Part shown: positions 1 to 64,000 of the stretch, piece after piece
Position numbering within the stretch: position 1 is the first letter of the stretch
Layout of the letters: each line of letters starts with the position of its first letter
From: Janthinobacterium sp. UMAB-56
GTDB taxonomy: Bacteria; Pseudomonadota; Gammaproteobacteria; Burkholderiales; Burkholderiaceae_D
Reading direction: 5' to 3'
NCBI RefSeq assembly: GCF_900095265.1
Contig: NZ_LT607662.1
Location: 39,910 to 103,909, forward strand
DNA length: 64,000 nucleotides
Translations under genes and position numbers: made by a program
The notes under the pieces: generated by a model
Told to the model about the DNA's origin: nothing
What the model saw: the letters and a program-made list of their open reading frames with translations, nothing else
Databases searched by the model: none

Positions 1-1
1 G

Positions 2-520
2 CCCGTGCCGCTGGTGCTGCTCTACGGACTGGCGGGATTCGGTTACATCGTCACGGCCACGTATTTGCCCGTGCTGGTGGGCGCGGCCTTGCCCGGCCTG
101 AACGCCGCCCACGTGTGGGCCGTCTTCGGCCTGGGCGCGGCGCCTTCGTGCTTCCTGTGGCACCGGCTGCACGAGCGCCTGGGCACGCGCCAGGCACTCA
201 GGCTCAATTTGCTGCTGCAGGCGTTGGGCGTGGCGCTGCCCGTGCTGGCGCCCTCGGCCACTGGCTATTTGCTCAGCGCCATCCTCGTCGGCGGCACGTT
301 TGTCGGCACGGTGACCATCGCCATGCCGGCCGCGCAGCGGGCAGCCGTCAAGGCAGGGGCCAACATGATGGCCATCATGACGCTGGTGTATGGCGTGGGC
401 CAGATCATCGGCCCGGTGCTGGCTGGCAGCCTGTATGCGCAGTCCCACAGTTTCAACAGCGCACTTTTGTCGGCGGCCGGCGCGCTGCTGCTGGCGCTCG
501 TTGTGAGTTTGCGCTTGTAA
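2..520 (+). CDS. MFS transporter, YbfB/YjiJ type (C-terminal part)
   Basis: This is the C-terminal portion, about 172 codons, of a major facilitator superfamily permease whose start lies left of the window. The visible part carries about five hydrophobic helices. The segments GFGYIVTATYLP and YGVGQIIGPVLAG are typical of the YbfB/YjiJ branch, inner-membrane transporters with mostly unknown substrates. The in-frame GTG at position 5 is internal and not a start. The gene is convergent with the serine hydrolase gene, with only 3 bp between the two stop codons. The substrate cannot be told from this fragment. Confidence 0.8.
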   Translation, partial: PVPLVLLYGLAGFGYIVTATYLPVLVGAALPGLNAAHVWAVFGLGAAPSCFLWHRLHERLGTRQALRLNLLLQALGVALPVLAPSATGYLLSAILVGGTFVGTVTIAMPAAQRAAVKAGANMMAIMTLVYGVGQIIGPVLAGSLYAQSHSFNSALLSAAGALLLALVVSLRL

Positions 521-523
521 CAC

Positions 524-1573
524 TCACAGACCGAAGGCGCAGCGCATGAAGTCGCGCCGCAGCGCGTTGACCCTGGCGGAATCGCGCGTGTAGTACAGCT
601 TGTTGGTCAGCAGCACCGCATAGCGGCCGCGCCGGGGGCTGAGCCAGATGGCCGTGCCGGTGAAACCCAGGTGGCACCAGACGTCGTCTTCCGGCAGCGT
701 GCCTGCGGCCGGGTGCCAGAACAGGCCGCGCGAGGGCGTCAGGGCGCCCGTCTGCACCGTCAGCGAGGCGCGCACCCAGTCGGCGTTGAACACCTCGCCG
801 TGCTGCGTGGCTGATGGCGCCAGCGTCGCCCGCAGGAAGCGCTGCAGGTCGGGCACGTTTGAAAACAGCCCCGAGATGCCGCACACGCCGCCCAGCAGCC
901 GCGTCGAAAAATCATGCGTCACGCCACACAGATGGGTGCCCGCCTGCTCGCAGTATTCGGTCGGCGCGACTTGTCTGCCGTGCGCCGCTGGCAGCGGACC
1001 ATAGCCCGTGGCGTCCATGCCCAGCGGGCGCAGGACATATTCTGCAAGGGCCTGCTCCAGTGGCATGCCCAGCAGCCGCTCGATGACCAGGCCGAGGATC
1101 AGGGCCGCGCGGTCCGTGTATTCCACGGCCTGGCCCGGCATGCCTTCGAGCGGCTCGCGCAGCACGCCGCGCACGATATCGTCGTACACCACGCCATAAC
1201 TGGCGCGCAGGCGGGCGCGCAGCGGCAAGCCGGCCGTATGGGTGAGCAGCTGAAAAATGGTGACGGGTGCCAGCGCATAACCGTGGGTGCCGGGCAGCAC
1301 GTCGGCCAGCCGGCTGTCCAGGCCCAGGCGATTGTGGCGCACCAGCCTGCCAATCAGCGACCAGACGCTGATGATCTTGGTCAGCGATGCGATATCGAAC
1401 AAGGTGTCGACCTGCATCGCCGCACTGGCGGGTTCGGGCGTGAGCCGCCCGGCAGCGCCCGCTACGCTGTGGTCAAGGGTGCCCACGGCCCAGGCCGCGC
1501 CCGGAAAAATGTGGTCGTGCACGCCTACTTCTACCAGCGCTGTCAGTCTGTCTGTAAGGTTGGCTATTGGCAT
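524..1573 (-). CDS. Serine hydrolase, beta-lactamase/penicillin-binding-protein fold (class C type)
   Basis: The 349-residue protein belongs to the beta-lactamase-related family that includes EstB-type esterases and D-aminopeptidases. The catalytic SxxK motif is S63-L-T-K66 in DIASLTK. The second motif, normally YxN, reads Y152-T-D, and an HLGFTGT segment near residue 305 sits where the third motif (KTG/HxG) is expected. QLLTHTAGLP is the family signature. No signal peptide is evident, so the protein is probably cytoplasmic, which argues against a classical resistance enzyme. It is the last gene of a three-gene minus-strand operon and overlaps the upstream alpha/beta hydrolase gene by 10 bp. 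An esterase or peptidase role is likely; the substrate is unknown. Confidence 0.85.
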   Translation of the reverse strand: MPIANLTDRLTALVEVGVHDHIFPGAAWAVGTLDHSVAGAAGRLTPEPASAAMQVDTLFDIASLTKIISVWSLIGRLVRHNRLGLDSRLADVLPGTHGYALAPVTIFQLLTHTAGLPLRARLRASYGVVYDDIVRGVLREPLEGMPGQAVEYTDRAALILGLVIERLLGMPLEQALAEYVLRPLGMDATGYGPLPAAHGRQVAPTEYCEQAGTHLCGVTHDFSTRLLGGVCGISGLFSNVPDLQRFLRATLAPSATQHGEVFNADWVRASLTVQTGALTPSRGLFWHPAAGTLPEDDVWCHLGFTGTAIWLSPRRGRYAVLLTNKLYYTRDSARVNALRRDFMRCAFGL

Positions 1574-2367
1574 AGTGACTGTGTCGTGTCGGTCTGCTCA
1601 TGTTCCGCCGCTGCCACCCCCAGCCAGCGCGCCACCGAGTGCGCCACCCATGCTCCTTCGTCGAGCGGCAAGTCGTGGCCGGCGTCGCGGTGGATCAGGC
1701 AGTCCGCCTGCCAGGCGCGCGCCAGTTGCTGCGAGCAGCGGTGGTCGACCAGTTGATCTTGTGCGCCGGCCATCACCAGCACGGGCATGGCGGGACGACT
1801 GGCGGGCGCGCGGTAGCGGGCGGCCGACAGCAACTGGCGCAGCGCGTTGCGGCGGCTGACCGGGTATTGCCGCTGGTAACTGAGCCAGTCGGCCAGCAGC
1901 GCGGGGTTGCCGCCAGCATGCCGGCGGCTGGTGAGGCGCAAGATCAGCGCTTCCTGGCTGAGTGCATCGCCCAGCAGCAACTGGCGCAGCAGGGCTCCAT
2001 AGTTTTGCCAGCGCAGGCGCCGATAAAACGGATTGTATGGCCGCATGCTGGTATTGATCAGTACGCAGCTGGCGATTTCCTGTGGGTAGCGGCTGGCCCA
2101 TTCCACGGCCACCATGCCGCCCAGCGACAGGGCCAGCAAGTGGTAGGGAGGGGCGATGCCGCGCGCCAGCAAGTCTGCGCGGCAGCTTTCCACCATGGCG
2201 GCCACGCGGGTGGCGCTGTCTTGTGCGTGGCGCGTGCCATTGCCGGGCAAGTCGGGCGTGATGATGCTGGCGCCTGGCAGGGCGCTTGCCAGGCTGGCGG
2301 GGAAGTCGCCCCAATGGCGCTGCTCGCGCATCAGGCCGCGTAATAAAATCCAGGTGGGCGGCGTCAT
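1564..2367 (-). CDS. Alpha/beta-fold hydrolase
   Basis: The 267-residue protein is an alpha/beta hydrolase. The nucleophile elbow reads A-L-S81-L-G-G, so the usual first Gly of GxSxG is replaced. The acid is probably the Asp in AGAQDQLVDH and the base is the His in DAGHDLPLDE. An early GLMREQRHWGDF segment provides the oxyanion region. I chose the ATG at 2367 because it overlaps the stop of the upstream M14 gene as ATGA, implying translational coupling; an in-frame ATG at 2379 is the alternative. No signal peptide is visible. With an M14 peptidase upstream and a serine hydrolase downstream, all overlapping, the trio probably processes one substrate class. The substrate is unknown. Confidence 0.87.
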   Translation of the reverse strand: MTPPTWILLRGLMREQRHWGDFPASLASALPGASIITPDLPGNGTRHAQDSATRVAAMVESCRADLLARGIAPPYHLLALSLGGMVAVEWASRYPQEIASCVLINTSMRPYNPFYRRLRWQNYGALLRQLLLGDALSQEALILRLTSRRHAGGNPALLADWLSYQRQYPVSRRNALRQLLSAARYRAPASRPAMPVLVMAGAQDQLVDHRCSQQLARAWQADCLIHRDAGHDLPLDEGAWVAHSVARWLGVAAAEHEQTDTTQSLCQ

Positions 2368-3380
2368 GACTCGTACCATTGCGCTAGGGCGCGCCGGCGC
2401 TGCGCCTTGCGCTGCAAGCCTTCCGGCATCCAGCGGCCGTGGCTGCTGGCGGCGCGCATGAGGAAATCGAACCACACCAGGTGGCGCCGCAGCACGCGCT
2501 GCAAGCGGTGCGCGGCCGTGGGGTTGAAGATGCTGACCCGGTTGAACAGCTGGCGCGGGTTTTTCTTGACCCACAGCCATGAACCCATTTCCAGGGTCAG
2601 GGGCAGGAACACGCGTCCGCTGTAGCTGGTGCCGTTCAGGTACAGATAGTCCCACAGGTCGCCGTGCGTGCGGTATTGCCGGCTTTGCGGCTCGAAGACA
2701 TAGTTGTGGTTGGGATAGCTCTGGCTGAACAGCTCTTCCAGCGCGCCGATCTCGGCCAGGTGCTCTATCGGCACCTTGGTATGTGCATGGGGAAACCAGA
2801 TGCGGTCGCGCAAGCCGAAGCCGGAATGGCAATCGAGTGCCATGCTGAACTGGCGCGACAGCAGTTCGCGCTCGACCAGCTCGCACACGGCCTGGCTTTC
2901 CCGCTCCATCGGCCCGTCCGCCGCGCCCCGATACCAGGGCAGGCGGGCGCTGTAACGTTGTCCGCCCAGCATGAACGGCACCTTTTCGCGCGCGCTCAGC
3001 GGCGCATTGCGCATCAGGTCCACGCCCTGCGGATTGCAGCGCGTGGCTTGCCACATGCCGCCCGGGTTGACCAGCGGCATGAACACGAGGCGCATGCTTT
3101 CGAGCTGCTGGTGCAGGGTGGCATCCCAGCGCAGGCGCGCGATCAGGCTTTCCAGGAAGGACAAAAGCACTTGCGTGCCGATGCGTTCGAGGCCGTGGAT
3201 GCCGCCAAAAAAACCCAGCACGGGCACGTCGGGGCTGGGATTGCCCAGGGCGATGGAGTACACGGGAAATGCGCGCCCATCCATGGCGATGCTGCAGGGT
3301 GCGGCCACTTCCAGGTGGCTGCCGCCCTCGTCGATGAGGCGCTTCAGCATGACCAGTTCGGGCAGATTCTTTTCGATCAT
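2364..3380 (-). CDS. Zinc carboxypeptidase, M14 family
   Basis: The 338-residue protein has the M14 metallopeptidase core: the zinc motif H62-G-L-E65 in GGIHGLERIG, the substrate-binding NPQGVDLMRN (Asn-Arg pair region), the third zinc ligand H184 in LDCHSG, and a catalytic Glu at about 263 in LPLTLEMGS. No signal peptide is visible, which fits the cytosolic M14 enzymes that act on peptides, peptidoglycan fragments or small amides. It is the first gene of the three-hydrolase operon and its TGA overlaps the next ATG. About 210 bp separate it from the divergent STN-domain gene, so both promoters should lie in 3381-3589. Confidence 0.88.
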   Translation of the reverse strand: MIEKNLPELVMLKRLIDEGGSHLEVAAPCSIAMDGRAFPVYSIALGNPSPDVPVLGFFGGIHGLERIGTQVLLSFLESLIARLRWDATLHQQLESMRLVFMPLVNPGGMWQATRCNPQGVDLMRNAPLSAREKVPFMLGGQRYSARLPWYRGAADGPMERESQAVCELVERELLSRQFSMALDCHSGFGLRDRIWFPHAHTKVPIEHLAEIGALEELFSQSYPNHNYVFEPQSRQYRTHGDLWDYLYLNGTSYSGRVFLPLTLEMGSWLWVKKNPRQLFNRVSIFNPTAAHRLQRVLRRHLVWFDFLMRAASSHGRWMPEGLQRKAQRRRALAQWYES

Positions 3381-3565
3381 CAGGCGTCTGAAAGGGAAAG
3401 TGACAGCCAGTGTAGCCGAAATAACTGCCGCGCCTGACGTCCCGCATGGCGAAATTTATGGGTGGCAAGCATGTCACGAAGCCGTCATGTTTGCTGTGTA
3501 GGCTATTGCAGTTGACGCAAGCATTGTTACTTGGCAATACCCCGTTTCCACGCAGTTCCACCCTC

Positions 3566-3586
3566 ACACGATAGCGACACGATAGC
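3566..3586 (+). repeat. Tandem 10-bp direct repeat just before the STN gene
   Basis: The unit ACACGATAGC occurs twice with an 11-bp period (3566-3575 and 3577-3586), ending three bases before the ATG at 3590. It occupies the place where a Shine-Dalgarno sequence would lie, and no good ribosome-binding site is visible there. One helical turn between copies is compatible with a protein-binding direct repeat, but it could also be a chance duplication. Confidence 0.5.
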
Positions 3587-3589
3587 AAT

Positions 3590-4327
3590 ATGACAGGCAG
3601 CCAGGCATCCGTCCATGTGCTCGCGCTGGCGGGATACCTGGTTCTGCTGGGCTTCCTGGCGGCCGTGGGACCCGTGCGTGCGCAGTCCGCCGACGGCCCC
3701 ATGCTGCAATTCGATATCGCCGCGCAAAACCTCGGCGATGCGCTGGACCTGTACAGCCGCCGCACGGGCATCGCCGTGCTGATGGACCAGCGCGACGCTT
3801 GGCGCCAGTCGGCCGCCGTGCGCGGTCCCTATGCGGCTGGCGCGGCCCTGCAAGCCTTGCTGGAAGGCACGGGCCTGCAATCGCGCCTGTCCGACGCGCA
3901 AGCCGTCATCGTGTATGCGCCGGCCGGCGCTGCAACTGCCGCAAACTCGCCGCCGGCCGCCGTCGTGGCCGCCGCCGACATACCGGGCGCCACGCAGGGC
4001 GGCGGCGACCATGCGGCGTATGTCAGCCGCTTGCAGCATGCGCTGCTGGGCCTGCTGTGCCGCGCGGCGCAGACGCGCCCGGGTGGCTACCGGCTGGCGC
4101 TGCAGTTGTACCTGAACCGCGCCGGCGTGGTGGAGCGCGTGTACCTGCTCGACAGTACCGGCTTGCGCGCGCGCGACACGGCCATCGCGCGCGTGGTGCT
4201 GGGCATGCGCGTGGGCGCGGCGCCGCTGCCGTCGATGCCGCAACCCGTCTCCATTCTGTTGCTGCCGCAAGGCCCTGGCAGCGAAGTCGATTGCGCCGCT
4301 GGTGCGCCGGCACGGTCCGCGCCATGA
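3590..4327 (+). CDS. Periplasmic STN-domain protein with TonB/TolA-C-like tail (VreA-like signalling component)
   Basis: The 245-residue protein starts with a signal segment (about residues 8-31, ending VRAQS). A secretin/TonB short N-terminal (STN) domain follows at about 38-105, with FDIAAQNLGDALDLYSRRTG as its hallmark. After an Ala/Pro linker, residues ~150-235 resemble a TonB/TolA C-terminal domain (YRLALQLYLNRAGVVERVYL). There is no TonB-dependent beta-barrel. STN domains of FecA-type receptors contact FecR-type anti-sigma factors, and exactly such a pair follows. A stand-alone STN protein with a TonB-C-like end matches VreA of the Pseudomonas PUMA3 system as I remember it. The stop overlaps the sigma-factor ATG (ATGA). 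A role as periplasmic signal transmitter is inferred. Confidence 0.8.
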   Translation: MTGSQASVHVLALAGYLVLLGFLAAVGPVRAQSADGPMLQFDIAAQNLGDALDLYSRRTGIAVLMDQRDAWRQSAAVRGPYAAGAALQALLEGTGLQSRLSDAQAVIVYAPAGAATAANSPPAAVVAAADIPGATQGGGDHAAYVSRLQHALLGLLCRAAQTRPGGYRLALQLYLNRAGVVERVYLLDSTGLRARDTAIARVVLGMRVGAAPLPSMPQPVSILLLPQGPGSEVDCAAGAPARSAP

Positions 4328-4896
4328 GCATGCCCGACCTGCGCACCAAGCTCAAGCGTCACCTCAGTTCGCGCTACGCCGTGCTGCGCTGGCGCCTCGA
4401 ACGCGTGGTCGGCTGCAAGCACCATGCGGCCGATGCGCTGCAGGAAACCTGGCTGCGCCTCGAAGCGATGGTGGCGCCTGGCAGCGCCGCGCCCGTCCAC
4501 AATCCCGATGCCTACCTGCTGCGTATGGCGGCCAATATCGCCACCGATGCCTACCGCCGCGACCGCATCATCGTCACCGAGCGCGAACGCGAAGAACTGA
4601 TGCACATGGCCGACGAGGCCGGCGACGACATCAGCGACCCGGCGCGCATCGTTTCGGCGCGTCTCGACGTGCAGGCGCTCGACGTGGCCTTGGCGGGCCT
4701 GTCGCCGCGCCGCCGCGCCATCCTGACGGCGGCGCGCATCGACGGCATGCTCAATGCGGAGATCGCCGAGCGCTTCGGCATTTCCGTGGCGATGGTCAAG
4801 AAAGAATTGCAAGCGGCCATGCAACACTGTAAAACCTGCATGGCCGACGCCGATGCCGCCCAGCGCAGCGATGTGTCGGGCCGCCGTAAATATTGA
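4324..4896 (+). CDS. ECF sigma factor, FecI/VreI-like
   Basis: The 190-residue protein has sigma region 2 at about residues 10-85 (ADALQETWLRLEAM, then NPDAYLLRMAANIATDAYRR) and region 4 at about 118-168 (LAGLSPRRRAILTAARIDG, then the helix-turn-helix NAEIAERFGISVAMVKKEL). It lacks regions 1 and 3, as ECF sigma factors do. The start at 4324 is fixed by the ATGA overlap with the STN gene. The FecR-type anti-sigma gene begins at its own stop codon (TGATG). It should direct RNA polymerase to the adhesin gene and possibly to its own operon. The target promoter is not proven. Confidence 0.92.
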   Translation: MSMPDLRTKLKRHLSSRYAVLRWRLERVVGCKHHAADALQETWLRLEAMVAPGSAAPVHNPDAYLLRMAANIATDAYRRDRIIVTEREREELMHMADEAGDDISDPARIVSARLDVQALDVALAGLSPRRRAILTAARIDGMLNAEIAERFGISVAMVKKELQAAMQHCKTCMADADAAQRSDVSGRRKY

Positions 4897-5888
4897 TGAA
4901 TCCCATGACTGCTCCTGACCGCGATCCTCGCGTCCCTCCAGACCATGCCGACAGCGACGCTGCCATCGGCCGGCAAGCCTCTGCCTGGTGGGTACGGCTG
5001 CGTGCCGACGATTTTACGCAGGCCGACGCCGACGCCTTGCGCGCCTGGTGCGCGCGCAGCCCCGAACATGCGCGTGCCTGGCGCGAACAGCAACAACTGT
5101 GGCAGGCGCTAGCCCCCGCTTTGGCGCGCACCGCTGCCGCAGCGCCACAGCGGGCGAACGTGCTGGCGTTTCCCCTCAGGCCGGGACGGCGTGCTTTTCT
5201 CGGCGGCGCGCTGGCGGCCGGCGTGGCCGCGCTGGCCCTGCGTCCACCGCTGGGCGCCTGGCCGTCGCTGCAAGAGCTTGGCGCCGACTACCGCACGGGC
5301 ACGGGCGAGCAGCGGCAAGTGGCCCTGTCGCAGCAGATGACGGTGCAGATGAATACGCAGACGCGCGTCAATGTGATAGCGCAGGAAACCATCGAATTGC
5401 TGGGCGGCGAGGCGGAAATCCTTGCCAGTGGCGCGCGCCAGCCCGTCACGGTGGTGGCGGGCGCGGGGCGCTTGCTGGCGCAGTCGGCCCGCTTCAATGT
5501 GCGCCACACGGACGAGGCCGTCTGCGTCACCTGCCTGGCGGGCGCCGTGGACGTGCTCTGGCAACAGCGCCAGCTGACCCTCGATGCGGGGCAGCAATTG
5601 GTGTATGACGGGCGGGGCGTGCAGGCGGCCACGGCCGCGCCGGCCGGCGAAGCGAGCGCCTGGCGCACGGGTGCGCTGTCGTTTGTCGGCAAGCCGCTGT
5701 CCCAGGTGGTCGATGAAATCAACCGCTACCGGCCCGGCCGGGTGCTGCTGCGTAATCCCGAACTGGGGCGCCGCCTGGTGCGCATGCGCTTTTCCATCAG
5801 CCAGATGGATGGCGCGCTGGCGATGATACGTGACTTGACGGGGGCGGAAATGACCAGCTTGCCAGGAGGCATCGTCCTGCTGGGTTGA
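4896..5888 (+). CDS. FecR-family anti-sigma factor / sigma regulator
   Basis: The 330-residue protein has an N-terminal DUF4880-type cytoplasmic domain (ASAWWVRLRADDFTQADADA, about 28-75) that should hold the sigma factor. A single membrane helix follows near residues 110-130, preceded by RRAFLGG, which resembles a twin-arginine motif; Tat-dependent insertion has been reported for FecR. The periplasmic FecR domain (about 140-240) and a C-terminal STN-contact region (about 265-330, SQVVDEINRYRPGRVLL) complete it. I chose the ATG at 4896, one base overlapping the sigma stop, over the TTG at 4893. It should relay a signal from the periplasmic STN protein to the sigma factor. Confidence 0.9.
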   Translation: MNPMTAPDRDPRVPPDHADSDAAIGRQASAWWVRLRADDFTQADADALRAWCARSPEHARAWREQQQLWQALAPALARTAAAAPQRANVLAFPLRPGRRAFLGGALAAGVAALALRPPLGAWPSLQELGADYRTGTGEQRQVALSQQMTVQMNTQTRVNVIAQETIELLGGEAEILASGARQPVTVVAGAGRLLAQSARFNVRHTDEAVCVTCLAGAVDVLWQQRQLTLDAGQQLVYDGRGVQAATAAPAGEASAWRTGALSFVGKPLSQVVDEINRYRPGRVLLRNPELGRRLVRMRFSISQMDGALAMIRDLTGAEMTSLPGGIVLLG

Positions 5889-5937
5889 TTCCATGTTTGC
5901 CAGCGGCAGGGAATTCAAAATATTTTTCAAAAAACAT

Positions 5938-5963
5938 TATCCCTTCCGTCATCGGGCTACGTC
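5938..5963 (+). promoter_or_regulatory. Candidate ECF promoter for the giant exoprotein gene
   Basis: In the 143-bp gap before the exoprotein gene, an A/T-rich stretch (about 5915-5940) is followed by TATCCC at 5938-5943, a 16-bp spacer, and CGTC at 5960-5963. CGTC-type -10 elements with 16-17 bp spacing are common for ECF sigma factors. The ATG is about 70 bp downstream. I could not align it with other promoters, so this remains a candidate. Confidence 0.3.
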
Positions 5964-6031
5964 ATGGAGGCATGGACGCTTGTGCTAACGCCAGGCTCCG
6001 CTCCCTTCTCTCTAGCCAGGAAACCATTGCC

Positions 6032-9000
6032 ATGACCAAGTTTCACACTGCCCAGCGCCCAGTCCCGAACGTCGACATGGGCGTGCAGCGTAGCTCCACG
6101 CTGGGCAGCCGCTTGCGGCTCACGCCGCTCGCTTACGCACTGACCACCATGCTGATGGCGGGCGCCTTCACCACGCCGGCGCGCGCGCAGCAGGCGTTCA
6201 GCGGCGGCTGGTTCGCGGCCAAGGGCGCGGCGCAAAATACGGCGGCCAGCTCGGGCCGCCTGCCGAATGGCCAGCCGCTGCCGCTGGGCAGCCGGCCCGA
6301 GGGTCAACAACAGCAGGCGAACCAGCAATTGAAGCGCTCGCTCAACAACCTGAACCTGGCCGCGCGCGCCATTGCCGCGCAGCAATCGGCCCAGGCGCAG
6401 GCGCGCCAGGCGGCAGCCGGCGGCGCCAGTGTGCCAAATGGGCTGGCGCAGGGCGGCTTGCAGGTCGACACCAATACCTTGACGGCAGGCTGGCTCAACG
6501 CCCAGGCGCCTGTGCAAACGGTGGCGGCGGGCAAGACGGCCGTGGTGGTGCAGCAGACGGCGGACAAGGCTATCCTGAACTGGGAAACGTTTAACGTGGG
6601 CAAGGACACGACCTTGACCTTCCAGCAACAAAAAGACTGGGCCGTGTTGAACCGCGTCAACGATCCGCAAGCGCGTCCCAGCCAGATCCAGGGCCAGATC
6701 AAGGCCGACGGCACGGTGCTGCTCGTCAACCGCAACGGCATTGTTTTCAATGGTACGAGCCAGGTCGATACGCGCAACCTGGTGGCGGCCGCAGCCCGTA
6801 TCGGCGACGAGCAGTTCCAGAAGAACGGCATTTACAGCCCCGGCACGGCCGGCGCCGCGACGTTGACCGATGCGGGCGGCAAGGTGCAGGTGCAGGCGGG
6901 CGCGCGCATTGCCAGCAATATGCCCAAGGGCAGCACGGAGGGTGGCGGTTATGTGATGCTGCTGGGTAAGGAAGTCCACAATGGGGGCGAGATCGGCACG
7001 CCCAAGGGCCAGGCCCTGCTGGCGGCCGGCGACAGCTTTGCCATCAAAAAAGGCGTGGGCACGGATGGCAACCCGCTGTCGACCACGCGCGGCAGCGAAG
7101 TCACGCCGCAGTTCACGGCCGGCAGCACGGCGGGCAAGGTGGTCAACACTGGCCTGATCCAGGCGCGCGAAGGCGACATCACACTGGCCGGGCGCGAGGT
7201 GCGCCAGGATGGCGTGCTGCTCGCTACCACCACGACGGCCACGCGCGGCACCATCCACGTCAATGCCCTGGGTAGCGACGCGGCCGTCACCCTGGGACGG
7301 GGCGCCACCACGGCCATCCTGGTCGAGGACGATGGCAAGACGACGGCGCTCGACAGCCAGCGCGACGCCATGCGCGGTCCGGCCGTGACGACCACGGAAA
7401 ACATCGTCGCCGTGAATGACCGCCGCGACCAGTCGCGTATCGAGATCGGCAGCGCCGGCACGGTGGAATTGCTCGGCGATTCCCTGACCCTGGCCACGGG
7501 CGGCCAGATCGCCGTCAACGCCGCCAGCCGCAGCCTGCTGCGCGATGGCGCCCAGCTCGACGTTTCCGGCGCCGTGGGCGTGAAGGTGGCCATGGAGGCG
7601 AACAATGTCGAGATCAATGTGCAGGGCAACGAGCAGCGCGACGCGCCCGTCAACCGCGATGGCAAGGCCTTGATCAACAACAATATCTGGGTCGACCGCC
7701 GCAAGCTGGTGTTCGTCCCGAAGGGCACGAACGGCTACGACAGCGACCGCTGGTATACGGCCGGCGGCTTGCTGGAAGTGGCCGGCTACCTGGGCACGCA
7801 GGGCCATTCCGTCAGTGAATGGATGGCGCAGGGCGGCACGGTGAGCTTCGGCGGCAAGGATGTCGTCACGCAGCTTGGCTCCAGCATCAACCTGTCCGGC
7901 GGCACGCTGGACGTGCAGACGGGCGCGCTGCGCCAGACCTGGCTGAAAGGCGCCGATGGCAAGTTGTATGAAGCGGGCAGCGCGCCGGCCGACTTGCCGT
8001 ATGCGGGCGTATACAAGGGTTACGAGGAAGAACATGCGCGCTGGGGCAAGGACGCCAGCGCGTTTTATGCCAATCCCCTGATCGCGGCGCAACAGCGCCT
8101 GGAAAACGGCTACACGGTGGGCCGCGACGCGGGCAAGCTGGTGATCGCCACCGGGTCGGCCGTGCTGGAAGGCGGCATCGCGGGCGAGGTCTTCCAGGGC
8201 GAGCGCCAGGCGCAGGCGCCGCAAGCCCTGCTCGACGGCTACCAGCAGTCGCAGTTTGCCGCCGCGCAGCGGGGGCAACTGATCGTCGGCCAGTATCAGC
8301 CCATGTATGACAAGCGCACGGGCGTGCTGCAGCATGTGCTGTCGGCCGTCATGGACGAAGTGCGCCTGACGCGTGTGCAGGACGGTATCGCCGCCGGCCT
8401 CGAGGTGGCTGACGTGCTGGCTGCAGAGCGCCAGGGCAGGCTGCTGCTCGACACCAATCTGTTAAACAATCAGCAACTGGGCGCCATCCGCATCGCCGCG
8501 AAAGGCGCGATCACGGTCGACAGCGCGCTGCAGGTGGCCGACGGTGGCAATCTCACCTTGTTCGGCAAGGACGTGACCATCAATAGCAGCCTGCGCAGCC
8601 GTGGCGGCAGCATCATGGCCGGCAACGTGCTGCAGCAGATCGGCGCGCTGGGCATGCTCGACACCTTCGTCGATCCGGGCGCGCCCGCAGGCAAGCTGCT
8701 GCTGGCCGATGGCGTCAGCCTGGACACCAGCGGCTTGCTGGCCAATGTGCTGCGCGACCCGCTGGCCGCCGCCGGCCTGCCATATTTGAACGGTGGCAAT
8801 GTATCGTTGCGCGCGGTTGGCGACGTGCGTATCGGCAATGGCAGCCTGATCGACGTGTCATCGGGCGCGGCCATCCTGGCGCAGGCGAAACAGCAGGGTG
8901 GCAAGGGCGGCAACGTGACCGTGGCCAGCTATGGGCCTAAGGCCGACCTGGTGCTGGGCGAGGGCGCGCAAGTGCGCGGCCATGGCGTTGCCGGCGGCGG

Positions 9001-12000
9001 CAAGCTGGAGCTGCAGGCAAACAATATATTGGTCGGCCCAGCCGATACCGCACAGAAAGGTACCTTGCAGCTGGGAGCTGACTTTTTTGAACAGGGTTTT
9101 TCCAGCTACAGCCTGCTCGGCAAGCAGGCCTTGACGGTAGCGGACGGCACGCAGGTAGACGTGCGCATGCCCGTGCTGCGCGTGGTGGACAACGAGAGCC
9201 TGGCTCTGTGGACGCCGGATCACTACACGGAAAATGCATTGAAGGGCACCTTGACGCAGCGCAAGGGCGCCAGCCTGGCCCTGCAGGCAGGCGATGTCCA
9301 GTCCGATGCGGCCGACATGGCCAGCGCCGAACTGCTGGTGGGCAAGGGGGCCGTGCTGAGTGTCGATGCGGGCCAGGCCATCAAGCTGTCCAGCGTGGGC
9401 CAGTTGACGGTGGAAGGGCGCTTGAATGCCTGGGGCGGCAAGATCAGCCTGGGCGGCGTGGACGTCGCCCCGAATGTGTCTGACGCCGTGGAAGCAGCCG
9501 GCCATGGCCGTTCCCTGTGGATCGGCGAGAACGCCGTGCTGGACGTCGCCTCGCGCGCCGTCACGGCCACGGATGCGCAGGGCCGGCGTTATGGCAAGGT
9601 CATCGATGGCGGCAGCATCGTCATCGGCGGCGAGATCGACCATGCGCAGGGCAGTACCTCGGCGGCCAAGCTGTTTGTCGTCGTGCGCGACGGCGCCGTG
9701 CTCGACGCTTCCGGCGCGCACGCCGTGCTGGACGTGAACGGCGACGCCATCGACGTGGCCAGCGCGGGCGGCAGCATCGCTCTGGCGTCGAATAATGGCT
9801 TGTACCTCGATGGCCAGCTGCTGGCCAAAGCGGGCGGTGCGGGGGCGGCGGGCGGCACCCTGTCCGTGGCCACGGGCACGCCCGAATACCTGAAAGTGCT
9901 GGCCACGCCCCAGGTGCTGCAGGGACGCCAGATGATACTCACGCAGCGCCAGCTTGCCAGCGACCTGGCCGACAATGTGCGCGCGCAGGATGCGGCGGAA
10001 ACACTGCAGTATGGCCATGGCCGCCTGTCGGTGGAGCAGGTGGACGCAGGCGGCTTCGGCAACCTGGCCCTATTGGGGGCCGTCACCTTTGGCGGCGACG
10101 TGTCGCTGAAAATGCAGCAGAGCTTCCAGCTGTATGGCGCGCCGGCGCTGGCGCCCGGCAGTTCTCCCGACGCGCGTGTCAGCGTGGCCGCACCCTATGT
10201 GCGCCTGGCCAGCGTCAAGCCGGTCGGACGCGATTTCTATGTCACGCCAGGCACGGCGGGGCAAACACCAGTCGCCAGGCAGATCAGCTTTGAAGGCGAC
10301 CTGATCGATGTACGCGGCCTGGTCAATATCGTCGCCGACGACGTGCGCCTGTTCAGCCGCGGCGACCTGCGTTTCCTGTTATCCCCGCTGGGCTGGGATG
10401 GCAATCAAGCGACGACGGTGTTGTCCACGCCGGGCGACATGACCCTCACTGCGGCCCAGCTGTATCCGGAAACGGGCGCCGGCGCCGCCGTGCGCGCCGG
10501 CTATGCCAAGCTCAATGGCTTCATGGGCTACGACCCCGCGCGCAGCCTGAACATTGCTCGCACGACCGATGGCGTGCCGGCCATGCCGTATTCCGCCTTC
10601 GGCTCGCTGGAGCTGGGCGCTGCGCATATCGAGCAGGGTGGCGTGGTGCGCGCGCCGCTGGGCCGCCTGTCGATCGGCGCGGCCGGCTATAACAATGACA
10701 AGAGCCTGACGGTCAATCTGTTGCCTGGTAGCGTCACCTCCGTCAGCGGTGCCGGCCTGGTCATGCCGTATGGCGGCACCGTCGATGGCCAGGCCTGGAA
10801 CGTGGATGGCAAGTTGACCTCCCTTATGGGCGTGGGCGGCTTCAGTGCGCAGGGCGGCCTGCGCGTCGGCGTGGAAATGGCCGGCATGGCCGTCGACGTG
10901 CGGCCGGGCGCGCTGCTCGACCTGTCCGGCGGCGGCGAACTGACGGGCGCCGGTTTCATCGCCGGCCGCGGCGGTTCCACCGACGCGCGTACCCATCCGC
11001 TGGTGCAGGTGGGCGCGAACGGCGGTTTCGTGTTGCCGGGACTGACGACCAACCCTGTGTACGCCATCGTGCCGGGCGTGCAAACGCCGCAGGCGCCTGT
11101 GGGTGGCGAAAAGGGTGCTGCCGATGCGGCCGTGGGCCGGCAGGTGACGATAGGCAGCGGCGTGCCGGGCTTGCCCGCCGGCACCTATACGCTGATGCCC
11201 TCGACCTATGCCTTGCTGCCGGGCGCCTTCCGCGTCGAACTGAACGGCCTGGCGGGCCAGGGCAGTGCAGGCACCCTGGCGCAGCAGCTGCGCAACGGCT
11301 CCTGGGCCGCGCCCGGTACCCTGTCGATTGCCGGCACGGACATCCGCGCGCCGCTGGCCAGCCAGCTGATACTCACGCCGGCCAAGGTCTTGCGCACGTA
11401 TTCCCAGTACAACGAAACGGGCTATGCCGCCTTCGCCCTGGCCGATGCGCAGACGCGCGGCATTCCCCGCGCGATGCTGCCGTCCGATGCCAAGACGCTC
11501 AAGCTGACCCTGGCACAAGATGGCGGCCTGGACACATTCCAGTTCAAGGGCACCGGCAAGTTCGCCGCAGCCGAAGGCGGCTATGGCGGCACAGTGATGC
11601 TGGGATCGAGCAATGTCTCCAATGGCGAGATTGAAATTCTCGCCGATGGCGCGCCGGCCACCAGCGGCGCCGGGCTGGTCAGCGTGCGCGCCTCGAGCCT
11701 GAACAATATTGGTGCGGCCCGCATTGTGGTGGGCAACACACCGACGGTGGCATACGGGCAGGGCGGCAATTACGTGAACTTCAGTGTCAACTCGGCGCGT
11801 GCCATCTACCTGCGCGCGGGAGCCGTCCTGTCGGCACCCGAGGTATTCCTGGTGGCCCAGGACCCGGGCAATTACGAATTGGGCGATGGCGTGATCGATA
11901 TCGCGCCTGGCGCGGGCATCAGCACTCTGGGACGGGGCAAGGCCGCGTATGACGCCAACGACGGCTTCATCTACAAGACCCGCGCGGACATGCACGTGCT

Positions 12001-15000
12001 GGCCGCCTCGAACGGCTTGCTCAATGTGGCGCCGGTCGGTGGTTCGGCGCGTGGCGGCATCCGCATCGGCGTGTGCGACGACGCGTGCGCCGGCACCAGT
12101 ACGGCGAGCCTGTACTCGGAAGGCACCCTGCTGCTGTCGACCAATGGCAGTTTCCAGCTGGACGACTCGGCCCGCTACGGTACGCGCAACCTGAGCCTGT
12201 CCGTGGGTGCCATCAACATGGGCAGCAGCGAAGCGCTGGCGGCGGCGCAGGCCAGCGGCACGCGGTCCAGCGGCCTGGCCCTGAACCAGGGCGTGCTGGA
12301 TCGCCTGCTGCGCGGCGATACCAGCACGGGCGCACCGGCGCTGCAAGCGCTGATGCTGAGTGCGGCAGACGGCGTCAATTTCTATGGCGACGTGGTGCTC
12401 GATACCTACGACAAGACCACGGGCAAATCCACGCTGGAGCGCCTGGTGCTGACCACGCCGGCCATGTATGGCCAGGGCGATGCCGGCACGGTGGCCACCA
12501 TCCGCACGGCTAACCTGGTCTGGGGCGGCGCGCTGTCGCCAGCCGGCAATATCATTGCGCATGGCGCCGGCACGGGTAGCGGCACCCTGAACCTGGAAGC
12601 GGAACGCATCGATTTCGGTTTCGGCCCGTTCACGCAACCGGCCGGCGTCGCCTCGTTCGACCGCCTGGCGCTGGGTTTTGCCAACGTCAACCTGAAGGCG
12701 TCGGGCCAGGTCACGGCCAATCACAAGGGCAGCCTGTCCGTCTATCAGGCGCAGGGCGCCTACGAAACGGGCAAGGGTTACCAGTACGGCGGCGGCAACT
12801 TGAACATCATCACGCCGCTGTTGACGGGCGACGCCGGTTCCGCGCACAGCTATACGGCGGGCGGCGCGCTGACGGTGGTGGCGCCGGCCGGCGCGGCGCC
12901 AGCGGCTGCCGTCAAGAACAACGATGGACTGGGCGCCCAGCTGGCCTTGAACGGCGACAGCGTGAGCGTGGCCACGGCGGTGGTGTTGCCTAGCGGTAAG
13001 CTGACTATCAGCGCGCAGCACGACATCAGTCTGGCCGACGCTGCGCGCATCGACATGGCGGGCCGCAAGAGCACCTTCTTCGACGTGGATAAATACAGCT
13101 GGGGCGGCGACGTCACCCTGGATAGCCGCGCCGGCGATATCCGCGCAGCTAGCGGCGCCGTGATCGACCTGTCGGCCGAGAACAACCGCGCCGGCAGCCT
13201 GAAGGCCGTGGCGCTCGATGGCGCGGCCGGCATGGTGGACTTGCAGGGCAAGATCCTGGGCGGCGCCAGCGGCAATTACGATGCGGGCGGCACCGTGGTG
13301 CCGTACAAGAAAGGCAGCGTGGACGTGCGCGCGCAAACGCTGGGCACCGGCGGCACGCTGGACAGCCAGTTCGCCGCGCTGAACACGCGTCTGAACGAAG
13401 GCGGCGTGACGGGCGGGCGCAGCTTCCAGCTGAAGCAGGGCGATCTGACGATAGGCAATGAACTCAAGGCCGGTGAAGTGCAGGTATCCGTCGACAACGG
13501 CCGCCTGGCCGTGGCCGGCACCATCGATGCCAGCGGCGAGCGCGTGGGCAGCATCCGCCTGGCCGGCAAGCAGGGCCTGACCCTGGCCGATAACGCCGTG
13601 CTCGACGCGCACGGCACGCTCTTGCGCGTCGATAGCTATGGCAAGATCATCGACAGCCCGAACCGCGCCATCGTAGAACTGAATTCGGGCGAGGGCTTGC
13701 TAACTCTGGCCGGCGGCGCGCAGATCGACGTGCGCCACGGCACAGCGGCTGTGGCCAGCAAGGGCAAGGGAGAATACGACGGCGCCGCGCGCGGCACGGT
13801 TGAATTGAACGCGCCGCGCCTGGGCAGCGGCGGCGCCCGCACGGACGTTGACGCTGCCACCTTTGGCGATATCGCCATTGCGGCAGGCGGCGGTTTGACG
13901 ATACGCGGCGCGAAATCCATCGCCGTCAACGCCATGCAGCGCTATGACGACGCGGCCTACGCCACGGACCTGTCGGCCAGCGGCCGCCCGTACCAGGTGA
14001 TCAACCAGGCGTACCTGGACAGCAAGCATGCGGACAGCACGGCCTTCATCGATGCGGCGCTGGCCAACACGAACTTGCGCAACGGCAAACTGGCGGGCTT
14101 GACGACGGCCGCGTATGCCGATGCGCTGCACTTGCGCCCTGGCGTCGATATCGTCAGCCAGACGCCGGACGGCGACCTGGTGGTACAGGGCGACCTGGAT
14201 CTCTCAAACATGCGCTATGCCAGCCTGAACCCGCGCTTCCAGCAGACGGGCGTGCGCGGTTCGGGCGAGGTGGGCAGCCTGCTGCTGCGCGCCGGCGGCG
14301 ACTTGAGCATCTACGGCAGCATCAACGACGGCTTCGCGCCGCCGCCCGCCACCAAGGACGACAAAGGCTGGGTATTGCTGCCGGGCCGCGACATCAATGG
14401 CAGTGACGTCATCGTGCCGGGCCAGGGCGTGACCGTGGCCGACGGCACCCTGTTCCCGGGCGGCGCCGTGCTCAATTACGATTTGCCCCTCAAGGGCTTC
14501 AATCTGCTCGCCAATACGCGCCTGCCCGTGGCCGTGGCACTGGACCAGGCCGTGACCTTGCCGGCCGGCACGGTGCTGGCTGCGGCCGTGCGCGACAGCG
14601 CCGGCAATATCATCCATGCGGCCGGCAGCCTGCTGGCCACGGCGCACACCCTGGACGCCGGCATGCGCCTTGACGCAGGCAGCGTGCTCAAGCAAACGGT
14701 GAAAGTGAGCGCCATGACCTGGCCCAAGGGCGTGCCACTGCCTGGCGTGGCGGGCGAACGCTCGGTCTTCGCGCTCAACGGCAACCTGGCGCTGGCCGTG
14801 GGCTCATTGATCCCGTCCGGCACCGATGTCAAGCTGATGGCCGGCGTGGAGTCGATCGAGCTGCGTCCGGAAGTGGCGGGCAGCCAAGGCAAGCTGTGGG
14901 CCATCGCGCCCATGCTGGCCGAAGGCTCGCAAGCGTGGGGCATGCGCCTGGTGGCCGGCGCCGACCTCGATGCAGCCGACACGCGCAGCGTGCAGGCGCA

Positions 15001-18000
15001 TCCCGAGCATGGCACCCTGCGCCTGGCCGACAGCCATTACGGCATGTACGGCGTGCTGGTGCCGCCGAAGGGCGTGCAGTACTGGACGCAGGAGGCTGCG
15101 GATCTGGGCATCGACGGCATCGTGGCCGGTGAAATTATCACCGACGAATTCCTCAGCCAGTTCGGTACCAATATCGTGGATCTCTGCGCCGGCGACCCGA
15201 CCATGTGCGTGCTGAAGGTAGCCTACGTGTGGACCAAGACCGGCGAGGAAGAGTTCGCGGACCCGAGCGTCAAGGCGGGTGACATGCTCGACCCTGTGGC
15301 GCTGGGCTGGCCTACCATGTGCGAGGAGTATCCCACCTGGTGCGGCACGTCCAGCCCCAGCTACAACTACAAGGCGTCCAGCTTGCGCTACAGCGTGCTG
15401 CGCACGGGCACGGGCGACCTGGACCTGGTCAGCGGCGGCGACTTGCGCATGGACAGCCTGTATGGCGTGTACACGGCCGGCATGTCGTCCACGGCGACGT
15501 TGCCAGGCGACCCGTTCAACCAGGCGCGGGCGCGCAATGCCGACGGCAAGGTATTGAACAATCCGGACGGCGAGCATGAACACCTGGTCGATGGCGGCGC
15601 CGATAGCATTTACCGCGCCTGGTACCCCGACCAGGGTGGCAATCTGCTGCTGAAGGTAGCGGGCGACCTGACGGGTTCTTTGTTGGGCCGCAGTGCCGCA
15701 ACCAATTTGCGTCCCGTTACCGCTGACGCGGGCTACGACAGTACGGCCGTGGGCCACTGGCTGTGGCGCCAGGGCAGCGGTGGTCTCGCCATCGGCGGCC
15801 TGTCACAGCCGGTGGCATGGTGGGTCAATTTCGGCACCTATGTGGGTCGCAGCACCCTGGCCGACGACATCCTGGGCTTTACGGGTTTTGGCACTCTGGG
15901 TGGCGGCAATTTGCGCGCCGACGTGGCGGGTGACGCCGGCGCGCTGGCGCTCGCGCAGGGCAGCAGCTATGACGGCAATATCAATACCCGTTCGCAGGGC
16001 TTGCTGCTGGCCGTGGGCAGTACGGGCCGCGTGACTGCCGATGGCAGCATGCTGTTGACGGGCGGCGGTGATCTGGACCTGCGCGTGGGCGGCGCCATCA
16101 ACCCGGCAGGCACGTCGAATGCTGACCACATGAATGGCGCCCTGGTCGACTTGCGCGGCCACGCGGAAACGTCGGCCGCGCAGCTGGGCAGCCTGAAGCT
16201 GCAATATGGCACACAAAGTACCGATCACGCGCCGAAAGAAACACGCGCCTACGATGCCTTCACTGCCACGCGCGCCACGCCGCAGGGTGGCATGACGCTG
16301 GTGCCGGGCGACGCCACGTTCAGCGTGGCGACCCTGGGCGACCAGGTGCTGCAGGATGTGGCCGATCCCGGTCGCGTACTGATGGTCAACCCGACATCGG
16401 CGCTTGCGCCATCGGGCGAACTGGGCATTGGCAACAGCTGGTTCAGCCTGTGGACGCCGCGCACGGCGCTCGATCTGTTCTCCGCCGGCGGCAATCTGAC
16501 GCCATTGACGGCGTCGATCGGCACGGAAACCGACTTTGCCACCATCTACCCATCCATCGTGCGCGTTGCCGCCGCGCATGGCAGCCTGTACTACGGCAAG
16601 GCGATCGTGAACAGCAATGCTGCCAACAGCTATGCGGCACCCTTGCTGCTGGCGCCTTCGCCCAATGCACAACTGCAGTGGCTGGCCGGTGACTCCATCT
16701 ATGCTGGCGGTTTTACCATCGGCCAGTCCGGCGCGGCGGCGGGCAGCATGGCGACGCCGTTCAAGCCCGCCTATCTCGCCCTGACCCCGAATTCGTGGTC
16801 GACCGGTCCCCTGGCCAGCAATCTGTCCAGCACGGGGGTGCCGGCGAGGGCAGATATATATCAGCTGTTCGCCTTCGGTCCAGATTCGGCCGTCGGCCCT
16901 GGCAACAGCGGCACGCAGGCGGCCCGCATCTATGCCGTCCAGGGCGATTTGCTCGGCGTCAACGTCGGTCGCATCGTCGAGTTCTACGACGCCAAGCATG
17001 CAGGCATCACCTGGTATGAGGGTGCGCAACCGGTCTGGATGAAGGCCGGCCGCGACATCGTCAGCAGCGGCACGGCGTTGCTGGAGGGGGTGGGCGGCAG
17101 CGAGAGCGACTTGTTATTCAACAACAGCAGCAATCTGTTTGTGCATAACAATGCGTATGACGTGTCGGTAGTCTCGGCCGGGCGCGATATCCTGACCAGC
17201 TCCTTCAACGTGGCCGGTCCCGGCACGCTCGACATCAGCGCCGGGCGCAATATCCTGATGCAGGACAAGGGCAGCGTCGTCAGCCTCGGTCCCATTGTGC
17301 AGGGCGACAAGCGTCCGGGCGCCGGCATCGCCATGCAGGCGGGCGTGGGCGCGGCCGGCCTCGACTACCTGCGCTTCGTCAAACCCTATCTTGACCCGGC
17401 GAACGTGGCGCAGACGGGCGTGCCGCTGGCTGACCAGGCTGGAAAGGTGGTGAAATCGTACGAGACCGAATTGGCGACCTGGCTAGTCGAGCGCTACGGC
17501 TTCAAGGGCACGCCCACCGAAGCGCTGGCCTTTTACCTGGCGTTGCCCGAGCCGCAGCAGCGCGTGTTTGCCCGCAAGGTGTATTTCGCCGAACTGAAGG
17601 CGGGCGGACGCGAGTACAACGACCGGGACAGCGCCCGCTACGGCAGCTTTTTGCGCAGCCGCAACGCCATCGCCGGCCTGGCACCGGCCACCGGCGCCAG
17701 CGGCAAGACGATTTCCTATGCGGGCGACATCGTCATGTACCGCGGCACGTTTGGTCTCTACAACCCGGACTCGGGAAGAAACGACCGCATCGTTCCCCGC
17801 AGCGGCTACGTGCACACCAACTTCGGCGGCGACATCGCGCTGCTGACGCCGGGCGGCAAGCAGGTGTTCGGCATCGAAGGCGAGGCGCCGCCGTCGACCT
17901 CCGGTGTCATCACCAAGGGTGGCGGGAATATCGACCTGTTCTCGCACGGCAGCATCTTGCTGGGCCAGAGCCGCGTCATGACGACGTTTGGCGGCGATAT

Positions 18001-18640
18001 CCTGGGCTGGTCGTCGCAAGGCGACATCAACGCGGGCCGTGGTTCGAAGTCGACCATCGTCTACACGCCGCCCAAGCGCGTGTATGACAACTGGGGTAAC
18101 GTGACTCTGTCGTCCGACGTGCCCAGTACGGGTGCCGGCATCGCCACCCTGGCGCCGATTGCCGAAGTGCCGGCCGGCGACGTGGACTTGCTGGCGCCGC
18201 TGGGCACCATCGACGCGGGCGAGGCGGGCATCCGCGTCTCGGGCAACGTCAACCTGGCCGCGCTGACAGTGATGAACGCGGCGAATATCCAGGTCAAGGG
18301 CGAGTCCAAGGGCATGCCGACGCTGGCAGCCGTCAATGTAGCCGCCATGACGAACGCCAGCGCGGCCGCTTCCCAGGCCACGGCGGCGGCGCAGGACGTG
18401 GTGCAGCGCGAGCGCGCCGCCACCCGCTCGGCGCAACCCTCCGTGTTTACGGTGCGCGTGCTGGGCTTTGGCGGCGACGCGCCGCCCGACAGCGTGCAAG
18501 CTGTCCCGCAGGATGGCGCGCGCATCGAGGCGGCCGATTACAACCCGCGCAGCGCCGTGCGCGTGCTGGGCCTGGGCCCGCTGCCGGAATCGGCTACGCG
18601 CCAGTTGACGGCGCAAGAGCGCAGCAGGTTGTCGCCATGA
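6032..18640 (+). CDS. Giant filamentous-haemagglutinin-family TPS exoprotein with DUF3739
   Basis: The 4,202-residue protein has an extended signal sequence ending near residue 52 (TTPARAQ). A TPS secretion domain lies at about residues 145-340, with ILNWETFNVGKD and the NRNGIVFNG variant of the NPNGI motif, then thousands of residues of degenerate Gly/Asn/Asp beta-helix repeats. A DUF3739 segment covers about 3895-4095 (GGGNIDLFSHGSILLGQSR, GEAGIRVSGNVNLAAL). The ATG at 6032 has an AGGAA site at a suitable distance; upstream in-frame codons precede the signal sequence. I could find only six cysteines: CX3C at 2015/2019 and two CX6C pairs at 3052/3059 and 3097/3104. RGD occurs at about 1443 and 2094. 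TpsA proteins need a TpsB (Omp85-type) exporter, and none is in the window. The protein is probably a surface adhesin controlled by the upstream sigma cassette. Confidence 0.93.
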   Translation: MTKFHTAQRPVPNVDMGVQRSSTLGSRLRLTPLAYALTTMLMAGAFTTPARAQQAFSGGWFAAKGAAQNTAASSGRLPNGQPLPLGSRPEGQQQQANQQLKRSLNNLNLAARAIAAQQSAQAQARQAAAGGASVPNGLAQGGLQVDTNTLTAGWLNAQAPVQTVAAGKTAVVVQQTADKAILNWETFNVGKDTTLTFQQQKDWAVLNRVNDPQARPSQIQGQIKADGTVLLVNRNGIVFNGTSQVDTRNLVAAAARIGDEQFQKNGIYSPGTAGAATLTDAGGKVQVQAGARIASNMPKGSTEGGGYVMLLGKEVHNGGEIGTPKGQALLAAGDSFAIKKGVGTDGNPLSTTRGSEVTPQFTAGSTAGKVVNTGLIQAREGDITLAGREVRQDGVLLATTTTATRGTIHVNALGSDAAVTLGRGATTAILVEDDGKTTALDSQRDAMRGPAVTTTENIVAVNDRRDQSRIEIGSAGTVELLGDSLTLATGGQIAVNAASRSLLRDGAQLDVSGAVGVKVAMEANNVEINVQGNEQRDAPVNRDGKALINNNIWVDRRKLVFVPKGTNGYDSDRWYTAGGLLEVAGYLGTQGHSVSEWMAQGGTVSFGGKDVVTQLGSSINLSGGTLDVQTGALRQTWLKGADGKLYEAGSAPADLPYAGVYKGYEEEHARWGKDASAFYANPLIAAQQRLENGYTVGRDAGKLVIATGSAVLEGGIAGEVFQGERQAQAPQALLDGYQQSQFAAAQRGQLIVGQYQPMYDKRTGVLQHVLSAVMDEVRLTRVQDGIAAGLEVADVLAAERQGRLLLDTNLLNNQQLGAIRIAAKGAITVDSALQVADGGNLTLFGKDVTINSSLRSRGGSIMAGNVLQQIGALGMLDTFVDPGAPAGKLLLADGVSLDTSGLLANVLRDPLAAAGLPYLNGGNVSLRAVGDVRIGNGSLIDVSSGAAILAQAKQQGGKGGNVTVASYGPKADLVLGEGAQVRGHGVAGGGKLELQANNILVGPADTAQKGTLQLGADFFEQGFSSYSLLGKQALTVADGTQVDVRMPVLRVVDNESLALWTPDHYTENALKGTLTQRKGASLALQAGDVQSDAADMASAELLVGKGAVLSVDAGQAIKLSSVGQLTVEGRLNAWGGKISLGGVDVAPNVSDAVEAAGHGRSLWIGENAVLDVASRAVTATDAQGRRYGKVIDGGSIVIGGEIDHAQGSTSAAKLFVVVRDGAVLDASGAHAVLDVNGDAIDVASAGGSIALASNNGLYLDGQLLAKAGGAGAAGGTLSVATGTPEYLKVLATPQVLQGRQMILTQRQLASDLADNVRAQDAAETLQYGHGRLSVEQVDAGGFGNLALLGAVTFGGDVSLKMQQSFQLYGAPALAPGSSPDARVSVAAPYVRLASVKPVGRDFYVTPGTAGQTPVARQISFEGDLIDVRGLVNIVADDVRLFSRGDLRFLLSPLGWDGNQATTVLSTPGDMTLTAAQLYPETGAGAAVRAGYAKLNGFMGYDPARSLNIARTTDGVPAMPYSAFGSLELGAAHIEQGGVVRAPLGRLSIGAAGYNNDKSLTVNLLPGSVTSVSGAGLVMPYGGTVDGQAWNVDGKLTSLMGVGGFSAQGGLRVGVEMAGMAVDVRPGALLDLSGGGELTGAGFIAGRGGSTDARTHPLVQVGANGGFVLPGLTTNPVYAIVPGVQTPQAPVGGEKGAADAAVGRQVTIGSGVPGLPAGTYTLMPSTYALLPGAFRVELNGLAGQGSAGTLAQQLRNGSWAAPGTLSIAGTDIRAPLASQLILTPAKVLRTYSQYNETGYAAFALADAQTRGIPRAMLPSDAKTLKLTLAQDGGLDTFQFKGTGKFAAAEGGYGGTVMLGSSNVSNGEIEILADGAPATSGAGLVSVRASSLNNIGAARIVVGNTPTVAYGQGGNYVNFSVNSARAIYLRAGAVLSAPEVFLVAQDPGNYELGDGVIDIAPGAGISTLGRGKAAYDANDGFIYKTRADMHVLAASNGLLNVAPVGGSARGGIRIGVCDDACAGTSTASLYSEGTLLLSTNGSFQLDDSARYGTRNLSLSVGAINMGSSEALAAAQASGTRSSGLALNQGVLDRLLRGDTSTGAPALQALMLSAADGVNFYGDVVLDTYDKTTGKSTLERLVLTTPAMYGQGDAGTVATIRTANLVWGGALSPAGNIIAHGAGTGSGTLNLEAERIDFGFGPFTQPAGVASFDRLALGFANVNLKASGQVTANHKGSLSVYQAQGAYETGKGYQYGGGNLNIITPLLTGDAGSAHSYTAGGALTVVAPAGAAPAAAVKNNDGLGAQLALNGDSVSVATAVVLPSGKLTISAQHDISLADAARIDMAGRKSTFFDVDKYSWGGDVTLDSRAGDIRAASGAVIDLSAENNRAGSLKAVALDGAAGMVDLQGKILGGASGNYDAGGTVVPYKKGSVDVRAQTLGTGGTLDSQFAALNTRLNEGGVTGGRSFQLKQGDLTIGNELKAGEVQVSVDNGRLAVAGTIDASGERVGSIRLAGKQGLTLADNAVLDAHGTLLRVDSYGKIIDSPNRAIVELNSGEGLLTLAGGAQIDVRHGTAAVASKGKGEYDGAARGTVELNAPRLGSGGARTDVDAATFGDIAIAAGGGLTIRGAKSIAVNAMQRYDDAAYATDLSASGRPYQVINQAYLDSKHADSTAFIDAALANTNLRNGKLAGLTTAAYADALHLRPGVDIVSQTPDGDLVVQGDLDLSNMRYASLNPRFQQTGVRGSGEVGSLLLRAGGDLSIYGSINDGFAPPPATKDDKGWVLLPGRDINGSDVIVPGQGVTVADGTLFPGGAVLNYDLPLKGFNLLANTRLPVAVALDQAVTLPAGTVLAAAVRDSAGNIIHAAGSLLATAHTLDAGMRLDAGSVLKQTVKVSAMTWPKGVPLPGVAGERSVFALNGNLALAVGSLIPSGTDVKLMAGVESIELRPEVAGSQGKLWAIAPMLAEGSQAWGMRLVAGADLDAADTRSVQAHPEHGTLRLADSHYGMYGVLVPPKGVQYWTQEAADLGIDGIVAGEIITDEFLSQFGTNIVDLCAGDPTMCVLKVAYVWTKTGEEEFADPSVKAGDMLDPVALGWPTMCEEYPTWCGTSSPSYNYKASSLRYSVLRTGTGDLDLVSGGDLRMDSLYGVYTAGMSSTATLPGDPFNQARARNADGKVLNNPDGEHEHLVDGGADSIYRAWYPDQGGNLLLKVAGDLTGSLLGRSAATNLRPVTADAGYDSTAVGHWLWRQGSGGLAIGGLSQPVAWWVNFGTYVGRSTLADDILGFTGFGTLGGGNLRADVAGDAGALALAQGSSYDGNINTRSQGLLLAVGSTGRVTADGSMLLTGGGDLDLRVGGAINPAGTSNADHMNGALVDLRGHAETSAAQLGSLKLQYGTQSTDHAPKETRAYDAFTATRATPQGGMTLVPGDATFSVATLGDQVLQDVADPGRVLMVNPTSALAPSGELGIGNSWFSLWTPRTALDLFSAGGNLTPLTASIGTETDFATIYPSIVRVAAAHGSLYYGKAIVNSNAANSYAAPLLLAPSPNAQLQWLAGDSIYAGGFTIGQSGAAAGSMATPFKPAYLALTPNSWSTGPLASNLSSTGVPARADIYQLFAFGPDSAVGPGNSGTQAARIYAVQGDLLGVNVGRIVEFYDAKHAGITWYEGAQPVWMKAGRDIVSSGTALLEGVGGSESDLLFNNSSNLFVHNNAYDVSVVSAGRDILTSSFNVAGPGTLDISAGRNILMQDKGSVVSLGPIVQGDKRPGAGIAMQAGVGAAGLDYLRFVKPYLDPANVAQTGVPLADQAGKVVKSYETELATWLVERYGFKGTPTEALAFYLALPEPQQRVFARKVYFAELKAGGREYNDRDSARYGSFLRSRNAIAGLAPATGASGKTISYAGDIVMYRGTFGLYNPDSGRNDRIVPRSGYVHTNFGGDIALLTPGGKQVFGIEGEAPPSTSGVITKGGGNIDLFSHGSILLGQSRVMTTFGGDILGWSSQGDINAGRGSKSTIVYTPPKRVYDNWGNVTLSSDVPSTGAGIATLAPIAEVPAGDVDLLAPLGTIDAGEAGIRVSGNVNLAALTVMNAANIQVKGESKGMPTLAAVNVAAMTNASAAASQATAAAQDVVQRERAATRSAQPSVFTVRVLGFGGDAPPDSVQAVPQDGARIEAADYNPRSAVRVLGLGPLPESATRQLTAQERSRLSP

Positions 18641-19347
18641 TGGCCCGCCTGGCCGTAGCCTTGCCCTTGCGCGCAATGGGGCATGCAGGCATGGCCTGCT
18701 ACCGGCCGGCCATCCGGCCCCGTCTGCGGGCGGCCAACGACATGGCGCCAGCGTCGTTGCCGGGGCAGGGCAGGCAGATGCAGGCTGTGCTGGAAAGCAA
18801 TTACCGGGGCTTGCACCGGCGTCTGACGCGCCACCTGGGTTGCGCCGAGCTGGCCAGCGACAGCCTGCACGACGCCTGGCTGCGCCTGGGCACGCTGGCG
18901 GCGGGTGATGGGGCGCCGCTGGCGCACAGCCCCGTCGCCTATGTGTTTCGCGTGGCCTGCAATGCAGCCATGGACAGCCTGCGCCGCAACCGCGCCTGGC
19001 TGTATGCGGACGAGGGCGATGGCGAGGCTGGCCTGGTCGACTTCCTTGCCGATACGGCGGCGGGGCCGGAACGCCTGGCCGAGCTGCAGGCCGATTTGCA
19101 GCGTCTGGCGCAGGCCGTCGAGCTGCTGCCGCGGCGCCACCGGCAAGTGCTCGAAGCGCTGCGCGTGGACGAGCTCTCCCGCCAGGAAGTGGCCGAGCGG
19201 CACGACATGTCGCTGCGCAACGTCGATACGGCCCTGCGCCAGGCGCTCGATCACTGCGCCCGCCACACGGGCTATGCGGCGCAGGGGGGCGTCGGCACGA
19301 CCCGCCGCAGCCTGAGGCTGAACGTTCGTTCGCGTACGGACGCGTAA
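18637..19347 (+). CDS. Second ECF-type sigma factor, coupled to the exoprotein gene
   Basis: The protein is up to 236 residues. Region 2 lies at about 50-115 (LESNYRGLHRRLTRHLG, ASDSLHDAWLRLG, SPVAYVFRVACNAAMDSLRR) and region 4 at about 150-205 (AVELLPRRHRQVLEALRVD, then SRQEVAERHDMSLRNVDTAL). The ATG at 18637 overlaps the exoprotein stop (ATGA), and a second ATG follows directly. The first ~45 residues do not look like sigma sequence, so translation may truly start at an internal Met near 18742 or 18778. No anti-sigma gene accompanies it; the next gene is paoA. It could amplify the upstream sigma circuit or answer exoprotein translation. FecI-like membership is clear; its role is inferred. 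Confidence 0.85.
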   Translation: MMARLAVALPLRAMGHAGMACYRPAIRPRLRAANDMAPASLPGQGRQMQAVLESNYRGLHRRLTRHLGCAELASDSLHDAWLRLGTLAAGDGAPLAHSPVAYVFRVACNAAMDSLRRNRAWLYADEGDGEAGLVDFLADTAAGPERLAELQADLQRLAQAVELLPRRHRQVLEALRVDELSRQEVAERHDMSLRNVDTALRQALDHCARHTGYAAQGGVGTTRRSLRLNVRSRTDA

Positions 19348-19423
19348 CACTCTTGCCGCCAGACTGGCACTTCGGGCCTGCATGCGCCCACCCAACCAGT
19401 CCACAGCCAGGAGGAAGCGCGAG

Positions 19424-20080
19424 ATGACAGAGTGTAATCACATCAATGCCGGCCGGCGCGGCTTGCTGATCGCCGGCGCGCTGTCGGCCACGGCCGGGGC
19501 CGTGCCCGGCGTGGCCGGGGCAGCTGAAGCGGCCCATGCTGCGGCCCGGGCCAGCCAGGCGCCGCCCGTCCTGATGAAGGTCAATCTGGATATCAACGGC
19601 CAGCGCCGCAGCCTTGAACTCGACACGCGCACCACCTTGCTCGACGCCTTGCGCGAACACCTGCATCTGACGGGCACCAAGAAGGGCTGCGACCACGGCC
19701 AGTGCGGCGCCTGCACCGTCTTGCTGGAAGGCCAGCGCATCAACGCCTGCCTGACCCTGGCCGTGATGCACGAGGGGGCCCGCATCACCACCATCGAGGG
19801 ACTGGGCACGCCCGACAAGCTGCACCCGATGCAATCGGCCTTCATCGCGCATGACGGTTATCAATGTGGCTACTGTACCCCGGGGCAAATCTGCTCTGCC
19901 GTCGCCGCGCTGGCAGAAATCCGCCAGGGCATCCCCAGCCACGTCAGCGCGGACTTGAACGCTACTCCGCAGGCGACGCCGGAAGAGTTGCGCGAACGCA
20001 TGAGCGGCAATCTCTGCCGCTGCGGCGCCTATTCCAACATCATCGAGGCGATTTCCGAGGTGGCCGGGAGGGTGGCATGA
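19424..20080 (+). CDS. paoA: Aldehyde oxidoreductase [2Fe-2S] subunit PaoA
   Basis: The 218-residue small subunit of a xanthine-dehydrogenase-family molybdoenzyme has a twin-arginine signal ([16 protein letters not shown]), placing the complex in the periplasm. The plant-ferredoxin-like [2Fe-2S] site is [14 protein letters not shown] plus a later Cys. The helical domain holds the second cluster with CGYCTPGQ and [10 protein letters not shown]. The start at 19424 is chosen because AGGAGGA lies 8 bp upstream; an in-frame ATG at 19382 lacks this and would place extra residues before the signal. Its stop overlaps the start of paoB as ATGA. It transfers electrons from the molybdenum site of PaoC. 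Confidence 0.92.
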
Positions 20081-21036
20081 AAGTGTTCAGCTACCAGAAG
20101 GCCGCCTCGCCGGCCGAGGCGGCGGCCGCAGCCTTGCGCACGCCCGGCGCCAGGTTCATCGCCGGCGGCACGAATTTGCTCGATCTGATGAAACTGGAAA
20201 TCGAAACCCCCGCGCATTTGATCGACGTCAATGGCCTGGCGCTGGATCAGGTGGAAGCAACCAAGGACGGCGGCTTGCGCATCGGCGCCCTGGTGCGCAA
20301 TACGGCGCTGGCGGCCCACGCCACCGTGCGCCGCGATTACGGCGTATTGTCGCGTGCCTTGCTGGCGGGCGCTTCCGCGCAATTGCGCAATAAGGCGACG
20401 ACGGCGGGCAACCTGCTGCAGCGCACGCGCTGTCCGTATTTTTATGACACGAACCAGGCTTGCAACAAGCGCGTGCCGGGCAGCGGCTGCTCCGCCATCG
20501 CGGGTTTCAGCCGGCCGCTGGCGATTTTGGGTGGCAGCGATACCTGCATCGCCACGCATCCGAGCGACATGGCCGTGGCCCTGCGCGTGCTCGACGCGGG
20601 CATCGATACCGTGCGGGCCGACGGCGCCGTGCGTACCATCCCGATTGCCGACTTTTACTGCTTGCCGGGCAACACGCCGCAGCGCGAAACGGTGCTGCAG
20701 CCGGGCGAACTGATCACCAGCGTGACCTTGCCCCCGCCCGTCGGCGGTACGCACGTTTATCGCAAGGTGCGCGACCGCGCTTCGTACGCGTTCGCGCTGG
20801 TGTCCGTGGCGGCGATTATCTTGCCCGATGGCACGGGCAGGCTGGCGCTGGGCGGCGTCGCGCCGCAGCCGTGGCGGGTTGCCGGCGCGGAGCAGGCGCT
20901 GCCCGCTGGCACCGCCGCCGTGAACGAACGCCTGCTGGCCGGCGCCAAGCCGACTGCCGACAATGCCTACAAGGTCATCCTGGCGCAGCGGACCGTGGCA
21001 TCCGTGTTGAGGCAAACTCCAGCAATGAAAGGCTAA
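20077..21036 (+). CDS. paoB: Aldehyde oxidoreductase FAD subunit PaoB
   Basis: The 319-residue FAD-binding middle subunit has the family loop [13 protein letters not shown] near residue 28 and [14 protein letters not shown] near 107. Four cysteines at about 119, 129, 138 and 157 fit the extra [4Fe-4S] cluster described for E. coli PaoB and 4-hydroxybenzoyl-CoA reductase beta subunits. The start at 20077 overlaps the paoA stop (ATGA). paoC begins 4 bp after its stop. Having no signal peptide of its own, it probably rides through the Tat system with PaoA, as in the E. coli complex. Confidence 0.92.
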
Positions 21037-21040
21037 GTCC

Positions 21041-23239
21041 ATGAAATTCACGACACCTGCCACCACCAACCCCATCGACCAGCTGAAAGTCGTGGGCCGC
21101 CCCACGGATCGCATCGACGGTCCCCTGAAAACCACGGGCGCGGCGCCATACGCGTATGAACAGCACGCCGCCGCGCCGCATGCCGCCTACGGCCATGTCG
21201 TCGGCGCGGCCATCGCCAAGGGGCGCATCGCCTCCATCGATACCAGCGCCGCGCGGCGCGCACCGGGGGTGCTGGCCGTGGTGACGGCGCAATCTGCAGG
21301 AAAATTGGGCAAAGGCAAGATGAACACGGCGCATCTGCTGGGCGGCCCTGAAATCGCGCATTATCACCAGGCCATCGCGCTGGTGGTGGCCGACACTTTC
21401 GAGCAAGCCCGCTCGGCCGCGCAGTTGCTCGACGTCAAGTATGTCGAGCAGCAGGGCGCGTTCGACCTGGCCAAGGCCAAGGACAGTGCCACCAAGCCGA
21501 AGGATGGCAAGCCCGACAGTAAGGCGGGCAATTTCGCCGGCGCCTTTGCCCATGCCCCCGTGCGCCTGGATGCCAGCTACACGACGCCCGACCAGTCACA
21601 CGCCATGATGGAGCCGCACGCCTCGATTGCCGCCTGGGAGGGGGGCAAGCTGACGCTCTGGACGGCGACTCAGATGGTGGACTGGAGCAGGGGCGACCTG
21701 GCCCGCACCCTTGGCATTGCGAAAGACCAGGTGCGCATCGTCTCGCCCTATATCGGTGGCGGTTTCGGCGGCAAGCTGTTCGTGCGCGCCGAAGCGCTGC
21801 TGGCGGCCCTGGGCGCACGCGCTGCACAACGCCCCGTGAAGGTGGCCTTGACGCGGCCCTTGATGTTCAACAACACCACGCACCGGCCCGCCACCATCCA
21901 GCGCCTGCGCATCGGCGCCACGCGCGACGGCAAGATCACGGCCATCGGCCACGAATCGTGGTCGGGCGACCTCACAGGCGGCCAGCCGGAAACTGCCGTG
22001 ATGCAGACGCGGCTGTTGTACGCGGGAGCAAACCGCATGACGGCCATGCGCCTGGCCGTGCTCGATTTGCCGGAAGGTAACTCCATGCGCGCGCCGGGCG
22101 AGGCGCCGGGCTTGATGGCGCTGGAAATCGCCATGGACGAGTTGGCGGAAAAGCTGGATATGGACCCCATCGTCTTGCGCATCCTGAACGACACGAAAGT
22201 GGACCCGGAAAAACCCGGTCGCCCGTTTTCCCGGCGCCGCCTGATCGATTGCCTGCGCACGGGCGCCGTGGAATTCGGCTGGAAGGAGCGGCAGGCGCAG
22301 CACGGCACGCGGCGCGACGGCCGGTGGCTGGTGGGCATGGGCGTGGCGGCCGCCTTCCGCAACAATCTCGTCATGCGGTCCGCCGCCCGGGTGCGCCTGA
22401 ATGGGGACGGCATGATCACGGTGGAAACGGACATGACGGACATCGGCACGGGCAGTTACACCATCATCGCCCAGACGGCGGCGGAAATGCTGGGTGTGAC
22501 TTTGAACCGTGTCGTCGTGCGCCTGGGCGACTCGGATTTCCCCGTTTCGTCCGGTTCGGGCGGGCAATGGGGCGGCAACAGTTCCACGGCGGGCGTGTAC
22601 GCGGCTTGCGTGCGCTTGCGCCAGGCCATCGCCGTCAAGCTGGGCTTTGACGAAAATCAAGCGCGCTTTTCGGATGGACAAGTGAGCCAAGGCGCGCGCA
22701 GCGTGCCGCTCGCTGCCGCCGCCTTGCATGGCGATGTGGTGGCGGAAGACCATATGGAATACGGCGACCTGGACAAAAAATTCCAGCAATCCACGTTTGG
22801 CGCCCATTTCGTGGAAGTGGGCGTGGACAGCGACACGGGCGAAGTGCGCGTGCGCCGCATGCTGGCCGTGTGCGCGGCCGGCCGCATCTTGAATCCGAAA
22901 GCGGCGCGCAGCCAGGTGATCGGCGCCATGACCATGGGCGTGGGCGCTGCCCTGATGGAAGAACTGGTGGTCGACCGGCGCCGCGGTTTTTTCGTCAACC
23001 ACGACCTAGCCGGCTACGAAGTGCCCGTGCACGCCGACATCGCGCACCAGGACGTCATTTTCCTGGACGAAACGGACCCCATGTCCTCGCCCATGAAAGC
23101 CAAGGGCGTGGGCGAGCTGGGCATCTGCGGCGTGGCGGCGGCCATCGCGAATGCCGTCTATAACGCCACGGGGGTGAGGGTGCGCCACTATCCGCTGACC
23201 CTGGACAAGCTGCTGCGGGGACTTCCCGACGTCGCCTAG
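21041..23239 (+). CDS. paoC: Aldehyde oxidoreductase molybdenum-cofactor subunit PaoC
   Basis: The 732-residue large subunit of the PaoABC-type enzyme oxidises aldehydes, often aromatic ones, to acids in the periplasm. It has the xanthine-oxidase-family molybdopterin segments HAMMEPHASIAAW, YIGGGFGGKL, SMRAPGEAPGLMALE and SGSGGQWGGNSS. The active-site glutamate lies in GVGELGICGVAAA near the C-terminus. The length matches E. coli PaoC. It closes the three-gene operon. The XdhC-like insertion factor PaoD, which follows paoC in E. coli, is not next to it; a two-component gene comes next instead. Confidence 0.93.
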   Translation: MKFTTPATTNPIDQLKVVGRPTDRIDGPLKTTGAAPYAYEQHAAAPHAAYGHVVGAAIAKGRIASIDTSAARRAPGVLAVVTAQSAGKLGKGKMNTAHLLGGPEIAHYHQAIALVVADTFEQARSAAQLLDVKYVEQQGAFDLAKAKDSATKPKDGKPDSKAGNFAGAFAHAPVRLDASYTTPDQSHAMMEPHASIAAWEGGKLTLWTATQMVDWSRGDLARTLGIAKDQVRIVSPYIGGGFGGKLFVRAEALLAALGARAAQRPVKVALTRPLMFNNTTHRPATIQRLRIGATRDGKITAIGHESWSGDLTGGQPETAVMQTRLLYAGANRMTAMRLAVLDLPEGNSMRAPGEAPGLMALEIAMDELAEKLDMDPIVLRILNDTKVDPEKPGRPFSRRRLIDCLRTGAVEFGWKERQAQHGTRRDGRWLVGMGVAAAFRNNLVMRSAARVRLNGDGMITVETDMTDIGTGSYTIIAQTAAEMLGVTLNRVVVRLGDSDFPVSSGSGGQWGGNSSTAGVYAACVRLRQAIAVKLGFDENQARFSDGQVSQGARSVPLAAAALHGDVVAEDHMEYGDLDKKFQQSTFGAHFVEVGVDSDTGEVRVRRMLAVCAAGRILNPKAARSQVIGAMTMGVGAALMEELVVDRRRGFFVNHDLAGYEVPVHADIAHQDVIFLDETDPMSSPMKAKGVGELGICGVAAAIANAVYNATGVRVRHYPLTLDKLLRGLPDVA

Positions 23240-23361
23240 CTCCCTCGCGCCACCATGCGCGTGACAAAGCGTGTATTTTTGGTAATTTTCAAGTGCTATG
23301 CTCGGAACGCATGCTGCGGGGCAAGTTCCCGGTCCGCAAGGTCATGCCGCCAGGAGAATGC

Positions 23362-24986
<1,625 letters not shown>

Positions 24987-24999
<13 letters not shown>

Positions 25000-26021
25000 A
25001 TGGCGAGGCGCCGGTGCGGCGGGCGATCTGGCTGGCGGCCGCACTGATGCTGGCACTGGCCGCTGTGGCCGTCTGGCGCCTGAATGCCCGCTCCGGCCCG
25101 TCGCCCGGCCCCGTGGAAGTGCTGCGTCTGGCCGTGAATGCGCAATACGTGGGCAGCTGCCCCGTGCTGGCTGCGCGCGCGCAGGGCTATTTCGCGCACG
25201 AAGGCATCGACGCGCTGCTGCAACCGTATTCCTCGGGCAAGGCGTCGATCGAAGCCGTGCTGCAGGGCAGGGCCGATCTGGGCACCGTGTCCGACATCCC
25301 CGTGGTGCTGGCCAACCTGAAAAACCAGTCCGTCGTCATCATCGCCAGCATTTTCGAGGCTGAGCGCGACCACGGCATCGTCGGGCGCCTGGACAGCGGC
25401 GTGTCCACGCCCGCCAGCCTGAAAGGCAAGCGCATCGGCGTCACGGTGGGCACCTCCGGCCATTTCACGCTGGACGCCTTTTTGAACCGCCAGAAACTGC
25501 TGCCCGCTGAAGTCAGCTTGCGCAACTACACGCCGGACCAGCTGGCCGGTGCGCTGGTCCGGGGCGAGGTGGACGCGGCGGCCGGCTGGGAACCCTTCCT
25601 GACGGGCATGACGCATGCTATTGCAGGCAATGCTGCCATCTTCTATGGCGAAGACGTGTATGCGGGCCTGTTCAACGTGGCCGGCACGGGCGCGTATGTG
25701 CGCAGTCACCCGGCCACGATGCGCAAGGTGTTGCGCGCGCTGCTGGCCGGCGCGCGCTTTTGCCGCGACGAACCCGACGCCGCGCGCGCCCTGTTTGCCA
25801 CGGCGTCGGCCAGCGAGGCGGCGCGCCTGCAAGCGGCCTGGCACGGTTATCGGTTTGGCGTCGTGCTCGACCAGGGCTTGCTGCTGGCGCTGGAAGACGA
25901 GGCGCGCTGGGCCATCAAGAACCGGCTGGCCGAGCGCGCCGACATGCCGAACTTCCTCGATGCCGTCTACCTGGACGGCCTGGAAGCCGTGGCGCCATCG
26001 GCCGTGACGGTCATTCATTGA
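24987..26021 (+). CDS. Membrane-anchored NMT1/SsuA-like periplasmic solute-binding protein
   Basis: The 344-residue protein has an N-terminal hydrophobic anchor (about 13-30) without a lipobox cysteine. A type II periplasmic binding fold of the NMT1/THI5/SsuA class follows, with EVLRLAVNAQYVGSCPVL, then ADLGTVSDIPVVLANL and KGKRIGVTVGTSGHFTLDAF. Such proteins usually deliver sulfonates, nitrate, taurine or pyrimidine precursors to ABC importers, but no permease or ATPase gene is here. It sits between two kinase genes: the start overlaps the first kinase (ATG at 24987, or at 24996 within ATGA) and the second kinase follows after 10 bp. It is therefore probably a ligand sensor for the phosphorelay. 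The ligand is unknown. Confidence 0.85.
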
Positions 26022-26031
26022 GAAAGCCACC

Positions 26032-28548
26032 GTGAAAATCGTAACGCGCTTCAAGCTGGCAGAACTGTTTTGCGTGGTGCTCGTGGCCATCATCGTCGTC
26101 ATGCTGTTTTCCACCACCATGGCGATGCAGCGCGAACTGGCGAAGAACAAGGCCGCAGGCAATATTCTGCAAGCCGCCACGTCGCTGCGCTACTTGTCGA
26201 TCGAATATGCGCTGCACCATGGCGCGCGCACGCGCGCCCAGTGGCAGCTGCGCAGCGAATCGCTGTCCACGGGCTTGCTGGCCACGCCCGCTTTCAGCAC
26301 CGCCGAGGAGCGCGCGCTGCTGCGTGAATTGCAGGGTGACCTGACCGGTGTGGGCGCTCTGTTCGAGCAGTTTGTGGCAAACCACCGCGAGCTGGGGCAG
26401 GACCCGTTGCGGCGCGAGGTGCTGGGCGAACTGGAGTCGCGCCTGTCCGGCCAGATCATGGGCAAGGTGCAGGGCATGATCTCGGATGCGATGCGGCTGT
26501 CCGAATTGAGCCGGCAAGGCGTGCTCGATGCGCAGCAGCGGGCGAACGTCGCCGTCATGGTGTTTGGCGGCATGATCATCGCCCTGGTGGCCGGCCTGAT
26601 TTACTTCACCATGACCAGCGTCACGGGACCGCTGGAAAAGCTGCGCCAGGGCACCTTGATCGTCGGCGCCGGCAAGCTCGATTTTGCGCTGGGCGTGCAC
26701 ACCCAAAATGAAATCGGCGACCTGGCGCGCGCCTTCGACGGCATGACCGAAAAGCTGCGCCGCACCACCGTCTCGCGCGACGAGCTGGCGCATACGAACG
26801 CCGCCCTGGAAACGCAGATCGCCGAGCGCCAGCTGGCCGAGCGCAAGGTGCATGAACAGCTCGAACGCCTGAACCTGCTGCAGCAGATCACGCGCTCGAT
26901 CGGCGAGCGACAGGATTTGCGCAGCATCTTCCAGGTAGTGGTGCGCAGCCTGGAAGACCAGCTGCCCATCGATTTCAGCTGCATCTGCCTGTACGAGCCG
27001 TCCCGGCACGCGCTGCAGGTGACGTGCGTGGGCGTGCGCAGCGAAGCGCTGGCGCAGTCGTTCATGATGAGCGAACACGCGCACATTCCCATTGACGAGA
27101 ATGGCCTGTCGAGCTGCGTGCGCGGCAAGCTAGTGTATGAAGCCGACATTGGCGAAGTGGCGTTTCCGTTTCCGCAGCGGCTGGCGCAAGGAGGGCTGCG
27201 CGCCCTCGTCATGGCGCCGCTGCTGGCTGAAAACACGGTCTTCGGCATCCTGATCGTGGCGCGCCGCGCCGCGCACAGCTTTGCCAGCGGCGAATGCGAA
27301 TTCCTCAGCCAGCTGAGCGAGCATGTGGCGCTGGCCGCCAACCAGGCGCAGCTCTACGGCGCGCTGCAGTGCGCCTATGACGATTTGCGCCAGACGCAGC
27401 AATCGGTGATGCAGCAGGAGCGCCTGCGCGCGTTGGGGCAGATGGCCAGCGGTATCGCACACGATATCAATAACGCCATTTCTCCCGTCGCCCTCTACAC
27501 CGAGTCCTTGCTGGAGACGGAAACCAGTCTCAGCCCGCAGGGCCGGCATTGCCTGGAAGTCATCGAACGCGCCATCGACGACGTGGCCGCCACCGTGGCG
27601 CGCATGCGCGAATTCTATCGCCAGCGCGAACCGCAACTGGCGCTGTTGCCCATCAATGCCAATCTGGTGGTGCAGCAGGTACTGGACCTGACGCGCGCGC
27701 GCTGGAGCGACATGCCGCAGCAGCGCGGCATCGTCATCGCCCTGCGCACGGAGCTGGCGGACGCTCTGCCCATGCTGCCCGGCAGCGTGGGCGAACTGCG
27801 CGAAGCGCTGACCAACCTGGTCTTCAACGCCGTCGACGCCATGCCGGACGGCGGCACCCTGACTGTGTCCACCAGCTGCATCGGCGTGCCCGGCCAGGCG
27901 GCGCGCCAGGTGCAGATCGAGGTGGGCGATACGGGCATCGGCATGGACGAGAATACGCGTCGCCGCTGCCTGGAACCGTTTTTCACCACCAAGGGCGAGC
28001 GGGGCACGGGCCTGGGCCTGGCCATGGTGTACGGCATGATGGAGCGTCATGGCGCCAGTATCGACATCCTCACGGCGCCGGGGCAGGGCACGGCGGTGCG
28101 CCTGGCTTTTCCCGCCTGCGCGGCGGACGAAGGGGAGGTCGCGCCCGACACGGCCCACGCCGTGCCGCCGCGCCTGCGCATCCTCGTGGTGGACGACGAC
28201 CCGATGGTGCTCAAGTCCCTGCGCGACATCCTGCAAATCGATGGCCACGATGTGGTGTCCGCCGATGGGGGCCAGGCCGGCATCGACTGCTTCCTGGCCG
28301 CGCGCGACAGGCACGAACACTTTGCGGTGGTCATCACGGACCTGGGCATGCCCCACGTGGACGGGCGCAAGGTGGCCAGCGCGGTGCGCCAGTGCTCGCC
28401 GGATACGCCCATCATCATGCTCACGGGCTGGGGCCAGCGTCTGGCGGCCGACAGCGACTATCCCGAGCACGTCAACTGCGTGCTGGGCAAGCCGCCACGG
28501 CTGAAGGAGTTGCGGCGCGCGCTGAACGCGGTCATTTCCACGCCTTAG
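26032..28548 (+). CDS. Membrane hybrid histidine kinase (HAMP-GAF-HisKA-HATPase-REC)
   Basis: The 838-residue protein starts with GTG. Two membrane helices at about 10-32 and 180-200 enclose a helical periplasmic domain. HAMP (about 200-255), a coiled coil and a GAF-like domain (about 290-440) follow. HisKA has H477 in SGIAHDINNAISP, and the ATPase has the N box NLVFNAVDAMPDGG and GTGLGLAMVYGMM. A C-terminal receiver carries D770 in VITDLGMPH. The HDINN-type H box resembles the NtrB-like class. It is third in an operon with a solute-binding protein and a soluble hybrid kinase and is the likely membrane receptor for that binding protein. No DNA-binding output is encoded nearby. Confidence 0.92.
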   Translation: MKIVTRFKLAELFCVVLVAIIVVMLFSTTMAMQRELAKNKAAGNILQAATSLRYLSIEYALHHGARTRAQWQLRSESLSTGLLATPAFSTAEERALLRELQGDLTGVGALFEQFVANHRELGQDPLRREVLGELESRLSGQIMGKVQGMISDAMRLSELSRQGVLDAQQRANVAVMVFGGMIIALVAGLIYFTMTSVTGPLEKLRQGTLIVGAGKLDFALGVHTQNEIGDLARAFDGMTEKLRRTTVSRDELAHTNAALETQIAERQLAERKVHEQLERLNLLQQITRSIGERQDLRSIFQVVVRSLEDQLPIDFSCICLYEPSRHALQVTCVGVRSEALAQSFMMSEHAHIPIDENGLSSCVRGKLVYEADIGEVAFPFPQRLAQGGLRALVMAPLLAENTVFGILIVARRAAHSFASGECEFLSQLSEHVALAANQAQLYGALQCAYDDLRQTQQSVMQQERLRALGQMASGIAHDINNAISPVALYTESLLETETSLSPQGRHCLEVIERAIDDVAATVARMREFYRQREPQLALLPINANLVVQQVLDLTRARWSDMPQQRGIVIALRTELADALPMLPGSVGELREALTNLVFNAVDAMPDGGTLTVSTSCIGVPGQAARQVQIEVGDTGIGMDENTRRRCLEPFFTTKGERGTGLGLAMVYGMMERHGASIDILTAPGQGTAVRLAFPACAADEGEVAPDTAHAVPPRLRILVVDDDPMVLKSLRDILQIDGHDVVSADGGQAGIDCFLAARDRHEHFAVVITDLGMPHVDGRKVASAVRQCSPDTPIIMLTGWGQRLAADSDYPEHVNCVLGKPPRLKELRRALNAVISTP

Positions 28549-28679
28549 CCTGCTTGCAACGTCCCTTATCCCTTTATACGACCTGGAGATTGTGTTGCGA
28601 TGATTTCATGCGATGGGGCGCGTCAAATGAGGTCGATGTCAAATTAATCATTTTGCTATTTTTCGGGGTCCGGACTTGG

Positions 28680-29195
28680 TCAATGATGCGCAGGTACCGG
28701 CGATATCCGGGCCTGCCACGCGCTGAGTTCGTCGGCCTTGAGGGGCGGCCCCCAGCTGTCACGCAGCGGCGCATCGTGTTGCCTATAGCCGTCAAACGCC
28801 GGCACGGCGACATCCTGCTGCCCGCAGAGGCGCAAGACGGCGTCCAGCTGCCGCCTTGAAGCGGGCAGGTCGTCGTCGTCATACCAGGTGCAGGCGCTCG
28901 TTTCCAGCACATGCTGCAGCAGCGCCATCAGGGGAGCAAGCAGTTGCCTGGGGTTGGCCTGGCATACGTCTTCCGGCCACGGGTCGCCCATGCGCGTGAT
29001 CGGCAAGGATGCGATGCCTTGCTCCCAGGCGGCAAAATCGTCACGCCCGAGCTGCGCCACCTTGCAGCGCTGGTCCATGAACAGGCACAGTGCCGGATGG
29101 TGGATGGCATGGCGCCGGCAAAAGCGTTGCAGGCAGGTCGCGGCGATGCATTGCCTGGCCCTCACGCAAAGGGAGTCAATCGGGAGGGCTGGCAT
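28680..29195 (-). CDS. Hypothetical protein, unrecognised
   Basis: The predicted protein has 171 residues. I recognise no family. It contains several Trp residues, eight Cys spread along it, an acidic patch WYDDDDLPASRR near residue 104, and SWGPPLKADELSAWQA near the end. The composition looks like a real soluble protein rather than an antisense shadow. No signal peptide, membrane helix or strong ribosome-binding site is visible, and the exact start is unsure. It stands alone on the minus strand between a kinase operon and corA. Confidence 0.5.
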   Translation of the reverse strand: MPALPIDSLCVRARQCIAATCLQRFCRRHAIHHPALCLFMDQRCKVAQLGRDDFAAWEQGIASLPITRMGDPWPEDVCQANPRQLLAPLMALLQHVLETSACTWYDDDDLPASRRQLDAVLRLCGQQDVAVPAFDGYRQHDAPLRDSWGPPLKADELSAWQARISPVPAHH

Positions 29196-29548
29196 GGATC
29201 AGCGCTATTTTCAGAAAAGTGGCCGCTTGCGGCGTGGCGTGTTGCGCGGGTATGGCAACCATCGCCAAATTGCGCGACATCCTCCAGGCCCTGCAATGTA
29301 ATAATAAGTATTGGCATTGAACTTTCCGGGCCTGGCCGGCAGCTTGACGATGCAAGCTTGCGCCAGGTCGGCAGCGTGGTCCGTGCAGCACAATTTTCCG
29401 GGCAGCGAGCGCAGCAGCCAGCGAGGGTGCCCGCCTTATCGCTGGCGCCCGCAAGCCCCTTTTTGCGTGCCATCGCTGTGTTGGCATGGTTGCCATGGTC
29501 TCCGGTATACTGGCGCCCCGGCATAGTCGCCCCTATCTGAAAATCACC
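29196..29548. other. Intergenic region before corA
   Basis: The 353-bp gap lies between the divergent hypothetical gene and corA. I see no convincing gene. A possible -10 element TATACT lies at 29506-29511, about 38 bp before the corA ATG, but the -35 candidate TTGGCA (29481-29486) would need a 19-bp spacer. I see no conserved Mg2+ riboswitch structure by eye; that would need a covariance search. Confidence 0.4.
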
Positions 29549-30535
29549 ATGGACCTGAGTACCCACGCCGCCGTCGTCAATTGCGAAGCCTATCGCGATG
29601 GCAGGAAGATCGCCCACTTCGACATCGACAAGGTGGGCGATTTCCTCGGCGACGCCGATTGTTTCGTGTGGATCGGCCTGGCCAGCCCCGACGTCACGGC
29701 CATGCAGGCGCTGCAATCGGCCTTCGGCTTGCACGAACTGGCCGTCGAAGATGCGCAGGGGGCGCACGAGCGCCCCAAGCTGGAAGAGTATGGCGACACC
29801 CTGTTCATGGTGATGCACACGGCCACCCTGGACGGCGACGCCATCGTCTACGGCGAAACCCACGTCTTTCTCGGCCCCCGCTTCATCATCACGGTGCGCC
29901 ACGGCGCCTCGGCCGGCTATGCTAAGTTGCGTGAGCGCAAGGAAAGCGTGCCCGAGAAACTGTCCAGCGGCCCCGGCTACGTGTTGTATTCCATCATCGA
30001 CTTCATCGTCGACCAGTACCAGCCCTGCATCGACCATTTGCAGTCCCGCTTCCAGCATTATGAGCTGCAACTGTTCAAGCCCAGTCTCTCCGAAGACAAG
30101 CTGCAGGATTTCTACCAGCTCAAGACAGAGCTGCTGAAGCTCGACGCGGCTGTCAATCCCCTGCATGACATTTGCACCCAGCTGATCCGTTTCCATGGCG
30201 ATATCGTGCCCAAGGAAAACCGCATCTACTACCGCGACATTCTCGATCACGTCAAACGGGTCACGCACACGGCGGGGCAGATGCGCGAACTGGTCAATTC
30301 GGCCATGCAGGTGGCGCTGGGGCAGATTTCGATCCGCCAGAACGAGGTGGTCAAGCGCTTGGCAGCCTGGGCCGCCATCCTGGCCGTGCCCACCATGGTA
30401 TTCAGCCTGTACGGCATGAACTTCGAATTCATGCCGGAACTGAAGTGGCGCGGCAGCTATCCTGCCGTGATCGTTGTCATTATCGCCGGCTGTTACTGGC
30501 TGCACCGGCGCCTGAAGCGCGAGGGCTGGCTGTAG
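29549..30535 (+). CDS. corA: CorA-family magnesium/cobalt transporter
   Basis: The 328-residue protein has a large N-terminal cytoplasmic domain, a long helical stalk (about 165-265) and two C-terminal transmembrane helices. The CorA signature YGMNFEF lies after the first helix (AWAAILAVPTMVFSLYGMNF). Family members form pentameric channels for Mg2+ and sometimes Co2+ or Ni2+; the ZntB branch exports Zn2+ and has a similar motif. The ATG at 29549 is preferred over an upstream in-frame start at 29486, which would add residues without family resemblance. It is convergent with the cytochrome b561 gene. Confidence 0.9.
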   Translation: MDLSTHAAVVNCEAYRDGRKIAHFDIDKVGDFLGDADCFVWIGLASPDVTAMQALQSAFGLHELAVEDAQGAHERPKLEEYGDTLFMVMHTATLDGDAIVYGETHVFLGPRFIITVRHGASAGYAKLRERKESVPEKLSSGPGYVLYSIIDFIVDQYQPCIDHLQSRFQHYELQLFKPSLSEDKLQDFYQLKTELLKLDAAVNPLHDICTQLIRFHGDIVPKENRIYYRDILDHVKRVTHTAGQMRELVNSAMQVALGQISIRQNEVVKRLAAWAAILAVPTMVFSLYGMNFEFMPELKWRGSYPAVIVVIIAGCYWLHRRLKREGWL

Positions 30536-30561
30536 CCGGCAGGCCCGCTGCGCGCTACAGC
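30529..30561. terminator. Hairpin between convergent corA and cytochrome b561 genes
   Basis: Perfect 8-bp arms GCTGTAGC (30529-30536) and GCTACAGC (30554-30561) enclose an inner 4-bp stem GCAG/CTGC with a 5-nt loop, separated by a 2x2 internal mismatch. It overlaps the 3' ends of both genes. There is no T-run on either side, so it is either a weak bidirectional terminator or an mRNA 3'-end stabiliser. Confidence 0.5.
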
Positions 30562-31097
30562 ATGCGCTGCAAGACGTCGTCCTTGTCCAGCAACAGATGC
30601 TTGAGGCCCGCCAGCACATGCAGCACGATCAGGCCGGCCAGGGTCCAGGCGCCCAGTTCATGCAGGCCGAAGCACTGTTCGGCCAGCGCATGGTTGGGCG
30701 CAAACCAGCGCGGCAGGGCCAGGCCGAAGAAGGCCACGCCGCTCTTGCTCAGCAGCGCCCCCGCCAGGCCTGCGGCAGGCACCAGCAGCATGCCCGCGTA
30801 CAGCAGGGCGTGGCCCAGGCGTGACAGGCGTGCTTGCCACGGCGCCACGGACGCCGGCAGGCTTGCCGGCCTGTGGCCCAGGCGCCAGGCGGCGCGCGCG
30901 GCGAGCAGCAGCAGGAGCAGCAGGCCCAGCGATTTATGCAGATTGAAGTAGACCTCGCTGCCAGGATCGTCTTCCACCTCCATCATGTACCAGCCCAGGG
31001 CCAGCATGGCGGGGATCAGCACGGCCATCAGCCAGTGCAGAATGCGGGCAGGGGCTGCATAGCGCCAGCCTTGCGTCGTTAATTTCTCGGTGTACAT
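30555..31097 (-). CDS. Cytochrome b561-type di-haem membrane protein
   Basis: The 180-residue protein has four transmembrane helices. Conserved histidines occur in RILHWLMAV, NLHKSLG, FGLHELGAW and VLHVLAGLKH, as in bacterial CybB-type b561 proteins that bind two b haems and pass electrons from quinol. Some family members oxidise superoxide to oxygen. It starts with ATG at 31097. The TolC gene lies upstream on the same strand with about 50 bp between, so it might be read through from the metal-efflux operon, though nothing else ties it to metal export. Confidence 0.9.
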   Translation of the reverse strand: MYTEKLTTQGWRYAAPARILHWLMAVLIPAMLALGWYMMEVEDDPGSEVYFNLHKSLGLLLLLLLAARAAWRLGHRPASLPASVAPWQARLSRLGHALLYAGMLLVPAAGLAGALLSKSGVAFFGLALPRWFAPNHALAEQCFGLHELGAWTLAGLIVLHVLAGLKHLLLDKDDVLQRML

Positions 31098-31146
31098 GGT
31101 GTTTCCTTCTCGGTGAGTCGCGTGGATGTATCGTGTAGGCGCCGTA

Positions 31147-32373
31147 TCAGTCGATGGACCAGATGGCGTGCGCGTCGAGCTGCAGGCGCGCCTGGGCCGT
31201 CAACGCCTCGATCTGGGCCGTCTGTGCCGTCAGCGCCGCGTCCAGCGCCTGCCGCCTGCCGGCCAGCGCTGCGGCCAGTGTGCACTCTCCCGCCTGGTAA
31301 GCGCGCTGCATCAGGTCCGCCTGGCGGGCGGTTTGTTGTTGTACCTCTTGCAATGTAGACCATATCTCGCGGCTGCGCACCTTGTCATTCGCGGCGCGCC
31401 TGGCCGCCAGGGCGATGCGCAGCTGCGTCTGCGCCACCCGCTCGCTCGCCATCGACGCCTTGATGGCTGCCGCCGACCTGTCGGCCGCCCGTCCGGCGCC
31501 GGGCAGGGGAAAGGACAGGCTGACGCCGAAGACCCGTTCCTGGCCGTCGCGCTCGCGCGCGGTGCGCAGTGCCAGCGTCGGGTCGGGCATGGTGTCGCTG
31601 GCCAGCCGGCTGGCGCGCATGGCGTACAGCTGCGCTTCAGCCTGGGCCAGTTGCAGTTCGTGATTGTCGTGCTCGATGCGCTCGGTCCAGACCGATACCT
31701 CCTCGCCGCCGTCCTGCGGCACGGGCAGCGCATCGGCCTGCGGACGCGGCAAGCCGGGGTAGCTGATGGCCAGCAGCGTGAGCGTTTGCTCGCTGCGCTG
31801 GCGTGCCTGTTGCAGCAGGGCCAGCACGCGGCGCTGTTCCGTGTCGGCTTGCAGCAAGTCGAGCGCGGCGCCATCGCCGGCCTGCACGCGGCGCGCGGCA
31901 ATCGACTGCAAGCGCTGCGTGACGGCCAGTTGTTCTTCCAGCCGCGCTACGCTGGCCAGCTCGCGCAGCGCGTCGAACCAGTCGCGCAGCAGGGCGCGCC
32001 CCGCCTCATGCCAGGCATCGGCATGCAGCGCGCGCGCCACGGCCAGGCCTTGCTCGCCCAGCGCCTGGTCTTGGCTGGCCTTGCCGAACCAGCGCAGGGG
32101 CCGCTCCAGCGCCACTTCCTGTTCCCGATAGCGTTCCGCGCCGGGGGCCGTGCGCCGGCTGGCGCCCGCGCGCACCGTCCATTCATAGGGGCCGGCAGCC
32201 AGCTTGTCGCGCTCCGCGCCGGCCAGTTGCGTATTCAGCACCCCCTGGCGCAGTGCGGGCAGGCTGGCCAGCACGCGCCGCACCTCGGCCTCGGGCGGCA
32301 GGGCCGATGGGGCGGCAGGCGCCGCCTGGGCCCCTGCCGCAAGGAGCAGCAATGCCATGGCGCGCGCCTTCAT
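31147..32373 (-). CDS. TolC/CzcC-family outer-membrane efflux protein
   Basis: The 408-residue protein has a signal peptide (KARAMALLLLAAGAQAAPA) followed by the two long helical repeats of outer-membrane efflux channels, for example RLQSIAARRVQAGDGAALDL and the paired ALTAQTAQIEALTAQARL. It should complete the RND pump by forming the outer-membrane duct. The ATG at 32373 overlaps the stop of the upstream DUF3240 gene (ATGA); a GTG at 32391 is a poorer alternative. It is the last gene of the adaptor, pump, DUF3240, channel operon. Confidence 0.87.
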   Translation of the reverse strand: MKARAMALLLLAAGAQAAPAAPSALPPEAEVRRVLASLPALRQGVLNTQLAGAERDKLAAGPYEWTVRAGASRRTAPGAERYREQEVALERPLRWFGKASQDQALGEQGLAVARALHADAWHEAGRALLRDWFDALRELASVARLEEQLAVTQRLQSIAARRVQAGDGAALDLLQADTEQRRVLALLQQARQRSEQTLTLLAISYPGLPRPQADALPVPQDGGEEVSVWTERIEHDNHELQLAQAEAQLYAMRASRLASDTMPDPTLALRTARERDGQERVFGVSLSFPLPGAGRAADRSAAAIKASMASERVAQTQLRIALAARRAANDKVRSREIWSTLQEVQQQTARQADLMQRAYQAGECTLAAALAGRRQALDAALTAQTAQIEALTAQARLQLDAHAIWSID

Positions 32374-32696
32374 GCCAGCCTCCCGTGGCACAGCACGGGG
32401 CTGATCCAGTAGGCGATGTCGGGCTTGGGCAGCTGTGCCGCCAGCGCCTGCACGAGCAGGCGCAAGTCGGCGTCGATGCCGGCGATCAGGACCAGTTTGC
32501 GCCGCCCCCGTCCGCGTACTTGTTCCAGGCTGGAGGGGTAGGCGGCGCCTGGCCCCATGCCTTGCGCCTCAAGCACGGAAAACCCGGCCGCCCAGGTCGG
32601 GTGCAGCAGCAGGAAATCGAGCACGTCCTCTTCGAGGGCGACGGGGATGGCCAGCGTCAGCATGGCGTCGCAGGGGGAAAGGTCAGGGTGCTGCAT
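32370..32696 (-). CDS. DUF3240 family protein of a metal-efflux operon
   Basis: The 108-residue soluble protein fits DUF3240, a small ferredoxin-like-fold family often found beside heavy-metal RND pumps (LTLAIPVALEEDVLDFLLLH, then RRKLVLIAGIDADLRLLVQA). The fold resembles PII-like or CutA-like small regulators, so a metal-sensing or pump-modulating role is possible but unproven. It overlaps the pump gene by 14 bp and the TolC gene by 4 bp, so the three are translated in concert. No cysteine-rich metal site is visible; the single His-Pro and Cys-His pairs near the ends are the only candidates. Confidence 0.75.
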   Translation of the reverse strand: MQHPDLSPCDAMLTLAIPVALEEDVLDFLLLHPTWAAGFSVLEAQGMGPGAAYPSSLEQVRGRGRRKLVLIAGIDADLRLLVQALAAQLPKPDIAYWISPVLCHGRLA

Positions 32697-35600
32697 GAAT
32701 GGCTCCAGTCAAAGGTGGGGTAAGGGCGGCGGGGCGCGCCACGCCGTAACGGCGGAACAGCAGGGGCAGCAGCACCAGGGTCAGCACGGTGGCGCTGAGC
32801 AGGCCGCCGATGACGACGATGGCCAGCGGCTTCTGTATTTCCGAGCCGGGCCCCGTGGCCAGCAGCAGCGGCACCAGGCCCAGGCCGGTGATGCAGGCCG
32901 TCATCATGACGGGACGAAAACGCCGTACGGCGCCTTGCAGCACCAGTGCACCGATGGCCGCGCCGCGCGCATGCAGGTCGTTGAAACAGGTGATCATCAC
33001 CAGGCCATTGAGCACGGCGATGCCCATCAGTGCGATGAAGCCTACCGAGGCGGGCACCGACAGGTATTGGCCCGTCAGGGCCAGCGCATACACGCCGCCC
33101 GTCAGCGCGAACGGGATGTTGACCAGAACCAGCAGGGTTTGGCGGATGCTGCGCAAGGTACAGAACAGCAGCAGGAAGATCAGTGCCAGCGCGACGGGCA
33201 CGACCAGTGCCAGGCGGGCTGCCGCGCGCTGTTGGTTCTCGAACTGGCCGCCCCAGGCGATGCGGTAGCCGGGAGGCAGCGGCACCTGCTGCGCCACCAG
33301 GGCCTTCGCTTCGTCGACGAAGCCGACCAGGTCGCGGCCACGTACATTGGCGCGCACCACTACCAGGCGCGCCGCGTTTTCCCGTTCCACCTTGACCGGG
33401 CCGTCGACCGTGCGCAGGCTGGCCACCTGGCTCAGGGCGATGGCGGGAGCGTCGCTCATGGGCAGGCGCAACTGGCGAAACAGCTCGGCCGACAGCTGCA
33501 GCTGATCGCCGCCGCGCAGCAGCAGGGGCAGCCGCTTGCCGCCCTCGATGACGATGCCCGCCTGGCGGCCTTCGATGAGGGTGCGCAGATCGCCCTGGAT
33601 CTGCTCCACGGAGAGGCCCAGGCGGGCCGCTGCCGCACGGTCGATATCGACTTGCAGGTATTGCACGCCCGAGTTTTGCGTCGTCAGCACATCTTCGCTG
33701 CCGGCCAGCGTCTGCAACTGGGCCACGATGCGCGCCGCCAGCGCGCCCAGTGCCTTGCTATCCGGGCCATAGATCTTGACGGCCACGTCGCCGCGCACGC
33801 CGGACAGCATTTCCGAGGTGCGCATCTCGATGGGCTGGGTAAAGCTGATATTGACGCCTGGAAAGCTCGCCGTGGCCGCGCGCAGGGCATCGACCAGCAC
33901 TTCCTTGTCCGTGCTGCGCCATTGTGCGCGCGGCTTGAGCACGAGGAAGGAGTCCGTTTCATTCAAGCCCATGGGATCGAGTCCCAGCTCATCGGACCCC
34001 AGGCGGGCCACGATGCGCTGCACCTCGGGCACCTGTTCCAGGATGCGGCGCTGAATGGCCTGGTCCAGGCGCGCCGATTCCTGCAGGTTCACGGAAGGCA
34101 GTTTCTCGATCTGCATGATGATGTCGCCTTCATCCAGCGTGGGCATGAACGATTTGCCCACGTGCAGGAATACCCCGGCCGCCAGCAGCAGGGCCGCCAC
34201 GGCCACGCCGCCGACCAGGCGTTCGCGGCCCAGGGCGCGGGTCAGCAGGGCCAGGTAGGCCGCTTCCATCTTTTGCACCAGGCGCGGCGGCCCCGCGTGG
34301 CGCTCGGACAGCAGCAGCGAGGCCAGCACGGGAATGACGGTCAGCGACAGCAGCAGCGAGGCGGCCAGCGCGAAGAGGATGGTCAGCGCCACGGGGGCGA
34401 ACAGCTTGCCCTCGAGGCCCTGCAGGGTCAGCAGGGGCAGGAAGACGATCATGATCACCAGCATGCCGGCGCTGACGGGCAGGGCCACTTCGCGCACGGC
34501 GCGGTAGATGCGGTGCAGGCGCGGTACGCCCGGCTGGGCGTGGGCGCCATGGGCCTCGATATTTTCCACCACCACGACGGCCGCGTCGACCAGCATGCCG
34601 ATGGCGATGGCCAGGCCCCCCAGCGACATCAGGTTGGCGCTCAGGCCATACGACTGCATCAGCAGGAAGGTGCCCAGCGCCGCCAGCGGCAGGATGCAGG
34701 CGACTACCAGCGCCGAGCGCAGGTTGCCCAGGAAAACATAGAGAAGCACGATCACCAGCACGGTGGCTTCGGCCAGCGCGCCCGTGACGCTGGCCACGGC
34801 CCGCTCCACCAGCTTGCCGCGGTCGTAGAAGGTGCTGATGCGGGTACCCTTTGGCAGGCTGGGGCCCAGCGCGTCGAGGCGCGCGCGCACCTGCTGCACC
34901 ACTTGCTGCGCATTCGCGCCGCGCATGGCCAGCACCAGCGCCTGCACGGTTTCGCCGCGCCCGTCCTGGGTGACGGCACCGTAGCGTGTCAGCTGGCCGA
35001 TGCGCACCGTGGCCACCTGGCCCACGTTCACCGCCATGTCGCCGCGACGCGCAATGCCGATGGCGCGCACGTCGGCCAGCGTGCGGATGCCAGCGTCGCT
35101 GCGGATCAGCAGCGCCTCTTCGCCGCTGCCCAGGCGGCCCGCGCCATCGCTGCGGTTGTTCGCTTCCAGCGCTTGCTGCAGCTGTGCCAGCGACAGGCCG
35201 CGCGCGGCCAGGGCGGCCAGGTCGGGCACCACCTCGAAGCTGCGCACCATGCCGCCCAGCGAATTGACGTCGGCCACGCCGGCGATGTTGCGCAGCTGGG
35301 GGCGTATGGTCCATTCGAGCAGCGTGCGTTTTTCCATCAGGCTCAAGGGCCCCTCGATGGTGAACATGAAGATTTCACCCAGCGGCGTGGTGATCGGCGC
35401 CAGGCCGCCGCTGACGGAGGCCGGCAAATCTTTCAGCACGTTCGCCAGCCGTTCACTCACTTGCTGGCGGGCCCAGAAAACGTCCGTGCCTTCCTGGAAG
35501 TCCAGCGTGATGTCGGCGATCGCGTATTTGGACTGCGAGCGCAGCACGGCCTGGCGCGGTATGCCCAGCAGTTCCTGCTCGATGGGGGCGACGATGCGCG

Positions 35601-35787
35601 CCTCGACTTCTTCCGGCGTCATGCCGGGCGCCTTCAGGATCAGCTTGACCTGGGTGCCGGAGACATCGGGAAAAGCGTCGATGGGCAGCGCGCGGAAGGC
35701 TTGTACGCCGGCCGCTGCCATCAGCGCGGCCAGCACCAGCACCAGCAGGCGCTGCGACAGCGACAGGGCGATCAGACGGGCCAGCAT
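32683..35787 (-). CDS. Heavy-metal efflux RND pump (CzcA/CusA family)
   Basis: The 1,034-residue inner-membrane RND transporter has the usual twelve helices and two large periplasmic loops. The N-terminus reads LIALSLSQRLLVLVLAALM, followed by ALPIDAFPDVSGTQVKL, typical of the HME subfamily. Helix 4 reads GLAIAIGMLVDAAVVVVEN: D401 and E408 match CzcA Asp408 and Glu415, while the CzcA Asp402 equivalent is Ala395, as in CusA-type Cu/Ag pumps. The substrate class is therefore closer to CusA or other single-Asp pumps than to classical CzcA Zn/Co/Cd pumps. The start at 35787 shares a base with the stop of the adaptor gene (TGATG). Confidence 0.93.
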   Translation of the reverse strand: MLARLIALSLSQRLLVLVLAALMAAAGVQAFRALPIDAFPDVSGTQVKLILKAPGMTPEEVEARIVAPIEQELLGIPRQAVLRSQSKYAIADITLDFQEGTDVFWARQQVSERLANVLKDLPASVSGGLAPITTPLGEIFMFTIEGPLSLMEKRTLLEWTIRPQLRNIAGVADVNSLGGMVRSFEVVPDLAALAARGLSLAQLQQALEANNRSDGAGRLGSGEEALLIRSDAGIRTLADVRAIGIARRGDMAVNVGQVATVRIGQLTRYGAVTQDGRGETVQALVLAMRGANAQQVVQQVRARLDALGPSLPKGTRISTFYDRGKLVERAVASVTGALAEATVLVIVLLYVFLGNLRSALVVACILPLAALGTFLLMQSYGLSANLMSLGGLAIAIGMLVDAAVVVVENIEAHGAHAQPGVPRLHRIYRAVREVALPVSAGMLVIMIVFLPLLTLQGLEGKLFAPVALTILFALAASLLLSLTVIPVLASLLLSERHAGPPRLVQKMEAAYLALLTRALGRERLVGGVAVAALLLAAGVFLHVGKSFMPTLDEGDIIMQIEKLPSVNLQESARLDQAIQRRILEQVPEVQRIVARLGSDELGLDPMGLNETDSFLVLKPRAQWRSTDKEVLVDALRAATASFPGVNISFTQPIEMRTSEMLSGVRGDVAVKIYGPDSKALGALAARIVAQLQTLAGSEDVLTTQNSGVQYLQVDIDRAAAARLGLSVEQIQGDLRTLIEGRQAGIVIEGGKRLPLLLRGGDQLQLSAELFRQLRLPMSDAPAIALSQVASLRTVDGPVKVERENAARLVVVRANVRGRDLVGFVDEAKALVAQQVPLPPGYRIAWGGQFENQQRAAARLALVVPVALALIFLLLFCTLRSIRQTLLVLVNIPFALTGGVYALALTGQYLSVPASVGFIALMGIAVLNGLVMITCFNDLHARGAAIGALVLQGAVRRFRPVMMTACITGLGLVPLLLATGPGSEIQKPLAIVVIGGLLSATVLTLVLLPLLFRRYGVARPAALTPPLTGAIHAAP

Positions 35788-36959
35788 CACTTGCCTCCCT
35801 GGGCGGGCGTGGCCGCTGCCGGTCCCAGGCCGCTCCAGCTGCCCTTGAGGGCGGCCAGGCCGCGCACGGCCACGGCATCGCCTGCGGCCAGCGCGCCGCG
35901 CACCCAGACCATGCCGCCGCCGGCCGGCGTGGCTTGCACGGGCGTGGCCACGAAGCCCCTGGCGTTGGCGACAAAAACATAGTCTTGCCGCGCCTCGCCC
36001 GTGCCGCGCACCAGCGCTGCGGCCGGCACGGCCACGCCGTCCGCCGCTTGTGCCTGGCGCAGCAATCGCGCTTCGACAAAGGCGTTCACTTTCAGGCACG
36101 GCGCCTGGCCCACTTGCTGTGCGCGCAGCTGCGCGCTTTGCGTGGCCGCGTCGACGACGGGCGAGATGGCCGTCACGCGCAGCTTGGCGCAGCCATCCAC
36201 CTGCAGCAGGTCGCCCACGCGCAGCAGCGGCAATTGCGCGCGCGTCGCCTGCAACTGTACCCACAGGGGCGCGCTGGCGGCCATGCGTGCCAGCAGCGCG
36301 CCCGCCTCGACGTGCTGCCCGGCCTCGACCGGCAAGGTCAGCACGGTGCCGGCCCGGCTGGCGCGCACCGTGAGCAGTGGCGACAGCGTGCGTTGCTCGC
36401 GCAGGCGCCGCAGCGCCACGCCATCGAGGCCGGCGCTGCGCAGCGCCTGTTCGCGTTCGCTGGCAGCCAGCGTGGCCAGTTGCGCCGCATCGCGGCTCTC
36501 ATCGAGACGCGCGCGGGCGATGATGCCGTCGCCGTACAGCCCTTCGTCACGCGCCAGCCTGGCGTGGGCCAGCCGCGCCGCGCTGGTCTTTTCCAGGTAG
36601 GCGCGCTGCCACTCCAGCCAGCCCTGGCTGTACAGGGTCAGCAGCGGCATGCCGGCGCGCACCTGCTGCAGTGGCGTCACGTGCACCTGCTGCACCACGC
36701 CGTCCAGCACGGCGCTGGACACGGCGCCCGCACCGGGCGGCGCCACCACGGTGCCGGACAGGTACTGGTCGTTGCCGGCAGGCGCGTCCTGGGCGGCCAG
36801 CGTCGCGACGGCCGGCGCGGTGGCGATGCCGGCACGGCTGATTTGCTGCGAACTCAGCAGCAGTTGCTGCGGCGCGGCAGCCGACAGCAGCGGCCAGCCG
36901 AGCAGGGCCAGTATTGTCCAGCGAGGCTGGCAGCGGTTAAGATGGGAGTAAGCGGGCAT
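35787..36959 (-). CDS. RND efflux periplasmic adaptor (CzcB/CusB-type)
   Basis: The 390-residue membrane-fusion protein has a signal segment (ILALLGWPLLSAAAPQ), a lipoyl/barrel-sandwich half (SGTVVAPPGAGAVSSAVLDG), a long alpha-hairpin (about 110-185), the second lipoyl half (SRAGTVLTLPVEAGQHVEAG), and beta-barrel and membrane-proximal domains. It links the pump to the TolC channel and may present metal to it. It is the first gene of the operon and diverges from the two-component genes at 37071 over a 111-bp intergenic region holding a PmrA-like box. Confidence 0.88.
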   Translation of the reverse strand: MPAYSHLNRCQPRWTILALLGWPLLSAAAPQQLLLSSQQISRAGIATAPAVATLAAQDAPAGNDQYLSGTVVAPPGAGAVSSAVLDGVVQQVHVTPLQQVRAGMPLLTLYSQGWLEWQRAYLEKTSAARLAHARLARDEGLYGDGIIARARLDESRDAAQLATLAASEREQALRSAGLDGVALRRLREQRTLSPLLTVRASRAGTVLTLPVEAGQHVEAGALLARMAASAPLWVQLQATRAQLPLLRVGDLLQVDGCAKLRVTAISPVVDAATQSAQLRAQQVGQAPCLKVNAFVEARLLRQAQAADGVAVPAAALVRGTGEARQDYVFVANARGFVATPVQATPAGGGMVWVRGALAAGDAVAVRGLAALKGSWSGLGPAAATPAQGGK

Positions 36960-37005
36960 GGGAGGCGGCCGGAAGTGGAAGATGGATGGATGGTCGCCAG
37001 CAGAT

Positions 37006-37022
37006 GTTAAGAAGTTCTTAAT
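37006..37022 (+). promoter_or_regulatory. PmrA/QseB-like response-regulator box between efflux and two-component operons
   Basis: GTTAAG (37006-37011), five bases, CTTAAT (37017-37022) gives TTAA units with an 11-bp period, close to the CTTAAT-N5-CTTAAT form known for PmrA/BasR-type OmpR-family regulators. The same stretch is a perfect inverted repeat, TTAAGAA-G-TTCTTAA (37007-37021). It lies 47 bp from the adaptor gene start and 49 bp from the response-regulator start, suiting divergent control by the adjacent regulator. The match is by eye. Confidence 0.6.
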
Positions 37023-37070
37023 GTCCGGCGCCTACGCTGCGAGCATCAAATTCGGACAGGACAAGCCACG

Positions 37071-37757
37071 ATGCGTATATTGCTGATAGAAGACGACCCC
37101 CAACTGGGGCGCGCCACGCAGATGGGGCTGGAGCAGGCCGGCTATGCGGTCGACTGGGTGCAGTCGGCCGAAAGCGCGCACACGGCCGTGCGCCTGCACC
37201 GCTATGGCTGTTTGTTGCTCGACCTGGGCTTGCCGGGCGAGGATGGCATGCAGGCGCTGGCGACCTTGCGCCGCACCGGCTATGACGGGGCGATCCTGAT
37301 CGTCACGGCGCGCGACCAGATCATCGACCGGGTCGCCGGCCTGGACGCGGGCGCGGACGATTTCATCATCAAGCCCTTCGACCTCGATGAACTGGCGGCG
37401 CGCATGCGCAGCGCCTGCCGCCGCGCAGCCGGGCGCACGCGCGAAGAACTCGTGCATGGCGACATCGTCATCGATGTCGCCGCGCGCCAGGTGCATCAGG
37501 CGGGCGTGGCCGTGCCCTTGACGGGCAAGGAATTCAGCATCCTGCTGATGCTCGTCGAGCAGCGCGGGCGCATACTGAGCCGCGTGCAGCTGGAAGAGGG
37601 CGTCTACAGCTGGGGTGAGGAAGTCGACAGCAACGCGCTGCAGGTGCATATCCACCATCTGCGGCGCAAGCTGGGCAAGGCGCTGATCCGCACCGTGCAT
37701 GCCATCGGCTACAGCATCGACAGGCCAGACACGCCCGAAACGCAGGCGCGCGCATGA
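37071..37757 (+). CDS. OmpR-family response regulator (QseB/PmrA-like)
   Basis: The 228-residue protein has a receiver (1-115: acidic pocket EDD at 7-9, phospho-Asp in LLLDLGLPGEDG at about 51, Lys in IIKPFD) and an OmpR winged-helix DNA-binding domain (about 130-220: LTGKEFSILLMLVEQRGRILS, then NALQVHIHHLRRKLG). GGACAGGA lies about 10 bp before the ATG. The sensor kinase follows with an ATGA overlap. It most likely binds the direct-repeat box at 37006-37022 and controls the metal-efflux operon and itself. Confidence 0.92.
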   Translation: MRILLIEDDPQLGRATQMGLEQAGYAVDWVQSAESAHTAVRLHRYGCLLLDLGLPGEDGMQALATLRRTGYDGAILIVTARDQIIDRVAGLDAGADDFIIKPFDLDELAARMRSACRRAAGRTREELVHGDIVIDVAARQVHQAGVAVPLTGKEFSILLMLVEQRGRILSRVQLEEGVYSWGEEVDSNALQVHIHHLRRKLGKALIRTVHAIGYSIDRPDTPETQARA

Positions 37758-39151
37758 CGTCGCCCGCCCCGCGCGCCGCCGGCGCCTGGTCGCTGCGGCG
37801 CACGCTGTTGGCCGTGCTGCTGGGCTTGACGTTCACGCTATGGGGCTTCAGCGCCGCCATCGTCTACCTGGAAGCGGGGCGCGAAAGCCAGGAACTGTTC
37901 GACCAGTCGCTGGCCGAGACGGGGCATTTGCTGCTTTCCCTGGCCGAGCACGAGGTGCAGGAGCATGGACCGAGCACGGCGCTGGTGATGCCGGTGGAGC
38001 AGAACCGCAACCATCGCCAGTATCTGCTGTTCCAGGTGTGGGATGCGCAGCAGCGCCTGCTGTACAGGAATGCCGGCGCGCCGGACCAGGCATTCGCCGC
38101 GCCGGCCGATGTCGGCTACAGCTGGCGCGCCAACGAGGGTCGCCAGTGGCGCGTCTACACGAGCTGGAATCACGACGCGCGGTTGCAGATCCAGGTGGCT
38201 GAACCGGCCAGCCATCGCCAGGAAATCAGCAGCCGCTTCGCCTTGAAACTGCTGGCCATCGGCGTACCGATGGCGGCCCTGGCCGCGCTGGCTATCTGGT
38301 GGAGCATCAACCGCGTGTTTGGCGCCCTGCGCCGCTCGGCCGATGAAGTGGCGCTGCGCACGCCCGACGACCTTGCCAGCGTCAGCATGCAGGACGCGCC
38401 CATGGAAGTGCAGCCGCTGCTGCAGGCCATCAACCGCCTGTTCGTCCGCGTGCGCCAGACGCGCGAGCAGGAACAGCGCTTTACGGCCGACGCCGCGCAT
38501 GAATTGCGCACCCCGCTGGCGGCCATCAAGACCAATCTGCAGGTGCTGCAGCGGGCGCGCAGCGATGCGGAGCGCGAGGAATCCGTGACTGGCCTGGGCC
38601 TGAGCGTGGACCGCGCCACGCGCCTGGTGGGGCAGTTGCTGACCTTGTCCCGGCTCGACCCGCAGTCGCAGCCGCCGCCCGAGCTGCCCGTGCTGGACCT
38701 GGCCACCGTGCTGGCCGAAGAGCTGCCCGCCTGGCTGGCGCAGGCGCAGCGCCAGGATCTGCTGCTGCAGGCGGACCTGGCCACGGCCCCGTGCCGCCTG
38801 CAGCCAGACCATATCCTGATCCTGGCGCGCAACCTGCTGGATAATGCCATGCGCTACACCCCGGCCGGCGGCAAGCTGAACCTCGCCTGCCGCAGCGAGG
38901 CCGATGGCGTGCTGCTGCGCGTAAGCGATACGGGGCCGGGCATCGCCGAGCCCTTGCGCGAACGCGTGTTCGAGCGCTTTTTCCGCGCCGCCGGCGCGCA
39001 GCAGCCAGGCAGCGGCCTGGGACTGTCGATCGTGCGGCGTATCGCCGAGACACATGGCGCCAGCGTCCAGCTGGCGGCGGGACCGGATGGTACGGGCCTG
39101 GTGGTGTCGGTACGCTTTCCCGCGCCGGCCGGCGCGCCGATTCATGCATAA
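37754..39151 (+). CDS. Sensor histidine kinase (QseC/PmrB-like)
   Basis: The 465-residue protein has two membrane helices (about 18-38 and 168-188) around a ~125-residue periplasmic domain (LFDQSLAETGHLLLSLAEHE onward). A HAMP-like linker follows, then HisKA with the phospho-His in FTADAAHELRTPLAAIK, and HATPase with NLLDNAMRYTPAGG and GSGLGLSIVRRIAE. The sensor region resembles the two-component sensor N-terminal family of QseC. Its start overlaps the regulator stop. The neighbouring efflux operon suggests metal sensing, but no metal-binding cluster is obvious in the periplasmic part, which has scattered His (EHEVQEHG, NRNHRQ). Confidence 0.92.
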   Translation: MTSPAPRAAGAWSLRRTLLAVLLGLTFTLWGFSAAIVYLEAGRESQELFDQSLAETGHLLLSLAEHEVQEHGPSTALVMPVEQNRNHRQYLLFQVWDAQQRLLYRNAGAPDQAFAAPADVGYSWRANEGRQWRVYTSWNHDARLQIQVAEPASHRQEISSRFALKLLAIGVPMAALAALAIWWSINRVFGALRRSADEVALRTPDDLASVSMQDAPMEVQPLLQAINRLFVRVRQTREQEQRFTADAAHELRTPLAAIKTNLQVLQRARSDAEREESVTGLGLSVDRATRLVGQLLTLSRLDPQSQPPPELPVLDLATVLAEELPAWLAQAQRQDLLLQADLATAPCRLQPDHILILARNLLDNAMRYTPAGGKLNLACRSEADGVLLRVSDTGPGIAEPLRERVFERFFRAAGAQQPGSGLGLSIVRRIAETHGASVQLAAGPDGTGLVVSVRFPAPAGAPIHA

Positions 39152-39163
39152 AGGAGGCTGATC

Positions 39164-39862
39164 ATGCCATTGCGACACCGCGAGTTTCACCGGATGGACA
39201 ACGTGGGCTGGCTGCGCGCCGCCGTGCTGGGCGCCAATGACGGCATCGTCTCGACGGCCAGCCTGGTGCTGGGCGTGGTGGCGGCCCATGCCACGCACGA
39301 CAGCATTCTGGTGGCCGGCGTGGCCGGCCTGGTGGCGGGCGCCATGTCGATGGCCACCGGTGAATATGTTTCGGTGCAGTCACAGGCCGATACGGAGCAG
39401 GCGGCGCTGGAGCGCGAGGGCGGCGAATTGCGTGACGATCCGAAAGGGGAGCTGCGCGAGCTGACGCACATTTATGTGGAACGCGGCCTGGCGCCGGCGC
39501 TGGCCGCACAGGTGGCCACGGCGCTGATGGCGCACGATGCCATCGGCGCGCACGCGCGCGACGAGCTGGGCATCACCGAGAGCATGCGCGCGCGCCCGCT
39601 GCAGGCGGCGCTGGCCTCGGCGCTCAGCTTTGCCGTCGGCGCGGCCCTGCCGCTGCTGGTGGTGCTGCTGGCGCCCATGTCCCTGCTGGCGCCAGCCATC
39701 GCTGCTTCCGCGCTGCTATTCCTGGCGCTGCTCGGTGGCCTGGCCGCCAGGGCCGGCGGCGCGCGCGTGGGCCGCGGCGTGCTGCGGGTGGTGTTCTGGA
39801 GCGCGCTGTCGATGGCGGCGGCCTCGGGCATCGGCACGCTGTTTGGCGCCACGCCAGCGTGA
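39164..39862 (+). CDS. VIT/CCC1-family transporter
   Basis: The 232-residue protein of the VIT1/CCC1 family moves Fe2+ or Mn2+ out of the cytosol. It has five membrane helices. The first carries the signature AAVLGANDGIVSTASLVLG, the second AGAMSMATGEYVSVQSQADT, and a cytoplasmic, Glu-rich metal-binding domain (about 75-130) follows. A strong AAGGAGG site precedes the ATG. It lies 12 bp after the sensor kinase, so it may belong to that operon, which would tie metal sensing to iron/manganese handling. It is convergent with the universal stress gene. Confidence 0.9.
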   Translation: MPLRHREFHRMDNVGWLRAAVLGANDGIVSTASLVLGVVAAHATHDSILVAGVAGLVAGAMSMATGEYVSVQSQADTEQAALEREGGELRDDPKGELRELTHIYVERGLAPALAAQVATALMAHDAIGAHARDELGITESMRARPLQAALASALSFAVGAALPLLVVLLAPMSLLAPAIAASALLFLALLGGLAARAGGARVGRGVLRVVFWSALSMAAASGIGTLFGATPA

Positions 39863-39867
39863 CATTG

Positions 39868-40713
39868 TCAGTGCGATACCAGCACCGGCAAGGTCATCTC
39901 CTGCAGCACCGTGCGCGTGACGCCGCCCAGCAGTGCTTCGCGCAGGCGCATGTGGCCGTAGCAGCCCATCACGACCAGGTCGCAGTGCCGCTGGGCTGCC
40001 ATCGCCAGCAGGGCGGCGCCCACGTCCTGGCCCGGCGGCGTGTCGTGCTGCAGCACCTCGACGTTGACGCCGTGGCGCGCAAGGTACAGGGCCAGGTCGG
40101 CCCCCGGCTGCTCGCCGTGCGCCGCCGCCTGGGCGTGTGAATTGACGACGGCCAGGCTGACCTGCCGCGCCCCTTGCAGCAGCGGCAGCGCATCGGTGAT
40201 GGCGCGCAGCGCTTCGGCGCTGCCATTCCAGGCCAGCAGCGGATGCTGCGCTCTGCCCTCGGGGACGGCGGACGATGCGTGCGGCACCATCAGCACGGGC
40301 CGGCCGCAATGCAGCATCAGGTATTCGGCCGTGCCGGCGATGACGCGCGAAGGCGTATCCTGCGCGTCTGTCTGGCCCAGGATCAGCAAGTCGCAATAGC
40401 GCGCCTGCAGCAGCAGCGCGCCTTGCGCGTCGTCGTCGACGAAGCGCGTTTCGTAGGTGCCCAGGCCTTCTTCGCGGGCGATGCGCTCGAAGTCGTGCAA
40501 GGCCTCGCTGGCCTGGGTGCGCAGCGCCTGCATCTGCGCCGGCGCAAACTGCAGCGCGTTGACGCCGCCGCCATACGCATAGCGCGAGATGCCGCTCATG
40601 GCCGAACCGATCAGATGGGCGCCTTCGGCGACGGCCAGGCGCACGGCCAGGCGGATGCGCCGGGCGCAGTGGCGGGAATTGTCTACGTGGACCAGCAGGG
40701 TAGTGTAGGGCAT
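39868..40713 (-). CDS. Tandem universal stress protein (two UspA domains)
   Basis: The 281-residue protein has two UspA repeats. The first (about 1-150) starts YTTLLVHVDNSRHCARRI and ends with GTAEYLMLHCGRPVLMVP. The second (about 155-280) ends with the ATP-binding-type motif VMGCYGHMRLREALLGGVTR. Such tandem proteins bind nucleotides and aid survival under energy or oxygen stress. The ATG at 40713 follows a GAGGA site. The phaC gene ends 31 bp upstream on the same strand, so the two are probably co-transcribed from the FNR-like promoter at 42587-42628. Confidence 0.9.
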   Translation of the reverse strand: MPYTTLLVHVDNSRHCARRIRLAVRLAVAEGAHLIGSAMSGISRYAYGGGVNALQFAPAQMQALRTQASEALHDFERIAREEGLGTYETRFVDDDAQGALLLQARYCDLLILGQTDAQDTPSRVIAGTAEYLMLHCGRPVLMVPHASSAVPEGRAQHPLLAWNGSAEALRAITDALPLLQGARQVSLAVVNSHAQAAAHGEQPGADLALYLARHGVNVEVLQHDTPPGQDVGAALLAMAAQRHCDLVVMGCYGHMRLREALLGGVTRTVLQEMTLPVLVSH

Positions 40714-40744
40714 GGGGTTTTCCTCGGTTGTCGGCTGTCGGTGA

Positions 40745-42562
40745 TCAGGTTTGTAGCACGTAACTGCCCGGCGCGTCGCCCAGGTCGGGGCCCATGGCCG
40801 GCGGCGCCACTTGCGCGCCCGGGCCCTGCGCCAGCCAGGCTTGCCAGGCGGGCCACCACGAACCGTCATGGTGCGGCACGTCGCGCTGCCAGCTGTCCGC
40901 GTCGATATAGGGGGCATCGTGGCGGTGCGTGGCCAGCTGGTAGCTGCGGCGCGGCTGGCCCGGCGGCGAGACCACGCCCGCATTGTGGCCGCCCGAGGTG
41001 AGCAGGAAAGCGACGTCCGTGTCGGTCAGCAGTTGCAGCTTGTAGACGGAGCGCCATGGCGCCACGTGGTCCGTCAGCGTGCCTACGGCAAAGATGGGCG
41101 CGTCGATGTCGGGCAGGGCGATGTGCCGGCCTGCCGTGCGGTAGCGGCCTTCAGCCAGGTCGTTGTGCAGGAACAGACGGCGCAGGTATTCCGAGTGCAT
41201 GCGGCAGGGCATGCGCGTGGCGTCCGCATTCCAGGCCATCAGGTCGCTGTGCTGCTCGTCTTCGCCCAGCAGGTAATGGCGCAGCCGGCGCGACCAGATC
41301 AAGTCGTTCGAGCGCAGCAGCTGGAAGGCGCCCGCCATCTGCTTCGTATCGAGGTAACCCTGGTTCCACATGGCCGCTTCGAGGAAGCTGACCTGGCTGT
41401 CGTCGATGAACAGCGACAGTTCGCCCGGTTCCTTGAAGTCCACCTGCGAGGCCAGCATGGTGAGGCTGGCCAGGCGCGCATCGCCATCGCGCGCCATGCT
41501 TGCGGCGGCAATCGCCAGCAGGGTACCGCCCAGACAGTAGCCGGCCGCGTGCACCTGCGGCGCGCCCGTGATGCGCGCAACGGCGTCGAGCGCGTCCATC
41601 ACGCCCAGCTGGCGGTAGTCTTCCAGCGACAGCTCGCGGTCTTCTTCGAGCGGATTTTTCCAGGAAATCATGAATACCGTGTGGCCTTGTTCCACCAGGT
41701 AGCGCACCAGCGAATTGTGCGGCGACAGGTCGAGAATATAGAACTTCATGATCCAGGCGGGCACGAACAGCAGGGGCGTGGCATGCACGGTCGCCGTCGT
41801 GGGGGCGTACTGTAGCAATTCGATCAAGTCATTGCGGTAGACCACCTTGCCCGGCGTGACGGCCAGGTTCTCGCCCACCTTGAACGCCGCTTCGCCGGGC
41901 GCGGCTGCCCCGATGGCGGCGCGCTGCCAGTCGTCGACTGCGTGGGCCATGCCGCGCGCGAGGCTCGCGCCGCCGCTCGCCAGCGTCGCTTGCTGCACCA
42001 CGGGATTGCTCAGCGGGAAGTTCGACGGCGCCAGCATGTCGAGCCACTGGCGCACGGTGAACGTGACGACATCCTCGTGGTGCGGCGAGACGCCGCGCAC
42101 GCCCGTGGTGGCGCGGTGCCACCACTGCTGCTGCAGCAAGAAGCCCTGGTAGACGAGGTTGTACGGCCAGCGCTGCCAGGCCGGGTCGTCGAAGCGCCGG
42201 TCCTGCGGCAGCGGTGCGATGCATGGCGGCGCGCTGGGGTTGCCGCTCTGGGCCGATTGCAGGGTCGATTGCAGCGCGTATTGCTGCCAGCGGCTGATTT
42301 TCTTCCACGCTTCCTGCAACAGGGTTTGCTGCTTCGATGGCGCCAGTGCCAGGTGGCTGAGCCAGTCGACATAGGCGTTGCCCAGCGCCGCCGGCGAAAT
42401 GCCGCCCGTGAATTTGCCCAGCCAGGCGTTCAGCAGCAGATCCAGGGTGGCGCCTTCCGGCGCGCTCTCAGGATAGTCGGGCGCCGGCACGCCTTGCCAG
42501 GCGCTGCCCAGGCGCTCATGTTCCACTTTTTTCTCGATGCCTTTCGACTGCGTCTTGCTCAT
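40745..42562 (-). CDS. phaC: Polyhydroxyalkanoate synthase (class I type)
   Basis: The 605-residue enzyme polymerises 3-hydroxyacyl-CoA, mainly 3-hydroxybutyryl-CoA in class I, at granule surfaces. The lipase-like box is GYC343LGG with the catalytic Cys; D498 in LTDHVAPW and H526 in GGHNAG complete the triad. The N-terminal domain has the synthase pattern FPLSNPVVQQ and PAWIMKFYILDLSPHNSLV. CAGGAG precedes the ATG. No phaA, phaB or phasin gene is adjacent, so this may be a second, stand-alone synthase. It is followed by a universal stress gene and preceded by an FNR-like site, suggesting use under low oxygen. Confidence 0.95.
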   Translation of the reverse strand: MSKTQSKGIEKKVEHERLGSAWQGVPAPDYPESAPEGATLDLLLNAWLGKFTGGISPAALGNAYVDWLSHLALAPSKQQTLLQEAWKKISRWQQYALQSTLQSAQSGNPSAPPCIAPLPQDRRFDDPAWQRWPYNLVYQGFLLQQQWWHRATTGVRGVSPHHEDVVTFTVRQWLDMLAPSNFPLSNPVVQQATLASGGASLARGMAHAVDDWQRAAIGAAAPGEAAFKVGENLAVTPGKVVYRNDLIELLQYAPTTATVHATPLLFVPAWIMKFYILDLSPHNSLVRYLVEQGHTVFMISWKNPLEEDRELSLEDYRQLGVMDALDAVARITGAPQVHAAGYCLGGTLLAIAAASMARDGDARLASLTMLASQVDFKEPGELSLFIDDSQVSFLEAAMWNQGYLDTKQMAGAFQLLRSNDLIWSRRLRHYLLGEDEQHSDLMAWNADATRMPCRMHSEYLRRLFLHNDLAEGRYRTAGRHIALPDIDAPIFAVGTLTDHVAPWRSVYKLQLLTDTDVAFLLTSGGHNAGVVSPPGQPRRSYQLATHRHDAPYIDADSWQRDVPHHDGSWWPAWQAWLAQGPGAQVAPPAMGPDLGDAPGSYVLQT

Positions 42563-42586
42563 CCGGTACTCCTGTCAATTTTTTAC

Positions 42587-42624
42587 AGGATAGCAAGAGT
42601 TTGTTTAAAAAATTATGATGTACA

Positions 42625-42628
<4 letters not shown>
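42587..42628 (-). promoter_or_regulatory. FNR/ANR-like site and -10 element upstream of phaC
   Basis: On the minus strand TTGAT-GTAC-ATCAT (42628-42615) matches the FNR consensus TTGAT-N4-ATCAA in nine of ten positions and contains the perfect palindrome TGATGTACATCA (42616-42627). A -10-like TATCCT lies at 42592-42587, its centre 32 bp from the site centre, the spacing of a class II FNR promoter (site at -41.5). The phaC ATG is about 25 bp further downstream with CAGGAG before it. The box overlaps the stop codon of the upstream hybrid kinase gene. Confidence 0.6.
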
Positions 42629-46142
<3,514 letters not shown>

Positions 46143-46146
<4 letters not shown>

Positions 46147-47285
46147 GCTTCGCTCAACACAGTCACGGTCATCGTCTGGTTATGCAACTGGCAGGCGCCA
46201 TGCGGCTGCGTGATGCCGATTTCGCCGTTGGAATAAAAGCCGGCGAGGCAGGCCACGCCGTCGAGCAGCTCGGCCACGGCCTCGACCTCTTCCTCGACAC
46301 GGTCGCCCATGACCAGCTTGCGCCCGACGCAGCTGACCAGCAGCGCCAGTTGGTCGCCTGTCGCATCGGCGTGTGGCCGGACGCCGCGCGCGGCCGTTTC
46401 GGCCCCGTCGATCAGCCGGTTGGTACTGGAATGCATCAATTTCAGGTAGCCATCGGCGAGGATGTCGCCGGCCAGGGTCAGCGAACCGTGCTCTTCATCG
46501 ATGGCGATGATGGTGCGGAAGACATGGCTCTTTTCGTGCGCGGCCGTGAGCATTTCAAACGGGAACAGCAGCCCCGAAGCGGGCAGATCGCGCGCATGGT
46601 CGCCCAGGTACAGCTTGTAGATGTCCAGCGCGCGCGCACCGTCCAGGCCATACAGCACGTTGCCGACGCAGCGCGTCACCTTGCGCGCCGGGCCGAATGC
46701 TTCCCAGCCCGCATGGCTGCCGTAGCCGAGGCGGATATGCTCGCCGTACAGGCCGACGGCGACGACGGTATTGTCGGCCGCGCCGCGCGGACCCAGGGTC
46801 CAGGTCTGGCGAAAGGCCCCGCCGTCCGCTGCCAGGCCGCCGGAGATGGTCACGCCCGGCGGCAGGTGCGCCTGCAGGCCGGCGATGAGGGCGCTGCCAT
46901 TGATGGCCACGCCCGTGCCCAGCATGAACACTGCCGTCAGGCCGTCTTGCGGCAGTGCCTGCGCCAGGCGTTCGCCCGTGTCGTGCGAGTCCGCCATGTC
47001 ACAGATGATGGCGTCGGCAATCGCCACTGTCGTATGGGCGAAGCGGATGGCGGTGATGACGCAACTGTCGTCGTAGACGCGCTTGCCGGCAATTTCGCCG
47101 GCCGTGGAGCAGCCGGCGATGACGGCGCCGGGCAATTGGCGCCGCAGCGCCGCCGTCAGTTCGGTGCTGGCAAAGTAGGTGCAGGCGCCGAAGACCAGTA
47201 CCAGGTCGGGCTCCATGGCGGCCAGCGGCGCCAGCGCATCATCGATATAGGCACGGTTTTTCAGGACCAGTTGTTGCACGCGCAT
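46143..47285 (-). CDS. FIST-domain sensory protein
   Basis: The 380-residue protein has an N-terminal FIST domain (about 25-220: GACTYFASTELTAALRR, IAGCSTAGEIAGKRVYDDS, then ISGGLAADGGAF) and a FIST C-terminal domain (about 225-365: LGDHARDLPASGLLFPFEM onward, GVACLAGFYSNGEIG). FIST modules are predicted small-ligand sensors, possibly for amino acids, found beside histidine kinases and GGDEF or HD-GYP proteins. The ATG at 47285 gives a normal FIST N-terminus; longer in-frame extensions do not resemble the family. It lies between the HD-GYP regulator (14-bp gap) and the hybrid kinase (4-bp overlap), so it probably feeds the kinase. Confidence 0.9.
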
Positions 47286-47299
47286 GGCAGGTTCCTCGC

Positions 47300-48358
47300 T
47301 TACAGTGGGTGTGCATCGTGGTGGACGGGATCGGGCAAGCTGTCGCGGATGGCGAGCACCTCGTCCCAGGCGCCCAGGAAGGCGTCGATGCAGCGCGGGC
47401 AGAAATGGCTGCCTTTGTTCTGTTGCAGGTACAGGCGCGCCTGCGCCAAAGGCCAGGCCGGCTTGTAAGGGCGCTCCGAACTGAGCGCGTCGAAGACGTC
47501 GGCCACGGCCACGATGCGCGCCGACAGCGGTATCTGTTGGCCCGCCAGGCCGCGCGGATAGCCGCTGCCATCGTATTTCTCGTGATGGCTGCGGGCGATT
47601 TCCTCGGCCAGCTGGATCAGAGGCGCATCGCTGCCGGCGAGGATCTGGCCGCCGATTTCTGCATGCTGGCGCATGATGACCATCTCCTCTGGGTCCAGCC
47701 GCCCCGGCTTGAGCAGGATATGGTCGGGTGTGGCCAGCTTGCCCACGTCGTGCATGGGGGCCGCCTTGAGCAGCAGCTCCTGCCATTGCGCCCCGAGACC
47801 CAGCTCCCTGGCGATCAGCGCCGAGTAGCGCGCCATGCGCATGATGTGAGCGCCCGTTTCCGGGTCGCGGAATTCGGCCGCCCGCGCCAGGCGCGTGACC
47901 AGTTCCATCTCGCGGGCCGTGACGTTGGCGATGGCCAGACCCACTTCGTGTTCGAGCAGCTTGGCGCGGTCGGCCAGCATGGTTTGCGCCGTGCGCAGGG
48001 CCAGCAGGTTGCGCACGCGCAGGCTGAACTCGATGGTATCGACGGGCTTGGTGAGGAACTCCGTCACGCCCAGCGAAAAGGCCTGCTTGCGCACGGCGCA
48101 GTCGTTCTCGGTGGTCACCATGATGATGGGGATGGCGGCCATGCCCGGCATCTTGCGGAAAATACCGAGGAAGTCATTGCCTGACATGCTGGGCATCCGG
48201 TAGTCGAGCAAGACCAGGTTCGGCACGTTCGATACGCACCAGTACAGGGCGTCGACGGGATCGTTCATACAGACCGGCTCGATGGCGCTGGCCTTGCGGG
48301 CCAGGCTTGCCAGCAGGCTCAGGTTGGTGTCGTTGTCATCGACGATCAGGATGCTCAT
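47300..48358 (-). CDS. Response regulator with HD-GYP c-di-GMP phosphodiesterase domain
   Basis: The 352-residue protein has a receiver (1-120, phospho-Asp D52 in VLLDYRMPSMSG, Lys in LTKPVD), a helical linker and an HD-GYP domain (about 150-330). The catalytic residues are visible: HIMRMARYSALIA, the metal-binding HDVGK, the second His pair in ARSHHEKYDGSGYPRGL, and DVFDALSSERPYK. It should hydrolyse c-di-GMP when phosphorylated, probably by the hybrid kinase of the same operon. It lies between the cheW and FIST genes. Confidence 0.93.
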   Translation of the reverse strand: MSILIVDDNDTNLSLLASLARKASAIEPVCMNDPVDALYWCVSNVPNLVLLDYRMPSMSGNDFLGIFRKMPGMAAIPIIMVTTENDCAVRKQAFSLGVTEFLTKPVDTIEFSLRVRNLLALRTAQTMLADRAKLLEHEVGLAIANVTAREMELVTRLARAAEFRDPETGAHIMRMARYSALIARELGLGAQWQELLLKAAPMHDVGKLATPDHILLKPGRLDPEEMVIMRQHAEIGGQILAGSDAPLIQLAEEIARSHHEKYDGSGYPRGLAGQQIPLSARIVAVADVFDALSSERPYKPAWPLAQARLYLQQNKGSHFCPRCIDAFLGAWDEVLAIRDSLPDPVHHDAHPL

Positions 48359-48400
48359 GGTGTCTCCGGGGGATCGGGTGCCGGTGGCGGTGCGGCTGGC

Positions 48401-48904
48401 TCAAGCCGCCAATTTGGCGTTGGCGTGCATGCCCAGTCCCGCCAGCAGGCTGTCCATGTCGAGCACGATCAGCATCCGCTCGTCCAGGGCGCCGATGGCC
48501 GTCACATGGCCAGCCATGGCAGAACCGTGCAGCTGTGGCGGAGGCTTGAGCTGTGCCGGCGCAAGCGGCACCACATCGGCCACACGGTCGACCACGACGC
48601 CGGTGGCGCCATGCGCAAAGACGAGGATGATCACCACCGTCGAGGCGTCGTAGGCGGGTTCGGCCTGGCCCAGCGCGATGCGCAGGTCGAGCAGCGGCAC
48701 GATGCTGCCGCGCAGGTGGATGAAACCCTTGAGGCAGGCGCGCGCATTGGCGATGCGCGTCACGGCGCCGTAGCCGCGGATTTCCTGCACCAGGCCGATG
48801 TCGATCGCGTACTCCTCCTTGCCCAGGCCAAAGACCAGCAATTCCCGCTCGCCTGCCTGTGCCGGCTGGCTCGTTGCTGCCGTAGGTGTCGTAGTGCTTT
48901 CCAT
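48401..48904 (-). CDS. CheW-like coupling protein
   Basis: The 167-residue protein has one CheW domain (about 20-160: LLVFGLGKEEYAIDIGLVQE, CLKGFIHLRGSIVPLLDLR, then VVVDRVADVVPL). CheW proteins couple chemoreceptors to CheA, but neither is in the window, so this copy may serve a remote array or act as an adaptor in this signalling operon. I chose the ATG at 48904 as the first Met before the domain. It follows the diguanylate cyclase gene after 59 bp, a gap containing a run of nine G. Confidence 0.9.
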   Translation of the reverse strand: MESTTTPTAATSQPAQAGERELLVFGLGKEEYAIDIGLVQEIRGYGAVTRIANARACLKGFIHLRGSIVPLLDLRIALGQAEPAYDASTVVIILVFAHGATGVVVDRVADVVPLAPAQLKPPPQLHGSAMAGHVTAIGALDERMLIVLDMDSLLAGLGMHANAKLAA

Positions 48905-48942
48905 ATGCTTGCTCCTGTCAGTGGATGTGTGGTCGATGAAGT

Positions 48943-48951
48943 GGGGGGGGG
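48943..48951. repeat. Run of nine G between cyclase and cheW genes
   Basis: A G9 homopolymer on the plus strand (C9 in the mRNA sense) lies in the 59-bp gap, 12 bp after the cyclase stop. It is outside coding sequence and could only affect distance to, or structure at, the cheW ribosome-binding site. Confidence 0.7.
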
Positions 48952-48963
48952 CGAACGGGGTAT

Positions 48964-49866
48964 TCAGGCTTGCTCGATACGGTTGCGGCCATTGTTTTTT
49001 GCCTGGTAGAGCGCGGCGTCGGCCCGCATGAAGCCAGCCTTCCAGTCGCCGTTGTGGGGCAGCGGTGCCAGGCCGATGCTGATCGTCGCCGTGAGTGGCG
49101 TGTGCTCGAAGTCGACGCACATTGCTGCCACGGCAAGGCGGATGCGTTCAGCCACCTGGCGCGCCATGGCCAGGTCCGTATGCGGGAACAGCAGGCCGAA
49201 TTCTTCACCGCCCACGCGGGCGACGACATCGGATGCCCGCGCCTGCGACTGAAGCACGGCCGCGATGGCTTGCAGCACGGCGTCGCCGGCGGCGTGGCCA
49301 TGCCGGTCGTTGACCGTCTTGAAAAAATCGATGTCGGCGATGCCGATGGTTGTCGCAGCGCCCGCGCGCCTGGCCCGCGCTGCCGCACGCACGGCGTCGA
49401 TCTCGAAGGCGCGGCGGTTGGGCAAGTGGGTCAGGGGATCGCTCAGGGCGATGCGCTGCAACTGCTGCCAGCGGGCCGCATTCTGCTGTTCGATGGCGCG
49501 CTCGTGGCGCTGGTCGATAAAAAAGGCGCCCAGGTAGCTTTCATCATCGAGCTTGCCCAGGTCCATGGCCTTGAGCACGATGGGCAGCATCGAGCCGTCG
49601 TGATGGCGAATGGCGAAATGGCGTTTCTGGCCCAGTACCCTGGACGTTTTTTCGCCGGCCAGATAGGCGCCGATCTGCGCGCCATGCTGCTCGCGCACGG
49701 AGGCGGGCAGAAGGGCTTCGATCTGCTCGCCCGACAGGCTGCCAGGGGCATAGCCACTGAGCGCATACATGGCGTCATTGGCATAGCGGATGCGTGATGC
49801 AGCATCGATGATGACGGCGGCGTCATCGGCGGCGTCGAGCAGACGCAAGGCCAGGATTTGGTTCAT
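48964..49866 (-). CDS. Diguanylate cyclase with PAS domain
   Basis: The 300-residue protein has a PAS domain (about 10-120) and a GGDEF domain (about 135-300). The active site is GGEEF at 219-223, preceded by the inhibitory I-site R210-A-S-D213 at the correct distance of five residues, so it should make c-di-GMP under product control. DPLTHLPNRRAFE starts the domain. The ATG at 49866 has a GGGGA site. It is the first gene of a five-gene operon that also encodes a c-di-GMP phosphodiesterase. A short same-frame leader ORF lies upstream (49897-49929). Confidence 0.93.
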   Translation of the reverse strand: MNQILALRLLDAADDAAVIIDAASRIRYANDAMYALSGYAPGSLSGEQIEALLPASVREQHGAQIGAYLAGEKTSRVLGQKRHFAIRHHDGSMLPIVLKAMDLGKLDDESYLGAFFIDQRHERAIEQQNAARWQQLQRIALSDPLTHLPNRRAFEIDAVRAAARARRAGAATTIGIADIDFFKTVNDRHGHAAGDAVLQAIAAVLQSQARASDVVARVGGEEFGLLFPHTDLAMARQVAERIRLAVAAMCVDFEHTPLTATISIGLAPLPHNGDWKAGFMRADAALYQAKNNGRNRIEQA

Positions 49867-49896
49867 GTGAATTTCCCCCTGCAAAGGTGCGGAATG

Positions 49897-49929
49897 CTAC
49901 GGGCGAAGAGGTAGATGTCCTTGCATCAT
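49897..49929 (-). CDS. Possible 10-codon leader ORF before the diguanylate cyclase
   Basis: On the minus strand a strong AAGGAGAG (49943-49936) is followed at good spacing by ATG-ATG and the short peptide MMQGHLPLRP, then TAG. The frame is the same as that of the cyclase, whose ATG follows 30 bp after the TAG. It is either a translated leader or the remnant of a longer N-terminus cut by an amber codon. A TATGAT -10 candidate (49956-49951) lies just upstream, with no good -35. Confidence 0.35.
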   Translation of the reverse strand: MMQGHLPLRP

Positions 49930-50256
49930 TTGTATCTCTCCTTGGTAATCATCATACATCAAATAAAATTGATTTACACAAATTTCTTGATTTTAATGAT
50001 TTTATTTGGATTTTTGATACAGCCATGCCGACGCCTCGGTGGCAGGGCGAGCGCGCCGCGCCGCAATATTAGTCTGCAAAGGCGGTATTTCCCGGCCGCG
50101 CCGCTGCTTGGTACATGGGAAAATTGTTTCTGTATGGGTTTATTTATTGTATTTGGTAAATTTATGCACCACAATGCAAGGGTAGCCTGATACGTCAGTG
50201 TGCCAGGCGCCCAAGTCGGCGGGCCTAGCCGGTATTCGGTGACAGAGGAGATGGAC
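49930..50256. other. A/T-rich intergenic region upstream of the c-di-GMP operon
   Basis: The first ~90 bp (about 49943-50030) are strikingly A/T-rich against a ~65% GC background, with repeated TTTATTTG and ATTTTAATGATTT-type runs, and probably hold the operon promoter (TATGAT at 49956-49951, minus strand). A second A/T-rich patch lies at about 50113-50165. I see no gene here. Confidence 0.4.
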
Positions 50257-50556
50257 ATGCATGCGAACAGGTCGGCAAGGGGAAGGGAAGAGGCATGCAG
50301 GGACAAGCTGCCGTTCAGGCGCATGCGACATCCGCGCTTGACGTTTGCGGTGTGCGCCAGCATCTGGCGCAGCATGGCCGCCCCGTCCCCGTCCCTGGGG
50401 CGCCTGCAGACGATAGCCTGTCTGGCCTTGCTGTTTGCTGTGCTCCCCGCCGCGACCGGCATCGCCACGGGGCGCGCTGGCGTGCCGACGCTGTTCAGCA
50501 CCGTGTGCGGCGTGGTGTCGTGCGCGGCCGAAACCGGTTTGGTGCCCGGCTGGTAG
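50257..50556 (+). CDS. Hypothetical small protein with one hydrophobic segment (doubtful)
   Basis: The ORF encodes 99 residues and starts at an ATG placed 6 bp after GAGGAG. The N-terminal third is basic (MHANRSARGREEACRD), and a hydrophobic stretch TIACLALLFAVLPAATG lies near residue 55. I recognise no family. It ends 7 bp before the convergent DUF445 gene. The ribosome-binding site and ORF are real, but codon and residue composition do not prove a gene. Confidence 0.3.
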   Translation: MHANRSARGREEACRDKLPFRRMRHPRLTFAVCASIWRSMAAPSPSLGRLQTIACLALLFAVLPAATGIATGRAGVPTLFSTVCGVVSCAAETGLVPGW

Positions 50557-50563
50557 ATGGCGT

Positions 50564-51850
50564 TTAAACTGCCTGGCTGACGGCGTAAATGAGCAAACCG
50601 GCCAGGCCGCCCACGATGGTGCCGTTGATGCGGATGAATTGCAGGTCGCGCCCGATGGCCAGTTCGATGCGCTCGCTCATTTCATCCTTGCTCCACAGGT
50701 CCAGCCGGCCGGCGATGAAGGCGCCCACTTCGCCCCGGTAGCGGCGCACCAGCGACCCGCTGCCGGCGACGATGGCGTTGTTCAGCCATTCCCGCGCAGT
50801 CGCATCCGTGCCCAGCACCTGTCCCATGTTGCGCGCCAGGCTGGCGATCGCTTGCGCCAGCATGGGCTGGTCGGCGTGCAGGTCGGCCTGCAGGCGCGTG
50901 CGGATATTGTTCCAGAGATCGCCCAGCATGGCTTGCAGCGTATCGCTGGCGATCAGCTGCAACTGGTAGCGCCGCACGGTCTCTTGCCACTGCGGATCGG
51001 CCTTCAGGTGCAAGGCGCTGTCGGCGATCCAGCCGGCGATGCGCTGGCGTAGCGGGTGCTGCGCATCGACGCGCACGGCGATGGCAAACTTTTGCAGCGA
51101 GGCGATCATGCGCGGCTCATACGCTTTCACGGCTTTTTTTACCAGCGCATTCTCGATCTGGAAGGCGCCCAGCACGAAGTCGCCGATGGCGGCGTGGTGT
51201 GCCTCGTCGTCCAGGTAGGCGGCGCTGCGGTCGAGCATAAAGTCCAGCAGTTCTTGCGGCTTGCCGTCGGCGATCAGCGCGTCGATGCAGTCGGCTGCCA
51301 CGTTCGACAGATTCAGTTGGCCCAGGTAGCCGCTGGCCTGCTCGCGCAGCAGGCGGCCCAGTGTGTCATGATCGGCCATCGCCGGCAGCTGTTTCACCAC
51401 GCCGGCGCTGGCCATGCCCAGTTGCTGCGCGTGGACCTCGTCCACCAGCCAGGTGCCCAGGCGCGCGGCGGGGTCGGCTTGCACGATGCGTTCGGCAATG
51501 CCTTGTTCGGTAATGAAATGGTTTTCCACGAAGGCGCCCAGGCTGCGGCCGATGTCCGCCTTGCTGTTCGGGATGATGGCCGTATGCCACAGGGGGATGC
51601 CGAGCGGGTGGCGGAACAGGGCCACGACGGCAAACCAGTCGGCAATCGCCCCCACCATAGACGCTTCGGCGAACGCTTCCACATAGCCCCAGGCAGGGTG
51701 GCCGCCCCGCTGCGAGCGGGCCACGGCAAACACCAGCGCGGCGAGCAGCAGCAGGCCGACGGCCAGCAGCTGCATGTGGCGCAGGCGTGTGCGCTTGAGC
51801 TGGTCCGTGCTTTGGTCCAGCTGTGCGATGAGGTCGGGGGAAGGGAGCAT
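50564..51850 (-). CDS. DUF445 family membrane protein (YjiN-like)
   Basis: The 428-residue protein has the DUF445 pattern: an N-terminal helix (MQLLAVGLLLLAALVFAVA), then GYVEAFAEASMVGAIADWFAVVALFRHPLGIP, which I quote only as the family's best-conserved segment around residues 60-90. A long helical region and a C-terminal membrane helix (NGTIVGGLAGLLIYAVSQAV) follow. The function is unknown; relatives in other bacteria are inner-membrane proteins. I chose the ATG at 51850; an upstream in-frame ATG at 51883 is possible and neither has a clear ribosome-binding site. It stands alone between a doubtful ORF and an amino-acid permease. Confidence 0.85.
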   Translation of the reverse strand: MLPSPDLIAQLDQSTDQLKRTRLRHMQLLAVGLLLLAALVFAVARSQRGGHPAWGYVEAFAEASMVGAIADWFAVVALFRHPLGIPLWHTAIIPNSKADIGRSLGAFVENHFITEQGIAERIVQADPAARLGTWLVDEVHAQQLGMASAGVVKQLPAMADHDTLGRLLREQASGYLGQLNLSNVAADCIDALIADGKPQELLDFMLDRSAAYLDDEAHHAAIGDFVLGAFQIENALVKKAVKAYEPRMIASLQKFAIAVRVDAQHPLRQRIAGWIADSALHLKADPQWQETVRRYQLQLIASDTLQAMLGDLWNNIRTRLQADLHADQPMLAQAIASLARNMGQVLGTDATAREWLNNAIVAGSGSLVRRYRGEVGAFIAGRLDLWSKDEMSERIELAIGRDLQFIRINGTIVGGLAGLLIYAVSQAV

Positions 51851-51910
51851 GGATGGCGGCCTGCAGGGTTGCGAGACCGCCATCTTACTGCGCTGGGCGC
51901 AGTGACGGGA

Positions 51911-53308
51911 TTACTGTTGCGGGTGCAGCAGCGAACGCCGGCGCGCGTAGCCGAAGTAGATGACCAGGCCGATCACCAGCCAGATGGTAAAGGCCATCCA
52001 GGTGACCCAGCTGAGGAAGGTCATCAGGCCCACGCACAGGATCACGGCCAGCGCCGGCACATACGGCACGCCAGGGCAGCGGAAGGCGCGCGGCAGATCA
52101 GGACGCTTCTTGCGCAGCACCACCACGGCGACGGACACCATGGTGAAGGCGGCCAAAGTACCAATGTTGATCAGCTCGGCGAGGATGTTGAGCGGGATCA
52201 CGGCGGCGATCAGGCCGAAGACGATGCCCACCAGCCAGGTGGCGAAGAACGGTGTGTGGAAGCGCGGGTGCACGGTCGACAGGCGTTTGGGCAGCAAGCC
52301 GTCGCGCGACATGGCGAATATGATGCGCGTCTGGCCGAAGGCCATCACCAGGATGACGGTCGTCATGCCCAGGATGGCGCCCAGGTCGACGAAGCCGGCG
52401 ATCCAGTTTTCGCCCGCATATTGCAGGGCCAGTGAGACGGGATGGTCGACGCCGAGGAATTTTTGATACGGCACGATGCCCGTCATGATGGCCGAGACCA
52501 CCACATAAAGCACGGCGCACACGGCCAGGGAACCGATGATGCCGATGGGCAAGTCGCGCGACGGTTTCTTGACTTCCTCGGCGGCCGAGGTGACGGCGTC
52601 AAAGCCGATGAAGGCGAAGAAGACGAGGGCGGCGGCGCTCAGCATGCCATGGTAGCCGAAGGGCATATAGGGCTGCCAGTTGGCCGGCTGCACGTGGCGC
52701 GCGCCGAAGATGATGAACAGCAGCACCACGCCCACCTTGATGGCGACCATGATGTTGTTCAGGCGCGCCGATTCGCGCACGCCCCAGCCCAGCATGGCCG
52801 TCAGCAGCAGCATGATGACCAGGGCCGGCAGGTTGATGAAGGTCGTCACGCCAGGCAGGGCGCCCGGTGCGGCCGTCAGCGCCACGGGCAGGGCGATGCC
52901 AAAGCCCGACAGCAGCGACTGGAAGTAGCCGGACCAGCCGACGGAGACGGCGGCTGCGGCCAGGCCGTACTCGAGCAGCAAGTCCCAGCCTATCATCCAG
53001 GCGGCTAGCTCGCCCAATGTGGCATAGCTGTAGGTGTAGATGGAGCCGGCCACGGGCACGGTGGAGGCGAATTCCGCGTAGCACAGTGCGGCGAAGCAGC
53101 AGGCGACGGCGGCCACGACAAACGATAGCGACAGGGCGGGGCCGGCCGTCAGCGCGCCCGTGCCGGTGAGCACGAAAATGCCGGTGCCGACAATGGCGCC
53201 TATGCCCATCAGGACAAGGTCGAAGGGCCCCAGCACCTTGGCCAGACCTCCCGGCTTCTTGCTGTGGGCAATCATGTCATCCAAATTCTTGGTTCTAAAT
53301 AAGCTCAC
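51911..53308 (-). CDS. APC-superfamily amino-acid permease (CAT/YfnA-like)
   Basis: The 465-residue inner-membrane permease has about twelve helices. Helix 1 carries LMGIGAIVGTGIFVLTG, the APC substrate and sodium-site segment; SYATLGELAAWMIGWDLLLE and FFAFIGFDAVTSAAEEVKKP are typical of the cationic amino-acid transporter (CAT) branch. It starts with GTG at 53308, with AGGAG seven bases upstream. The exact amino acid cannot be read from sequence. It is probably a single-gene unit, since a terminator separates it from the aga operon upstream. Confidence 0.92.
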   Translation of the reverse strand: MSLFRTKNLDDMIAHSKKPGGLAKVLGPFDLVLMGIGAIVGTGIFVLTGTGALTAGPALSLSFVVAAVACCFAALCYAEFASTVPVAGSIYTYSYATLGELAAWMIGWDLLLEYGLAAAAVSVGWSGYFQSLLSGFGIALPVALTAAPGALPGVTTFINLPALVIMLLLTAMLGWGVRESARLNNIMVAIKVGVVLLFIIFGARHVQPANWQPYMPFGYHGMLSAAALVFFAFIGFDAVTSAAEEVKKPSRDLPIGIIGSLAVCAVLYVVVSAIMTGIVPYQKFLGVDHPVSLALQYAGENWIAGFVDLGAILGMTTVILVMAFGQTRIIFAMSRDGLLPKRLSTVHPRFHTPFFATWLVGIVFGLIAAVIPLNILAELINIGTLAAFTMVSVAVVVLRKKRPDLPRAFRCPGVPYVPALAVILCVGLMTFLSWVTWMAFTIWLVIGLVIYFGYARRRSLLHPQQ

Positions 53309-53453
53309 TGTGTCTCCTGGTAGTTTTTGTCATGGCGCCATTGCCGCCTCGTGAGTAGCACGACGCAGCCAGATTCTAGCCCAGGCGGCCGAGATTCCAG
53401 AAGGAAAACCGAACATTGCTGCGCGCGACTGTCAGTAAGCTTGTCTTGCAGGC

Positions 53454-53484
53454 AAAAAAAAGCCCCGGGAGGATGGACCGGGGC
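53454..53484 (-). terminator. Rho-independent terminator of the aga operon
   Basis: On the minus strand a perfect 7-bp GC stem, GCCCCGG (53484-53478) and CCGGGGC (53468-53462), with a 9-nt loop is followed directly by eight T (53461-53454). It lies 25 bp after the stop of the sugar MFS gene, the last gene of the operon. Confidence 0.9.
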
Positions 53485-53508
53485 CGTAAAGGAGACTGCT
53501 AAAACTAA

Positions 53509-55302
53509 CTACCTGGCAAAATGCGCTTCAATTTCCTCCAGCGTCTTGCCCTTCGTCTCCGGCAGCAAAAACGCGGCCGCCAGGAAATACAGCACGGTGC
53601 AGCCGGCGCCGAAGAAGAACAGCGTCGAATAACCGTGCAAGCCCACGGTGGGCAGGAAGATGGCGGCGATCACCGTCGAGACGAACTGGTTCACCAGCAG
53701 GGCGATGCTCATGCCGTTTGAGCGGATGCGCGTCGGCATCAGCTCGGACAGGGCCAGCCACACGCACACGCCCGGTCCCACGGCAAAGCTGGAGACAAAC
53801 ACGCAGATGGCGACGGCCACCAGCCAGCCGTGGGTGGACGAGGGCACGGGGCCGAGGCTGGCCTTCTCGATGCGCAGCGGCGCCTCGCGCCCGGCAGCCG
53901 GGTCGGCGAAGGGGTTCAGGTGCAGCTTGCGGAAAAAGACGCCGATCACGCTGTCGGCTTGTACGGCGTCTGCGCGGGCGATGGACACCTGGCGCAGCAC
54001 GGGATCGTCGCTGCGCAGGCTTTTGACATTCGTGAACGGGCCGTAGGCGTAGGCGATGGTCAGCTGCTGCGGCGTGCCGTCTGCGGCCGCGCCCAGGGCC
54101 GACAGGGTGGCTGCATCGAGGTGTACGGCCAGGCCGTCGTTCTGGATCTGGGCGGCGATGGCGGGCCGCACGTCGGCCAGATGCGCTTCGGCGCCGCGGA
54201 ACAGCAAGCCGGCCGCCAGCAGCGAGACGACGATGCCGCCCGTGCCCAGCATCAGCAGGAATTTGCGGCCCTTGCGGTCCACCAGCAGCACGGCCACCAC
54301 CGTCATCACGGCATTCAATACCTTCAGCAGCACGTCGGCCATATTGGCCGAGGCGCCCGACAGGCCCGCCTGGTTGAGGATATTGACGACATAGGCAAGG
54401 ATGGAATTGATGCCTGTCGCCTGGGTGCAGGCGAGGATCAGACAGGCCAGCAGGAAGGGCAGTACATAGCGGCGGCTCAGCAGCGGATCTTTCGCCTTGG
54501 CCCTGCCGCCCGCCTTGGCGGCGTTTTCGGGCGTAGCCTGCATTTCGCGCAGTTCCAGTTCGGCCATGGCGGGCAATCGCGTGCGCAGCAGCGCCTGGCG
54601 CGCCTGCTCGATGCGGCCGCGTTGCGCCAGCCAGCGCGGCGATTCGGCCAGCAGCAGGGCGCCGACGCTAAACACCAGGCCAGGCGTCAGGCAGACCCAG
54701 AAGATGCTGCGCCAGGCGTGGTCCTTGGCCGTGAAGATGGCGGCGATGCGCTCCGCTTCCGGCAAGGCTTGCGCCGCCTGCGTGGCCGTTTCCACCGTCT
54801 GCGCCTGCAGCAGGCCGATCAGGGCGGCCGCCACCAGGCCGATGGTCAGCAGCAGCTGGAACAGGGCCGCACCGCGTCCACGCTGTTGCGCTGGCAGGCA
54901 TTCGGCCAGGTACAGGGGCACGACGACGCCGATCAGGCCGCCGCTGACGCCTTGCAGCAGGCGGCCCAGCAGCAGCGGCGTGTAACCGTCGGCCAGCGCG
55001 ATCAGCGGGATGCTGGCGCTGAACAGGGCGCCGGCCAGGAACATCACCCAGCGCCGGCCCAGCAGGTCGGCCAGGGCGCCGGCGAACAGGGACGAGAGGA
55101 CTGAGCCCAATAGCACGGCGGCGACGATAAAACTCAGTTGCTGGGCCGTCAGTTTCCAGGCCACAGAGGCCGTCGATTCCAGGTAGGGCAGGGCGCCGGC
55201 GATGATGCCGATGTCTATGCCGTACAGCAATCCCCCCATGCCGGCAATAAATAGCAGGTAGCGCATGGCCCACACGGGGGCCTTGTGTGACGTGTCGTGC
55301 AT
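53509..55302 (-). CDS. Sugar-porter-family MFS transporter with large inserted loop (putative amino-sugar permease)
   Basis: The 597-residue transporter of the MFS sugar-porter family has twelve helices. Signatures are GALADLLGRRWVMF, SPRWLAQRGR, DRKGRKFLL and the final PETKGKTLEEIE. Between helices 9 and 10 there is an extra hydrophilic stretch of about 120 residues (about 369-491), and the loop between helices 5 and 6 is also long; ordinary sugar porters are about 460 residues. As last gene of the aga operon it is the best candidate for uptake of N-acetylgalactosamine or a related amino sugar across the inner membrane. Confidence 0.88.
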   Translation of the reverse strand: MHDTSHKAPVWAMRYLLFIAGMGGLLYGIDIGIIAGALPYLESTASVAWKLTAQQLSFIVAAVLLGSVLSSLFAGALADLLGRRWVMFLAGALFSASIPLIALADGYTPLLLGRLLQGVSGGLIGVVVPLYLAECLPAQQRGRGAALFQLLLTIGLVAAALIGLLQAQTVETATQAAQALPEAERIAAIFTAKDHAWRSIFWVCLTPGLVFSVGALLLAESPRWLAQRGRIEQARQALLRTRLPAMAELELREMQATPENAAKAGGRAKAKDPLLSRRYVLPFLLACLILACTQATGINSILAYVVNILNQAGLSGASANMADVLLKVLNAVMTVVAVLLVDRKGRKFLLMLGTGGIVVSLLAAGLLFRGAEAHLADVRPAIAAQIQNDGLAVHLDAATLSALGAAADGTPQQLTIAYAYGPFTNVKSLRSDDPVLRQVSIARADAVQADSVIGVFFRKLHLNPFADPAAGREAPLRIEKASLGPVPSSTHGWLVAVAICVFVSSFAVGPGVCVWLALSELMPTRIRSNGMSIALLVNQFVSTVIAAIFLPTVGLHGYSTLFFFGAGCTVLYFLAAAFLLPETKGKTLEEIEAHFAR

Positions 55303-55339
55303 GAAAACTCCGGGACGGGGTTGAGGTTGGGGGCTGGGT

Positions 55340-56434
55340 CTAGCGGGTGGAAAGATCGATGGCCGCGCCTTCGACGAAGACGGACACGGGCTGTAGTGCT
55401 GAATCGAGGACGACGATATCGGCCCAGGCGCCCGGTGCCAATCGGCCCCGTTCGGATTCGCCCAGGTAGTCGGCCGGGTACAGCGACAAACGGTTCGAGG
55501 CGTCGGCCAGGTCCAGGCCCAGTTCGACGAAATTGCGCAGCGCCTGATCCATGGTCAGCACGCTGCCGGCCAGCGAACCCGTGGCCAGGCGCACGCAGCC
55601 CAGGCATTTGTAGACGCGCTGCGTGCCAAGGCCGTATTCGCCGTCGGGCATGCCGGTGGCCGAGGTGGCGTCCGTCACGCCATACAGGCGCGGAATGGCG
55701 CGCAGGGCTGCGCGCAGGGCGCCCTTGGCCACGTGCTGCAGGTCGGGGATGATTTCCGCGTATTCGGCATGCGCCAGCGCTGCGCCCACCATGCCGGGGT
55801 CGTAATGGGTCATGCCCGTCATGCCGTTATACAGGTGGGTAAAACCGGAGACGCCGGCCTTCAGCGCCGCCACGCCTTCGTCATACGTGCCGGCGCTGTG
55901 GCCGATCTGCACGCGGATGCCCATCGCCGCCAGTTGCGGAATCAGTTCCAGGTGGCCGGGGATTTCCGGCGCCATGGTGAGCACCTTGATGGGGGCGATG
56001 GCGTGAAAGCGCTGCACCAGCGCCAGGCTGGCTTGCACCACGTCGGGCGGCTGCGCGCCCAGGCGGTGCAGGTTCAAAAACGGTCCTTCCAGGTGCACGC
56101 CCAGCATGCGCGCGCCATTGGCCGGGCGCTCGGCGATGACGCCGGCCAGGCCTTGCAGGGCGCGCAGGATAGACGGCTCTTTCGCCGTCAGGGTAGTGCC
56201 CAGCAGGGCCGTGGTGCCGTGGCGCGCATGCACCTGCGCCACGGTGGCGCCAGCGTTTGCGCCTTCCATGATGTCGACACCGGCCGCGCCATGCACGTGC
56301 AGGTCGATGAAGCCGGGCAGAATGGTCAGCGCGCTGTCGGCGGCAGGGTCTTCTTGTATCTGGACGATACGCTGGTCAAAAGTGATGGTGCCCGTGATCC
56401 AGCCAGATGGGGTAAGGATTCTGCCGCTCAGCAT
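55340..56434 (-). CDS. agaA: N-acetylgalactosamine/N-acetylglucosamine-6-phosphate deacetylase
   Basis: The 364-residue amidohydrolase of the NagA/AgaA family removes acetate from an N-acetylhexosamine 6-phosphate. Visible metal and catalytic residues are the HVHG motif at 46-49, E116 in HLEGPF, H179 in IGHSAGT, H200 in FTHLYNGM, and the catalytic D255 in VTDATSATG. NagA and AgaA cannot be separated by motif; I favour AgaA because its operon encodes AgaS and AgaZ. It starts 3 bp after the agaR stop, and the MFS gene follows after 37 bp. Confidence 0.88.
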   Translation of the reverse strand: MLSGRILTPSGWITGTITFDQRIVQIQEDPAADSALTILPGFIDLHVHGAAGVDIMEGANAGATVAQVHARHGTTALLGTTLTAKEPSILRALQGLAGVIAERPANGARMLGVHLEGPFLNLHRLGAQPPDVVQASLALVQRFHAIAPIKVLTMAPEIPGHLELIPQLAAMGIRVQIGHSAGTYDEGVAALKAGVSGFTHLYNGMTGMTHYDPGMVGAALAHAEYAEIIPDLQHVAKGALRAALRAIPRLYGVTDATSATGMPDGEYGLGTQRVYKCLGCVRLATGSLAGSVLTMDQALRNFVELGLDLADASNRLSLYPADYLGESERGRLAPGAWADIVVLDSALQPVSVFVEGAAIDLSTR

Positions 56435-56437
56435 GTG

Positions 56438-57205
56438 TTATTCCGCTATAAAAAGTTCGATGCCCAGCTTTTGCAGCCCTTCGCGGTATTCCTGGCTGAT
56501 GCTGGCATCGGTGATGACGGTATCGACCCGGTCCAGCTGCACGATGCGGTGCAGGCTGACGCGGCCGAACTTGGAGGCGTCCGTGAGGACGATGATTTTC
56601 TTGGCCCGTTCCACCATCTTGTGGTTCAGGCTTGCTTCCGCTTCGTGGTGGGTGGTGACGCCAAACTGCAGGTCGAAGCCGTCCACGCCCAAAAACAGCT
56701 TGTCGAAGCTGTACGCTTGCAAGCAGGTTTCGGCCTGGCTGCCCTGGATCGACAGCGACTGCTTGCGCAGCAGGCCGCCCGTCAGGATCAGGTCCACGCC
56801 GGGCGCGTCGGCCAGTTCCCACGCGATGTTGAGGCCATTCGTGGCCACCGTCACGCCCGTTGCGTCGCGCAAATGGCGCGCCAGCGAGATGGTGGTGGTA
56901 CCCGAATCGATGATGATGTTGTCGCCCGGTTCCACCAGCCGCGCCGCATAGGCGCCGATGCGCTCCTTCTGCTCGTGGTTGATGGCATCCTTCTGGCGTA
57001 TCGTGTGCTCCGGCGGGGGCGTGCGCGTCAGGGTCGCGCCGCCGTGGCTGCGCGTGGCCATGCCTTGCGCTTCCAGCGCATTCAAGTCGCTGCGGATGGT
57101 GACCGCGGACACGCCGAGCTTTTCCACCAAGTCGCTCACTTGCACCGAGCCTTGCTGGGCAAGCATTTGGAGGATGGATTCACGGCGTTGGCTGGTATTT
57201 CGCAT
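56438..57205 (-). CDS. agaR: DeoR-family transcriptional repressor AgaR
   Basis: The 255-residue regulator has an N-terminal DeoR helix-turn-helix (about 5-60: RRESILQMLAQQGSVQVSDL, then VSAVTIRSDLNALEAQG) and a C-terminal sugar-phosphate sensor domain with DSGTTTISLARHL, TNGLNIAWEL and LTGGLLRKQ, ending with LFLGVDGFDLQFGVTTHHEA, which is very like AgaR of E. coli. It sits inside the operon it should control, between agaZ and agaA. The direct-repeat boxes at 60717-60752 and 60941-60953 are its likely operators; the inducer should be a phosphorylated amino sugar. Confidence 0.9.
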   Translation of the reverse strand: MRNTSQRRESILQMLAQQGSVQVSDLVEKLGVSAVTIRSDLNALEAQGMATRSHGGATLTRTPPPEHTIRQKDAINHEQKERIGAYAARLVEPGDNIIIDSGTTTISLARHLRDATGVTVATNGLNIAWELADAPGVDLILTGGLLRKQSLSIQGSQAETCLQAYSFDKLFLGVDGFDLQFGVTTHHEAEASLNHKMVERAKKIIVLTDASKFGRVSLHRIVQLDRVDTVITDASISQEYREGLQKLGIELFIAE

Positions 57206-57240
57206 GGTGGCGGGCTCAGTAAAAAATGAAAATACCGAGC

Positions 57241-58587
57241 TTAACAGATTGCCGCTGCGGCAATGGCAGCCACCGCCGCATTGCGGTTGCAGGCACGCGC
57301 ATATTGCCCCAGCAAGCTGCCGATCTTGTGCTCGATCAAAGCCGGCGCTTTGGCCTGCAGGCTGCCCTGCACCACGGCCAGATACTGTTCCGGCAAATGC
57401 TGGCTCAACAGCGGCAGCGGTAACGCTACGCTATCCAGATTGGCCAGCAGCTTGTCGACGGCGGCCGCCACCGCCGGCTCGCCCCAGTAATAGCGGCAAC
57501 GGTCGCTCAAGCCGTAGCGGCGCATCAATCGCTGTTCGTCAGGCGTGCCCAGGTAATGCTTGATCCAGTTCTTCGGCTTGGCCAGCATCACGTCGTCGAG
57601 CACCTGCATCAGTTGCGACGTGGCGTGCGCCGGCAGCAGTTCTTCTTCGATCTGGCACAGGGCGTACAGCGCCTCGCGCAGGGCGAAGGTGGCGGCCGGG
57701 CCCACTTTCAGGATGGCGAAATGGTCGCGCACCATGGCGTGCAAAGCGGACTCGCGCTGGTAGTCGGTGGAGTGGGCCTCGAACACCAGGCCAGGCTGCT
57801 CGGCCACGAAGGCCGACAGCTCGGCGGCGGCCGGCGCGTCGTAGTGCTGGATGCTGTTCTGGTCGAAATCGACGCCCGGCTGCACCACCATGGCAATCAC
57901 ACGGCGCCAGGCGCCATGCAGTTCCTTGTCGAGGAAGGCGCGGCGGTGCACGTCGAGGGTGCGGCGCGCCGCTTGCGGGCTGGTGACGGCGCCGGCTTGC
58001 GCCAGCGACGCTTCGCCACCGGGAATCGGCACTTCCGTGCCGATCACGTAGACGGGCGGCGCGAAGCCGGCGGCGGCCGCTGCCGCTTCGGCGACGATGC
58101 ACAGGCGCGCCGAACGGGCAGCCACGGTTTCATCGTCGAGTTGCGAAGGATCATCGGCGCAGCGCATGCTGCAATCGAGGTGGATCTTGTGGAAACCGGC
58201 CGCTGCATACGCGGCGATCAGGGTTTCGGCGTGTTCCATGGCGGTGGCCGCATCGAGGTGCTGCCAGGCGTTCGGGCCCAGATGGTCGCCACCCAGCACC
58301 AGGCGGCTGGCGGGGAAACCCTGTTCGCGGGCCAGTGCCAGCATGGTGTCGCGGAAAACGGCCGGCGTCATGCCCGTGTAGCCGCCGAACTGGTCGACCT
58401 GGTTCGAGGTTGCTTCGACCAGCAGTACGGTGTCGTATTCGCTGGCCACCCGCATGGCGGCGCGCAGCACGCTCGGATGGCTGCAGCAGACGGCGTACAG
58501 TCCCACGCGTTCGCCGCGGCGGTGCGCCTTGATCACTTGCTGGATGGGGGACAAGGTAAAAGTCGGGTTTTCCGCTTGCTTCATCAT
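57241..58587 (-). CDS. agaZ: AgaZ/KbaZ/GatZ-family tagatose-bisphosphate pathway protein
   Basis: The 448-residue protein of the GatZ/KbaZ family has GLYAVCCSHPSVLRAAM, LLVEATSNQVDQFGGYTGM, LGGDHLGPNAWQ and YVIGTEVPIPGGE. In enterobacteria this is the non-catalytic, chaperone-like subunit of tagatose-1,6-bisphosphate aldolase; a tagatose-6-phosphate kinase role has also been proposed for some relatives. The catalytic aldolase subunit (KbaY/AgaY) and a PfkB-type kinase are not in the window. The start overlaps the agaK stop (ATGA). Its presence, with AgaS, points to galactosamine rather than glucosamine catabolism. Confidence 0.9.
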   Translation of the reverse strand: MMKQAENPTFTLSPIQQVIKAHRRGERVGLYAVCCSHPSVLRAAMRVASEYDTVLLVEATSNQVDQFGGYTGMTPAVFRDTMLALAREQGFPASRLVLGGDHLGPNAWQHLDAATAMEHAETLIAAYAAAGFHKIHLDCSMRCADDPSQLDDETVAARSARLCIVAEAAAAAAGFAPPVYVIGTEVPIPGGEASLAQAGAVTSPQAARRTLDVHRRAFLDKELHGAWRRVIAMVVQPGVDFDQNSIQHYDAPAAAELSAFVAEQPGLVFEAHSTDYQRESALHAMVRDHFAILKVGPAATFALREALYALCQIEEELLPAHATSQLMQVLDDVMLAKPKNWIKHYLGTPDEQRLMRRYGLSDRCRYYWGEPAVAAAVDKLLANLDSVALPLPLLSQHLPEQYLAVVQGSLQAKAPALIEHKIGSLLGQYARACNRNAAVAAIAAAAIC

Positions 58588-59546
58588 GTTGACGCCTTTG
58601 TATGTTGTCGTATCAAAAGGGCCGCGCCGCGCGCGCCGCCGGCGTCGCCAAAGCGGGGTGGCAAAATGGGTGGCACGTGCACGCCGGGGAACAGGTGGCG
58701 CTTCACTGCAGCCGGCAGCTTGTCATACAGGTGCGGCAGCTTGGACAGGCCGCCACCGAGCACGATCACGTGCGGGTCGTAGGCCAGCACCAGGCCTGCC
58801 AGCGCGTGGCCCAGCACGTCGAGGTGCACGGTCACCGTGCGCTGGGCCACGGCGTCGCCCATGTTGGCGCGCGCAATAATGGCCAGCGTGGCCAGCGGCT
58901 CTGTGCCTTCGCCGCCGAAATGCGCATATAACTTGCTCATGGCGGGGCCGGAGACATAGCGCTCCAGGCAGCCCGTTTTGCCGCATGGGCAGCGGTAGTC
59001 GGCCAGGCCATGCTGCGCCAGCAGGGTGGCGGGCAGGCTCCAGTGACCCCATTCGCCGGCCACGCCGTTAAAGCCGCGCAGCAGCTGGCCGCCCACGCAG
59101 TAGCCGCCGCCGGCGCCCGTGCCGAGTATGGCGCCGAACATGCTGGCGGCATGGTCGGCCGCGCCGCCCTGCGCTTCCGACAGGGCGAAACACTGGCAAT
59201 CGTTGCCGATGGCGACAGGGCGTAGCAAGGCTTGCTGCAGGGTTTGCGCCACCAGCCGGCCGTTCAGGGCTGGCACATTCGAGCTCAGTTGGCGGCCGCT
59301 GGCGCTGTCGATCACGCCGGGCAGGCCGATGCCGACAGGCGCCGTCGCGCCCACGGCGGCGTCGCCGTGCGCCACCAGATCGACGATGGCTTGCACGAAG
59401 GCGGCAAAATCGTCGCCCGGCGTGGCCACCCGTTCGCGGTACACTTCCGTCAGCGCGCCGTCGCGGTCGGCAAAGGCGACCAGTTCCATCTTGCTGCCGC
59501 CGATGTCGATGCCGTGGTAAGCCGCTATGTGATTAGAATTGCTCAT
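58584..59546 (-). CDS. agaK: ROK-family amino-sugar kinase (probable GalNAc kinase)
   Basis: The 320-residue ROK sugar kinase has the phosphate loop GIDIGGSKMELV near the N-terminus, the sugar-binding AIGNDCQCFALSE, the catalytic-region GILGTGAGGG-like loop (AILGTGAGGGYCVGG), EWGHW, and the zinc motif CPCGKTGCLE. Upstream in-frame Met codons exist, but the family N-terminus fits the ATG at 59546 (or 59552). It overlaps the end of agaS by 14 bp. In this operon, with a non-phosphorylating MFS porter, it should phosphorylate the imported N-acetylhexosamine at C6. Glucose or GlcNAc specificity cannot be ruled out. Confidence 0.88.
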   Translation of the reverse strand: MSNSNHIAAYHGIDIGGSKMELVAFADRDGALTEVYRERVATPGDDFAAFVQAIVDLVAHGDAAVGATAPVGIGLPGVIDSASGRQLSSNVPALNGRLVAQTLQQALLRPVAIGNDCQCFALSEAQGGAADHAASMFGAILGTGAGGGYCVGGQLLRGFNGVAGEWGHWSLPATLLAQHGLADYRCPCGKTGCLERYVSGPAMSKLYAHFGGEGTEPLATLAIIARANMGDAVAQRTVTVHLDVLGHALAGLVLAYDPHVIVLGGGLSKLPHLYDKLPAAVKRHLFPGVHVPPILPPRFGDAGGARGAALLIRQHTKAST

Positions 59547-60669
59547 GGCCATAGATGGTGACGCCCTGCACGACACGGTTGACGATGCCGCCGGCGAATG
59601 GATTGTCGGGGCGCAGTTGCAGCAGCGCGGACTGGTGCAGCGCATATTGCTGCGCCATCAGCAGCCACAGCGGGGCTAGCCAGGCGTCGGGCCAGGCCGG
59701 CGCATCGGCAGACAGGTCGCCGCCGATGCCCACCGTCAGGCAGGCCTGCGCCACGCTGTCGCGCTGCAGCTCTTTCAATAAATCATCTTCGTACTGGCGC
59801 GCCAGCGGCTTGCTGCTGCGCAGCAGGATCACCAGCGACTCCGTCGTGACGGCCGATTTCGGACCGTGGCGGAAACCCAGCGGGGTATTCGCCATCGCCA
59901 TCACGCGGCCACCTGTCAATTCCAGGATTTTCAGGGCCGCTTCCTTGGCCAGCGCTTCCAGCGGACCGCTGCCCAGGTAGACCACGCGCTGCACGGCTGT
60001 TGATCCCAGATCCGCCACGGGCGCCGACCAGTCGCGCAAGGCTTGTTCGCCCAGTTGCGCCAGGGTGTCAAGGCGCGTCAGGTCGACGTCCTTGCCCAGT
60101 ACAGACAGGGCCGCCAGCAGCATGCTGCTGAAACTGCTGGTCATGGCGAAGCCGCGATCGCAACTGCCTTGCGGCATCAGCAAGTTATAGGTATTGCTGT
60201 CGCTGGCGCCCTGGCGCGCCAGCTTGCCATCGGCATTGCAGGTAATGTTGAGGAAGCGCGCGCCGGGCACGACCTGGCGCAGCAGTTCTACGGCGGCCAG
60301 GCTTTCCGGGCTGTCGCCGCTGCGGGCAAACGAGACGAGCAGGGTGGGCGCGTCCACTTCCAGGTACAGCTCATGGTGCGTCAGCAAAGTCGTGGTGGCG
60401 ATGGCGCGGATGTGCGCGGGCCAGGCCGCATTCAGGGTATCGGCGACGATTTCGCCGACGTAGGCCGAGCTGCCGGCACCCGTCAGGATGACGCGCTGGC
60501 GGGGATTGGACAGCGCATCGCCAAGGAAGGCGGCCAGGGCTGCTTGCTCCTTGCGCAAAATAGTGGCCAGCGCGCGCCAGATGGCCGGCTGCTGCGCGAT
60601 TTCCTCGGCCGTGTGCAGGCCGCCGATGTCGCGCCAAGTTTGTATGTCACGCTGAAGAAGGGTAGTCAT
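59533..60669 (-). CDS. agaS: Galactosamine-6-phosphate deaminase/isomerase AgaS
   Basis: The 378-residue protein has two SIS (sugar isomerase) domains: the first with LTGAGSSAYVGEIVADTL and LLVSFARSGDSPESLAAVEL, the second with VVYLGSGPLEALAKEAALKI and LELTGGRVMAMANTPLGF, followed by RHGPKSAV. This is the AgaS pattern, which converts galactosamine-6-phosphate to tagatose-6-phosphate plus ammonia; GlmS has similar SIS domains plus a glutaminase domain that is absent here. It is the first gene of the operon, read from the promoter at 60699-60727, about 23 bp before the ATG. Confidence 0.92.
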   Translation of the reverse strand: MTTLLQRDIQTWRDIGGLHTAEEIAQQPAIWRALATILRKEQAALAAFLGDALSNPRQRVILTGAGSSAYVGEIVADTLNAAWPAHIRAIATTTLLTHHELYLEVDAPTLLVSFARSGDSPESLAAVELLRQVVPGARFLNITCNADGKLARQGASDSNTYNLLMPQGSCDRGFAMTSSFSSMLLAALSVLGKDVDLTRLDTLAQLGEQALRDWSAPVADLGSTAVQRVVYLGSGPLEALAKEAALKILELTGGRVMAMANTPLGFRHGPKSAVTTESLVILLRSSKPLARQYEDDLLKELQRDSVAQACLTVGIGGDLSADAPAWPDAWLAPLWLLMAQQYALHQSALLQLRPDNPFAGGIVNRVVQGVTIYGHEQF

Positions 60670-60698
60670 GGAATGTCAGTAAAGTGTTTGTTGGGGAA

Positions 60699-60727
60699 AG
60701 CATAAATACTAAATTTCGAAAAGTCAA
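60699..60727 (-). promoter_or_regulatory. Sigma-70-type promoter of the aga operon
   Basis: On the minus strand TTGACT (60727-60722), a 17-bp spacer, and TATGCT (60704-60699) give a good housekeeping promoter for agaS. The repressor-type repeats lie directly upstream and overlap the -35. Confidence 0.7.
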
Positions 60728-60752
60728 ATACGAAAGTAAAACGAAAGTAAAT
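60717..60752. promoter_or_regulatory. Candidate AgaR operator repeats
   Basis: CGAAAGTAAAA (60731-60741) and CGAAAGTAAAT (60742-60752) are tandem with an 11-bp period, and a third copy CGAAAAGT lies at 60717-60724, overlapping the -35 of the agaS promoter. Read on the minus strand they give ACTTTCG-type boxes, close to the TTTCGTTT-rich AgaR consensus known from E. coli. A further CGAAAGT lies at 60859-60865. Confidence 0.65.
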
Positions 60753-60953
60753 TGTTTGAAGGCTTGCGAAATAATGTCGTTTTATCCGCTTCAAATCGTG
60801 TTGCAGTGCCGCATGAAACCCGGTGGCGCTGCCCCTTGTCGCTGAAATGCCACGATAACGAAAGTATGTTTTGTGACATTTTGGTGAAACGTAAGATTAA
60901 TGCGCCGTTTTTGGGCATTTTATTAATAAATTGCCGCTTTAACTTTCTTTTGG

Positions 60954-60982
60954 TTGACGATATTTATTTTTCTTCTTAAAGT
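60954..60982 (+). promoter_or_regulatory. Sigma-70-type promoter of the GH31 gene
   Basis: TTGACG (60954-60959), a 17-bp spacer and TAAAGT (60977-60982) precede the GH31 ATG by 34 bp. ACTTTCTTTTGG abuts the -35, mirroring the ACTTTCGTTTTAC arrangement at the agaS promoter. Confidence 0.65.
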
Positions 60983-61016
60983 ATTTCCATCACTTTGATT
61001 TTCTGAAAGCCAGCAG

Positions 61017-64000
61017 ATGAAACCTCTCCCGCTTCCCCGCCGCGTCCTTGCCGCCTGTGTCCTGGCCGCCCTTGCCACCCTGGCTGCGCCTGGCTTGCAG
61101 GCCGCGACTATCGGCAATTTACAGACGCTCTCCGCGGTGCATGCGGCCGACGTGGCCAAGGGCCAGGCACTGGCTTGGGACCTGCGCAGCGATACCGGCA
61201 TGCAGCTGCGTATCAGCTTGCCGCAGGCGGACGTGCTGCGCATCCAGGCGGGTGGCAAGGCGGGCTTGACGGGGCCGGGCGACAAGGCCGCGCCCATCGT
61301 CGTGGGGCAGCCTGCCGCGCAAGTGGCGTACGAGATCAGCGAGCAGTCCGACCATATCCTGATCAGCACCGCAACCCTGAGCCTGCGCATCGACCGCAAG
61401 CCCTTGCGCTTTACCCTGTTCCGCAAGGGCGACGCGGTGCCCCTGTGGCGCGAGGTGCAGCCGCTGTCGCTCGACGACAAGCAGGGCGTGCAGGTGCTTT
61501 CCAGCCTGCCGGGCGAGCATTACTTTGGCGGCGGCCAGCAGAATGGCCGCTTTGAATTCAAGGGCAAGCAGGTGCCCGTGTCGTATTCGGGCGGCTGGGA
61601 AGAGGGCGACCGGCCGAACCCCGCCCCATTTTTGATGAGTTCACGCGGCTGGGGCGTGCTGCGCAATACCTGGGCCGATGGCAATTACGACTTGCGCGAT
61701 AGTGAGCAGATCTCGCTGCAGCATGCAGAAGGGCGCTTCGATGCGTATTTCTTTGTCGGCAAGGACTTGCGCGACGTCGTCGCCCGCTACACGGACTTGA
61801 CGGGCCGCGCGCGCATGTTGCCACGCTGGGCGCTGGAATACGGCGACGCCGATTGCTACAACGATGGCGACAATGTGAAGAAACCGGGTTCCGTGCCGAA
61901 GGGCTGGAGCGATGGCCCGACCGGCAAGACGCCGGACGTGGTGGAAACCGTGGCGCGCAAGTACCGCGAACACGATATGCCGGGCGGCTGGATTTTGCCC
62001 AACGACGGCTACGGCTGCGGCTACACGAATTTACCGGAAACGGTGAAGGGGCTGGCCGGCTACGGTTTTCGCACGGGCCTGTGGACGGAAAACGGCGTCG
62101 ACAAGATCGCCTGGGAAGTGGGCCAGGCGGGCAGCCGCGTGCAAAAGCTGGACGTGGCGTGGACGGGCAAGGGCTACCAGTTCGCCATGGACGCGAACAA
62201 GTCGGCCTATGACGGCATCCTGAACAACTCCGACAGCCGACCGTTTTTGTGGACGGTGATGGGCTGGGCCGGCATCCAGCGCTACGCCGTGGCGTGGACG
62301 GGCGACCAAAGCGCCAGCTGGGACTACATCCGCTGGCACATCCCGACCCTGATCGGCTCGGGCCTGTCGGGCCAGGCGTATGCATCGGGCGACGTGGATG
62401 CCATCTTCGGCGGCAGCCCGGAAACCTATTTGCGCGACTTGCAGTGGAAAAGTTTTACGCCAGTCCTGATGGGCATGTCGGGCTGGGCCGCGGCCGAGCG
62501 CAAGCATCCGTGGTGGTTCGAGCAGCCGTACCGTGACATCAACCGCCGCTACCTGAAGCTGAAGATGCGTTTGACGCCGTATATGTACACGCTGGTACGC
62601 GAAGCGGAGCAATCGGGCGCGCCGCTGGTGCGCGGCCTGATGTGGGATTATCCGCAAGACCCGGCCGCCTACACGGAAGCCTACAAATATCAATTCCTGC
62701 TGGGCCGCGACGTGCTGGTGGCGCCCGTCTACCGCAGCCAGGCCGTCAGCGGCGGCTGGCGCAAGGGCATCCACCTGCCGCAGGGCACGTGGTACGACTA
62801 CTGGGATGGCCGCCAGGCCACGGCCGACGCCAAGGGCCGCGATCTGGATATGCAAGTGACGCTGGACAAGCTGCCCGTGTTCGTGCGCGCCGGCGCCATC
62901 CTGCCCATGTATCCGGAAATGCTGTACGACGGCCAGAAGCCTAAGGACCAGCTCACGCTGGACGTGTATCCGCACGGCGATTCCGAGTACACCCTGTATG
63001 AAGACGACGGCAACACGCGCCAGTACCAGGGCGGCGCCTTCAGCCAGCAAGTCATCCGCATGCGCCAAACGGGCGGCCAGGTGCAGGTCGACATCGGCGC
63101 CGTGGCAGGTAAGTACGCGGGCCAGGAAGCGCGCCGTAGCTATGCGCTGCGCATGCTGGCAGGCCAGGCACCGGCCGCCGTGCGCGCCGGTGAACGGCTG
63201 ATCGCGGCATCCGGCGACCGTGCCGCCTACGACAAGGCGTTTGAAGCCTGGTATTTTGACGCGGCCGACCGGCGAGGCACCCTGCACGTGAAAGTGGCGG
63301 CGCAGGATATCCGCCAGCCCTTGACCTTGCAGGTCGATGGCGCGCTGGCCGTGGCGCGACTGGACGCCGACTTCCCGGCTGCTCCCGTGCCGGGCCGCGC
63401 CTTGCCGGCCGATGCGATGCAGGTGGTGGCGCGTCCTTCAGAGGAAAGCGGCTATCCGCTGGAGAATGCCTTCGATGGCAAGCCCGAGACCTGGTTCCGC
63501 ACCGTGCGCAGCCCCTCGGTGAAAAGCGGTCCGCATGAATGGGTGATCGGCTTTACGGAGCGGCGCCTGGTGGACGGCATCGAACTGGCGCCGCGCAACG
63601 ACCAGCACTGGAAGCATGGTCAGGTGCGCGACTATGAAATCTACATCGGCGACAACAATGGCGAATGGGGCGCGCCGCTTGCGCGCGGCACCCTGACATT
63701 GCAAGAGGGCATGCAGACGATCAATTTCCCTGCCACGGCCGGGCGCTTGCTGCGTTTCCGCGTCATGAGCACGCAGAATCCGGAAGGCGATGGCGCGGCG
63801 TCCACCGATCCGATGGTCACGGCGGCGCAAGCGGGGCCGGTGGCGCGCGCGTTTGACGCGGCACTGGCGACCGACGTGGCGCCGGTCACCCTGTCCGAAT
63901 TCCGCGTGCTTGAGCATCGCGTGGCCGAAGGCGCCGAAGTGCAGCGCTACCTGTCGGACCTGGCGCTGCCGAAGGCTGTCGCGAAAGACCGGCCAGCCGG
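61017..64000 (+). CDS. Secreted GH31-family alpha-glycosidase with C-terminal carbohydrate-binding-like domain (3' end outside window)
   Basis: The open frame runs without a stop from the ATG at 61017 to the right edge (about 994 codons). A signal peptide (RRVLAACVLAALATLAAPGLQAA) precedes a GH31 N-terminal beta domain with GEHYFGGGQQNGRF. The (beta/alpha)8 barrel follows from about residue 265, with RMLPRWALEYGDADCYN and ILPNDGYGCGY. The nucleophile is D379 in VQKLDVAWTG and the acid/base is D430 in AWTGDQSASWDYIRW. From about residue 800 a galactose-binding-like (F5/8C or NPCBM) domain begins (GYPLENAFDGKPETWF). Divergence from the aga operon with shared boxes suggests alpha-N-acetylgalactosaminidase activity, known for one GH31 branch; ordinary alpha-glucosidase or alpha-galactosidase remains possible. 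Confidence 0.88.
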   Translation, partial: MKPLPLPRRVLAACVLAALATLAAPGLQAATIGNLQTLSAVHAADVAKGQALAWDLRSDTGMQLRISLPQADVLRIQAGGKAGLTGPGDKAAPIVVGQPAAQVAYEISEQSDHILISTATLSLRIDRKPLRFTLFRKGDAVPLWREVQPLSLDDKQGVQVLSSLPGEHYFGGGQQNGRFEFKGKQVPVSYSGGWEEGDRPNPAPFLMSSRGWGVLRNTWADGNYDLRDSEQISLQHAEGRFDAYFFVGKDLRDVVARYTDLTGRARMLPRWALEYGDADCYNDGDNVKKPGSVPKGWSDGPTGKTPDVVETVARKYREHDMPGGWILPNDGYGCGYTNLPETVKGLAGYGFRTGLWTENGVDKIAWEVGQAGSRVQKLDVAWTGKGYQFAMDANKSAYDGILNNSDSRPFLWTVMGWAGIQRYAVAWTGDQSASWDYIRWHIPTLIGSGLSGQAYASGDVDAIFGGSPETYLRDLQWKSFTPVLMGMSGWAAAERKHPWWFEQPYRDINRRYLKLKMRLTPYMYTLVREAEQSGAPLVRGLMWDYPQDPAAYTEAYKYQFLLGRDVLVAPVYRSQAVSGGWRKGIHLPQGTWYDYWDGRQATADAKGRDLDMQVTLDKLPVFVRAGAILPMYPEMLYDGQKPKDQLTLDVYPHGDSEYTLYEDDGNTRQYQGGAFSQQVIRMRQTGGQVQVDIGAVAGKYAGQEARRSYALRMLAGQAPAAVRAGERLIAASGDRAAYDKAFEAWYFDAADRRGTLHVKVAAQDIRQPLTLQVDGALAVARLDADFPAAPVPGRALPADAMQVVARPSEESGYPLENAFDGKPETWFRTVRSPSVKSGPHEWVIGFTERRLVDGIELAPRNDQHWKHGQVRDYEIYIGDNNGEWGAPLARGTLTLQEGMQTINFPATAGRLLRFRVMSTQNPEGDGAASTDPMVTAAQAGPVARAFDAALATDVAPVTLSEFRVLEHRVAEGAEVQRYLSDLALPKAVAKDRPA

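Follow-up and report, generated by a model that had tools for sequence, protein, structure and literature searches.

A PUMA3-type surface-signaling locus of Janthinobacterium that ends in a second sigma factor behind a giant TPS exoprotein

What does a second sigma factor do at the end of a surface-signaling cassette, directly behind the gene of a giant TPS exoprotein? The question is raised by a locus in the window, i.e., the whole 64,000-nucleotide stretch of DNA that was analyzed, which is located on contig C12 of a Janthinobacterium genome (6.1 Mb in 82 contigs). The locus comprises the following features, with all coordinates referring to the window.

3471..3492, + strand: pho-box-like direct repeat 5′ of the STN gene, agreeing with the consensus at 12 of 14 positions
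3499-3506, + strand: -10-like TAGGCTAT after the pho-box-like repeat, label assigned by eye
3590..4327, + strand: VreA-like periplasmic protein, 245 aa, with an STN lobe (residues ~39-110) and a TolA/TonB-CTD lobe (residues ~139-225)
4324..4896, + strand: sigma1, ECF sigma factor 1, VreI-like, 190 aa (Pfam, NCBIfam, tree)
4896..5888, + strand: FecR-type anti-sigma factor with DUF4880 N-tail, 330 aa (Pfam)
5889-6031: FecR-exoprotein gap, 143 bp
5917..5980, + strand: conserved, ECF-like exoprotein promoter block (alignment of 22 type-A gaps; placed by own-genome pattern)
5935-5941 and 5960-5963, + strand: CATTATC and CGTC, putative elements of this block
6032..18640, + strand: TPS/DUF3739 exoprotein, an orphan TpsA, 4,202 aa (12.6-kb gene)
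18637..19347, + strand: sigma2, ECF sigma factor 2, 236 aa, its start overlapping the exoprotein stop

On re-check, the layout proposed in the first-pass annotation held throughout, with five genes on one strand, their coordinates, overlapping junctions, and the 143-bp gap. Specifically, ATGA overlaps join the STN gene to sigma1 and the exoprotein gene to sigma2, sigma1 and FecR overlap by TGATG, and the start codon of sigma2 is immediately followed by a second ATG. The cassette had been described as fused to the exoprotein, which is apt for linked genes and not for one single protein, and the exoprotein as an adhesin, a label whose sole basis is resemblance to its family. Sigma70 regions 2 and 4 scored above the Pfam cutoffs in both sigma1 and sigma2, as did TIGR02937 in sigma2; the third protein passed the cutoffs for FecR and DUF4880, and the fourth those for the TPS domain (PF05860; 90.4 bits versus a cutoff of 33.5) and DUF3739. 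A Sigma70-type promoter scan gave consensus matches only and was left unused. That the genes form one operon, and how this operon is regulated, we infer from the sequence.

The first protein scored below the Pfam cutoffs for STN (17.4 bits; cutoff, 28.4) and TonB_2 (12.1 bits; cutoff, 22); there are, however, relatives in which both domains are present, and its named relatives are nearly all from Janthinobacterium. An AlphaFold model computed with 26 sequences had a mean pLDDT of 76.9 and a pTM of 0.43, with two well-predicted lobes. Foldseek searches with the lobes returned the signaling domain of FpvA (E value of 8.6e-6) as well as those of PupA and FecA, and, more weakly, domain III of TolA for the second lobe (E value of 8.6e-3). 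Because of the predicted fold and the relatives carrying both domains, the protein was assigned to the STN/TolA-CTD type, its own scores being below the cutoffs. This bilobal STN plus TolA/TonB-CTD architecture is the one that the available text of PMC2729926 reports for VreA. A FecIRA system with a TonB-dependent β-barrel sensor was ruled out, as the first protein has only 245 residues and no barrel.

DUF3739 exceeded its cutoff in 26 of 40 Janthinobacterium genomes. Sixty loci were annotated together with the window locus and a paralogous locus on contig C15 of the same genome, two subthreshold matches being left out. They comprise 22 loci of type A (the window type), 11 of type A′ (order kept, diverged), 26 of type B (the C15 type), and 3 of type C, DUF3739 cassettes in which neither sigma2 nor tpsB was seen; seven loci were typed by hand (L082 and L083 as A, L050 and L080 as B, and L098-L100 as C). 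Each of the 23 genomes that contain A or A′ also contains B, which occurs alone in three of the 40 genomes (hypergeometric 3e-8, shared ancestry ignored), and in complete genomes A and B are far apart (at 3.08 and 0.16 Mb in G123). The exoprotein stop and the sigma2 start overlap as CATGATG in all 21 type-A junctions seen, and an overlap is found in 4 of 11 A′ loci. Median dN/dS values over 20 type-A loci were 0.12 for sigma1, 0.19 for STN, 0.22 for FecR, and 0.26 for sigma2, and sigma2 is intact despite an interrupted exoprotein frame in L052, L068, and L075. The first-pass annotation had tied its proposal to conservation of the five-gene order, and this order is kept in relatives within the genus and beyond. 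Tandem or nearby cassettes on one contig were observed for L063/L077, L052/L075, L084/L046, L059/L076, and L139. Downstream of the locus (19382-23239), a gene for a paoA-like iron-sulfur subunit (NCBIfam PaoA above cutoff) is accompanied by genes for FAD and molybdopterin subunits; it starts 34 bp after sigma2 on the same strand, recurs in all but one of the 21 type-A loci in which sigma2 was seen, and is missing in A′ loci, and its run may possibly be cotranscribed with sigma2. At 23293-28548, kinase and receiver parts occur in two proteins (recognized by eye in the first and by Pfam in the second) on either side of an NMT1/phosphonate-type binding protein, possibly a separate sensory cluster.

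In a tree of 88 sigma sequences, sigma2 (32 rows) and sigma1 (56 rows) were separated with 100/100 support, and the sigma factor of the C15 locus fell in another clade than sigma2. A recent copy of sigma1 is ruled out by these separate clades. Searching 84,980 named species genomes with sigma2 patterns alone yielded 60 loci, and 57 of them, some from near-identical strains, have the C-terminal end of a DUF3739-type exoprotein as their immediate upstream neighbor in the same orientation, at a spacing of -3 to 217 bp (median, 22 bp; 14 overlaps). The other three begin at a contig edge (L112), are sigma1 by context (L157), or consist of a 33-residue match (L160). The 57 loci belong to Variovorax (21), Janthinobacterium (17), Bordetella (6), Cupriavidus (5), Achromobacter (3), Herbaspirillum (2), Xylophilus (one MAG), Steroidobacter (1), and one Burkholderiales MAG, i.e., to eight named genera in all. 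No gene 3′ of sigma2 is common to the loci, and a conserved anti-sigma gene of its own was not found there. Region 4 of sigma2 is near-constant over cassettes and genera, and this speaks for a genuine DNA-binding sigma factor with a common target; neither own-genome promoter patterns nor the comparison of promoters between loci identified such a target. Other family genera also contain cassettes without sigma2 in direct succession, each with its own STN-sigma-FecR (L251, L255).

The explanation that we favor, with about even confidence, is a PUMA3 (VreAIR)-type surface-signaling operon dedicated to one giant TPS exoprotein, with sigma2 as a relay to a second regulon. Under phosphate shortage, PhoB would transcribe STN-sigma1-FecR via the conserved pho-box. 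By analogy to PUMA3, FecR would hold sigma1 until the periplasmic STN/TolA-CTD protein relays a signal, and freed sigma1 would read the CGTC-type promoter for which the conserved block upstream of the exoprotein gene is the candidate. The TpsB of the paralogous locus would export the exoprotein, as suggested by co-occurrence and by the match of the TPS domains. Sigma2, made last after the 12.6-kb gene, would switch on a second gene set and thus form a feed-forward relay. The basis for a working sigma2 is its gene, its position, and purifying selection.

Six Variovorax cassettes of the window type (L230-L234, L241) bear on an alternative in which sigma2 has a FecR N-tail as its partner, be it that of the cassette FecR or a free-standing one, and would either be held or protected in an FpvR-like manner or titrate FecR and thereby free sigma1. 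In these cassettes, an ORF of ~120 aa between promoter and exoprotein resembles the first 75 residues of FecR (judged directly from the sequence letters in L230); all four of the six that were scanned passed the DUF4880 cutoff, and all six exoproteins precede sigma2 (L141, L142, L143, L145, L148, and L159, matched by contig name and position). This ORF and the missing anti-sigma gene behind sigma2 speak for a pairing, whereas the FecR-exoprotein gap of the window showed no ORF of this kind and retains just a short stretch in the exoprotein's frame. We consider the pairing unlikely, though the two ideas, pairing and relay, are compatible with each other.

The favored relay begins with the pho-box, which had gone unmentioned in the first-pass annotation and was found here before the STN gene. 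It was scored as two 7-mers (maximum of 14) against a consensus that agrees with the available text of PMC4971064, and shuffle fractions were obtained for six loci each of types A and B. Upstream of STN, the score is 12 of 14 in 20/20 A and 22/22 B loci, 11 to 12 in 10/10 A′ loci, and 11 in 3/3 C loci. Beyond the genus, a score of at least 11 is reached at 17 of 23 places 5′ of STN, compared to 5.1% of shuffles, a count in which three of the six lower-scoring places, adjoining a DUF2341 gene and probably being tonB, were retained. No pho-box was found at the type-A exoprotein promoter, where the gap scores 8 to 9 of 14 in 22/22 loci, i.e., at chance level (window, 9). The corresponding gap of type B scores 11 in 23/23 loci, one of them at a different place (C15, 11), and the tpsB gap of type B scores 10 in 23/24 loci, again at chance level (C15, likewise 10).

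In the alignment of 22 type-A loci, the FecR-exoprotein gap contains a conserved block ending in CTACGTCATGG. CGTCATG is found at the matching place in the six Variovorax cassettes and in L098 of J. fluminis, a locus with a related promoter block in which no sigma2 was seen; the exoprotein promoter was therefore assigned to sigma1. In the own genome, the pattern CATTATC-N16-20-ACGTCA matched the exoprotein promoter and one place on C22. Alternatively, sigma2 might itself read the exoprotein promoter of sigma1 and act as an amplifier by positive feedback. Sigma1 is among the closest relatives of sigma2 in the own genome (35%), and the two -10-like elements of the system belong to the CGTC type; however, exoprotein promoters vary between cassettes whereas region 4 of sigma2 hardly does, and L098 has its related promoter without sigma2. 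Such an amplifier appears rather improbable.

The exoprotein and tpsB promoters of C15 have CAGTC-N14-CTGTC in common, and in the own genome the pattern TGAC-N6-CAGTC-N12-16-GTCWA matched these two promoters only, a result that indicates rarity, not function, as the pattern was derived from its own two matches. Of the 23 sequences analyzed upstream of tpsB in other genera, 13 contain an exact CAGTC-N13-16-GTC, the wrong frame having been chosen for two of these 23 loci (L163, L170). The notion that sigma2 drives tpsB is unsupported in its exclusive form: four genomes (G140, G225, G258, and G292) have related tpsB promoters, and neither sigma2 nor a C15-type sigma factor was seen in their fetched loci (best sigma2 scores, ≤111 bits), so that sigma2 is seemingly not needed. 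By eye, the -35 letters of the tpsB promoters do not sort by the presence of sigma2.

As to export, the genome encodes two DUF3739 exoproteins, four TPS-domain proteins, three POTRA_2 transporters, and six DUF4880 FecR proteins. No POTRA_2 match was found on C12, and among the four TpsAs only that of the window has no adjoining transporter. The first-pass annotation was silent on the absent tpsB, which the locus lacks and the paralogue on the other contig possesses. The C15 locus has the order STN, sigma, FecR, exoprotein (4,558 aa), TpsB, DUF2341/ExbB, ExbD, TonB-like, and porin-like, the last names being given by eye; tpsB thus takes the place that sigma2 has in the window locus, where tpsA is linked, and the tpsB/exbBD module is present in the C15 locus only. 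The TPS domain of the window exoprotein is 60% identical to that of C15 and 30 to 32% identical to the other two, and by sequence the best-fitting TpsB would be that of C15. Reportedly, a single transporter, BcpB of Burkholderia, serves several TpsAs, a precedent judged by title.

Outside Janthinobacterium, 23 of 24 genomes with sigma2 have one TpsB above 600 bits, the exception being the Xylophilus MAG. Among 294 family genomes, a C15-type TpsB was found in 28 and a sigma2 above 150 bits in 20, all of which are within the 28 (hypergeometric 6e-25, shared ancestry ignored); for sigma2, at most nine candidates per genome were scored, and the 150-bit line was drawn after the scores were known (153.5, next 111.4). 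Two genomes of Bordetella ansorpii (G325, G326) contain 13 and 11 places matching the exoprotein N terminus and one TpsB above 600 bits each, plus weaker transporters. In 5 of 20 tpsB loci (L197, L203, L207, L210, and L211), the ~15 kb upstream revealed no gene of a cassette, nor was a cassette visible in the shorter upstream sequence of three further tpsB loci; in three of these genomes (G311, G315, and G317), the contig with tpsB also carries a cassette that begins about 12 to 32 kb downstream, which counts against the term "unlinked." In G237 (L085, L052, L075), the tpsB reading frame is broken in two and the orphan exoprotein genes, two in number, are likewise interrupted, possibly by sequencing error; in L068 (G146), the exoprotein is interrupted and tpsB is intact.

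One could also imagine a completion signal, in which sigma2, translated off the 3′ end of the 12.6-kb message, would be made only once that message is complete and would then raise tpsB-exbB-exbD-tonB in trans, and a FecR N-tail at the front end, as in Variovorax, would restrain sigma2 until the message has been read. If true, export capacity would be matched to the giant exoproteins being made; we consider this doubtful. That sigma2 is a passenger without any regulatory effect today would agree with the lack of an identified target, the type C cassettes without sigma2, and the weak constraint on its first 47 residues (dN/dS of 0.55), but its core has a dN/dS of 0.20 and the gene is kept in place in 57 of 60 loci from eight named genera, and we regard a passenger as very unlikely. 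Least credible is export by the C2 or C4 transporter instead of the C15 TpsB: both are present in the genome, but each adjoins its own TpsA, to whose TPS domain that of the window is far less similar than to the one of C15.

Sigma2 thus represents a conserved fifth component added to PUMA3-type signaling in eight named genera, and if the favored relay is true, the signaling system would come with its own readout of completed giant-protein expression. The data further suggest one-to-many export, with a single TpsB orthologue and up to 13 exoprotein loci in Bordetella ansorpii; they extend the pho-box layout known from PUMA3 to many β-proteobacteria, and they offer a nonmodel setting for asking what VreA-type receptors sense.

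Genes 1 to 4 constitute a PUMA3 (VreAIR)-type system, which is already in print for Janthinobacterium. According to the available text of Llamas et al. 2009 (PMC2729926), PUMA3 homologues exist in Janthinobacterium sp. and Rhodopseudomonas palustris, and Janthinobacterium sp. has four clusters, of which three precede tpsA and the remaining one precedes tpsB plus exbBD; these correspond to the four-gene part of the present locus, and the second sigma factor is unmentioned in that text. As far as PMC2729926 and PMC4971064 could be consulted, the window locus shares with VreA-VreI-VreR of Pseudomonas aeruginosa (PA0690/PA0692, PdtA/PdtB) the barrel-less STN plus TolA/TonB-CTD protein, the ECF sigma factor, the FecR-type regulator, the 4-bp vreA-vreI overlap, the pho-box before the first gene, and a TpsA nearby. 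Unlike P. aeruginosa PUMA3, for which these portions mention no linked second sigma factor, the window locus ends with one and lacks tpsB/exbBD, and in contrast to pdtA no pho-box was found at its exoprotein promoter. The same sources establish control of a TPS exoprotein by PUMA3 under PhoB; VreI upregulates tpsA/tpsB in P. aeruginosa, and its overexpression increases the ECF gene PA0149 7.4-fold (PMC2729926, in the part available). The comparison supports the claim of the first-pass annotation that the system is VreAIR-like and closed by a second sigma factor. Its proposal that the exoprotein is the regulated product is very probably correct, albeit no departure from VreAIR, since VreI acts on tpsA/tpsB as well. 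In the open-licence PMC literature, no description of a second sigma factor in a PUMA3-type cluster was found; new are the sigma2 clade behind DUF3739 exoproteins, the pho-box before STN, the orphan TpsA with the TpsB of a paralogue, and the Variovorax N-tail. The C15 locus is alike in STN-sigma-FecR-exoprotein, which is there followed by TpsB, DUF2341/ExbB, ExbD, and TonB-like and not by sigma2. Two ECF sigma factors in one signaling pathway are known from FpvI and PvdS of P. aeruginosa, both held by FpvR; this is a siderophore system, unlike the window locus, with which it has the two ECF sigma factors in common.
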